The notes under the pieces are model-generated. The model searched no databases. It worked only from the letters and a program-made list of their open reading frames with translations, and was not told where the DNA came from. Shown here piece after piece: positions 1 through 37,228 of a stretch of DNA of 37,228 nt. Source of the DNA: Methanothrix sp. (lineage in GTDB: Archaea; Halobacteriota; Methanosarcinia; Methanotrichales; Methanotrichaceae); the NCBI GenBank assembly GCA_026394555.1, contig JAPKXZ010000038.1, forward strand, positions 1 through 37,228, read 5' to 3'. How positions within the stretch are numbered: the stretch's first letter is position 1; the number at the start of each line of letters is the position of its first letter. The position numbers were made by a program, and so were the translations under genes.

Positions 1-104
1 CCTGTTTCAATCACGGGATCGAGCGTCCCATAAACTTGTCGGCCTTCACTGCCCATATCCGGCTTAACGTGAACGGATAACAATATGTGGTTTTCCATCC
101 GTCA

Positions 105-132
105 CGTGTGAGCCCCTGCCTGGGCTCATGTG
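105..132 (+). other. Possible RNA hairpin
   Basis: Bases 105-115 can pair with 122-132 around a six-base loop. Eleven pairs form, three of them G-T pairs that would be G-U in RNA from the plus strand and A-C mismatches from the minus strand. This favours a plus-strand transcript if the structure is real. No gene lies directly next to it and no family is recognised. It could be the end of a decayed insertion element. Confidence 0.25.
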
Positions 133-274
133 CGTTTCAATTGGGCCATTTCTTTTCGGAAAGAGATAGATACTATAATTGCCTTTCGTTCCATTTCAAC
201 TGGACGGACGCCCAGAAACTCAATTCTTTTCTCAACGCTTCCTTCAGCAGGACCAAGATCGATGATCACAGAGG

Positions 275-282
275 ATTATATA
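275..282 (+). promoter_or_regulatory. TATA box of small secreted protein gene
   Basis: The sequence ATTATATA is centred about 26 bases before the ATG at 304. In archaea transcription starts about 25 bases after the TATA box, so the transcript would begin at or next to the start codon (leaderless). No ribosome binding site is seen before 304, which fits. Confidence 0.55.
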
Positions 283-303
283 CAGGAATAACGATCTCAG
301 ATT

Positions 304-546
304 ATGCTAAGAAATGCTATAGTTGTGCTGATCTTATTGCTACTGGCTCTAGGAGTTGCTGATGCCAGAGTGCCGCAAGTGGGGGATAATGTGCGTATAC
401 ATGGCAATTATGGTGACATCACTGGTAAAATAATGTCTATAAGTGATGGATTTATATGTCTTAGTGGTTCCATTGAAACGGAAAATAATGCACCCGAAGA
501 CGTATGTATAGGCATTGGTGGTATTTCCTACCTTACTTGGGTTTAG
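304..546 (+). CDS. Small secreted protein, unknown function
   Basis: This 80-residue protein begins with a clear signal peptide: a short basic start (MLRN), a run of Ile/Val/Leu to about residue 16, and a likely cut after the Ala-Asp-Ala stretch near residue 21. The remaining 60 residues are rich in Gly and Ile, contain two Cys (in FICLSG and EDVCIG) and could form a small beta barrel (VGDNVRIHG, then DITGKIMSI), but no family is recognised. The start at 304 is supported by a TATA box 26 bases upstream. It stands alone in a region otherwise without intact genes. A chance frame is possible, though the signal peptide plus promoter argue for a real gene. Confidence 0.55.
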   Translation: MLRNAIVVLILLLLALGVADARVPQVGDNVRIHGNYGDITGKIMSISDGFICLSGSIETENNAPEDVCIGIGGISYLTWV

Positions 547-936
547 ACAACCGATATACTTTTTTTGGCTCAATATTATATAAGGTCAATCACGATCACC
601 ATCAGCTCTTATCCTGCATTTGTTGCCGTATGAAAACGTGGGCTTGTGGTGATGCTTGTTTTCCACGAGGAATTAGCTACCTTCTGACCTGAGAACTAAC
701 CCACCTAGATGGCCCTTTGGACCTCGCAAGCCTGATGTTGCGCGGCGGATTCTGCAGCGCCTTTTCTGTTTAGCCGATGCTCATAATTAGATAACGGGCA
801 ATTGCCGATAAATCATTCCATCGTGTCTTAGAATAGGTTGTTTACCAGAACCGAATTTGTGGCCACCCAAGCCAAAAGAGAAAATGGGCAGGAAGGTTTG
901 CGGGTTTTGCGCACATCTCTTCTAATCGAGCCGCTT
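547..936. other. Gene-less stretch
   Basis: No convincing gene, RNA or repeat is seen. Open frames across it lack recognisable domains, signal peptides or ribosome binding sites. It lies between the small secreted protein and a decayed recombinase, so it may be debris of an old insertion. Confidence 0.4.
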
Positions 937-937
937 T

Positions 938-1365
938 TAGATCCATACACCCACCGGCCCGAATCCATGCAGATCATACGCCTCCTTCACCAGGGGCCAG
1001 CGCCACCGTGGCGTAGATCCCCGTCGTTGAAAGCCTCTTTGTGCCCCGCCTGGCTTCTGAATCATGGGCACCGGCACGCCTGCCATGAGCGCATTCACCA
1101 CATGGCTGTGCAGGAGGATATGGGGCGTAACCATCCTCCGGGAGAGCTTATGCCTGCGCGAAACCTCCTGGACCCCGGCCTCTTCTGCCAGGCGATCTAT
1201 GGTCCGAAGCATAGTCTTGGTGCACTGGTGTCCGAAGCTCCAGCCGGGGAAGAACCACTCCAGACCAGGCCGGACTGGACGGCCTGCAAAGTTCCCTGTC
1301 TCACCCGGGCTCCAGCAGCTGCGCGATAAGATCGCTCTCCACCCCCAGTTGCCAGGCCCACTGCC
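938..1365 (-). pseudogene. Tyrosine recombinase (integrase) remnant, frameshifted
   Basis: Read on the minus strand, this is the C-terminal catalytic part of a phage/Xer-type tyrosine recombinase in at least three frames. One frame gives LEWFFPGWSFGHQCTKTMLR, a helix with RLAEEAGVQEV, then the box PHILLHSHVVNALMAG and PVPMIQK. The next frame supplies QAGHKEAF, matching the family's Q-x-G-H-K motif. A third supplies TTGIYATVA with the catalytic tyrosine (codon 1013-1015). The first frame then resumes with LVKEAYDLHGFGP. The usual HxLRH box has Leu instead of the catalytic Arg (codon 1111-1113). The N-terminal DNA-binding half is missing; upstream only VESDLIAQLLEPG in another frame looks related. 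Two or more frameshifts and a lost catalytic residue make it dead. Confidence 0.8.
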
Positions 1366-1398
1366 CCCTGTCTGCACAGTACCTGATCCTACTCCAAT

Positions 1399-1423
1399 AC
1401 GTATTAACAAATATAAAAATATA
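1399..1423 (-). terminator. T-rich end of the Abi_C gene
   Basis: Directly after the stop codon of the minus-strand gene the transcript would be very U-rich (reading TATATTTTTATATTTGTT). Oligo-U tracts are enough to end transcription in archaea. There is no hairpin. Confidence 0.35.
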
Positions 1424-2488
1424 TTATAGAATTTTCTGGTCTGCCAACGAAATACTGTAAATAAATTCGGAAACTGCTTTTGAAACCTCAACAACTAATA
1501 TCGCATGTTGTTTTGTTGGTTTTAAATAGTTTTTAGTAGATCTTCCGTGAGCATCACTAAGTATATTTCTCGCTCTAGCAAGTCCATTTACGATTGTTGT
1601 GCAGCCAATTAGGATTTGCTTTAAGGCATCTCCTTCCGAATTATTTGGACTAATATTAAAGTTCAAGATTTTTACAGTCTCTTTGAATAACTTTGGTAAA
1701 TCTCCATTTGCTGAAGTCTCAGAATTTCTGTTTTCTATAATGAATATACATATGCTCTCAAGTAGAGATCTTGCATTAGCGATAGCTCCATCGTAATCCA
1801 TAATTTCTATTTTCTTATCACATTTATCAATTTGTTCTTTAATATATTCAAAATCAATTTTAAATATTTCGTTAGAATGAGATCTGTCTAGATTGTATTC
1901 TATATTTCTATCCAGCAAAAACCTAATATCGCAAATCTCAATAGATTTTTCTCCGGGAGGATAGAGGTCCTCAAAGGCCTCTTTGATAACATTTTTATCT
2001 AATTCTGAAAGAGATCGCAATTTTTCATAGACGGGCAACGAAGAGAAAATCTCAACAGTAGATAATACGGAAAATAAGTACGAGCCGTATGAATCGCTTT
2101 CTTCAATCCAGTAATGAGCATCTTTTAGCAAGAGTGCTAAATCTCTTCGTCCCCTATAATCTAATATTTCTACAATTCTATCTAATTTTTTATATGAATT
2201 TGAGGCATCCAGTGCTTTAATCTGCCTCTTAGCTTCTGGAATAAGGTACCCTCTTACGATCTCGATATTAGTAATACATTTGCCTTGTTCGAGTTCCAGT
2301 TCCTCTATCTCTTTTGCCAATTCTATCAAATTTAATTTTGCAAAATATTTTTTAAGTGAACGGATTTTTGAGTACACTATGCTTTCTGTTAGAGATTCAT
2401 AACCTGAATCCTCGTAGTAAGAATTTGCATTAATTTTATAGTTGCTTATTTCATCCAAGATATCGAATATTGCCTTGTATTCGGTCAT
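1424..2488 (-). CDS. Abi_C-domain protein, putative phage-defence factor
   Basis: A 354-residue soluble protein. Its last third (about residues 225-345) matches the abortive infection C-terminal domain (Abi_C): helices GAIANARSLLESICIFII, then QILIGCTTIVNGLARARN, the signature SDAHGR at 311-316, and a closing helix with Ala/Val and SEFIYSI. The first 220 residues are helical, rich in Leu, Glu, Lys and Ile, and match no family I recognise. Abi_C proteins are linked to abortive infection and toxin-like phage defence, but their reaction is mostly unknown. The ATG overlaps the stop of thiL (ATGA), so the two are probably cotranslated. The gene is far richer in A and T than GC-rich thiL, which suggests transfer. 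A decayed integrase lies just downstream. The domain call is fairly sure; the defence role is inferred. Confidence 0.75.
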   Translation of the reverse strand: MTEYKAIFDILDEISNYKINANSYYEDSGYESLTESIVYSKIRSLKKYFAKLNLIELAKEIEELELEQGKCITNIEIVRGYLIPEAKRQIKALDASNSYKKLDRIVEILDYRGRRDLALLLKDAHYWIEESDSYGSYLFSVLSTVEIFSSLPVYEKLRSLSELDKNVIKEAFEDLYPPGEKSIEICDIRFLLDRNIEYNLDRSHSNEIFKIDFEYIKEQIDKCDKKIEIMDYDGAIANARSLLESICIFIIENRNSETSANGDLPKLFKETVKILNFNISPNNSEGDALKQILIGCTTIVNGLARARNILSDAHGRSTKNYLKPTKQHAILVVEVSKAVSEFIYSISLADQKIL

Positions 2489-3447
2489 TTAGTTTCCTCA
2501 ATTTTTGCATATTGGATTCCTATCCTGTGCTCGTACCCCTTCGCCTCCACCCGTCTCCTCTCGCCTCCCCGCTCCATCCAGATCCCTTCCTCCACCACCT
2601 CGCCAATCACTGTCAGCTCGCATGCCCGCCGGGCCGCCTCCAGCCCCCCCGGCCTCACCGTGAACACGAGCTCGAAGTCCCCGCCCGCGCTCATCACCGT
2701 TTCCAGCGCCTTCTCCGGCCCCACCATCTCCACCAGGCCCTCGGCCACGGGCAACGCCTCCTCCTGCACTACAAAGCCCACATGGCTCACCTCTGCCAGG
2801 TCAGAGAGGGAGAGCGCCAGGCCGTCGCTGCTGTCCATCATGGCTGTGACCGCCCGGCTTTGGGCCAGGGCCCGGCCCTCCTTGAGGCGCGGCTCGGGTT
2901 CCAGCAGCCGAGTGATGAACGGGCTATCAAGCCTGCCCTGCTGCCAGGCCCATAGCCCCCCGCCCGCGCCCCCCAGCGCGCCGGTGGTGCAGAGCAGGTC
3001 GCCCACCCGCGCGCCGCGGCGGCGCAGCACCTGATCCTTTTCCACGAACCCCAGGGCCGTGCCGGTGATGGTCAGCTCCTCATGCGAGTCTGTGTCGCCG
3101 CCGATGATGCGCGTGCCGTAGTAAGCAGCGCAATCCCCAAATCCCGAGAAAAGCTCGTCGATGAAGTACAGGTCCGCCTCAGGCGGCAGGCCCGCCGCGA
3201 TGAGAACGCCCGCCGGCTCTGCCCCCATGGCGGCGATGTCGCTCAGGTTCACAGCTACCGCCATCCAGCCCATCTGCCAGGGATTCATGATATCAGGAAA
3301 ATCCGTTTTCCGGTGCAGCATGTCCGTAGTAACTACCAGATAGCGCTCGCCTGCGTCAATCACGGCGCAGTCGTCGTTCTCCACACCGCCCAGGATCTCG
3401 GAGATGCGCCGGATCAGCTCTCTCTCGCCCAAAACATTTCCCGACAT
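2485..3447 (-). CDS. thiL: Thiamine-monophosphate kinase
   Basis: ThiL phosphorylates thiamine monophosphate to thiamine diphosphate with ATP, the last step of cofactor synthesis, in the cytoplasm. The 320 residues are the usual family length. Visible motifs are GERELI at residues 7-12, the metal-binding DDCAVI near 25-30, TTDMLHRKTDFP, AVNLSDIAAMGA, IIGGDT near residue 116, and the C-terminal half with MDSSDGLALSLSDLAE and SAGGDFELVFTV. These place it in the AIR synthase-like fold of the PurM/ThiL superfamily. The ATG at 3447 lies about 25 bases from an AT-rich box shared with the divergent gene, so the transcript may be leaderless. The stop codon overlaps the start of the Abi_C gene by four bases, so thiL is the promoter-proximal gene of a two-gene unit. 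Confidence 0.95.
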   Translation of the reverse strand: MSGNVLGERELIRRISEILGGVENDDCAVIDAGERYLVVTTDMLHRKTDFPDIMNPWQMGWMAVAVNLSDIAAMGAEPAGVLIAAGLPPEADLYFIDELFSGFGDCAAYYGTRIIGGDTDSHEELTITGTALGFVEKDQVLRRRGARVGDLLCTTGALGGAGGGLWAWQQGRLDSPFITRLLEPEPRLKEGRALAQSRAVTAMMDSSDGLALSLSDLAEVSHVGFVVQEEALPVAEGLVEMVGPEKALETVMSAGGDFELVFTVRPGGLEAARRACELTVIGEVVEEGIWMERGGERRRVEAKGYEHRIGIQYAKIEETK

Positions 3448-3465
3448 GAATGCCTGCCCAAAGAC

Positions 3466-3476
3466 TAATAAATTTT
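3466..3476. promoter_or_regulatory. Shared TATA-like box between divergent genes
   Basis: The stretch TAATAAATTTT lies almost midway between the ATG of thiL (3447, minus) and the ATG at 3499 (plus). It is roughly 25 bases from one and 27 from the other, the archaeal TATA-to-start distance, and it reads TATA-like on both strands. It may drive both genes as leaderless transcripts. This is inferred from spacing only. Confidence 0.45.
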
Positions 3477-3498
3477 GATGGCTATTACTCTGAGTACT

Positions 3499-4443
3499 AT
3501 GCTCGATTACAAAAGATTATTTATTCCCGTCCTGGCGCTCCTCCTGCTCCTTACGCCTTCTCTTGCCGAAACACGGGTCTGCTCCCAGGGATGCGATTAC
3601 ACTGCCATCCAGTCAGCACTTGATGCCGCCTCGCCCGGTGACAGAATCGTTGTGGAGAGCGGAATCTACAACGAATCGCTCCTCATCGGCAAGATGGTAA
3701 ATCTGCATGGCCTGGATACGGGCCAGGGAAAGCCCGTGCTCGCGCCGGAAAGCGGGCGGGTAATCCTGGCTGCCAATGGCGCCGTCTTGCGGGGCTTTGG
3801 GATCGGCGGGCCTGCCGGCTCGGATGGCCTGGCCTCTGAAAGCGAGAACTGCACTCTGGAAGTCGTCCTTCCCTCCGCCATTTACCTTAACGACTTTGCC
3901 GGCAAGAAGAGCGTCTGCCCTGAGGATGCCGCTTCCTGGAATTCCAGTGACGGCATCAATTACCAGTTCAACAGCCGGGTGCTGCGCGGCCGCCTGGGCA
4001 ACTACTGGGCAGATTACAACGGATCGGATGAGAATAACGACGGAATTGGCGACCAGCCCATGGTCTTAAACGAAAAAAATATAGACTATTATCCCCTGAT
4101 AGAGCCCGTGGACAACTACCGAATACCTGATGAAAAGCAGACGAATGTAGAGCTTATTCTTGCAAAGGTTAACGAGCCCTTTACCATATCCCTGCCTGCC
4201 AATCCCACTACGGGTTATGAGTGGAAGGCGGATTACGATTATGTCCTGCTCAAACAGGAAAACGCAGAGTTTGAAAGAGCCACCACAGAGACGAAGCGCG
4301 TGGGATCGGGCGGAACATCGGTCTTTGTCTTCCTGCCCATTAAGCCCGGCAAGAGCACCATCTACTTCGTCTATAAAAGGTCCTGGGAGAATATTGTGGC
4401 AGACACGAGAGCCTTCCATGTGGAGATATCTGCCAAAAGCTGA
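3499..4443 (+). CDS. Secreted NosD-like beta-helix protein with C-terminal chagasin-like domain
   Basis: The 314-residue protein starts with a signal peptide (MLDYKRLFIPVLALLLLLTP, cut after SLA). Residues about 24-215 are a short right-handed beta-helix of the NosD/pectate-lyase type: CDYTAIQSALDAASPGD, VVESGIYNESLLIG, and the NosD signature LGNYWADYNGSD with NNDGIGDQP and DYYPLIEP. Residues about 225-314 resemble the chagasin (I42) cysteine-protease inhibitor family, with its three loops NPTTGYEW, GSGG and RSWE (usually RPW). NosD-like repeats bind carbohydrate or surface polymers; chagasin domains block papain-like proteases. I chose ATG 3499 because it gives a clean signal peptide and sits 27 bases from the TATA-like box. 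TTG 3475 and ATG 3478 are in frame but lie on or next to that box. Inhibitor activity is inferred. Confidence 0.85.
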   Translation: MLDYKRLFIPVLALLLLLTPSLAETRVCSQGCDYTAIQSALDAASPGDRIVVESGIYNESLLIGKMVNLHGLDTGQGKPVLAPESGRVILAANGAVLRGFGIGGPAGSDGLASESENCTLEVVLPSAIYLNDFAGKKSVCPEDAASWNSSDGINYQFNSRVLRGRLGNYWADYNGSDENNDGIGDQPMVLNEKNIDYYPLIEPVDNYRIPDEKQTNVELILAKVNEPFTISLPANPTTGYEWKADYDYVLLKQENAEFERATTETKRVGSGGTSVFVFLPIKPGKSTIYFVYKRSWENIVADTRAFHVEISAKS

Positions 4444-4463
4444 TCCCGGCTCTATCCCAAAAT

Positions 4464-4471
4464 AATTTATA
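4464..4471 (+). promoter_or_regulatory. TATA box of GlsB/YeaQ-type gene
   Basis: AATTTATA is centred about 26 bases before the ATG at 4494. No ribosome binding site is present, so a leaderless transcript is likely. Confidence 0.6.
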
Positions 4472-4493
4472 GAATTAACTCCTACATTTTTTC

Positions 4494-4739
4494 ATGTTTG
4501 GCATAATTTCATTTATCGGCTGGCTGATCATAGGAGCTATCATAGGCTGGATCGCAGGAAAGGTTTGGGTAGGACACGGCTTCGGCCTGATGGGAAACAT
4601 TGTGGTCGGCATAGTGGGCTCCATAATCGGAGGAGCACTCTTTGGCGGGCTTTTGGGCACATCCGGCATAGGTGGCTGGATTACATCCATCCTGGGGGCC
4701 ATTGTACTGCTGGTTATTGCAGGATTCATTAAGAGATAG
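4494..4739 (+). CDS. GlsB/YeaQ/YmgE-family small membrane protein
   Basis: This 81-residue protein is almost wholly hydrophobic, with three membrane segments (about residues 3-22, 30-53 and 58-78) full of Gly. The patterns GWLIIGAIIGWIAGK, GNIVVGIVGSIIGGALFGGL and a final IAGFIKR are typical of the transglycosylase-associated (PF04226) family. Bacterial members are induced by stress, but their biochemical role is not established. It has its own TATA box at 4464-4471 and is separated from eIF2-gamma by about 200 bases with another promoter, so it is probably transcribed alone. Confidence 0.9.
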   Translation: MFGIISFIGWLIIGAIIGWIAGKVWVGHGFGLMGNIVVGIVGSIIGGALFGGLLGTSGIGGWITSILGAIVLLVIAGFIKR

Positions 4740-4889
4740 ATCTGGGGCCAGTCCAAATCGCGAACTGACTCTGGCCGGGAAGAATATATCATCCTTCTGT
4801 CGCAGCAGAAACAAGCACAATCATCTAATCTCTGCCAACCAGAGAGCTGGCAACCAGGGATAGGTCTGAAGAGGGGACTAGCCAGGAAG

Positions 4890-4899
4890 TATTTATATA
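4890..4899 (+). promoter_or_regulatory. TATA box of eIF2-gamma/ribosomal operon
   Basis: The sequence TATTTATATA, preceded by purines (GGAAG) as expected for a BRE, predicts transcription start near 4918-4922. This leaves a short leader that contains the AAGGAG ribosome binding site. Confidence 0.65.
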
Positions 4900-4934
4900 G
4901 TGATCGCCATCAATTCCTGGTCATTACAATCCTT

Positions 4935-4940
4935 AAGGAG
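4935..4940 (+). promoter_or_regulatory. Ribosome binding site for TTG start of eIF2-gamma
   Basis: AAGGAG lies eight bases before the TTG at 4949. It decides the start, because there is no ATG nearby in this frame until after the GTP-binding region has begun. Confidence 0.75.
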
Positions 4941-4948
4941 ATTTCAAT

Positions 4949-6244
4949 TTGGCAAAATCCGATATCAAATCTGAGGCTATTTCAGAAACCAAAGCCGAGG
5001 TGAAGAAGCCTGCGGCCCCTAAACCGGAGGTCAACATCGGCATGGTGGGCCATGTCGATCACGGCAAAACCACCCTTGTAAAGTCACTATCAGGCGTCTG
5101 GACCGATCAGCACAGCGAGGAAGTTAAAAGAGGCATCTCCATCCGCCTGGGGTATGCAGATGCAACCTTCCGAAAGTGCCCGAGCTGTCCCGAACCGGAT
5201 GCTTACAGTGTGGATGAGATTTGCTCCCACTGCGGCAAAGAGACAGAGGTTTTACGCACCGTTTCTTTCGTAGACTCGCCCGGCCACGAAACACTCATGG
5301 CCACCATGCTCTGCGGAGCGGCTATCATGGATGGAGCCGTGCTGGTCATATCCGCCAATGAGCCCTGCCCCCAGCCCCAGACCAAAGAGCACCTCATGGC
5401 CCTCAACATCACAGGCATCAACAATATCGTGATAGTGCAAAATAAGATAGATCTCATGTCCCGTGAGCAAGTAATGGAGCACTATCGCCAGATCAAGGAT
5501 TTCGTAAAGGGAACTGTGGCCGAGAATGCGCCCATTGTGCCTATTTCCGCTCAGCAGAACCTCAACGTCGACATGGTCATTGAGGCCATCGAGAAGACCA
5601 TACCTACGCCGCCCAGAGACGTCAACAAGCCGGCTCTTCTGAAGATTGCTCGCTCCTTCGACATCAATCGGCCGGGCGCTACCCCCGAGGCCCTTAAAGG
5701 CGGAGTCATCGGCGGCTCTCTCAGCCAGGGCATCATGCATACGGGCGACAAGATAGAGATCTGTCCGGGTCGACTCGTGGAATACGAGGGCAGGAAACAG
5801 TGGGTGCCCATCCAGACCAAGGTGGTAACACTGCTGGCTGGAAAACACGTTCAGGATGAGATCACACCCGGAGGCCTGATGGGCGTGGGCACTCTGCTCG
5901 ACCCCATCATGACCAAGAGCGATGCGCTGGTGGGACAGGTGGCAGGAGAGCCTGGCAAACTTCCGCCCGCAAGGTCTTCATTTACCATGAATATGCGGCT
6001 TTTGGAGCGCGTCGTTGGAGTCACGGACGAGTCGAGTGTTGAACCTATCCACTCCAGCGAACCCTTGATGCTCAATGTCGGCACGGCCACAACCGTAGGT
6101 GTCGTAACCAGCGCTCGTGAGGGCGGCATTGTTCAGGTGCAGCTCAAGAGACCTGTATGTGCCGACAAAGGTGAACGTGTGGCGGTCAGCAGGCGAATTG
6201 GTGCCAGATGGCGTCTCATTGGCGTCGGCACCATAACCGAGTAG
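4949..6244 (+). CDS. eif2g: Translation initiation factor aIF2 gamma subunit (GTPase)
   Basis: The 431-residue gamma subunit of aIF2 binds GTP and carries initiator Met-tRNA to the small ribosomal subunit. Visible motifs are the P-loop GHVDHGKT (34-41), the switch I region with [15 protein letters not shown], a zinc knuckle with Cys 77, 80, 92 and 95, DSPGHE (109-114), NKID (165-168), and the SAQ loop, followed by two beta-barrel domains that end in [15 protein letters not shown]. The N-terminus has about 25 extra residues rich in Lys, Glu, Ala and Pro before the G domain, so it is slightly longer than the usual roughly 410. Translation starts at TTG with a good AAGGAG. It is the first gene of a tight operon reaching S27ae. 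Confidence 0.97.
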
Positions 6245-6245
6245 C

Positions 6246-6656
6246 ATGAAGGCATACATTGATACGAGTAGCGTAAAGGTCGTCCTCGATACCAACGCAT
6301 TGATGGTGCCCGAGCAGTTCGGTGTGGACATCTTCAGTGAGCTCCTCCGCTTGGGGTATGCAGAGTGGCTGGTCCCTGCCTCTGTCCTGGGAGAGCTTCG
6401 GTTCCTGGCAACGCGGGCCGACAAAGGAAAGGATAAAATTGCCGCCCGCGTGGCACTGAGCCTTGCGAGTGGCTGCAATGCCGTTGGGGTGGACAATTAT
6501 AATGCAGATCAGGCAATAGAAGAGCTTGCCCAAGAGACTGGCGCGGCTGTCTTTACCAATGATAAAGCTTTAAAGAAAAGGTTATTTAGTAAAGGCATCA
6601 CCGTAGTATACCTGCGCCAGGGGCAATATCTAGAGGCGTCGAAGAAGGAGTACTAG
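6246..6656 (+). CDS. PIN-domain nuclease, Fcf1/Utp24-like
   Basis: A 136-residue single PIN domain. The conserved acids are visible: Asp15 in VVLDTNALM, Glu50 in VLGELRFLA, Asp88 in YNADQAIEE, and Asp106 in FTNDKALKKRL. The opening VLDTNALMVPEQFGVDIF resembles the archaeal Fcf1-type proteins, whose eukaryotic relatives cut pre-rRNA. The ATG begins one base after the stop of aIF2-gamma, and the next gene starts directly after its own stop. Its place between a translation factor and RNA polymerase/ribosomal genes favours a housekeeping role in rRNA processing over a toxin role, and no antitoxin is present. The substrate is inferred. Confidence 0.88.
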   Translation: MKAYIDTSSVKVVLDTNALMVPEQFGVDIFSELLRLGYAEWLVPASVLGELRFLATRADKGKDKIAARVALSLASGCNAVGVDNYNADQAIEELAQETGAAVFTNDKALKKRLFSKGITVVYLRQGQYLEASKKEY

Positions 6657-7232
6657 ATGTATAAGAAGATGAAGCTTAAGGGTGTGGCCAAGATAGAACC
6701 GGATCATCTGGGTGATCCCCTCGAAGCGGCAGTGGACAAGTCACTGCGCGACAAATACGAGGCAGTAGTTGACAAGTCACTGGGAACCATCGTGGCCGTA
6801 CTCGGAGCAGATGACATTGGAGAAGGTCACATCCTGGCCGGGGATGGGTCTATTTACTACGAAGTCAATTTTGATGCCCTCGTCTTTAAGCCCGAGATGC
6901 AGGAGATCATCGAAGGCGAGGTAGTGGAGATAGTTAAATTCGGAGCTTTTCTCTCTCTGGGACCATTTGACGGCCTTCTGCACGTCAGCCAGATCACCAA
7001 TGAGTATATATCTTATGATGAAAAGAACGCGCGGCTGGTCAGCAAAGAGTCGAACAAGTCCTTAGGAGAAGGAGATAAGGTTCGAGCCAGGGTCATAGCC
7101 GTAAGCCTGAATGAGAAAGAGCCTCGCGAGAGCAAGATTGGGCTTACCATGAGGCAAACGGGCCTGGGACGGCTGGAGTGGCTAGAGGTCAATCCCAGTG
7201 CAGAAGTAAATGTTGAGGCAGAGGCGAAATGA
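6657..7232 (+). CDS. rpo7: DNA-directed RNA polymerase subunit Rpo7 (E')
   Basis: The 191-residue protein has the two-domain layout of Rpo7/Rpb7. An N-terminal RNP-like domain (MYKKMKLKGVAKIEP, GDGSIYYEVNFDALVFKP) is followed by an S1 OB-fold from about residue 82 (EGEVVEIVKFGAFLSLGPFD, GLLHVSQI). With Rpo4 it forms the stalk of the archaeal polymerase, which binds nascent RNA and helps open the promoter. The ATG directly follows the PIN gene's stop. The end overlaps the Spt4 gene by four bases. Confidence 0.96.
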   Translation: MYKKMKLKGVAKIEPDHLGDPLEAAVDKSLRDKYEAVVDKSLGTIVAVLGADDIGEGHILAGDGSIYYEVNFDALVFKPEMQEIIEGEVVEIVKFGAFLSLGPFDGLLHVSQITNEYISYDEKNARLVSKESNKSLGEGDKVRARVIAVSLNEKEPRESKIGLTMRQTGLGRLEWLEVNPSAEVNVEAEAK

Positions 7233-7414
7233 CAGAGCAGGCATGCAGAGAATGTCGCAGAATCGTTGAGGGTCAGGTCTGTCCCATCTGTAATTCAGCC
7301 TCGCTCAGCAAGGACTGGAGCGGATACGTCGTGATCATCGATCCCAAGGAATCGATCCTCGCGCAAAAGCTGGAGATTACCCTTCCCGGCAGATATGCTT
7401 TGAAGGTGCGTTAG
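7229..7414 (+). CDS. spt4: Transcription elongation factor Spt4 (RpoE'')
   Basis: A 61-residue zinc protein with Cys6, Cys9, Cys18 and Cys21 (CRECRR, CPICN) followed by DWSGYVVIIDP and a C-terminal strand, the pattern of archaeal Spt4. Spt4 pairs with Spt5 to clamp RNA polymerase and support elongation; Spt5 is not in this window. Its ATG overlaps the Rpo7 stop (ATGA), as is common in archaea. Confidence 0.94.
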   Translation: MTEQACRECRRIVEGQVCPICNSASLSKDWSGYVVIIDPKESILAQKLEITLPGRYALKVR

Positions 7415-7416
7415 AA

Positions 7417-7947
7417 TTGCGTCTCCTCCTTCTCTCGGATGATCTGCGCTCTTCACTCAAAGAGCCATTGGGCAGGTTATACAAGGGAAACGGCCAAGAG
7501 TGCGTGAAGGCCATGGAAAAAGAGCTTCTTTCTGCCAAGAAAGTTGTTGCGGTCGGCGATATGACTGCCTTCTATCTCTTGAAGGCATCCATAGTACCGG
7601 ATCTGCTTGTCGTGGACAATAAGACTAAGAGGATGCCGGTTTCCGATCATGTCAAAGAGATGCTGGATCACGAAAGCTATAAGACGGTAATGGTAAAAAA
7701 CCCGGCGGCAACTATCACCAAAGATCTTATAGACCAGATCCGGGAATCTCTCCAAGGCACTAATCATGTTAAGATCGTAGTAGAGGGCGAAGAAGATCTG
7801 GCAACGCTTCCTGCCATTCTCTATGCGCCAATGGGCTCTGTCGTGGTCTACGGCCAGCCCAATGAGGGGAGCGTTCTGGTTGATGTTACTTTGGAAAGGA
7901 AGCTACATATCGAAGAATTCATGAAGCGAATGATTGTGGAGGAATGA
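7417..7947 (+). CDS. GTP-dependent dephospho-CoA kinase (DUF359)
   Basis: The 176-residue protein matches the archaeal DUF359 family, shown in Thermococcales to phosphorylate dephospho-CoA with GTP, the last step of CoA synthesis. Visible motifs are VVAVGDMTAFYLL, PDLLVVDNKTKR, NPAATIT, VEGEEDLATLPAIL and VVYGQPNEGSVLV. It uses a TTG start two bases after the Spt4 stop; no ATG near the N-terminus would keep the conserved start (LRLLLLSDDLR). It overlaps S24e by four bases. This family is unrelated to bacterial CoaE, so I give no symbol. Confidence 0.92.
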   Translation: MRLLLLSDDLRSSLKEPLGRLYKGNGQECVKAMEKELLSAKKVVAVGDMTAFYLLKASIVPDLLVVDNKTKRMPVSDHVKEMLDHESYKTVMVKNPAATITKDLIDQIRESLQGTNHVKIVVEGEEDLATLPAILYAPMGSVVVYGQPNEGSVLVDVTLERKLHIEEFMKRMIVEE

Positions 7948-8255
7948 AGTTGGATATTCAAGTAATAGAAGCAAAGAACAACACCATCTTGAATCGGCGG
8001 GAGCTCGTTTTCAAGGTTATTCACGATGAGTCGACGCCTACCAGAAAGAGCGTTGTGGAGAGACTAGCGGCAACTCAGAACTCGAAGGTAGGCTTGGTCT
8101 ATGTGGACAGCCTGAAGACAGAGTTTGGAAAGCGCGAGACCATTGGATACGCCAAGATCTACGAGACTGCTGAGAGGGCCAAGGAAATAGAGAGAGCTCA
8201 TATCGTTGAGCGCAATACCTTCAACAAGCCACAAGAAGCCAAGACGGAGGCCTAG
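7944..8255 (+). CDS. rps24e: Ribosomal protein S24e
   Basis: A 103-residue small-subunit protein with the family's features: KNTILNRRELVF near the start, the HDESTPTRKSVVERLAA segment, YVDSLKTEFGKRETIGYAKI, and a charged tail. The ATG overlaps the stop of the CoA kinase gene (ATGA), indicating translational coupling. It precedes S27ae by four bases. Confidence 0.96.
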   Translation: MKLDIQVIEAKNNTILNRRELVFKVIHDESTPTRKSVVERLAATQNSKVGLVYVDSLKTEFGKRETIGYAKIYETAERAKEIERAHIVERNTFNKPQEAKTEA

Positions 8256-8259
8256 CTAG

Positions 8260-8445
8260 ATGGCTGCTAAGAAAGGTGCCAAGAAGGGCGCCGTTATAGG
8301 AGCCTCTCGATTTTATGAGGTAACCGGCGACTCTATCAAGTCCAAGAGGTCTGTCTGTCCCAGGTGCGGCAATGGCGTATTTTTGGCCAGCCATGTCGAC
8401 AGACAAAGCTGCGGCAAGTGCGGTTATACGGAGTTCAAGAAATAG
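8260..8445 (+). CDS. rps27ae: Ribosomal protein S27ae (zinc)
   Basis: A 61-residue small-subunit protein with a basic N-terminus ([10 protein letters not shown]) and a zinc ribbon made by Cys33, Cys36, Cys51 and Cys54 ([18 protein letters not shown]). In eukaryotes the same domain is fused to ubiquitin; here it is free, as in other archaea. It is the last gene of the operon. A strong hairpin starts at its stop codon. Confidence 0.96.
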
Positions 8446-8503
8446 ACCCGGGGTTGCCCGGGTCCAGATTCTTGGACCTGATTTTTCTATTTTATTCGAT
8501 TTT
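8445..8503 (+). terminator. Terminator of ribosomal operon
   Basis: A perfect eight-base stem (GACCCGGG at 8445-8452, CCCGGGTC at 8457-8464, loop GTTG) begins on the last base of the S27ae stop codon. Several T runs follow between 8480 and 8503. A second short inverted repeat (GGTCCA, TGGACC) overlaps its right arm. Confidence 0.75.
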
Positions 8504-8522
8504 AGTTTCTACTGCAGGGTAT

Positions 8523-8530
8523 CTATTTAA
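8523..8530 (+). promoter_or_regulatory. TATA box of SPFH gene
   Basis: CTATTTAA is centred about 24 bases before the ATG at 8551. No clear ribosome binding site precedes the ATG, so a leaderless start is likely. Confidence 0.5.
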
Positions 8531-8550
8531 GGACAGGATGCATAATAATT

Positions 8551-9420
8551 ATGGGTGTTTATTTGGCTGAAATTGGTATATCTACCCCTATAGCCCTAAT
8601 GGTAGCGTTTATTATCTTATCCCAGGCTATAAAGATCGTTCGAGAGTATGAACGAGTGGTCGTATTTCGTCTGGGGCGCTTTTCCGGAGTGAAGGGGCCA
8701 GGCATATTCTTTATTATCCCCATTATCGATCGCGTTATACTGCTTGACCTGAGAGTCTTTACCATCGACGTGGCCAAGCAGGTGGTCATAACCAAGGACA
8801 ACGTGAGCGTGGAAGTGGATGCAGTCATCTACTACCGGGTGGTGGATCCCTCCCTGGCGATCATACAGGTGGAAAATTACAAGGTTGCTACCTCCTTGCT
8901 GGCCCAGACCACCTTGCGGGACGTTCTGGGACAGATTGAACTGGACGATCTGCTCTCCAAGCGCGACGAATTGAACAAGAAACTGCAGGCGATCTTGGAC
9001 CAGCACACCGATCCCTGGGGAATCAAGGTTACCGCGGTCACATTGCGGGACGTGTCTCTGCCCGAATCGATGAGAAGGGCGATTGCCAAGCAGGCCGAAT
9101 CGGAAAGAGAAAAGAGGTCGCGCATCATCCTGGCAGACGGCGAATTCCTGGCCTCCAAGACCATGACCGATGCCGCCCGGCTTTATGAGGAAGTGCCTGC
9201 TGCTCTCAAGCTGCGAGAGCTGCAGACGTTGGTCGATATCGCCAGAGAGAAGACGCTCATCGTGGTCACACCCAGTGGGGACACAGGGAACGGAGCCATG
9301 GTCGGCCTGACGGCAGCCTTGAACCGGGAGCTTTCCGAGAGAGAGACATCCCGAAAAGACGAGGCTAAAAGAGATGCCTTGAGAGAAGCAGAGAGCGAGG
9401 CGGCAAGAACCAGGAGATGA
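8551..9420 (+). CDS. Stomatin/slipin-like SPFH membrane protein
   Basis: A 289-residue protein with one N-terminal membrane helix (about residues 9-27) and an SPFH domain: REYERVVVFRLGRFSGVKGP, DLRVFTIDVAKQVVITKDNV, SVEVDAVIYYRVVDP, and TLRDVLGQIELDDLL. A charged helical tail follows, likely coiled coil (ETSRKDEAKRDALREAESEA). Stomatins form ring-like oligomers on membranes. The NfeD protease gene follows seven bases later, the classic SPFH/NfeD pair; in Pyrococcus the NfeD partner (PH1510) cuts the C-terminus of the stomatin (PH1511). The pair likely works in membrane quality control. Confidence 0.94.
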   Translation: MGVYLAEIGISTPIALMVAFIILSQAIKIVREYERVVVFRLGRFSGVKGPGIFFIIPIIDRVILLDLRVFTIDVAKQVVITKDNVSVEVDAVIYYRVVDPSLAIIQVENYKVATSLLAQTTLRDVLGQIELDDLLSKRDELNKKLQAILDQHTDPWGIKVTAVTLRDVSLPESMRRAIAKQAESEREKRSRIILADGEFLASKTMTDAARLYEEVPAALKLRELQTLVDIAREKTLIVVTPSGDTGNGAMVGLTAALNRELSERETSRKDEAKRDALREAESEAARTRR

Positions 9421-9427
9421 AAAACCG

Positions 9428-10789
9428 ATGTTGAAGAGCCGTTCCTGCTCGGTATCTTTGGGGGGAGCGGCCCCATCATTTCCCCTCAGGAGACAGAAAG
9501 TAGCCTTCTTTTTCCTTTTCCTTTTATCGCTCTTGCTGCTCTTATTGCCGGCGCTTCCCATCGCTTTTGCCACTAGCAGCGGACCGGTTTTGGCTGTAGA
9601 GCTGCAGGGTCCCATCACGCCAGCCAGCGATGACATCGTTGCTGCGGCCTTGCAGGAGGCGGATACGGGCGGCTTTGCAGCCGTGATACTCCTATTGGAT
9701 ACGCCGGGCGGCGGACTGACCGAGACCTATGAGATCCAGAGACTGATGGAAGAGACGAAGGTCCCGGTCATAGCTTACGTTTATCCGGCGGGTGCTGCGG
9801 CCTGGTCGGCAGGAACGCTCATTCTGATGGGCTCCGATGTGGCAGCCATGGCGCCGCACTGCATCATAGGCTCGGCTCAGCCGGTACGGCTCTCGGCATT
9901 AGGCGAAGCCCTGCCCATCAACGATAGCAAGACCACCAATGCCATCGTGGCCCTGATCGAAGAAAAAGCAAGAGCGCACGGGCGAAACACAACTGCTGCC
10001 AAAGAGTTCGTAGTCTCCAATCTAAACCTGAACGCTGATGAGGCCAAAAATTACGGTGTGATCGAGTACATCGCGCCGTCTCCCGAGAGCCTGGTGCGTC
10101 AGATCAACGGCAGTCGTGTCAAGAATACCACCCTGCTCACAGAGACTGCAATGGTGCAGTACTTTTCACCGCCCATAAACTTGCAGCTCTTAAAGCTCCT
10201 CTCCGATCCGACGTTAGCTGGGCTGCTCATGCTGGTGGGCCTTTATGCCCTGGTTTTCGGCCTGTCCAGCCCCGGCATTGGATCGGAGGCCTTTGGTGTG
10301 GTAGCCCTGGCTTTAGGGCTAATTGGACAGGGCTATAATGTGAATATCGGAGCTGTCTTCCTACTACTGATCGGCCTGGGGCTGATTTTAGCGGAGCTGC
10401 ACAGCCATTCCTTTGGAATATTGGCTGTGGCCGGGCTGATATGCGTAATAATTGGCAGCATCCTTTTTATCCCCACCAGCTTTCCCCTCTGGTATGTACC
10501 GGGTAGCTACCAGCGGTCTATGGCCCTGGCCATCATCCTGCCCTCGCTGATCTTGGGCGCATTCCTGACCTTGGCCATTTACAAGGTAGCACGAGCCAGG
10601 ATTTCCAAGCCGATGCTGGGCCGCTTCGTCGGTGAGGAGGCAGTGGCCATTGACAGGCTGGACCGGAATGGCTACGTGCTCTTCCAGGGAGAGTACTGGC
10701 AGGCAGAGGCAGAGGAAACTGTAGAAAAGGGCGAGAATGTGGTGATCACCGGCAAGGACGGTGCCATACTGAGTGTGAAACCACGGTGA
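9428..10789 (+). CDS. NfeD family membrane-bound serine protease
   Basis: A 453-residue long-form NfeD. Residues 24-48 form a signal or anchor segment. Residues about 52-235 are the ClpP-like protease domain with LLDTPGGGLTETYEIQ, the nucleophile Ser127 in AAWSAGT, and the general-base Lys168 in INDSKTT. Their spacing of 41 equals that of Ser97/Lys138 in Pyrococcus PH1510. About five membrane helices follow (about 250-385), then an OB-fold C-terminus (390-453, ending VVITGKDGAILSVKPR). It is cotranscribed with the SPFH gene, whose product or C-terminal tail is the probable substrate. AGGAG at 9412-9416 precedes the ATG by 11 bases. Confidence 0.94.
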   Translation: MLKSRSCSVSLGGAAPSFPLRRQKVAFFFLFLLSLLLLLLPALPIAFATSSGPVLAVELQGPITPASDDIVAAALQEADTGGFAAVILLLDTPGGGLTETYEIQRLMEETKVPVIAYVYPAGAAAWSAGTLILMGSDVAAMAPHCIIGSAQPVRLSALGEALPINDSKTTNAIVALIEEKARAHGRNTTAAKEFVVSNLNLNADEAKNYGVIEYIAPSPESLVRQINGSRVKNTTLLTETAMVQYFSPPINLQLLKLLSDPTLAGLLMLVGLYALVFGLSSPGIGSEAFGVVALALGLIGQGYNVNIGAVFLLLIGLGLILAELHSHSFGILAVAGLICVIIGSILFIPTSFPLWYVPGSYQRSMALAIILPSLILGAFLTLAIYKVARARISKPMLGRFVGEEAVAIDRLDRNGYVLFQGEYWQAEAEETVEKGENVVITGKDGAILSVKPR

Positions 10790-12072
10790 TGCCTAAAATA
10801 AGAGGGATGAAAGTAATGAGCAATACTGGGATAATGGCCTTAATTGCCATATTATTAACCATAAATTATGTCAGCGCTGGTATGGTAAGCCTGACTTATG
10901 ATGACGGCAATGTTGATGACGCCGTATGGATCGATGAACTAAGGGGCCACGGCGTCATCTTCACAGCACCGACCGACAATTGGAGTTTAGCCCAGGTGGC
11001 CATTTTAGGAAAGCTGGTTGCACCTTCCAAATCGGAGATGTTTGTGATTGAGGTTTGGGACCAAAACCTATCTCTTCTGTATAAAACTACGGATAAAGCA
11101 AGTGCATATTTTGGTGAGAACTTAACCTGGTCACTGGTTGACTTGCCTGATGTCAAAGTCTCCGGCAATTTTCTCATCGCCTTCTTCGAGTTCGCCGGCG
11201 TATGGCAGGGAGTTGACACGTCCCCTTCATCGGGCAGGTCCATTTTAGTTGCCAGAAACCCCAACAGAATATTGAATTGGAGTATGCAAAACCGTACCCA
11301 GAACCAGACTAACTGGATGATCCAGGCCGTCGGACACTCTCCAGAACCCGACATTACCATCTCGGTCCTCTCGGATACGGCTAGCGAAAAGAGCCCCGCG
11401 AAAATAAAGGCGAAGACTACAGACCCGGACGGCAATCTCAAAAGCGCTACAGAGTACGTTGTGGACAACAAGACCAGAGAGATCGTCTGGTCAGAGGTGG
11501 CGGAGATGACGGGAAGCAGCGCCGAGGCGGAGTTCTCCTGGCCGGCAGTCGCATTTAGGATTTCTGCAAACGGTCAGGATGAAGGCGTGATATTCGCAAT
11601 CAATAATCTGGGGGTTATGGCGAATTTGAGCCCTTTGTTGGCCTACTCTGCCCCCTGCATCATTGAGCTGAATAAGAGCGTGAACTTCACCGCAGAGGCT
11701 TATTTCGGAGAGGATGGGCAGTTTAATGCATTGATAGATTCGTATGGATTCACCCATTACCTCTCGCAGGATGTCCTGAATATCACAAAACCCGGCACAG
11801 ATTACGAGAAGTTCGGTAAGAATAATATTACTATAATCAAAGATAAGAGCCAGATCAGCTTTATCAATAGGAAGGTTCCTGCCAGGCAAGATGAACCTGC
11901 ATCGGTGATAGTCGGGCCCATAGTGCTCTCTGGCTCTCCATCTTCCCATTACGATCTCAAATTATTACGATCGAATGCAGGCATGGGTGAATATATTGCC
12001 ATCGTCAAGGTAGAAGATCAGGCATTCAACGTATTGAGCGCTATAGGAGACAAGGCAATCAAGGTGAAATGA
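10789..12072 (+). CDS. Secreted protein of unknown function
   Basis: A 427-residue protein with an N-terminal signal peptide (MPKIRGMKVMSNTGIMALIA and on through LLTINYVSA). Residues about 32-180 look like an all-beta carbohydrate-binding or lectin-like module (MVSLTYDDGNVDDAVW, FLIAFFEFAGVWQGVD), and residues about 190-240 like an Ig-type fold (ITISVLSDTASEKSPAKIKA). No family is certain. Several N-x-S/T sites fit an exported, glycosylated protein. The ATG at 10789 overlaps the NfeD stop. ATG 10807 and 10816 also fit, the latter with GAGGG nine bases upstream. It may be a client or partner of the SPFH/NfeD pair, by position only. Confidence 0.7.
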   Translation: MPKIRGMKVMSNTGIMALIAILLTINYVSAGMVSLTYDDGNVDDAVWIDELRGHGVIFTAPTDNWSLAQVAILGKLVAPSKSEMFVIEVWDQNLSLLYKTTDKASAYFGENLTWSLVDLPDVKVSGNFLIAFFEFAGVWQGVDTSPSSGRSILVARNPNRILNWSMQNRTQNQTNWMIQAVGHSPEPDITISVLSDTASEKSPAKIKAKTTDPDGNLKSATEYVVDNKTREIVWSEVAEMTGSSAEAEFSWPAVAFRISANGQDEGVIFAINNLGVMANLSPLLAYSAPCIIELNKSVNFTAEAYFGEDGQFNALIDSYGFTHYLSQDVLNITKPGTDYEKFGKNNITIIKDKSQISFINRKVPARQDEPASVIVGPIVLSGSPSSHYDLKLLRSNAGMGEYIAIVKVEDQAFNVLSAIGDKAIKVK

Positions 12073-12079
12073 TTTTCAA

Positions 12080-12113
12080 GGGCGGATTGGCTTTGCTCCG
12101 CCCCGCTCTTTTT
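12080..12113 (+). terminator. Terminator between convergent genes
   Basis: The inverted repeat GGGCGGA (12080-12086) and TCCGCCC (12097-12103) has a ten-base loop. It is followed by a T run at 12109-12113 that reaches the argB stop codon. It would end transcription of the SPFH/NfeD operon. Confidence 0.65.
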
Positions 12114-12987
12114 AACTCCTGCTGATCATGGTGCCCACGCCCTCGTGTGTGAGCAGCTCCAGCAGTATGGCGTGATGCTTTCTGCCGTCTATGATGTGAG
12201 CTTTCTCTACTCCGCTTCGCACGACGGCAACGCATGCTTCCACTTTCGGGATCATGCCGCCCTTGATGACGCCCTGCGCCACCAGCCGGTCGAAGTCGGA
12301 GGCAGGAAACTCGGAGATGACGCTCTTCGGGTCGTTCGGGTCCATGCGCACACCTTCCACATCGGTTATGGAAAAGAGCTTCTTGGCCCGCATGGCCACG
12401 GCCACAGCACCTGCCACGGTGTCGGCGTTGACGTTGAGGTTATTGCCCTGGCCGTCAGACGCGATGGGAGAGATGACGGGGATATAGCCCTTGCCGGCCA
12501 TGATCATGAGTATCTCCGGGTCCACCTTTTCCACATCGCCTACGAATCCCAGGTCCACAGGCTCCATGCCCTCTACTTTGAGCAATGCCTTCTTCCTGGC
12601 CTTGAGGAACATGCCGTCCTGGCCGGATAGTCCAATGCCCTTGCCCCCGTGCTTGCCGATGAGGTTGACAAGCTCCGCATTGATGTTGCCGAGCAATACC
12701 ATGCGAGCGATGCCCAGCGTCTCTTTATCGGTGACCCGAAGGCCCCCCACGAATTCGGCCTTCTTGCCGAATTTCTCCATGGCCTGCGAGATCTCAGGAC
12801 CGCCGCCGTGCACAATGATGGGATGAATGCCGATGTAGCGAAGTAGCACCACATCCTGGATGAAATCCTCCAGCACAGCGCGGTCGGACATGATCGATCC
12901 ACCGATCTTGAAGACCATGATGCTGTCGTAGAACTCACGAATGTAGGGCAGAGCCTCAATGAGCACCTGTTCTCTCTTAACTGTCAC
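12112..12987 (-). CDS. argB: Acetylglutamate kinase
   Basis: This kinase phosphorylates N-acetylglutamate, the second step of arginine synthesis. The 291 residues hold the family motifs: FKIGGSIM near residue 26, IIVHGGGPEISQAMEKFGKK near 57-76, FVGGLRVTDKETL, the LSGQDGMFLKAR region, NLNVNADTVAGAVAVAMRAK, and a C-terminus with KGGMIPKVEACVAVV. The start is GTG at 12987, with GAGGT seven bases upstream; the nearby ATG is out of frame. It lies 47 bases after the unknown secreted-protein gene on the same strand, with no other arginine gene in the window. Confidence 0.96.
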   Translation of the reverse strand: MTVKREQVLIEALPYIREFYDSIMVFKIGGSIMSDRAVLEDFIQDVVLLRYIGIHPIIVHGGGPEISQAMEKFGKKAEFVGGLRVTDKETLGIARMVLLGNINAELVNLIGKHGGKGIGLSGQDGMFLKARKKALLKVEGMEPVDLGFVGDVEKVDPEILMIMAGKGYIPVISPIASDGQGNNLNVNADTVAGAVAVAMRAKKLFSITDVEGVRMDPNDPKSVISEFPASDFDRLVAQGVIKGGMIPKVEACVAVVRSGVEKAHIIDGRKHHAILLELLTHEGVGTMISRS

Positions 12988-13034
12988 AACTCATACCTCT
13001 TGGAGAGTGCATGATGTTTAACAGGTTATTATCT

Positions 13035-13952
13035 TTATTGGACACAAGTGCAGTCAAAGACTGATTCTGCACTATGGCCAATTTTATCCGAGGGAAGCAT
13101 ATTTGCCCACCCGTTGGAACAGCAGGGCAACCAATTATCGTCTTCCAGCTTTTCCCGAGTATGATTGGACTTCATTCCAATTTTTCGGATTATATTATAG
13201 TCGCCAACGTATCTCTCCTCATTTTCAGATAAAGGTGCGTAGTCGCGCGATTCTACCAGATACTGCGAGCCGGACTGCTTAAATTTCAGATCGGCAATGC
13301 CCGTAGAATGAACCTTCAAACCGTAATCAATATCTTTGATTTCATCGAGATTTGCACTTAGAATCGACTCATTGGTTGCAATAATTGTAGCATTGAGACT
13401 CTTGGAAGATATGTTAAAATGTTCCTCTTTGCTCAGTAACATGTTATAGAGAAATGTCGCACCTACATTGTCCTCGCCATTGCCGATAAACTCTTTGTCA
13501 TTGATATTTTGGCCGATGTAATCAATACTTCGGCTGGAATTTATAAATACCGGCCAGTCGGCATAAAACTCGACCGTCCATATCGGAGTGCCGGAAGGCT
13601 TGTCAAACTCATAACCCACCGACGAAATTCTGGATCTCATTTTTAGTAGCTCTTCGGCACGATACTTGCCCTGAGATGCAGCAGTTCTTTCCTTGATCAG
13701 AGCTCCGTTGCCTGCAACATCCTTTGAATAATGTGCATAGGGGCTAAGAACTCGCCCCTGACGCTCGACCGGAGAGATGGTGCCTTCGACATAACCGGAT
13801 ATGTCCATAGTCATATTGATGCTATGGCGGGCGATCTGCCAGGAGGAGGTATTGGTGATCACTTGGCCGGTCCAGCTTTCTGCGCTCACGCAGCCAATTA
13901 ACGCTGCCAAGAGGAGCATGATATACAATCGCTTATGCATTTCTTTCACCAT
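13035..13952 (-). CDS. Secreted protein or lipoprotein of unknown function, next to giant gene
   Basis: A 305-residue protein beginning MVKEMHKRLYIMLLLAALIG with Cys next (a lipobox-like ALIGC) and then VSAESW, so either lipid attachment or signal-peptidase cleavage is possible. The mature part has many N-x-S/T sites (NTSSW, NMTMD, NSSRS, NISSKS, NATII, NHTRE) and ends with Cys-rich WLPCCSNGW and FDCTCVQ. No family is recognised. The start at 13952 is chosen because GGTGATC, a strong ribosome binding site, lies five bases upstream and overlaps the stop codon of the giant gene, which suggests translational coupling. It may work with the giant surface protein. Confidence 0.72.
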   Translation of the reverse strand: MVKEMHKRLYIMLLLAALIGCVSAESWTGQVITNTSSWQIARHSINMTMDISGYVEGTISPVERQGRVLSPYAHYSKDVAGNGALIKERTAASQGKYRAEELLKMRSRISSVGYEFDKPSGTPIWTVEFYADWPVFINSSRSIDYIGQNINDKEFIGNGEDNVGATFLYNMLLSKEEHFNISSKSLNATIIATNESILSANLDEIKDIDYGLKVHSTGIADLKFKQSGSQYLVESRDYAPLSENEERYVGDYNIIRKIGMKSNHTREKLEDDNWLPCCSNGWANMLPSDKIGHSAESVFDCTCVQ

Positions 13953-13959
13953 TTTGAGA

Positions 13960-15700
13960 TCACCCATTTGTCTCGGTAGCTATTCCTCTTCCAATAAAGG
14001 AGGCGTTGCCTATTCCGCCCTGGCCGTTAAAACCATGACCGCCCGTGCCCACTGCAACTCCCAGGCCTACGCCTCCTAAACTGGAATTCTCAGCCAACCC
14101 GTCTCCCTGAGCCGTAGCTATGCCATCCCCACCATCGACAAATCCATCGCCGCCCGTGCCTATGCCCGCCCCGAAGGCAATGCCGCCTAAAGTTACATTC
14201 TTGGCCCTGCTCAGACCATAACCTTCGCCCAAACCGGTCCCGCCGTTGCCGCCTGTTCCTTTGCCCCCCGTACCGATACCCAGGCCCAAGGAATACCCAT
14301 TGAAGGACTGGCCGCTGCCCAGGACCATGCCGGAATTGGTATTGTCCGGGGTGACGCTCTTTGCAGAATTCATAATGCTGTCGGCATCCGGATCGGGATT
14401 GGGAGTGCTGCTCACCGAGCCGGTGTATAGGCCTTTAGCCTGGCTTATTCCCTGGCCAATGCCAGTGCCCCAGCCGCCATTAAGTCCTTCGCCGCCACTT
14501 CCCACCGCCACACCAAGGCCAATGCCGCCCACAGTAGACCCTTCCGTCTCACCGTTGCCGTATGATTTGGCGGTACCGTCGCCACCCTGGCCGCTGCCGC
14601 TTGAGCCGCCGATTGCCACCGCGACCGATGCGCCTATGCCGCCTACATTGGCATTCTTGGATGTGCCGTTGCCGTAAGCGGTAGCCTCACCAGAGCCACC
14701 CCGGCCGGTCAGGCCGTCTCCGCCCAAACCTACTGCCACACCAAGACCGATGCCGCCCACTTTAGCCGTATCTACCTGGCCGGTTCCCTTGGCTATGGCT
14801 ATTCCCTTTCCTCCTTCGAGGCTTCCTTCGCCGCCCGTGCCTACGCCAACTCCAATGCCCAGACCGCCAAAGGTGGTGTTCTTGGCATTAGCTAGACCGT
14901 AACCTTCTCCTTGACCGGTACCACCGTTGCCAGCCGTGCCCTTTCCGCCCGTTCCAACACCAATGCCTACTGCATAGCCATTATAGGAAGAGCCGCTTCC
15001 TGCGCTGCTATTAGCTATATCGTTCGCAGAGTTGGTATTGCCGGCATCAGTATTCTTGCCCTGGGAAAGAAGGCTGTCTGTATCAGGAAGATCCGTCTTC
15101 TCATTTCCGGTTGCATCCTCACCAGTGAATAATCCCTCCGCTTTACTATCTGCCTGGGCTATGCCGGTGCCGTTGCCGCCGCTCTTTCCTTCTCCGCCGC
15201 TTCCTACAGCCACAGCAACCCCGATTCCACCGACAAATGATCCCTCTGATGTGCCATTTGCATAAGCCAACGCTTTGGCATCTCCGCCTTTGCCGGTGTC
15301 GCTTGATCCTCCAACTGCAACGGCCACCGCGCCGCCCATGCCTCCACCGTTCTCCACATCCTTGGAAGTGCCATTGCCATAAGCTGTCGCGTCTGCCGAT
15401 CCACCATTGCCGGCTGTTCCGTGGCCACCTACCGCTACGGCAACGCCTGCTCCAATGCCGCCTACTTTTCCATTCTCGGCAATGCCCGTGCCCTCACCAT
15501 AGGCTACAGCAAAGCCTCCTTCCAGGCCATCGCCGCCCGTGCCCACACCAACACCTGCACCAATACCACCTACGGTACTGTTCTTGGTCTCAGCCTGGCC
15601 ATATCCCTTGCCTATTCCTCTGCCGCCTACTCCGTCACTGGCTTCTCCGCCAATGCCTACTCCTACGCCCACTGCAAAGCCGCTGTAGGAGTCTTTTGAA
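13960..15700 (-). repeat. C-terminal super-repeats of the giant protein
   Basis: Three copies of a roughly 220-240-residue unit begin near 15690, 14960 and 14300. Each starts like NGYAVGIGVGTGGKG, runs through GIGKGYG or GEGYGL, and holds several Gly-Gly-(I/L)-Gly-x-G-V-(A/G)-V-G segments with spacers like YGNGTSK. The first two end with a Ser/Asn/Asp-rich linker (for example TDSLLSQGKNTDAGNTNSAN). The third is cut short by the stop codon. Confidence 0.8.
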
Positions 15701-18700
15701 TCGTTACCTGTTTTCAGGCCTGGATTAATGTCGCCTCCACTATTGTCCGCAGTCGAATCCCTCATTTGGCTGGCGGAATTGCCAAAGCCAGTCGTGTCGG
15801 GCATTGACGGCGTATCACTATTGCCCGAATCTGCGCCTTTTCCTTCACCCTTTCCGATTCCTTTGCCTATGCCTATGCCGTCGCCGGCATCGCCGCCAAT
15901 GCCGCTATCTCCGGAAACGCTGCCGTAGGCATCTAGTCCACCCTTACCTTTGCTGCCGCCGTCTCCTCCCACGCCAATGCCAAAGCCCACGCCAATAGCT
16001 CCCACATCCAGCTCCTTTGAGGTGCCTTCACCTACTGCCGTGCCATTGGCTTTTCCACCATTCCCACCGTTGCCGCCGCTCCCGGCCAGGCCGTTATTCA
16101 TTGTGCCCAGAGCTGCTGCTCCGCCGTCCCCGCCATTGCCGCCGCTCCCGGCAATGCCGATGGCAATGCCTATGCCCATGCCGCCAAAGCTGCCTCCACC
16201 TTCCGCCTTTCCTTTGGCATAGACATCGGCAATGCCGTCTCCTCCATTGCCCGCGTTTCCTGCATTTCCGCCATTTCCGCCGCTGCCGGCGCCGGCAAGA
16301 AGGCCACTTCCGCCACTACCGGATCCTGCTCCTCCGCCATTGCCTGCGTCTCCTCCGTCTCCACCTACACTTACTGCAACTCCCACTCCCACGCTGCCAA
16401 TTGTGTAGTTTTCAAGAATTTTTTTGAGAGGTCCATCTTTGAACAGGCTGACCATGCCGTCAGAGTTGGCAGTGCCGTTTGCATATCCGCCGTTGCCGCC
16501 GTTGCCACCCATGCCGCCATTGCCACCCTTTGCTAGGCCGCCCGCGTCAATGCCGTTTCCGCCGACCGCTGCTCCACCCTGTCCCGCATTAGCGCCCTTG
16601 CCGCCATTTCCACCAATGCTCACGCCCGCCGAGCCGCTTCCCGACTGGGCACCGCTGCCATCCTTGCTGATATCCAGGCCTGCGCCAACGGTAAGGCCTC
16701 CCTTAGCGTTGCCTCCATCTCCTCCGTCTCCACCTGGGCCGGCATATCCACCGACGGCATCTCCGCCCTTGGCCAAGGCCACCGTCTCCAAATTGTTCAG
16801 GGCAGTGCTGTTGTCAAGCGATACGCTTCCCAGCAGACTGGTGACGCCGGAAATAACATCGCCTTTGCTGCCGCTTCCGCCATTGGCAGATCCACCATTG
16901 CCTGCCAGGCCGCCATCGCCTCCGTTTCCGGCGACGGTAACTCCAAGGCCCACTCCAACGCCTGTACCTTCCTCTTTGATCTTAACGGACGCTGCCGCTC
17001 CAATATTGGCGCCGCCATCAGCATCTCCGCCATCGCCTCCCCGACCGCCATTGCCGCCCTGGCCGCCAGCCGCATCTCCGCCAGTCGATTTTCCGCCCAA
17101 GGCATCATTTCCTGAGGCGGTGGAGTTGATGAGCTCAACATCACCCTGCGGCGCATAAATGCCGCTGAAGCTGGAGAGTGTCGTGCTTTCTCCACCCAGG
17201 CCATTTCCGCCATTGCCGCCGCTGCCTCCCGAGCCACCGGCACCGGCAACTACAACGCCAACGCCAATGCCTACAGCAGTCCCGTTAGATTTCATGTTCG
17301 CAGTCAGGCCAGCACCAACATTTGTGCCGCCCTTAACATACCCACCAGAGCCGCCGGCACCGCTATTGCCACCACTACCGCCCTGGCCGCTTCCGCCATT
17401 GGCGTCGCCACTGATCGCAGAATTATGGCTAACACTTGAGTTGATCAAATGCGCCTTTCCATAAACGCCAGCTATTCCCTGGCCACCGATTGCCTCGCCA
17501 CCTGTGCCTTTTCCGCCATTGCCGCCGGAGCCGCCATTGCCACCTTTTCCACTGACAGTAACATCAACTCCGCCGCCCACGCCTACGTTGCCGCTTATGG
17601 CGGCGCCAATGTTGGAGCCTCCGAATGCCGAGCCACCAGCACCACCGCTGCCGCCATTTCCGCCATTGCCGCCGATACCTTCTCCGGCTAGAGCTGAGCC
17701 GCCCTGGCCATAGTTCGATTCGACCATGCTGTAGGTCATGTCTACGGCCCCATTCCGGCTTACGGCCCCCGCAGCGCCTTCGCCGGCATAAGCATTTCCA
17801 GCAGTGCCGCTGCCGCCAATGCCGCCATTGCCGCCCTGGCTACCCGAGCTGGCCACATTGACGCCCACGCTAAGGCCAACTCCGGCTTTATCGCCTATTG
17901 CGCCACTGATGATAGTATCGCCATGGATGTCGCTGCCGCTGCCTCCTTCTCCACCCTTGCCTCCGGTTCCGCCCATTCCCTTGCCACCAGTAGCTCTGCC
18001 GCCCCAGGCAGAGTTAGAGGTGATATTGCTCCCGGACAGGATAATATCGCCATCACGACTGTAGGCTCCGCTAAGGCCATCCTGGCCAAGGCCATCTCCC
18101 GCCAGGCCATCCGCGCCCGAACCGCCTGCTCCGCCAAAGCCGCCACTGCCACCGGTCTTTATTCCAATGCCGACAGCCACACCAACTTTCTCTCCTGCAC
18201 CAACACCAACCCTGACGCCTCCGCGAAGGTCGCCCGCATCTCCACCGTCGCCTCCAGAGCCGCCATTGCCGCCCGTGGCAAAGCCTCCTATTCCGTTTCC
18301 GCCCCAGGCATTGTTCTGCATAAGAGAGCTGTTGATTAGGGCAACATTGCCGCTCTGGCTGTAAATGCCGCTTGCAGCACTATTACCTTCGCCCTTTCCG
18401 CCCGTGGCCAGACCGCTTGCCCCTCCGGCTCCGCCCGAGCCTCCACTGCCGGCAACGCTGACGCCTACGTTCGCGCCGACTCCTACTTTTCCACCCAGAC
18501 CGACGGAGACCACAATCTCGCCGGTCACGTTGCCGCCTTCTCCGCCTTCTCCGCCATTTCCACCTGCGCCGCCATATGCATGTCCGCCAATGCCGTCTCC
18601 ACCCGTGGCAGAGTTCAACTGGATGCTGCTGTTGTCTGCATTTATGCTGCCGCTGGATGTGTAAATTCCGGCGAAGGCTTGGCTGCCAATGCCGCTGCCA

Positions 18701-21700
18701 GCAATGGCGCTGCCGCCCTGGCCGCCCAAGTTGCCGTCTCCTCCTTTGCCTGCGGTATTGACGCTGATGTCAGCGCCCACACCCACGGTGCCGCCGCCGC
18801 CCACAGGAACGCTCACTCCACCTTCAACAGTGCCGCCCCGCCCGCCAAGGCCGCCAACGCCGCCTGCACCGGCATTAGCGGATCCGCCCTTGCCGGCTCC
18901 GCCCGTGGCAGAGTTCTTCTCGATGCTGCTGTTATCGACAGTAATACTTGCGCCCTGGCTGTAGAGGCCGGCAAAAGAGCTGTACTTGCCGCTTAGCAGG
19001 GAATTGCTTACCGTGCCGTTGCCTCCCAAGGCGTCGCCTCCGAGGCCGCCAAAGCCGCCATTGCCGCCGTCTCCAGCTATATTGATGCCGACATGGGCAC
19101 CAATGCCTGCTGTTCCACCGATTCCAGTAGCTACGGTAACGGCTCCCTTAACAATGCCGCCTTCTCCTCCTGAGCCTCCAAAGCCGCCCCGGCCACCGGC
19201 AGCATCTCCACCCACGCCCTGTCCGGCCTGAGCGGTATTCTCATTGATATTGTAATTCTCAAGCGCTAGATTGTCTCCCTCATAGACCAATCCGCTCGTG
19301 GCAGATCCTCCTTTTCCGGATCCACCCCGGCCTTCGCCTGCAGAGCCGCCGTTGCCGCCATTGCCTCCGTCTTTTGCTACGTTGAAACCGACGTCCGCGC
19401 CTACTCCTGCCGTTCCTCCAACACCGGCTGCAACTGAGATGCCGCCATCGACGAGGCCTGCCTTGCCGCCTGCACCACCCTGGCCGCCGTTGCCGCCAAT
19501 TCCGCTGCCGCCTCTACCCTCGCCGGCAATAGCGCTATTTCCATTCACAGAGCCATTGGCCAGCTTGAGGTTGGAGCCCTGGAACAGTATTCCGCTGGTT
19601 GCATGACCTGCTGTGCCGATGCCTCCCGTTCCATCGTTGGCGCTGCCACCATCGCCTCCGTTTCCGCCTGCTCCTGCTACATTGACGCCGATCTTGGCAC
19701 CTACACCAACATCTCCTATACCGGCGTTGACGCTAATTCCGCCATCCGAGCCGCCACCTTTGCCGCCCTCTCCGCCAACTCCGCCCGAGCCGCCCGTGCC
19801 GTTGCCGCCAATACCGGCCCCGCCCATGCCTTTGCTATCTGATGCAATAAAGCCTGAAAGAACCAGATTATCGCCGGCAACCAGGATATGAGATATGCCG
19901 TCTCCGCCCAGGCCGCTGCCGCCTTTGCCCTCTCCGCCCAGGCCGCCGTTGCCGCCGTTGCCGCCATCTCCTGCCGTATTGACGCTTATGCTGGCTCCTA
20001 CTCCGACCTCGCCCGCGCCCAAAGCAACGGTGATGCCTCCATTTGCGCTTCCGCCATCTCCTGCAGCACCACCGGCACCTCCAGCACCGCCTGTGCCGGC
20101 ACCACCAATTCCGGCGCCGCCTTTTGCCACATTTCCGAAGGCCGGGCTGCTCTGTAGCTCGTCATTGAGGTATGAGCCGCTGATTGCTTTGCCGCCGCTG
20201 CCTGATCCACCAATTCCGTCGCCGCCATTTCCACCGTTACCGCCGTCTTTTCCTGATCTGGCTACGGTTACGGCCACGTTCGCACCTACACCAACCTCGC
20301 CCATTCCAGCGGCAACGTTGATGCCTGCCTCAGCGCTGCCGCCGTTGCCGCCCTGGCCGCCACTGCCGCCATTGCCGCCCTGGCCTGCTCCGCCGATGCC
20401 GCTGCCTGCCATGTCTGTATCATTGTTCATTATGGTGCCAGTCTCTGTCAGGCTGCCGGTGTAGCCATAGACGCCTCCTTTTGCGTCTCCGCCTTCACCG
20501 ATGCCACCTGTACCAAAGCTGCCTGACGCTCCCTGTCCACCGTCAGCGGCGCTGCCTGCGGTATTGGCTGCGATATTTGCACCCACCCCCACAAGCCCGG
20601 CGCCTGCTGATGCCAGGACCCCGCCGATGGCGTCTCCTCCTTTGCCGCCATTGCCTCCGCTGCCGCCGTCGCCACCCGAGCCGCGGCCGCCGCTGCCCTG
20701 GCCGCCTACGGCACGATTCTCAGAAATGCGGACTTGGTTCATAGTTAGATCGTTGTGATCGATGTACGCCCCGCTGCCCAGGGCTTTTCCGCCAGTGCCC
20801 TGGCCCCCAAGCCCATTAGTGCCTGCGACTCCATTGCCTGCCGATCCGGCCGAGCCTGCGACTGCAATGCCAATTGACGCGCCTACCCCTACTTCGCCTG
20901 CGCCTGCCGATACCGTGACGCCGCCTTCGACGTCACCGCCGTTGCCGCCGGACCCGCCCGAGCCGCCATTGCCGCCCTTGCCACTGCCTCCGCTGCCCCA
21001 GCCGCCAGTAGCAATGTTCCTGGTGAGATTGACCTGGGTCAGATCCAGCAAGCCCTTGCTGTAAACACCTGCACCCAGAGCGTCACCTGCGCTGCCGGCA
21101 CTTCCATATCCGGTTCCTGTGGAGCCGCCGTGGCCACCTGACCCACCGTCTCCTCCTGTATAAACGCCAATATTTCCGCCAACTCCTACCAGTCCGGCTC
21201 CAAAGGCCACATCCACGCCGCCATGGCTGGTTCCGCCATTGCCGCCCTTGCCGCCCAGGCCGCCATTGCCGCCAAAGCCGCTGCCGCCCTGGCCATTGCC
21301 GCCCGACAGATAATTGCCAGTGATCTCAGATTCGGTGATGCTAACTTCCGACTGGCCATAGATGCCCCCGCCCAGAGCATCCCCTGCCGATCCTTCTCCA
21401 CCATATCCGCTGCCTGCATAGTTGCCCTGACCGCCTGAGCCGCCCTGACCGGCTACGCCTGCTCCGATGTCGGCGCCAACTCCTACAACTCCACCACCTA
21501 CAGCTACATTGACGCCAGCATCGACATTGCCTCCCGCACCGCCACTACCGCCATTTCCGGCGTTTCCGCCCAGCCCTGATGCGCCAATTGCACTTCCGCC
21601 TGCAGCAGAATTACCAATAACATTGGACTCTTGCAGCTCTATCCTGGCCAGTCCTTGGATACCTCCGCCAAGAGCATTTCCTGAGGTAGCCATTCCGCCA

Positions 21701-24700
21701 TGCCCGTTGCCCGCAGTGCCGCCATAGCCGCCCGAGCCGCCATTGCCGGCAACATTGACAACCACATTTGCCCCAACGCCAACCACTCCGCCGCCTACGG
21801 GTATATTGACGCCTCCCCGGGCATCGCCACCGCTGCCGCCGGAGCCGCTGTTTCCACCATTGCCGCCCTGGCCAGTGCCGGCAATTGCGTCCCCGCTTAC
21901 CACATTATTTCTTAAAATGCGCGACTGCTGCAACACAGCATCCAGTCGGCTGAAAATGCCGCCCGCAGAGGCATCTGCCGTCGTGGCATATCCGCCATAT
22001 CCATAGGCACCATGGCCGCCGTTTCCTGCCAAGCCGCCATCTCCTCCGGTGTTGGCACCTACCGTCGCACCAACGCCAACAACTCCCCCTCCCAACGCAA
22101 TATTGACGCCATCAATGCCGCTGCCGCCCAGGCCCCCGTTTCCGCCGTCTCCTCCGTTGCCGCCTGTGCCATTTCCTCCCAGAGCGCCTCCGCCCAGAAC
22201 ATTGTTGTCAGTAACATTGGACCTGATCAGAGAGATCGTAGATTGAGTAGATATGCCGCCTGCGGATGCTTTTCCACCGGATCCTTTCCCAGCGCTGCCG
22301 ATTTCGCCATTGCTTCCTGATCCGCCAGCGCCACCATCGCCACCCATCTTAAATCCGATTTGGGCGCCTACACCCACGACTCCTGCTCCTGCTGCGATAT
22401 CGACTCCGCCCAGTGTGCTTCCGCCAGAGCCGCCATTGCCGCCTGCGCCGCCGTTGCCGCCCCGGCCATTGCCGCCGGAGCCATAGCCCGATTGAGCAGA
22501 ATTGCTAGCGATGATAGAATCTACAATGCTCAGAACGTCGCCGCTATAGATGCCGCCTGCCTGTGCATCTCCACCTAAACCATCAGCACCCCGGCCCGCT
22601 CCGCCTTTGCCGCCGCTGCCGCCCCGGTTCCCTTCGCCGGCGTTAAGAACGCTCACGCCTATGCCTGTGCCGACTCCGCCAGCTCCTATGGAAACGCTAA
22701 CTCCGCCAGTGCTATTGCCACCGGCGCCACCTTGTCCCGCCGGGCCGCCTTCGCCGCCAGTACCAGAGCCGCCTGTTCCGTTGCCGGCTTTAACAATATT
22801 ATCCAGTACATTTGATGAATTCAGAGTTATCTGGCCACTGCCGTTGATGCCGCCGCCGATTGCCGAGCCGCCGAAGCCTTCTTTGCCATAACCGCTGCCT
22901 GCCGCGCCTCCATTGCCTCCCGCGCCGCCGTCTCCAGCCGTATTAACGCCCACATTTGCGCCGACGCCCACGGCTCCTGCGCCCACTGTTACATCTACAC
23001 CATTGCTGGCATTTCCGCCGCTGCCGCCTGCGCCGCCCGCGCCGCCATTGCCTCCCTGGCCGCTGCCGCCAAGGCCGTTTCCACCAATAACGGAATTTCT
23101 CGATACATCTGCCCGGAGCAGGCTGATGTCGGACAGGCCGGCGATTCCTCCTGATGAGGCTGAGCCGCCGGTTCCCTGGCCGGCAAGGCCCTGAGCGCCG
23201 CTGCCACCGGCATTGCCCTGGCCGCCATCGCCTCCTTCCAGGACTCCAACATTGGCGCCAACGCCAACCGCGCCTATTCCTGCGGCAACATTTACACCGC
23301 CAGTGGAGGCGCCGCCTGTTCCACCGTTACCACCCAGACCACCGGCTCCACCCCGACCGTTTCCGCCGGTACCTGAGCCTGCCCGGACGAGGTTCTCCAG
23401 TATATCGAAATCAGATAGCTGGAGGCTTGTTGTGCTATAGATGCCGCCGCCTGTGGCATCTCCGCCCAATCCTTCTCCGCCTTCCCCAGATGCGCCGGAC
23501 CCAGCCGATCCGCCGCTTCCGCCATTTCCTGCAGAATTAACACCGATTCTTACGCTTGCACCTACGGTACCAGCGCCTCCAGTCACCGTGACGGTCCCGT
23601 TTGCAATTCCACCATCGCCGCTCTGGCCGCCCGAACCGCCGGAGCCGCCCTGGCCGGACCCACCTACGCCATCTCCGCCCAGCGCCGCATTATGGATGAT
23701 AACCGAGTTTTCAGCGCTCCCTAACAGGCCTTCGTTATAGATGCCGGCTCCCTTTGACTGGCCGCCCTTGCCGGCTCCACCGGTCGCAGACGCGCCCATT
23801 CCGCCTGCGCCGCCGTCGCCTCCGGAATTTGCCTCATTGATGCCAACATCGATTGCAGCACCGACAATGCCTGCAGCGCCGATGGTTACGTCAACGCTTC
23901 CTGTGCTACTGCCTCCCTGGCCGCCGTTGCCGCCATTGCCGCCGGAGCCTCCGACGGCGTCTCCACCAATTCCTGCTCCCGCCAGAGCAGAATTGCCGGA
24001 TACGCTGCTATTCTGCAGGGATATGGTCCCCTTATTGAATATTCCTCCACCAATGGCAGATCCACCCGTGCCGTTTCCGGCGCTGACCGATCCGCCATCG
24101 CCTCCGGCACCACCTTGACCGCCCGATCCTGCATCATTTTTGCTTACAGAGACCGCAACACTGGCGACGACTGCGAAGCTGTCACCGCTGGTAAAGCCAC
24201 CTTCAACATCGCCGCCATCTCCGCCCGTGCCACCCTGGCCGCCTTTGCCGGCAAGAGCGCTTCCGCCCTTTCCTAGGCCGCCGATTACAGAATTATCGAT
24301 GACGCGGCTGTCCTGCAAAGTGAGATCGGCATCGTTGTATATTCCGCCGCCTACTGCATCGCCTCCGGTAGCAGATCGTCCTACGGCATTGCCGCCGTTG
24401 CCGCCGGCGCCACCTGTTCCGCCGTCACCAGCATCTCTTGCTGCGGCTGCGAAGGACCCGCTGAATATCAGGCTGCCAGCTCCGCTGAAAGCATCACATG
24501 CTGCGCTTCCACCCTTACCGCCGGCACCTCCGGAACCTGCATCTCCGCCCTGTCCGCTTCCACCTACACTGTCGCCACCCATGACCCGGTTGCCGGAGAT
24601 GGTTACACCGCTCATCGTTACCGGTGCCAGATAGTAAGATAAGAACGACACATTAGAGACTGCCCCGTAAGAGCCAAATCCACCTATACCGTCTCCGCCG

Positions 24701-27700
24701 CTTCCGCCAATGCCACCGTTGCCGCCTGCGCCACCCTGACCAAGAGCTGCCGCGCCATCGATGCTAATCAAACCTATAGATCCAACCGTGACATCACTGG
24801 AGCCGCGACCGCCGTTGCCGCCTGCGCCACCCTGGCCGCCTGAGCCGCCCGTGCCATTGCCGCCGATACCTGAACCCGTACTGGCAACATTGCCCAGAAT
24901 CCGGCTATCGTCGATCGTAAGGTTGGTGGAGCTGGACAGGCTATCTTCCGAAGCATTTCCGCCTCGGCCGTTTCCTCCCTGACCAATGCCCCCGGCACCG
25001 CCAGCACCGCCCTGGCCGCCCGCGCCGCCTTTAGCTTCACCGACACCAACTGCAAATCCGGTGATGCTTTTCATATCAACCTTAGAGTACGCTTCGCCAC
25101 CCTGACCGCCTGCGCCGCCCTCGCCGGCCGCGCCGCCCCGGCCCGAGCCACCGATGCCGCTGCCACTCTCCGCAGAGTTCTCAGTCACTAGGGTATCCTG
25201 AACTGACAAATTACCACTGGAATACACGCCTGCGAAAGAGGCGCCGCCCTCGCCGTTTCCTCCATATCCATAGCCACCGGCACCTCCCAGGCCACCAATT
25301 CCGCCTGCGCCGCCCCGACCTTCGCCATAGCTGAAGCCGAAGAGGCTCAAAAAGCCATATTCGGAAATGCCCGCACCATATCCGCCTGCGCCGCCCTGGC
25401 CGCCAGCTCCGCCGTTGCCGCCAATACCATCTCCGCCTGCTCCTTCTCCCCCAATTGCAGAGTTATGAACGATCACGGAGTCATCTATGACCGTCTTGCC
25501 CAGAGAATAAGCGCCGCCGCCAATGGCATATCCACCAATGCCCTTGCCGCCATAGCCATTCGCACCCTGGCCGCCTGCGCCGCCGGCACCACCGTCGCCG
25601 CCTACGCCAATGCCGATTCCGACATTAACAATGCCAAGCACAGTGCCATCGGCAATAGCGTCCTCTCCTTGTAGAGCACTGTAGCCGTTGCTTCCCTGGC
25701 CGCCCACACCCTGGCCGCCCCGGCCGGCGCCGCCTCTGGCAGTATTGTTGGATACTTCCGTGCGGACTAGGGTCAGATCGCTTGCTGCATAGGCTCCGCC
25801 GCCCAGTGCCTGGCCACCGGTTCCGTTGCCGCCCCGGCCCTCTGCGCCGAGTACGCCATCTTTGCCGTTACGGCCGTCTCTACCTTTCTTGTAGACATCC
25901 TGGGTAGTAAGACTCCAGCCTACATCACCAGCCACACCATTTTCGCCTGCATTGACGCCATCGCCGCCATAACCGTTGCCGCCCCGGCCAACGCCACCTT
26001 CTGCCAGATTACCGGTTATGCTGCTATCAGTAAGAGTGAGTTTGCCTTCTGTATAAATGGCTCCGCCTTTGGCCTGGCCGCCCTGACCATAGCCGCCTAT
26101 GCCTGCTACACCCTGGCCGCCCTGACCGCCAGCGCCACCGTCGCCTCCGCCGTTGCCTACCGGCAGGAGGCTGGCACCACCATTGCCGCCATAGCCTCCG
26201 GCTCCGCCCTGACCGCTATTTCCACTGTTACTATTTCCTCCAATGCCGCCGCCGCCCCGCACAATGTTGTCAGCAACACGGAAATGACTCAGATCCAGAT
26301 CACCGTTATTGTAAATGCCGCCACCCAGGGCATCTCCGCCCACGCTCTGACCGGCATAACCAGTGCCTCCCAGGCCGCCCTGACCGCCCTGACCGCCCTG
26401 GCCACCATTTCCTCCCTTAATTATTCCAAATGTAGCGCCATCGCCGCCTCTGCCACCACTGCCGCCATTGCCGCCATCGCCACCAATGCCGCTTCCACCA
26501 ATTCCTTGGCCGCCTTCTGCGACATTGCCTGATAGTGTGCCGTTGGAAGGTGCAATGCTTCCTATAACATACAGGCCGCCACCGTAGCTCTTTCCGCCGG
26601 TGCCGTTGCCGCCATAGCCGTCTCCGCCATTGCCGCCATTGCCGCCATTTCCTCCCGGCCCGCCGTCTGCGCCGACCACGGCCGCCGAGCCGCCTTTACC
26701 GCCATCATCGCCATCTTGGGCTCCAGAGCCATCTATGCCCTTTCCTTCCCCACCCTGGCCGGTTCCACCCCGGGCCAGGTTATTGACGATGCTGCTATCG
26801 GCAAGAACCATAGTGCCATCACTGTAGACGCCGCCTCCCAGAGCATCGCCACCATAGCCTTCGCCACCATAGCCCTCGCCGCCCGGTGCGCCATTCAGAC
26901 CATTTGGACCCTTATTACCCTTCGAGCCCACAAAGAGCTTGCCGATCCATTGCAGCAAGCCCCATCCATCATTTCCTTGCTCACCGTGCGTTCCCTGAAT
27001 GCCAGCCCAACCACCGGTGCCATAGCCGCCGGTGCCCGTTCCTCCTACGGCCATGTTGCCGGATACCACGCTGGAATCAAGGTTAAGAGTCCCTTTGCTA
27101 TAGATGGCCCCGCCTGAGACGTCTCCGCCATAACCTTTGCCGCTGCTGCCGCTGCCGCCATCTCCGGCATCTCCTCCATCAGTTATGCCGGCTCCATCGC
27201 CGCCCCAGATGCCGCCGCCGCCCTTGCCGCCATCGCCGCCATGGCCGCCATCGCTGCCATTGCCGCCATAGCCGTTTTTGCCAAATCCATTGCCTGCTAT
27301 TGCTGCATTATCCTTTATACTGGAATAAGACAGGCCAGCATTGCCTTCACTGTAAATGCCGCCACCGGTTGAATTGCCGCCGAAGCCATCGCCGCCCTGG
27401 CCCAATCCACCTTGGCTGCCATGACCACCCAGGCCGCCCCAGCCACCGTCTTTGCCAACAATGGCTCCCCCGCCGTCGCCGCCTCTGCCACCAGCTCCAC
27501 CGGTTCCGCCCTTGGCGCCATAACCTATGCCGCCGGTACCGTTGCCGGCTCGAGCCAAATTGCTGGAAATATCGCTGCTTATCGCAGTGAGATCGCCCTT
27601 GCTATAGATGCCTCCGCCAATCGCTTCGCCGCCGTAACCATTGCCGCCGGTGCCTGAACCACCTGCACCACCCGCACCACCATCTCCGCCTTTGCCTCCT

Positions 27701-30540
27701 TTTCCAGCAGAAAATACGCTGTCTCCGCCTTCTCCGCCATTGCCTCCATAGCCTCCATTGCCGCCGACGGCGCCCCGGCCCATTCCGCCAATTCCGTTGC
27801 CGCCCAAAGCAAGATTATTGGTGACCTGGCTTTTTATCATGGCCACAATGCCTTCACTGTAAATGCCGCCGCCGTAAGCACTGCCGCCAGATCCATTGCC
27901 ACCGATGCCGTTTCCTCCAGTATCGCCGGCATTTCCGGCGCCACCCGACTTGCCGTTGCCTCCATGGAAGAAGCCAAATCCACCATTGCTTCCACTGCCA
28001 CCGTTGCCGCCGTTACCGCCCACCCCGCCCATACCGTTGCCGCCGGTGCCGTCGCCGCCCTGGGCCAGATTCATGTAAATAGCGGACTCGATCAAAGTCA
28101 ACCGGGAGTTGCTGTATATGCCGCCGCCAAAAGCATCTCCTCCAATGGCATCAAGCCCGGTTGCGGATGTGCCCTCAGTCGATGATCCAGAGGCATTACC
28201 ACCATCATTCCCGCTGCCGGCATCGGATGCAGTGAGTATTATTGGCAGATTGTTCGCACTGTTCGTGAAGTTGTAGAAATCCGCAGCCCAGTACGATGAG
28301 CCTGAGCTTGCCGAATAGCCCGCATCATAGGCGGCCTGATTGAAATCATTGCTTCCCCAATCGATCAAAGTTCCGTCTGAATTGTTGAAGAGAATACTAT
28401 TGGGGTTAGCCTTCTTATCAGACCGTCCGGCATTGTACCGGTCTATCTGATTCTGGACAAAGCCCATCTGATAACTTCGGGAATAAGTTTTATCATGATT
28501 GAAGTCTCCTGGGCTGTAACTATACCCAAATGGCCCGACGCTAAGGCTGAAGGTGACCTGATTAGAGGGATTATCTGAAGAATTACCAGAATTGGCATCG
28601 TTTCCGTCCTGGCCCGTCATATTTAATCCCACGGCATCGCCGCCGATGGCCTTATTGTTGAATATATTAGTTGCGATGAGCGTCAGGTTATTTTCATTAT
28701 AAATGCCGCCGCCATATGCGCTCCCGCCCTTGTTAGCATTGATCTTATCCAGACCTCTGGCAGTGCTTCCCGTGACATTTACGCCGATTAGGGTAAGATC
28801 GGCCTTGTTATAAATTGCGCCACCTCTTGCATCGCCGAAAAAGTCCGTAGGAGCTGTTCCATTCCATATCGTCATATAGGAAATGGTCACAACCTTTGAG
28901 GGATCGATCAAACCCACCTCAAAGACTCTGCCCTTATTCTCGCCATCAACAATGGTTTTGTCCGTGCCGTTGCCGATGATATGCAATGATTTATCGACCT
29001 TTACGTTCTCACGATACTCTCCCTCGAACACTCTGATGGTATCGAATCTCGTTGGATTTTCAGTCGTCGGATGGTCGAATGCCTCATCAACCGAGGACTG
29101 GATGCTCTCAGTTCCCACATCATCGTCGAGATAGAAGATCGTCCAGCGATCCGAATTGGCATGCAATGCATTGGTGGCCGCCCAGAGATGAGAGTCCACA
29201 CCAACGCTGTTGTAATTCAAATCAGAGTTAGAGGTCAGGCCATCACTGTAGGATCTCACCTCGCTGTTAATCATGCCCCTGGCCCGGATGTACTGATTCG
29301 TCTGTGTACCGGTGCTGTTCGAGTCCGCGGTCTGCAGTCCCTGCAATGTTGCAGGCTTGACATTATTTATGGAAACTGTGGTGTTGATGCGACTCTGTTC
29401 ACCTGGCCGCCACGCACTCACATTGGCACGGATGAGATCGGCACGGGCATAGAAATTATGATCAATTGTGGCATTGCTCATCGCCCTGGCCAAAATCTCG
29501 TTTGAGAACATGCCGTTAGTTATTGTCAGGCTTGAATCTGCCTTGTGAGAGTTTGCATCCTCGGAATGAGCGCCGTCCGTTCCCCACAGGACTTTTTCAG
29601 CCTTCAAGTTTTGGTATATTTCCGCTCCTTCATCGACATACAGATCCATTACGCCATCAAATTGGCCGCGGTCCATTATCAAGGCAGCAGCAACAGATGA
29701 CTTATTGCCGAGGCTATCCTGAACCTGACCGCTCTTTTTAGCGGTTAATACTTCGGTGGCGTTGAATTTGTGATAATCGGACACCCGACCATCCTCAACA
29801 TGCACCTGCAGAGTATTGTTGAAGTGGCCCTGGTCCATTGTAGCCGAAACGCTGGTGTTGGCCCGGTCACCCTCCTTGCTTAGACCGAGAGTGAGAGCTT
29901 GGCCGGAAGTTGCCAGCGTGGCACTGGTCCTCTGCCAGATAGCAGCGCTGCCGTCCGCCTCCAGTCCCATGATGGTATCAAACAGACCGCCGTTCATCTT
30001 CGTCTGCACGGTCGTCTGGGCCATGTTGCCGCTCTCGTCCTTCGCCCGTGCACCAGACGTGCCGCTAAGAGCGGATGAGGCATCCGCCTTGTGATAGATG
30101 CTGACATTCTCGTCTTTCGAGAGGACGCCCATGGTGTTGTTGAAGCGGCCCGAGTTCATGGTGGCAGTGACGCTGGTGTTGGCCCGATCCCCCTCGCTGC
30201 TGAGAGCCCGGGTGAGAGCCGAGCCGGACAACGCCACTGTGGCATTGGTCCTCTGCCAGATAGCAGCGCTGCCGTCTGCCTCCAGTCCCATGACGGTATC
30301 AAACAGACCGCCGTTCATCTTCGTCTGCACGGCCGTCTGGGCCAGGTTGCCGCTCTCGTCCTCGGCCCGAGCACCGGACGTGCCGCTAAGAGCGGATGAG
30401 GCATCCGCCTTGTGATAAATGCTGACATTCTCGTCTTTCGAGAGGACGCCCATGGTATTGTTGAAGCGGCCCGAGTTCATGGTGGCAGTGACGCTGGTGT
30501 TGGCCCGATCGCCCTGCCTCCAGTCCCATGACGGTATCAA
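13960..30540 (-). CDS. Giant glycine-rich beta-helix repeat surface protein (main open frame)
   Basis: An uninterrupted frame of 5,526 codons, the bulk of a secreted giant. Its first nine codons are read out of frame after an 83-bp deletion; the true reading starts near 30513. Order: 53-residue repeats (to about 29500), a pectin-lyase-like start (DTIRVFEGEYRENVKVDKSL near 29040), then about 42 segments of the type GGGIYSxGxLTLxxSxVxxN. These segments alternate with Gly-Gly-X tracts, and from about 25400 downward with V/G-rich inserts such as GVGANVGVNTAGDGG. Long repeats at the C-terminus end at NASFIGRGIATETNG, with no membrane anchor or sorting signal. It is nearly free of Cys. The beta-helix segments resemble polymorphic outer membrane/NosD repeats, and the Gly tracts resemble PE_PGRS or polyglycine-II helices. 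A role in sheath, adhesion or aggregation is inferred. An internal start is unlikely, so the present gene may be silent. Confidence 0.85.
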   Translation of the reverse strand: MIPSWDWRQGDRANTSVTATMNSGRFNNTMGVLSKDENVSIYHKADASSALSGTSGARAEDESGNLAQTAVQTKMNGGLFDTVMGLEADGSAAIWQRTNATVALSGSALTRALSSEGDRANTSVTATMNSGRFNNTMGVLSKDENVSIYHKADASSALSGTSGARAKDESGNMAQTTVQTKMNGGLFDTIMGLEADGSAAIWQRTSATLATSGQALTLGLSKEGDRANTSVSATMDQGHFNNTLQVHVEDGRVSDYHKFNATEVLTAKKSGQVQDSLGNKSSVAAALIMDRGQFDGVMDLYVDEGAEIYQNLKAEKVLWGTDGAHSEDANSHKADSSLTITNGMFSNEILARAMSNATIDHNFYARADLIRANVSAWRPGEQSRINTTVSINNVKPATLQGLQTADSNSTGTQTNQYIRARGMINSEVRSYSDGLTSNSDLNYNSVGVDSHLWAATNALHANSDRWTIFYLDDDVGTESIQSSVDEAFDHPTTENPTRFDTIRVFEGEYRENVKVDKSLHIIGNGTDKTIVDGENKGRVFEVGLIDPSKVVTISYMTIWNGTAPTDFFGDARGGAIYNKADLTLIGVNVTGSTARGLDKINANKGGSAYGGGIYNENNLTLIATNIFNNKAIGGDAVGLNMTGQDGNDANSGNSSDNPSNQVTFSLSVGPFGYSYSPGDFNHDKTYSRSYQMGFVQNQIDRYNAGRSDKKANPNSILFNNSDGTLIDWGSNDFNQAAYDAGYSASSGSSYWAADFYNFTNSANNLPIILTASDAGSGNDGGNASGSSTEGTSATGLDAIGGDAFGGGIYSNSRLTLIESAIYMNLAQGGDGTGGNGMGGVGGNGGNGGSGSNGGFGFFHGGNGKSGGAGNAGDTGGNGIGGNGSGGSAYGGGIYSEGIVAMIKSQVTNNLALGGNGIGGMGRGAVGGNGGYGGNGGEGGDSVFSAGKGGKGGDGGAGGAGGSGTGGNGYGGEAIGGGIYSKGDLTAISSDISSNLARAGNGTGGIGYGAKGGTGGAGGRGGDGGGAIVGKDGGWGGLGGHGSQGGLGQGGDGFGGNSTGGGIYSEGNAGLSYSSIKDNAAIAGNGFGKNGYGGNGSDGGHGGDGGKGGGGIWGGDGAGITDGGDAGDGGSGSSGKGYGGDVSGGAIYSKGTLNLDSSVVSGNMAVGGTGTGGYGTGGWAGIQGTHGEQGNDGWGLLQWIGKLFVGSKGNKGPNGLNGAPGGEGYGGEGYGGDALGGGVYSDGTMVLADSSIVNNLARGGTGQGGEGKGIDGSGAQDGDDGGKGGSAAVVGADGGPGGNGGNGGNGGDGYGGNGTGGKSYGGGLYVIGSIAPSNGTLSGNVAEGGQGIGGSGIGGDGGNGGSGGRGGDGATFGIIKGGNGGQGGQGGQGGLGGTGYAGQSVGGDALGGGIYNNGDLDLSHFRVADNIVRGGGGIGGNSNSGNSGQGGAGGYGGNGGASLLPVGNGGGDGGAGGQGGQGVAGIGGYGQGGQAKGGAIYTEGKLTLTDSSITGNLAEGGVGRGGNGYGGDGVNAGENGVAGDVGWSLTTQDVYKKGRDGRNGKDGVLGAEGRGGNGTGGQALGGGAYAASDLTLVRTEVSNNTARGGAGRGGQGVGGQGSNGYSALQGEDAIADGTVLGIVNVGIGIGVGGDGGAGGAGGQGANGYGGKGIGGYAIGGGAYSLGKTVIDDSVIVHNSAIGGEGAGGDGIGGNGGAGGQGGAGGYGAGISEYGFLSLFGFSYGEGRGGAGGIGGLGGAGGYGYGGNGEGGASFAGVYSSGNLSVQDTLVTENSAESGSGIGGSGRGGAAGEGGAGGQGGEAYSKVDMKSITGFAVGVGEAKGGAGGQGGAGGAGGIGQGGNGRGGNASEDSLSSSTNLTIDDSRILGNVASTGSGIGGNGTGGSGGQGGAGGNGGRGSSDVTVGSIGLISIDGAAALGQGGAGGNGGIGGSGGDGIGGFGSYGAVSNVSFLSYYLAPVTMSGVTISGNRVMGGDSVGGSGQGGDAGSGGAGGKGGSAACDAFSGAGSLIFSGSFAAAARDAGDGGTGGAGGNGGNAVGRSATGGDAVGGGIYNDADLTLQDSRVIDNSVIGGLGKGGSALAGKGGQGGTGGDGGDVEGGFTSGDSFAVVASVAVSVSKNDAGSGGQGGAGGDGGSVSAGNGTGGSAIGGGIFNKGTISLQNSSVSGNSALAGAGIGGDAVGGSGGNGGNGGQGGSSTGSVDVTIGAAGIVGAAIDVGINEANSGGDGGAGGMGASATGGAGKGGQSKGAGIYNEGLLGSAENSVIIHNAALGGDGVGGSGQGGSGGSGGQSGDGGIANGTVTVTGGAGTVGASVRIGVNSAGNGGSGGSAGSGASGEGGEGLGGDATGGGIYSTTSLQLSDFDILENLVRAGSGTGGNGRGGAGGLGGNGGTGGASTGGVNVAAGIGAVGVGANVGVLEGGDGGQGNAGGSGAQGLAGQGTGGSASSGGIAGLSDISLLRADVSRNSVIGGNGLGGSGQGGNGGAGGAGGSGGNASNGVDVTVGAGAVGVGANVGVNTAGDGGAGGNGGAAGSGYGKEGFGGSAIGGGINGSGQITLNSSNVLDNIVKAGNGTGGSGTGGEGGPAGQGGAGGNSTGGVSVSIGAGGVGTGIGVSVLNAGEGNRGGSGGKGGAGRGADGLGGDAQAGGIYSGDVLSIVDSIIASNSAQSGYGSGGNGRGGNGGAGGNGGSGGSTLGGVDIAAGAGVVGVGAQIGFKMGGDGGAGGSGSNGEIGSAGKGSGGKASAGGISTQSTISLIRSNVTDNNVLGGGALGGNGTGGNGGDGGNGGLGGSGIDGVNIALGGGVVGVGATVGANTGGDGGLAGNGGHGAYGYGGYATTADASAGGIFSRLDAVLQQSRILRNNVVSGDAIAGTGQGGNGGNSGSGGSGGDARGGVNIPVGGGVVGVGANVVVNVAGNGGSGGYGGTAGNGHGGMATSGNALGGGIQGLARIELQESNVIGNSAAGGSAIGASGLGGNAGNGGSGGAGGNVDAGVNVAVGGGVVGVGADIGAGVAGQGGSGGQGNYAGSGYGGEGSAGDALGGGIYGQSEVSITESEITGNYLSGGNGQGGSGFGGNGGLGGKGGNGGTSHGGVDVAFGAGLVGVGGNIGVYTGGDGGSGGHGGSTGTGYGSAGSAGDALGAGVYSKGLLDLTQVNLTRNIATGGWGSGGSGKGGNGGSGGSGGNGGDVEGGVTVSAGAGEVGVGASIGIAVAGSAGSAGNGVAGTNGLGGQGTGGKALGSGAYIDHNDLTMNQVRISENRAVGGQGSGGRGSGGDGGSGGNGGKGGDAIGGVLASAGAGLVGVGANIAANTAGSAADGGQGASGSFGTGGIGEGGDAKGGVYGYTGSLTETGTIMNNDTDMAGSGIGGAGQGGNGGSGGQGGNGGSAEAGINVAAGMGEVGVGANVAVTVARSGKDGGNGGNGGDGIGGSGSGGKAISGSYLNDELQSSPAFGNVAKGGAGIGGAGTGGAGGAGGAAGDGGSANGGITVALGAGEVGVGASISVNTAGDGGNGGNGGLGGEGKGGSGLGGDGISHILVAGDNLVLSGFIASDSKGMGGAGIGGNGTGGSGGVGGEGGKGGGSDGGISVNAGIGDVGVGAKIGVNVAGAGGNGGDGGSANDGTGGIGTAGHATSGILFQGSNLKLANGSVNGNSAIAGEGRGGSGIGGNGGQGGAGGKAGLVDGGISVAAGVGGTAGVGADVGFNVAKDGGNGGNGGSAGEGRGGSGKGGSATSGLVYEGDNLALENYNINENTAQAGQGVGGDAAGGRGGFGGSGGEGGIVKGAVTVATGIGGTAGIGAHVGINIAGDGGNGGFGGLGGDALGGNGTVSNSLLSGKYSSFAGLYSQGASITVDNSSIEKNSATGGAGKGGSANAGAGGVGGLGGRGGTVEGGVSVPVGGGGTVGVGADISVNTAGKGGDGNLGGQGGSAIAGSGIGSQAFAGIYTSSGSINADNSSIQLNSATGGDGIGGHAYGGAGGNGGEGGEGGNVTGEIVVSVGLGGKVGVGANVGVSVAGSGGSGGAGGASGLATGGKGEGNSAASGIYSQSGNVALINSSLMQNNAWGGNGIGGFATGGNGGSGGDGGDAGDLRGGVRVGVGAGEKVGVAVGIGIKTGGSGGFGGAGGSGADGLAGDGLGQDGLSGAYSRDGDIILSGSNITSNSAWGGRATGGKGMGGTGGKGGEGGSGSDIHGDTIISGAIGDKAGVGLSVGVNVASSGSQGGNGGIGGSGTAGNAYAGEGAAGAVSRNGAVDMTYSMVESNYGQGGSALAGEGIGGNGGNGGSGGAGGSAFGGSNIGAAISGNVGVGGGVDVTVSGKGGNGGSGGNGGKGTGGEAIGGQGIAGVYGKAHLINSSVSHNSAISGDANGGSGQGGSGGNSGAGGSGGYVKGGTNVGAGLTANMKSNGTAVGIGVGVVVAGAGGSGGSGGNGGNGLGGESTTLSSFSGIYAPQGDVELINSTASGNDALGGKSTGGDAAGGQGGNGGRGGDGGDADGGANIGAAASVKIKEEGTGVGVGLGVTVAGNGGDGGLAGNGGSANGGSGSKGDVISGVTSLLGSVSLDNSTALNNLETVALAKGGDAVGGYAGPGGDGGDGGNAKGGLTVGAGLDISKDGSGAQSGSGSAGVSIGGNGGKGANAGQGGAAVGGNGIDAGGLAKGGNGGMGGNGGNGGYANGTANSDGMVSLFKDGPLKKILENYTIGSVGVGVAVSVGGDGGDAGNGGGAGSGSGGSGLLAGAGSGGNGGNAGNAGNGGDGIADVYAKGKAEGGGSFGGMGIGIAIGIAGSGGNGGDGGAAALGTMNNGLAGSGGNGGNGGKANGTAVGEGTSKELDVGAIGVGFGIGVGGDGGSKGKGGLDAYGSVSGDSGIGGDAGDGIGIGKGIGKGEGKGADSGNSDTPSMPDTTGFGNSASQMRDSTADNSGGDINPGLKTGNDSKDSYSGFAVGVGVGIGGEASDGVGGRGIGKGYGQAETKNSTVGGIGAGVGVGTGGDGLEGGFAVAYGEGTGIAENGKVGGIGAGVAVAVGGHGTAGNGGSADATAYGNGTSKDVENGGGMGGAVAVAVGGSSDTGKGGDAKALAYANGTSEGSFVGGIGVAVAVGSGGEGKSGGNGTGIAQADSKAEGLFTGEDATGNEKTDLPDTDSLLSQGKNTDAGNTNSANDIANSSAGSGSSYNGYAVGIGVGTGGKGTAGNGGTGQGEGYGLANAKNTTFGGLGIGVGVGTGGEGSLEGGKGIAIAKGTGQVDTAKVGGIGLGVAVGLGGDGLTGRGGSGEATAYGNGTSKNANVGGIGASVAVAIGGSSGSGQGGDGTAKSYGNGETEGSTVGGIGLGVAVGSGGEGLNGGWGTGIGQGISQAKGLYTGSVSSTPNPDPDADSIMNSAKSVTPDNTNSGMVLGSGQSFNGYSLGLGIGTGGKGTGGNGGTGLGEGYGLSRAKNVTLGGIAFGAGIGTGGDGFVDGGDGIATAQGDGLAENSSLGGVGLGVAVGTGGHGFNGQGGIGNASFIGRGIATETNG
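16800..28840 (-). repeat. About 42 beta-helix plus Gly-Gly-X repeats of the giant protein
   Basis: Each unit has a beta-helix lead (AIGGGIYxxGxLxLxxSxVxxNxAxGG) and a Gly-rich tract (GGxGxGGxGGxGGxGG). I count about 42 leads. The first dozen units carry short or plain Gly tracts. Units from about 25400 to 17000 also carry an 18-25-residue hydrophobic insert rich in Val, Gly and Ala, of the form VxVGAGxVGVGAxVGVNxAG. Later leads lose the GGGIY core (for example AFAGIYTSSG, ATSGLVYEGD), so repeats drift toward the C-terminus. Confidence 0.85.
28230..28565 (-). other. Non-repetitive aromatic-rich island inside the giant protein
   Basis: Between the second and third beta-helix leads about 110 residues break the repeat. 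The sequence is rich in Tyr, Phe, Asn, Asp and Trp (VGPFGYSYSPGDFNHDKTYS, QNQIDRYNAG, IDWGSNDFNQAAYDAGYS, SSYWAADFYNFTNSAN). It is unlike the Gly-rich parts and could be a separate loop or small binding domain protruding from the helix. No family is recognised. Confidence 0.6.
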
Positions 30541-30737
30541 ACAGACCGCCGTTCATCTTCGTCTGCACGGCCGTCTGGGCCAGGTTGCCGCTCTCGTCCT
30601 CGGCCAGAGCACCAGACGTGCCGCTAAGAGCGGATGAGGCATCCGCCTTGTGATAGATGCTTACATTTTCCTTCGAGAGGACGCCCATGGTGTTGTTGAA
30701 GCGGCCCGAGTTCATGGTGGCAGTGACGCTGGTGTTG
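29851..30737 (-). repeat. Near-identical 321-bp tandem repeats
   Basis: The marker GCTGGTGTTG occurs at 29851, 30172, 30493 and 30728, giving spacings of 321, 321 and 235. The 321-bp unit codes 107 residues, made of two related halves (GDRANTSVTATMNSGRFNNT and LAQTAVQTKMNGGLFDTVMG). The 235-bp unit lacks 83 bases at 30515/30516 and three bases that remove one Asp codon near 30668. The near-identity at base level marks recent duplication and makes the stretch prone to recombination and misassembly. Confidence 0.9.
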
Positions 30738-31855
30738 GCCCGATCGCCCTCGCGATTGACGGCTCGGGTGAGAGCCAAGCCGGTTAATGCCTCTGTGGCA
30801 TTGGTCTTTTGCATGGCAAGAGCGCCTTTTCCATCGACCTTTGCAGCGAGATCAGAGGTAAAATTGCCATGATCCATTGAGGCTCTGGCATATGTCTTGG
30901 ATTTATTGCCGTTAAACTCCAGGGCAAGAGTTCCTGATGTTCCCAGAAGCGTGTTTGTGGCGCTAGAAAGCTGATAAGAAGCTGCACTATCGCTTGACTT
31001 GTTTACAAGTGCCCTCGAATTGCTGCTGAAATTGCCCAGATCCATCCTGGTATTGGTGTATGTGCGTGCCAGGTATCTATCATGGACCAGTGCATACGCA
31101 TATGAAGTCGCGGATAACGCTCGACCGGCATCTGCCTGATGCCAGATATCGAGACTATTATTGGCGACTGCAATCTGCCTTGAATTAAAGGTGCCATTGG
31201 ATAGGTCAACCAAAACTTTGCTATAGACCTTATCTCCTAATGCATTTTTTGCGTAAGATGATGATGATGATGCGCCCTGTGCGTCCCACACTTTAGAATT
31301 CTCATCTGCCACAGCCAGTTTATCTGCCCAGGCATTCTGTTCGGTGGTCATCTTTCCATCTGTCAATTCCACCAATACGCCTGCCTTATTTCCAGTGTAG
31401 CTGCTCGACGAAGAGCAGGCAATTGCCGCCAGGGCAGATAAGTTCGAGCTTTGCGAAGCCATGGCCATGATGTTATCCGGCGGGCTTGACACCCTTGCAA
31501 TTTGAGCTGTGGTCAGCTTGCCATCGTAAATCTCCACAAGGGTCTCTGCCTTGCTGCCCAAAGAATCAATTGCCTTTGATCCTACAATCGCTTTTCGGGC
31601 ATCCATGTCGGAATTAATTCCGACTGCCATGCCTCCATCAACATTAAGAAACTGATCCATATGAAGAGAACCGTATGAGAGCATGCCGTATTGCCTAACG
31701 GATTCAGAACCCCTACATGCACCAAGACAGAATTTTACAAGCTCGGCATTTGAGAAGGAGGCACTCTGGCTCACGCTCAAGGTATTGGGGGATAATGCTG
31801 CGCAACTTATCACCGCATTATTTGAGGCATTTTTAGAGAATAGAATAGCCACCAC
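30386..31855 (-). CDS. N-terminal repeat part of giant protein (second frame)
   Basis: This frame continues the giant protein upstream of the 83-bp deletion at 30515/30516. Bases 30386-30515 are an out-of-frame tail. It codes roughly seven repeats of 50-65 residues of the form ATxMDxGxFxSxxxAxxxxSxxxxxQxxxAxxALxGTSG (for example TYTNTRMDLGNFSSNSRALV, ARASMDHGNFTSDLAAKV). The same repeat begins the main open frame. The start shown is a GTG with no ribosome binding site or signal peptide, so it is not a true start. The real start is the fragment upstream, out of step by one base near 31840. Confidence 0.75.
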   Translation of the reverse strand: MVAILFSKNASNNAVISCAALSPNTLSVSQSASFSNAELVKFCLGACRGSESVRQYGMLSYGSLHMDQFLNVDGGMAVGINSDMDARKAIVGSKAIDSLGSKAETLVEIYDGKLTTAQIARVSSPPDNIMAMASQSSNLSALAAIACSSSSSYTGNKAGVLVELTDGKMTTEQNAWADKLAVADENSKVWDAQGASSSSSYAKNALGDKVYSKVLVDLSNGTFNSRQIAVANNSLDIWHQADAGRALSATSYAYALVHDRYLARTYTNTRMDLGNFSSNSRALVNKSSDSAASYQLSSATNTLLGTSGTLALEFNGNKSKTYARASMDHGNFTSDLAAKVDGKGALAMQKTNATEALTGLALTRAVNREGDRANTSVTATMNSGRFNNTMGVLSKENVSIYHKADASSALSGTSGALAEDESGNLAQTAVQTKMNGGLFDTVMGLEAGRSGQHQRHCHHELGPLQQYHGRPLERRECQHLSQGGCLIRS

Positions 31856-32120
31856 TTCCCTGGTATTTTTGCATCATACTTATGCTGCCGGGTCCCGAAA
31901 CCGTCCTTGAGCTGCTGATTGAGGCGGGAGAAAAGCCACCCGTCCCACTTTCATGAACGGAAACGCTATCGCTGACAATGTAGTAATCAGAAATTCCTAC
32001 GCTTCCGCTGCTATCAGAAACGGAGAAGCCCACGCCAATGGCAAAACTTGTAGGAATTATCGAAAGCTGTAGTATTAAAATTATAATAACACATTTATTT
32101 AAATTCCATCCGGGCAGCAT
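31833..32120 (-). CDS. Signal-peptide fragment of giant protein (first frame)
   Basis: This frame of 95 residues starts MLPGWNLNKCVIIILILQLS and continues IIPTSFA, a clear signal peptide with likely cleavage after SFA. A Ser/Gly/Val-rich region follows (IGVGFSVSDSSGSVGISDYY). It ends at a TAA just after KYQGSGGYSIL. Removing one base in the CTCTAAAAA stretch near 31835 would run it straight into KNASNNAVISCAALSPNT of the next fragment, so the two were one gene. ATG 32120 is preferred over ATG 32144 because a TATA box sits 26 bases upstream of it. Confidence 0.72.
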   Translation of the reverse strand: MLPGWNLNKCVIIILILQLSIIPTSFAIGVGFSVSDSSGSVGISDYYIVSDSVSVHESGTGGFSPASISSSRTVSGPGSISMMQKYQGSGGYSIL

Positions 32121-32143
32121 AATAGTATGTGTATTTCGCCACA

Positions 32144-32149
32144 TTTAAA
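32144..32149 (-). promoter_or_regulatory. TATA box of the giant gene
   Basis: On the minus strand TTTAAA sits 26 bases before the ATG at 32120, predicting a leaderless transcript. Further upstream, around 32300-32325, lies another AT-rich TATA-like stretch that could give a longer leader. Confidence 0.5.
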
Positions 32150-32317
32150 CCTAATTATTTACTAGAATATATTTCTTTTAGTTAGTATGTTTACCGTTTT
32201 TTTTAAAATATCAAATATCATCAGTAAGGCGAACATAATTACATAAATCACTATTAAATATTCTTATTAAAATCGTGACCTGCATCACATAAGCTTAAAC
32301 CGTATTCATATAAATAT

Positions 32318-32347
32318 AAATAAAAAAAATTTTTTTAAAAAATCCGG
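32318..32347 (-). terminator. Poly-U terminator after TPR gene
   Basis: Right after the stop of the TPR gene the minus-strand transcript reads two long U runs (TTTTTT, AAAAAAA, then TTTTTTTT), which also form an A/T inverted repeat. This fits an archaeal oligo-U terminator and separates the TPR gene from the giant gene. The rest of 32150-32317 is AT-rich and holds no gene. Confidence 0.6.
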
Positions 32348-32348
32348 T

Positions 32349-33140
32349 TTACTTTCCGCCTTTAGCTGCGATCGCCTTATCAAAAGCTCTTACAGCATCT
32401 TTGTATCTTCCCGCCGCGTTAAGGGTCAATCCAAGGTTATTCCACGCCTCCGCGAATTTAGGGTCCGCAATAGTTGCATTGTCAAAAGCATTAATTGCTT
32501 CATTTGATCTGTTAAGATTCATCAGGGCAATTCCCTTATAATTCCAGGCTTGAGCGAATTTGGGATCTATCTTCACAGCGCGATCATAAGCCGGAATTGA
32601 TTCATTGTATTTGCCCATATTAAAGAGCGCAATTCCCTTATTGCTCCATGCCGAAGCTAGACCCGGATCCTGCTTGATCGCCTCATCGAAAGCCTTTATA
32701 GCCTGGCTATAGTCGCCAAGATTGAGATAAGCAAACCCCTTATTATCCCAGGCTTTCACATACGTACTATCTATTTTTGTAGCGTTATCGAAAGCGTTAA
32801 TAGCTTTCTCATATTCGCCCATGCTGGTCAGAGCCAGACCTTTATTATTCCAGGCCCAGCTAAACTTGGAATCAATATTCAATGCCTGATCAAATGCCTG
32901 TAATGACTCATTATATTTCCCCAACCTGAGGCGATCAAGACCAATATTATTCCAGGCATGAAGGGTACTTGAGTTTGCGCGAGTTGCATTCTCATAAGCG
33001 CCTATCGCTTGCTGGTAATCTCCCAGGTTATCTAGAGCTATGCCTTTATTGACCCAGTAGCCAGCCATATCTTCTTGACCGAAAGAAGAAAGGCTTAATA
33101 AAAAAAAGATGAACATGAAATAGACGATTTTAGTTCTCAT
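32349..33140 (-). CDS. Secreted TPR-repeat protein
   Basis: A 263-residue protein with a signal peptide (MRTKIVYFMFIFFLLSLSSF, then GQ) followed by about seven 34-residue tetratricopeptide repeats filling the rest. Each has the form AWxNKGIALxxxGxYxxAIxAFDxAxxxDP (for example NKGIALDNLGDYQQAIGAYE). TPRs are helical protein-binding scaffolds, and the outside location implies an extracellular partner. The ribosome binding site GGGAGG lies seven bases before the ATG. The gene lies between pycB and the giant gene on the same strand, with its own leader and a poly-U end, so it is probably a separate unit. A link with the giant protein is possible by neighbourhood only. Confidence 0.9.
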   Translation of the reverse strand: MRTKIVYFMFIFFLLSLSSFGQEDMAGYWVNKGIALDNLGDYQQAIGAYENATRANSSTLHAWNNIGLDRLRLGKYNESLQAFDQALNIDSKFSWAWNNKGLALTSMGEYEKAINAFDNATKIDSTYVKAWDNKGFAYLNLGDYSQAIKAFDEAIKQDPGLASAWSNKGIALFNMGKYNESIPAYDRAVKIDPKFAQAWNYKGIALMNLNRSNEAINAFDNATIADPKFAEAWNNLGLTLNAAGRYKDAVRAFDKAIAAKGGK

Positions 33141-33233
33141 GATTTAACCTCCCTCTCAACGTATTTTTTCAAAATAAGAACTTTGTGGAAGACTTTAGCA
33201 GAAATGTATATTGGAATAGAGGGAAATTTACCT

Positions 33234-34940
33234 CTATTCGATTGACATCAAAACGTCGCCCGGTGTTACGGTAGTCCCCTCATTGATATAGATCTCTTTT
33301 ACCGTTCCGTTCTTATCAGCAAAGATGTTCTGCTCCATCTTCATGGCTTCTATCACGACTACTGCATCTCCTTCGGCCACCTTGTCGCCCTTCTTGACCT
33401 TGTAGCGGATGATAACGCCCTGCATGGGCACGGTTAATCCATCCTTAGGGGCTTTGGGCTGCGCCTCTGCGAGGGTCATGCCGGCCGGGGCAACCTTGAC
33501 CAGATAGGACTCACCATCGATCTCGACATTAAGGGCCATGGGCTCTGCCTTCAGAGGAGCAGACGATGTTGCTGCGGGCTGCGTTTTGATCAGTTGCTCT
33601 TCCACAGCCGTGCCCTGCAGGAACTTAAGAGCCACCTGAGGATAGAGGGCATAAGTAAGATAATCCTCTTCCTGTTTAGCCAATCCCAGGGCATCGACCG
33701 CTTTCTTGGCATTTTCATATTCTGGCGGCAGCAGATCTGCGGGGCGCACCGTAATGGGCTCTTCATCGCAGAGGACCTTCAGCCTGACCTGGGGATCGAT
33801 CATAGCCGGCGACTTTCCGTAAAGGCCCTTGACATAGTCTTTGACCTCTTTGGGGACCATTTTGTATCGGTCGCCCGTGATTACATTGAGAACTGCCTGC
33901 GTGCCCACTATCTGGCTGGTGGGTGTGACCAGGGGCGGATATCCCAGGTCCTTTCGAACCCTCGGTATCTCGGCCAGCACCTCATCATACTTGTCCAATG
34001 CCTTTTGCTCGATGAGCTGGGAGACCAGATTGGAGAGCATGCCGCCCGGAACCTGATAGATCAGGACATTGGTATCCACGCGCGCCGAGATGGCATTGAA
34101 GACCGGCGCATAGATCTCCATGATCTTCTCGAAGTACCTCTTGATCTCGGTAAGAAGTTCCAGATCCAGGCCCGTATCGTAGGACGTTCCCTGCAATGAC
34201 GCCACAAGGCTCTCTGTGGCGGGCTGAGAGCTGCCGCCGGAGAGAGGCGATATGGCTGTATCCAAGATGTCTACCCCAGCCTGGCAGGCATGGAAGTAGC
34301 TCATCTGGGCCATGCCGCTGGTGCAATGCGTATGGAGATTCACCGGCAGGTTGACCTCCTTTTTCACAGCCCGGATAAGGTCGTAGGCGTTTTGGGGAGT
34401 AATCAGTCCGGCCATATCCTTGATACAGATGGAGTCGCATCCCAGTTCTGCAAGCTGGACGGCAAACTCTGCAAACAACTCATTGCTATGTACAGGACTG
34501 ATGGTGTAGCTAATGCCACCCTGAACGTGCTTTTCCATTTTTTTCGCAGCTTTGATGGAACGTTCCATGTTGCGAATATCGTTCACAGCATCGAAGATCC
34601 TGAATATATCAACACCGTTAGTGGCCGCTTTTTGCACAAACTTGTCCACTAAATCATCGGCATAATGCCTGTATCCGACCAGGTTCTGCCCGCGAAGCAG
34701 CATCTGCATCGGAGTATTAGGCATGGCCTTTTTTAATGCCCTCAGCCTTTCCCAGGGATCTTCGTTCAGATACCGAATGCAGGTATCGAACGTCGCTCCG
34801 CCCCATGTTTCCAATGAGAAGAAACCAACCTGATCCATCTTCTCTGCTATGGGTAGCATGTCCCTGGTCCTCATCCTGGTGGCCAGAAGAGACTGGTGTG
34901 CATCCCTAAAAACCGTGTCTGTAAGCTTAACCCTGCCCAT
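33234..34940 (-). CDS. pycB: Pyruvate carboxylase subunit B (carboxyltransferase + biotin carrier)
   Basis: The 568-residue protein joins a carboxyltransferase barrel (VKLTDTVFRDAHQSLLATRM at the start, FRIFDAVNDIRNM, IKDMAGLITPQNAYDLI, LHTHCTSGMAQ), a conserved post-barrel region (YKMVPKEVKDYVKGLYGKSP), an Ala/Pro linker near 455-470, and a biotin carrier domain with EAMKM (biotin Lys534). Methanogens use a two-subunit pyruvate carboxylase to make oxaloacetate for biosynthesis; the ATP-dependent biotin carboxylase PycA must be encoded elsewhere. The related oxaloacetate decarboxylase alpha chain looks similar, but no membrane partner subunits are nearby. AGGAG precedes the ATG by about ten bases. 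Confidence 0.92.
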   Translation of the reverse strand: MGRVKLTDTVFRDAHQSLLATRMRTRDMLPIAEKMDQVGFFSLETWGGATFDTCIRYLNEDPWERLRALKKAMPNTPMQMLLRGQNLVGYRHYADDLVDKFVQKAATNGVDIFRIFDAVNDIRNMERSIKAAKKMEKHVQGGISYTISPVHSNELFAEFAVQLAELGCDSICIKDMAGLITPQNAYDLIRAVKKEVNLPVNLHTHCTSGMAQMSYFHACQAGVDILDTAISPLSGGSSQPATESLVASLQGTSYDTGLDLELLTEIKRYFEKIMEIYAPVFNAISARVDTNVLIYQVPGGMLSNLVSQLIEQKALDKYDEVLAEIPRVRKDLGYPPLVTPTSQIVGTQAVLNVITGDRYKMVPKEVKDYVKGLYGKSPAMIDPQVRLKVLCDEEPITVRPADLLPPEYENAKKAVDALGLAKQEEDYLTYALYPQVALKFLQGTAVEEQLIKTQPAATSSAPLKAEPMALNVEIDGESYLVKVAPAGMTLAEAQPKAPKDGLTVPMQGVIIRYKVKKGDKVAEGDAVVVIEAMKMEQNIFADKNGTVKEIYINEGTTVTPGDVLMSIE

Positions 34941-35023
34941 GATGATCTTCTCCTATACGGTCCCTCTTCTTTAAAACCCCATCGCCTTTTGATTATTAAT
35001 TCTCCAGCACAACCACGGATAAG

Positions 35024-35032
35024 TTATATAAA
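35024..35032 (-). promoter_or_regulatory. TATA box of pycB
   Basis: TTTATATAA on the minus strand predicts a transcript start near 35000. This leaves a leader of about 60 bases before pycB that contains the AGGAG site. The box reads nearly the same on the other strand, but no gene follows there. Confidence 0.55.
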
Positions 35033-35409
35033 GCTAATGGCAAGCCCATCAAGTAATGCGATCTCAGAATATGTTTCCGACGAAAGTCTGCACGATTTAT
35101 TGCCTGCATTCTCAATTTTGAATTTAAGGATACTTGCTTTTTTTCGTAGCTGTTTTCTTTTTATTATTGCCAATAGTTGTCCTGAAGGTCGAAAGCAAAA
35201 ATGGGCAGCTTTTTGAAGAAATAAGAGCAAAACGTAAAGCGTTGCTTTGCCTTGTTTCCTTTAGACCAGCGAGAATATCTGTTATGTTATATTTATATTA
35301 GTCTTGGTTTTGTCAAAATTAGTACTTCAAAAGCCGGCAAGATTTGTTTTGTTAACATGAATAGGGACGAATGATATCGTTCTATACATATGTGTCCATC
35401 TAAAGCGTC

Positions 35410-35417
35410 TATTAATA
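35410..35417 (+). promoter_or_regulatory. Possible TATA box of DUF1699 gene
   Basis: TATTAATA would start transcription near 35438, just ahead of AGGAG (35441-35445) and the ATG at 35451. Confidence 0.35.
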
Positions 35418-35450
35418 CTAGGATACATTATTTAGTAAATAGGAGAATCT

Positions 35451-35858
35451 ATGAGACTTAGAGTTGTGAGCGCAAGAAATGAGATTCCAAATCTCAACCC
35501 TAATGAAAAGACTGTTCATCTGGCTTTTCGGGCCAGCAATGTAGACTTCCTCAATCTGATGCAGAGATGCCCCCGGCTGAGGATGATTCAGGTACCACCC
35601 TCCTACCGCAAGACCATGTCCAATGCCATCCAGGTATTTCTGGACATGCAGGGCATTGAGCTTCTGGAAGGAGATGTTTGGGGCCACCGAAAGGATCTGG
35701 ATGAGTACTTCACCGTAGACGACACCACCATGGAAGAGATCCGCTCCCTGGCCGCCAACGGTGCCAGCATGGACGATGTATCCAATCAGATTCAGAAGAA
35801 GGCCAGAATCGGTCCGGAGCTGGTCAAGTACATCGTCAAGAGCAAGATCACAGTTTGA
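35451..35858 (+). CDS. DUF1699 family protein
   Basis: A 135-residue soluble protein of the DUF1699 (PF08004) family, which I know from methanogens and related archaea and whose function is unknown. Conserved stretches seen are MRLRVVSARNEIPNLNPNEK, TVHLAFRASN, PPSYRKTMSNAIQVFLDMQG, and IELLEGDVWGHRKDLDEYF. The C-terminus is a helical segment (DDVSNQIQKKARIGPELVKY). AGGAG ends five bases before the ATG. It stands alone, followed by an IS200/IS605-type element. Confidence 0.88.
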   Translation: MRLRVVSARNEIPNLNPNEKTVHLAFRASNVDFLNLMQRCPRLRMIQVPPSYRKTMSNAIQVFLDMQGIELLEGDVWGHRKDLDEYFTVDDTTMEEIRSLAANGASMDDVSNQIQKKARIGPELVKYIVKSKITV

Positions 35859-35926
35859 TATTTGGAATACGAGCCGGATTGCCGATCCGGCTCTCCCATC
35901 AATTACGATATTTATCTTGTTGGGGT

Positions 35927-35979
35927 ACAGGGGTAGAGAATACCCCAGACTTCAGGCGGGGGATGAATCGTACCCCTGT
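35927..35979 (+). repeat. Left-end hairpin of the IS element
   Basis: ACAGGGGTA (35927-35935) pairs perfectly with TACCCCTGT (35971-35979). Inside, GGGGTA and TACCCC (35941-35946) can form a competing stem, and CCCCAGAC-TTCA-GGCGGGGG resembles the typical IS605 end hairpin. TnpA-type transposases recognise such single-strand hairpins. Confidence 0.6.
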
Positions 35980-36043
35980 CATGATTACTTTCGCTGCGCA
36001 CTAATTGACTTAATATAGCATGGAACGACCCTATTAAGTTAAT

Positions 36044-37182
36044 ATGAAAACTGCCTACAAGTTCCGGCTATATCCAAACAGGCAACAAGAAGCACAATTG
36101 GCCTTAACGCTGGATACCTGCAGGCATCTTTGGAATAAAGCACTTGCTGATCGCAAAAATGCCTGGGAACGTGAAGGCATAACCAGATCTTACGAAGATC
36201 AGGCAGCTTTGCTGGTCTTTGAGAAACAGTCCAATCCTTACCTCAATGCCGTCCATTCTCAGGTCGAACAGGATGTCTTGAGGAGGCTCCAGAAATCCTT
36301 TGATAACTTCTTTCGAAGAGTTCGCGAAGGTGCTCGAAAGAAAGGCTACCCCCGGTTCAAGTCCATTAACCGTTATAGCTCGGTTACCTATCCTCAATCT
36401 GGGTTCAAGCTGAACGGCTCTCGGCTGATACTCTCAAAAATTTCCGGCGGCATTAGAACCTTTGTGCATAGGCCTATTGTGGGCAGGATCAAAACCTGTT
36501 CCATCAAGCGAGATAAGACAAATGCATGGTATGTCATATTTGCGACCGAGCTTGAGAATCCAACCAAGCTGAAGCCCAAGACCGCGATCGGAGTGGACCT
36601 TGGCATCACTCATGCAGCCGTAACTTCGGACGGTCAGTACTTCGACTATCCAAAGTACCATGTCCAAGCTGAGAAGAAAAATCGGGCTGCCAATAAATCG
36701 TTGCACCGCAAGAAGCCGGGTTCCAATAACCGGAAGAAAGCCCAGACAAAGTTGGCCAGGATCGCAAAGAGGGTAACCAACCTTCGCGAGGAGTTTTTGC
36801 ATCAGGTATCAAGGAAACTGGTAAACTCAGCTGACATAATAGTATTTGAAGATCTGAGCATCCAGAATATGCTTAAGAACCACTGTCTTGCAAAGCATAT
36901 TCAGGATATATCATGGGGGGAAAGCTAATACGCTTCACGGTGAACAAGGCTGAAAGAGCTGGCAAAACCGTGGTATTGGTTAACCCCTATAACACTAGCC
37001 AGAGATGTTCTGCTTGTGGTGAGATCGTGCCCAAGAAGCTGAAAGATAGGGAACATATCTGCTCTCGGTGTGGTCTAATAATTTGCAGAGATCTCAATGC
37101 AAGCATGGGAATCAGAACCCTCGGACTGAGGGGGATAGCCTGTGGAGAACCGACCTATGGCTTTGGCCTATGTACAAAGTAA
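36044..37182 (+). pseudogene. tnpB: TnpB RNA-guided nuclease, frameshifted at a G6 run
   Basis: Two frames together make a full-size TnpB of about 378 residues. The first (36044-36928) starts MKTAYKFRLYPNRQQEAQLA and holds the RuvC Asp185 in GVDLGITH and Glu269 in IIVFEDLS. It stops after HIQDISWGES. The second (from 36913) gives KLIRFTVNKAERAGKTVVLV, the zinc ribbon CSAC and CSRC, and the last catalytic Asp in CRDLNAS. Six G at 36915-36920 cause the shift; five would restore SWGKLIRF. TnpB is the omega-RNA-guided DNA nuclease, ancestor of Cas12, that helps keep the element in the genome. All catalytic residues remain, so the break is recent, or slippage may still yield some full protein, or it is a sequencing error. 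Confidence 0.88.
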
Positions 37183-37228
37183 GCGTCGGTTCGTTGAAGC
37201 AGGAAGCCCCATCCTTTAGGGTGGGGAG
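37183..37228 (+). ncRNA. Right end with omega-RNA 3' hairpin (partial)
   Basis: CCCCATCC (37207-37214) and GGGTGGGG (37219-37226) form an eight-pair stem (one T-G pair) with loop TTTA, after AGCAGGAAG. This is the usual IS605 right end. In TnpB systems the guide RNA overlaps the end of tnpB and this hairpin, and its guide comes from the flanking DNA, which lies beyond the window. Confidence 0.6.

Follow-up and report, generated by a model that had tools for sequence, protein, structure and literature searches.

The window, that is, the whole stretch of 37,228 nucleotides from Methanothrix sp. analysed here, encodes on its minus strand a giant exported protein, and a small exported protein (P0004) is encoded directly 3' of it (Table 1). 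The archaeal origin assumed in an earlier note, which was made from the letters alone, is supported by a gene encoding eIF2-gamma and by the name of a genome of the same family, Methanosaeta sp. PtaB.Bin039. The main frame of the giant (P0001) runs for 5,526 codons without a stop, which is far beyond chance: when the region was shuffled 100 times with a first-order Markov model, the longest open run was 484 codons. Two shorter frames are located upstream on the same strand (P0002 and P0003), and P0003 opens with a signal peptide (MWRN...IPTSFA/IGVGF), leaving P0001, as it stands, without one. Judged by sequence, the three frames are pieces of one gene, because the closest homologue of the signal-peptide end, found in the same genus (genome G021), has no interruption at the first frame break or in the repeats and stays open for 899 codons until its contig ends. 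The earlier note had reported a signal peptide at one end, correctly, and a near-continuous coding stretch of 18 kb on the minus strand, a description that holds for the 5,526-codon frame but hides the two frame breaks, which its reader did not notice.

Table 1. Features of the giant gene and its neighbour in the window (all on the minus strand).
Feature	Positions	Strand	Remarks
Main open frame of the giant (P0001)	13960..30540	-	5,526 codons, about 500 kDa
Upstream frame P0002	30386..31855	-	489 codons
Upstream frame P0003	31833..32144	-	103 codons
Start codon and signal peptide (P0003 residues 1-35)	32040..32144	-	homologues keep the signal peptide and an IxxFS start
Family-specific N-domain	31499..32039	-	about 190 residues, interrupted by frame break 1; profile matches at 31836-32039 (2.6e-22) and 31499-31849 (1.5e-24)
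Frame break 1	31826..31862	-	near 31840; the G021 homologue, in frame here, has about 14 nt more
53/107-residue repeats (last part of P0002, then P0001 residues 1-330)	29551..31500	-	
Frame break 2	30500..30520	-	near 30510; about 83 nt missing by comparison with the neighbouring 107-residue repeat
Beta-helix start	28621..29136	-	N-cap and first two rungs; homologous to the L074/L029 beta-helix start
Array of 42 units	16555..28824	-	beta-helix rung, Gly-Gly-X arm and, later, Val/Gly tip
Gly-rich C-terminal region	13963..16554	-	about 860 residues, period near 230; end conserved in L063 and L064
P0004	13035..13967	-	310 residues, exported; overlaps the stop codon of the giant; linked to the SH family

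Since two out-of-frame deletions part the signal-peptide end from the main frame, the copy in the window may be either inactivated (switched off) or mis-assembled, with a faulty consensus. In the first case the locus would be a decaying or phase-switched gene, with both deletions real and no full-length product; this reading covers the window copy only, not the family. It is favoured by the deletions themselves, neither of which resembles a homopolymer slip, but the 5,526 codons that follow the breaks contain no stop, dN/dS against the copy of G010 is 0.17, and the repeats around the second break are nearly identical to one another, a setting in which a metagenome-type assembly (75 contigs) is likely to go wrong. 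Decay or switching of this copy is somewhat less likely than not.

The predicted product consists, in order, of a signal peptide, the N-domain, 53/107-residue repeats, the start of a beta-helix, an array of 42 units and a Gly-rich C-terminal region, at the end of which no hydrophobic anchor was seen. The repeats, which the earlier note had described, are evident in the first 330 residues of P0001 as 61% self-identity at lag 107, with a weaker half-period of 53/54. The beta-helix start gave pectinesterase and NosD matches that remained below threshold. Each unit of the array opens with a lead resembling GGGIYxxGxLxLxxSxIxxNxA; the count of 42, which agrees with the earlier estimate of about 42 leads alternating with Gly-Gly-X tracts, includes three extra leads inside one 394-residue block. 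Gly-Gly-X tracts are present in every unit from the third on and would form a glycine arm of 60-75 residues per rung, and the Val/Gly inserts, which had also been recognised, appear as tips, starting at about the 12th unit. In nine consecutive units of 99 residues the consensus is GGGI.......L..S....N.V.GG.G.GGSG.GGNGG.GG.GG.GG...GGV.VA.GAG.VGVGA.VGV..AGDGG.GG.GG.GG.G.GG.G.GG.A., and self-identity of the array peaks at lags 99, 198 and 297, non-glycine positions included. A constant unit of 95 residues, as supposed earlier, is not found: most of the early units have 84-86 residues, those midway along the array 94-96, and most of the later ones 99-100. Nor is the design uniform to the end, the last 860 or so residues forming a different Gly-rich region.

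Searches of Pfam, NCBIfam and PHROGs with the scanned stretches of the giant gave only sub-threshold beta-helix matches and matches at chance level. By sequence, nothing significant was found in the PDB for the units and nothing for the N-domain, and P0004 gave chance-level matches there (CanX, E 0.067). A plasmid search with a stretch of the units as the query returned none, and viral contigs contained no match for P0004 or the units. The first scan of genome contigs gave no match; the second, which used narrow patterns and covered bacteria thinly, gave Methanosaeta sp. PtaB.Bin039 only.

Stop-free giants of the same build were found in three other genera of Methanotrichaceae (G031, 3,031 codons; G034, 2,377 codons; G035, at least 2,087 codons, open at the contig start). 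Decay of the locus in all relatives, which the earlier note had named as fatal to its reading, is therefore not what is seen. In two genomes of the same genus as the window, G010 and G024, the contig ends inside the giant and the C-terminus remains. For the three pairs formed by these two copies and that of the window, dN/dS over the comparable C-terminal stretch is 0.17, 0.20 and 0.15, indicating purifying selection on this stretch. The homology search of a unit against archaeal genomes, which had been recommended, placed the armed unit in one family, in 4 of 393 genomes of the phylum, all of them Methanotrichaceae. Between G034 and G035 the units are for the most part collinear and alike in length; the array of the window probably grew in its own lineage, because it matches the others only as a class. 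The N-domain is far more common: 33 of 50 family genomes have it, but hardly any genomes beyond the family, and it is, so far as its sequence tells, a Methanotrichaceae-specific domain. Many exported proteins of the family carry it, one of which has a metallopeptidase-like motif.

P0004 begins, by inspection, with an N-terminal hydrophobic signal, and homologues are present in 41 of 50 family genomes. A P0004-type gene stands directly 3' of a giant or an N-domain gene at 14 places in 10 genomes of five genera, mostly overlapping it or within a few bases (the window, L029, L032, L063, L064, L065 (two), L066, L069 (two), L070, L073 and L096 (two)). P0004-type genes without this pairing were found in L095 and L097, and in G034 the giant stands without a P0004-type neighbour.

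Several lines connect P0004 with the archaeal sheath-forming (SH) proteins, for which a signal peptide and a length of 150-350 residues are the published criterion and which include members with Ig-like extensions (PMC11576556); P0004 has both the signal and the length. In G073, two adjacent secreted genes at 702.9-704.7 kb are most likely Mthe_0667/0668, the main SH proteins of M. thermoacetophila, because their position, several genes ahead of an S-layer-like gene, fits (PMC11576556, PMC10470525). Relatives of one of these SH candidates were found in every one of the 50 family genomes, usually as several copies, and several SH copies per genome were also described in the SH survey (PMC11576556). 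Direct comparisons between P0004 and individual SH sequences gave weak matches, and hhalign gave 68.7% against a shallow SH profile. An early SH iteration drifted in its late rounds into a membrane transporter and was reseeded with the mature sequence of the SH candidate; from this seed, an iterated search of 1,673 frames recruited P0004 in round 3 at E 5.4e-8, by a path running via SH-type proteins with other extensions, and a control seed in the same search recruited nothing. The only other recruit of that round was a protein of 1,903 codons in G011, which combines a plain GGGIY-type beta-helix, Ig-like stretches and an SH core. P0004 is a probable SH-related building block of the sheath. 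The giant itself shows no SH core, and its recurrent pairing with P0004 differs from the published survey, where SH genes had no conserved gene context (PMC11576556).

On these grounds we propose that the giant is a glycine-armed beta-helix blade exported with, and probably displayed on, the archaeal sheath, a proposal that we consider evenly balanced. A sheath had been among the guesses of the earlier note, and the pairing, the iterated profiles and the fusion in G011 agree with that guess, attachment itself being our inference. The giant might instead be an S-layer or cell-surface adhesin or spacer unrelated to the sheath, anchored by its N-domain, with the P0004 pairing reflecting shared export or regulation. 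The presence of the N-domain on so many other exported proteins would suit such a role, as would the unpaired giant of G034 and the dependence of the P0004-SH link on iterated profiles. Adjacency that recurs at 14 places and a beta-helix fused to an SH core speak against it, and we hold it to be unlikely. Another sheath candidate, MspA (Mthe_1069) of Methanothrix thermoacetophila, is an exported protein of the same archaeal family, proposed as a sheath component (PMC6242892, PMC10470525). Identity of the giant family with MspA found no support: the only N-domain match in G073 lies at 1.27 Mb, which is not the expected place of MspA, and belongs to a frame of 682 codons that has a metallopeptidase-like motif.

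The fold of the array was predicted with AlphaFold2 for four units (P0001 residues 3057-3453), using as the alignment nine other non-overlapping segments of the same protein. The best model had a mean pLDDT of 85.5 and a pTM of 0.73; the rung strands and both Gly-Gly-X arms mostly reached a pLDDT of about 88-95, and the Val/Gly tip about 55-70. The prediction of adjacent units that the earlier note had called for thus came out ordered, as a beta-helix ladder with Gly-Gly-X arms, and the disorder without a regular beta-helix that would have told against it was not seen in the model. AlphaFold2 can be over-confident on repeats. The arms were assigned neither helix nor strand, as is expected for polyglycine-II or polyproline-II strands, and they are probably polyglycine-II-like. 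Foldseek gave no significant match for the four-unit armed model, the top PDB entries being a springtail polyproline-II bundle and many beta-helices.

A homologue with shorter arms on its rungs (L074/L029, Methanosaeta sp. PtaB.Bin039) was modelled with a mean pLDDT of 70.4 (mostly 75-93 in the rungs) and a pTM of 0.75. Its best PDB match was pectate lyase Pel9A (E 1.9e-3, probability 0.85, short of the strict cut-off), followed by a phage tailspike, lyases and other right-handed beta-helices, a resemblance to solved right-handed beta-helices that is suggestive, not significant. In L029 the rungs measure 24-27, 36-46 or 85-135 and more residues, with plain rungs of 24-27 residues at the end; because they run in this way from plain to long-armed, the arms look as if they had been inserted into one loop of an otherwise ordinary rung. 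Each unit of the giant would accordingly be one beta-helix rung from which an ordered Gly-Gly-X arm extends, tipped by a Val/Gly hairpin. The pitch of a beta-helix is about 0.48 nm per rung, and, since one unit equals one rung in the model, 42 units would give a blade of only about 20 nm. The very long stiff fibre envisaged in the earlier note is therefore not what the model predicts: a unit of about 99 residues advances the helix by a single rung, and most of the mass would go sideways into the arms.

The Gly-Gly-X tracts might also be flexible low-complexity spacers, with the rungs alone folding and the whole resembling a bottlebrush with floppy loops. Their low-complexity composition is compatible with this, and the armed model had no significant Foldseek match and drew its alignment from repeats of the same protein. 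However, the pLDDT of the arms (about 88-94) equals that of the rungs, the glycine triplet register and the unit length are kept to the residue over many units, and the order of unit lengths is much the same in G034 and G035, all of which makes floppy arms improbable. An ice-binding surface like that of springtail antifreeze proteins, suggested by the best PDB fold match of the armed units (7jjv), can practically be dismissed, as this match is non-significant (E 0.12, probability 0.01), the non-glycine positions of the tracts are a mixture of N, S, Q, E, K and A, and we know of no obvious need of such methanogens for ice binding.

Beta-helices, polyglycine-II bodies and SH proteins are each known already, and neither the combination of a beta-helix with polyglycine-II nor the recurrent gene pair was found in the literature searched. 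Bacterial beta-helix proteins with glycine tracts between the rungs are also known and are taken here as a lead only. The giant resembles right-handed beta-helices of the POMP repeat and NosD types in its GG[AG]IY rung sequence, in its predicted fold and in the sub-threshold matches of its beta-helix start, but differs in having a glycine arm in every rung, in being archaeal, and in its own N-domain and partner gene; the POMP repeat model TIGR01376 had no match in the genome itself at E <= 1e-3, and a search of the scanned stretches at E <= 0.1 gave none either. The PGRS domain of mycobacterial PE_PGRS proteins has been described as a polyglycine-II sandwich (PMC9436101), and in this domain and in the giant alike, Gly-Gly-X triplets are predicted as packed, flat, sail-shaped layers. 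In PE_PGRS proteins, however, the glycine strands follow one another directly, whereas in the giant the strand pairs would be arms of beta-helix rungs. No PE domain is present, the N-domain is family-specific, the scanned stretches have no Pfam match, and no common descent is known. The springtail antifreeze proteins share Gly-rich strands of polyproline-II type with the giant, but they are small, lack a beta-helix and have no sequence relation to it.

In the blade that we propose, the giant and P0004 would probably be co-expressed and co-exported. One fixed loop of each rung would carry a Gly-Gly-X hairpin arm with a Val/Gly beta tip, and the arms of successive rungs may stack into a broad blade or comb of about 42 layers. 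Because the giant shows no membrane anchor, its N-domain or P0004 would probably hold it on or in the sheath, where it may act, we infer, as a surface-extending spacer or an adhesive layer. Still more tentatively, we suggest that it is a new kind of composite, in which the pitch of the beta-helix spine (4.8 A) equals that of polyglycine-II strand packing and which forms a blade on the sheath together with a dedicated subunit of SH type.

If this is true, the giant would be a natural material that joins two lattices sharing one pitch, a case of interest to both structural biologists and protein designers. The case also shows one exported protein family growing in length, from fewer than 400 residues to over 5,500. 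The Methanotrichaceae live in a tube-like sheath and are major acetate-consuming producers of methane, and, to our knowledge, the accessory and surface proteins of their sheath are essentially unknown. The recurrent pair gives concrete genes to examine in the sheath, of which an outer or spacer layer built by the giant would be a second structural component.

The giant beta-helix protein carries on its second rung a unique insert of about 150 residues (about residues 640-790 of P0001, its main frame), which is without glycine repeats, is abundant in aromatic residues and is possibly a separate module. Contig breaks fall inside the giant gene in the assemblies of relatives (G010:C7, G024:C71, G036:C64, G021:C422), and draft genomes therefore probably under-report giant-type genes.

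Coordinates of features in the window and in the compared genomes
Feature	Location	Strand
IS605-type OrfB transposase gene, near the giant locus	window 36044-36928	+
SPFH/Band-7 and NfeD membrane gene pair	window 8551-10789	+
Second-rung insert	window 28000-28700	
N-domain gene array (L065)	G062:C100, 6598-17074	
N-domain-like protein (L108)	G073, 4138-6183	+
Beta-helix/sheath-core protein (L034)	G011:C48, 6709-12417	-

The N-domain, which follows the giant's signal peptide, is encoded in L065 by four genes in tandem. Three genes of the type of P0004, the giant's downstream neighbour, lie among and behind these four, and the final one of the three contains an internal TGA. Beyond its N-domain-like part, the L108 protein has both a metallopeptidase-like HELGH motif and repeats of YRMYGYGDHFYTT. 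Against the PDB, the P0004 profile (A8) matched CanX at chance level only (E 0.067, profile positions 7-113).

In L034 a single protein of 1,903 codons combines beta-helix rungs, some NosD-like and others of the plain GGGIY type, with Ig-like stretches and the core of the sheath-forming SH family (E 4e-33); beta-helix and sheath core are naturally fused in it.

Follow-up and report, generated by a model that had tools for sequence, protein, structure and literature searches.

A giant gene of an uncultured methane-making archaeon was found to be split across three reading frames as assembled, with two frame-breaking lesions near its 5' end. Our preferred reading, to which we give about an even chance, is that two small, independent deletions recently inactivated the gene in the assembled strain. 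The source was a draft genome of the Methanothrix type (Methanotrichaceae), and the window, that is, the whole stretch of DNA analyzed (37,228 nucleotides), is one of its contigs.

Organization of the giant gene

Read as if unbroken, the giant gene lies on the minus strand at positions 13960 to 32144 (approximately 6,050 codons), an orientation overlooked in the preliminary description of this DNA. Its probable start is the ATG at 32120, and an additional ATG is present at 32144. From the N terminus, the gene encodes a signal peptide, an N-terminal domain, divergent half-repeats, and an array of 321-bp repeats, followed by a beta-rich region and finally by Gly-rich repeats that run for thousands of codons. 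The predicted product is a secreted glycine-rich repeat protein. It matched no family in Pfam or NCBIfam, and Rfam gave no match anywhere in the window. An AlphaFold2 prediction for three repeat units was all-beta with a mean pLDDT of 63, and only one of the five models exceeded 35, which was too weak for a fold search.

In the assembled sequence, open reading frame (ORF) 1 (31833 to 32144, minus strand) spans 103 amino acids, or 95 from the ATG at 32120, and carries the signal peptide and the conserved N-terminal domain before ending at a TAA at 31833. ORF 2 (30386 to 31855, minus strand; 489 amino acids, frame 0) covers the half-repeats and runs into the first 107-codon unit. Its true coding frame spans approximately 31838 to 30516, and its end lies in the wrong frame. 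ORF 3 (13960 to 30540, minus strand) consists of 5,526 open codons and begins across the junction of an 83-bp deletion; its first codon is a TTG at 30540, and it has no signal peptide. Read as it stands, the assembled sequence would yield only a secreted fragment of 95 to 103 amino acids.

Two frame-breaking lesions

The tandem array on the minus strand has a period of 321 bp (107 codons). Its units are near-identical, as described previously; they are alike over hundreds of bases, with exact runs of up to 92 bp. Because of this likeness, and because the 107-codon period also occurs in a related species, the array is not due to chance. The reported drop in marker spacing was reproduced (321, 321, and 235 bp). 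The alignment of units identified u1 (30190 to 30510, minus strand) as an intact 321-bp unit and u2 (29868 to 30189, minus strand) as having a start-to-next-start distance of 321 bp, whereas the shortened first unit, u0 (30516 to 30745, minus strand), lies 235 bp from the next unit start. When u0, which starts at 30745, was aligned to its sister units, the previously noted absence of 83 bp at 30515/30516 was confirmed (lesion 2, minus strand), as was an in-frame loss of one codon near 30668 to 30670 (KDENV to KENV). The frame change ascribed to the 83-bp loss also held, since ORF 2 ends in the wrong frame and ORF 3 opens across the junction. The gap can be placed in three equivalent ways, which corresponds to a 2-bp microhomology (AG) at the deletion ends. 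The missing 83 bp are part of one unit and are neither a repeat unit nor a multiple of 321 bp. Compared with the rest of the window and with 362 kb of other contigs of the same genome, the junction matched nothing beyond about 10 to 11 bp.

A second lesion, overlooked in the preliminary description, is located approximately 92 codons past the start (lesion 1; 31836 to 31855, minus strand). Here, 14 bp are absent at approximately 31844/31845 relative to the orthologue in genome G019, and the frame is moved. The gene is therefore already out of frame upstream of the array. Lesion 1 sits in single-copy sequence at a direct repeat of two CTATT copies. Part of the missing stretch is kept in the orthologue of genome G010, before the G010 contig ends. 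Frame-breaking lesions of the kind expected in a recent pseudogene were observed against two references, the sister units for the 83 bp and G019 for the 14 bp.

Conservation in other Methanotrichaceae

The gene was compared with orthologues in G019 (JAQVZT010000258.1), G010 (JAPKYC010000235.1), G031, G034, G035, and G036, with one genome per species. One scan of genome contigs for relatives gave no match, and another gave only G010 and G019. The N-terminal domain was common to all six orthologues. G019 contains the same 107-codon units, with four unit starts exactly 107 codons apart. Unlike the giant gene in the window, the orthologues in G019, G031, and G034 are open over the lesion region, and they read through from the signal peptide as one ORF (899 amino acids to the contig end, 3,031 amino acids, and 2,377 amino acids, respectively). 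The G036 orthologue is open over most of its readable part, and that of G010 is cut by the contig end. The G035 orthologue has its own frame break at about codon 110, a different change from the lesions described here, so loss of the giant gene may recur.

The gene neighborhood was also shared in part. A gene for a secreted TPR-repeat protein (32349 to 33140, minus strand) lies upstream of the giant gene, as it does in G019 and G035, and a TPR gene is likewise near the orthologue in G031. A secreted protein of 310 amino acids and unknown family is encoded immediately downstream (13035 to 13967, minus strand), and relatives of it are found after the giant gene in G035 and G031.

Several other apparent frame breaks were rejected. 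Shortened matches in G010, G069, and G006 represent contig ends, a stop flagged in G063 is upstream of the start codon, and the G036 orthologue has its stop in doubtful A-rich sequence, 97 bp from the contig end.

The dN/dS ratio against G019 was 0.20 before lesion 1 and 0.16 after it, which points to purifying selection on the gene until recently. No further lesions were found in the 5,526 codons downstream, which bounds neutral divergence since loss at approximately 0.2 to 0.4%. Given the low dN/dS and these undamaged codons, any loss would be very recent; the absence of decay means either a very recent loss or an artefact.

Origin of the lesions

Under the preferred reading, a 14-bp deletion approximately 92 codons after the start and an 83-bp deletion inside the first unit of the array would each have broken the frame in living cells. 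The 83-bp event would be a short deletion of the ordinary kind, with 2 bp of microhomology at its ends, arising by replication slippage or end-joining and not by inter-unit exchange. The preliminary description had suggested that recombination between identical repeats could act as an on/off or length switch. Such exchange takes out complete units of 321 bp, which at 107 codons each leave the frame intact, and the 83 bp lie inside one unit with ends sharing only 2 bp; as the cause of the loss, this mechanism was therefore discarded. The cases of the GeneTack survey of frame transitions, which include unclustered indel pseudogenes and assembly or sequencing frame breaks of prokaryotic genomes (PMC3711429), similarly involve a homologue-supported break at an unconserved site in one lineage. 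They differ from the present case, in which two lesions occur in one very long gene, beside and inside a tandem array.

Both the clustering of the lesions near the 5' end and the frequent ending of relatives' contigs in the gene count against recent loss.

A serious competitor, less probable than recent loss but well within consideration, is that the organism itself carries an intact gene. One or both lesions would then have arisen when a repeat-rich gene was assembled from a metagenome, through misjoining, gap filling, or a consensus that is chimeric or mixes strains. The genome is a draft of 75 contigs. The contig ends inside the gene in four of the seven closest orthologues (G019, G035, G036, and G010), in G010 within the lesion 1 site, and this points to an assembly trouble spot. 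Furthermore, in a gene under purifying selection, both lesions fall within 1.6 kb, inside the first 9% of its length, and the other 16.6 kb are clean. The probability of such clustering was approximately 0.008 under random decay and approximately 0.0015 under the genome's own baseline. Glycine-rich pe/ppe genes of Mycobacterium tuberculosis show intragenic structural differences, with misassembly and reference errors reported to be frequent (PMC12817950), and unclustered, BLASTp-confirmed frame breaks are expected to be mostly sequencing errors (PMC3711429). Like the present gene, the PE_PGRS/PPE genes encode glycine-rich repeat proteins of the surface, vary structurally within the gene, and are often misassembled, a likeness for which we claim no sequence relation. 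Some of their variants break the frame and most are in frame (PMC12817950), whereas variation in the archaeal array comes in 107-codon units, and what is missing here is not a unit.

The assembly collapse raised in the preliminary description thus stands as a possible assembly error but not as plain repeat collapse. Collapse removes whole units and cannot produce these junctions; the loss here is 83 bp inside a unit, and the gene as assembled has no exact repeat of at least 99 bp. The junctions share 2 bp with their own flanks and at most 10 to 11 bp elsewhere. With no longer shared k-mer, a k-mer assembler is unlikely to have invented the junction without supporting reads. Lesion 1, in single-copy sequence, also argues against an artefact. 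The 83-bp gap could still stem from a chimeric read or from an error of joining or gap filling. A generally indel-rich assembly was ruled out by comparison with G004, in which at most three candidate frame breaks, none convincing, were found in 28,662 aligned codons.

It is unlikely that the lesions reflect a reversible phase or length switch, in which the array would mutate at a high rate, cells with and without the 83 bp would occur side by side, and the frame could be restored from neighboring near-identical units by unequal exchange or gene conversion. The near-identical units flanking lesion 2 would in principle permit such restoration, the protein is of a secreted surface type, and the G035 frame break lies in the same N-terminal region. 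However, the forward 83-bp event is not an inter-unit exchange, natural 321-bp unit changes stay in frame, and the assembly holds a single copy with no second allele. The on/off switch suggested previously also fails because of lesion 1, an unrelated upstream break; curing the 83-bp gap alone would leave the gene off. Slipped-strand phase variation as defined in PMC3711429 was rejected, since the 83-bp site has no short tandem repeat and lesion 1 has just the two CTATT copies. Repeat-recombination phase variation was rejected for want of a whole-unit difference. Somewhat less probable again is that the N-terminal 1.6 kb is a hot spot of repeated frame breaking and repair, with neighboring units as templates and the protein made in part of the population.

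We consider it very improbable that ORF 3 is a separate intact gene with an internal start downstream of the deletion: its 5,526 codons are uninterrupted, but the TTG at 30540 lies in sequence that was in another frame before the deletion, a signal peptide is lacking, and the orthologues in G031, G034, and G019 run as single ORFs from the signal peptide. Programmed recoding, with ribosomes shifting frame at both sites to make the full protein, is the least credible explanation despite the coding constraint on either side of lesion 1, as two separate shifts would be required and the 83-bp junction removes sequence and adds no slippery site. Nor is there a shift site conserved across homologues, as expected for programmed frameshifts under PMC3711429: at both sites G019 reads in frame, and G035 is broken by another kind of change.

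Implications

The giant protein belongs to a family undescribed in Pfam and NCBIfam that may merit study. If the lesions are artefacts, they would warn against taking a broken frame for a switch where a repeat-rich gene comes from a draft metagenome-derived genome. If they are real, a secreted protein of approximately 6,000 residues in an abundant methanogen group would be dispensable and lost at the strain level.

Genomic context of the giant gene

A 2.53-Mb draft genome, 96.5% complete and split into 75 contigs, contains the window as its contig 14. The giant gene lies on the minus strand; its signal peptide begins at either 32144 or 32120, and its expected end is at 13960. Its product matched no Pfam or NCBIfam model. 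In a comparison set of one genome per species, orthologues having its N-terminal domain were found across the family, with a match in 30 of the 50 family genomes. A TPR gene is located upstream of the orthologue in the Methanotrichaceae genomes G019 and G035 and near the orthologue in a third, G031; a secreted protein of roughly 310 amino acids comes after the giant gene in G035 and G031. The giant secreted Gly-rich repeat proteins form a Methanotrichaceae family of 2,400 to about 6,050 codons (window member at 13960-32144, minus strand), and their genes often adjoin a TPR gene and the gene for the roughly 310-amino-acid secreted protein. The orthologous contigs of G010 (JAPKYC010000235.1) and G019 (JAQVZT010000258.1) belong to Methanothrix sp. 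metagenome-assembled genomes. G010 and the window share about 85% identity over the N-terminal domain and roughly 60 bp of upstream sequence (L076, G010:C295, 9631-9915), but the upstream neighbour in G010 is an FtsX-like permease gene in place of the TPR gene.

Two frame breaks in the giant gene

The frame of the giant gene is already broken 5' of the repeats, a point absent from the preliminary description. An ORF with the signal peptide (31833-32144, minus strand) ends in a stop, and coding picks up in a different frame, since at about 31844/31845 the window lacks 14 bp that G019 has. G010, about 85% identical here, has bases at this site that the genome carrying the window (G000) lacks, and its contig stops there.

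Further downstream, the 321-bp repeats with one short spacing described previously were reproduced (start-to-start distances of 321, 321 and 235), and unit alignment recovered the reported missing bases: 83 bp at 30515/30516, and a further 3 bp close to 30668-30670. Read on the minus strand, which is the coding one, the repeat unit is GDRANTSVTATMNSGRFNNTMGVLSKDENVSIYHKADASSALSGTSGARAEDESGNLAQTAVQTKMNGGLFDTVMGLEADGSAAIWQRTNATVALSGSALTRALSSE (107 codons). The first unit is without the stretch from LEA to the next GDRAN and loses the reading frame too, as had been proposed; compared with the following unit, it differs at six synonymous positions and one non-synonymous position and lacks one codon. 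Three units were predicted, with low confidence, to fold into an all-beta structure. The two lesions together therefore spread the assembled gene over three frames, and because one lies upstream, repair of the 83-bp gap alone would not be enough to restore the gene.

The 83-bp deletion has three equivalent placements, so its ends have 2 bp in common, and its junction showed no other occurrence beyond 10-11 bp in the window and 20 other contigs of G000. In G019, four successive unit starts are spaced by exactly 107 codons. From the 2-bp ends, the non-unit size and this constant spacing, the event is either an assembly misjoin or a short illegitimate deletion that took place in the cell.

Other breaks were seen in orthologues and elsewhere in the window. 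The G035 orthologue (L040, G035:C15, about 5260-5310) changes frame at about codon 110, 1.5 kb from the contig end, by a small change different from the window lesions. In G036 (L039, G036:C64, 6745), an in-frame TAA lies 97 bp from the contig end, in A-rich sequence that looks unreliable. An IS605-type TnpB gene in the window (36044-37182, plus strand) occupies two frames, the break falling in a six-G run (about 36913-36920); decay of the insertion sequence or a homopolymer error is the probable cause.

Origin and age of the lesions

The probability that the lesions are an assembly artefact was estimated at about a third. The contigs of G019, G035, G036 and G010 end within the giant gene, that of G010 inside the 14-bp lesion site, and both lesions fall within the initial 9% of the gene, a crowding with a chance of about 0.008 (about 0.0015 under the baseline of G000 itself). 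In addition, a frame-transition survey leads isolated breaks confirmed by homologues to be expected mainly as errors (PMC3711429). Real lesions are supported by junctions without the shared k-mers required by a graph assembler, by a longest exact repeat within the gene of 92 bp, by the separate frame break of the G035 orthologue and by the scarcity of other frame breaks in G000 (at most three candidates in 28,662 codons, none convincing when inspected). In glycine-rich pe/ppe genes, structural differences between references are partly errors and the true ones are mostly in frame, which is compatible with both readings (PMC12817950).

An on/off switch, as suggested in the preliminary description, would require that the forward event be reversible and that one point control the gene, and neither is the case here. 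Unequal exchange with a neighbouring unit could in principle remove the damaged one, so the repeats might have a part in repair; however, nothing observed favours this, and the second lesion would persist. Exchange between identical repeats and assembler collapse of repeats, both proposed earlier, would each remove complete 321-bp units, leaving the frame unchanged; the 83-bp loss, whose ends share 2 bp, is not the product of either.

The coding frames flanking the 14-bp lesion are under purifying selection between G000 and G019, with dN/dS of 0.20 and 0.16 on the two sides, values that are only rough because synonymous sites are near saturation. No stops or shifts were found in the 5526 codons downstream of the 83-bp deletion. 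With 2.7% of substitutions giving stop codons and an assumed indel/substitution ratio of 0.03-0.1, these undamaged codons limit neutral divergence since inactivation to at most about 0.2-0.4%. Thus, loss of the gene is either very recent or not real, and we place the probability of a real, recent loss of the giant gene at about one half.
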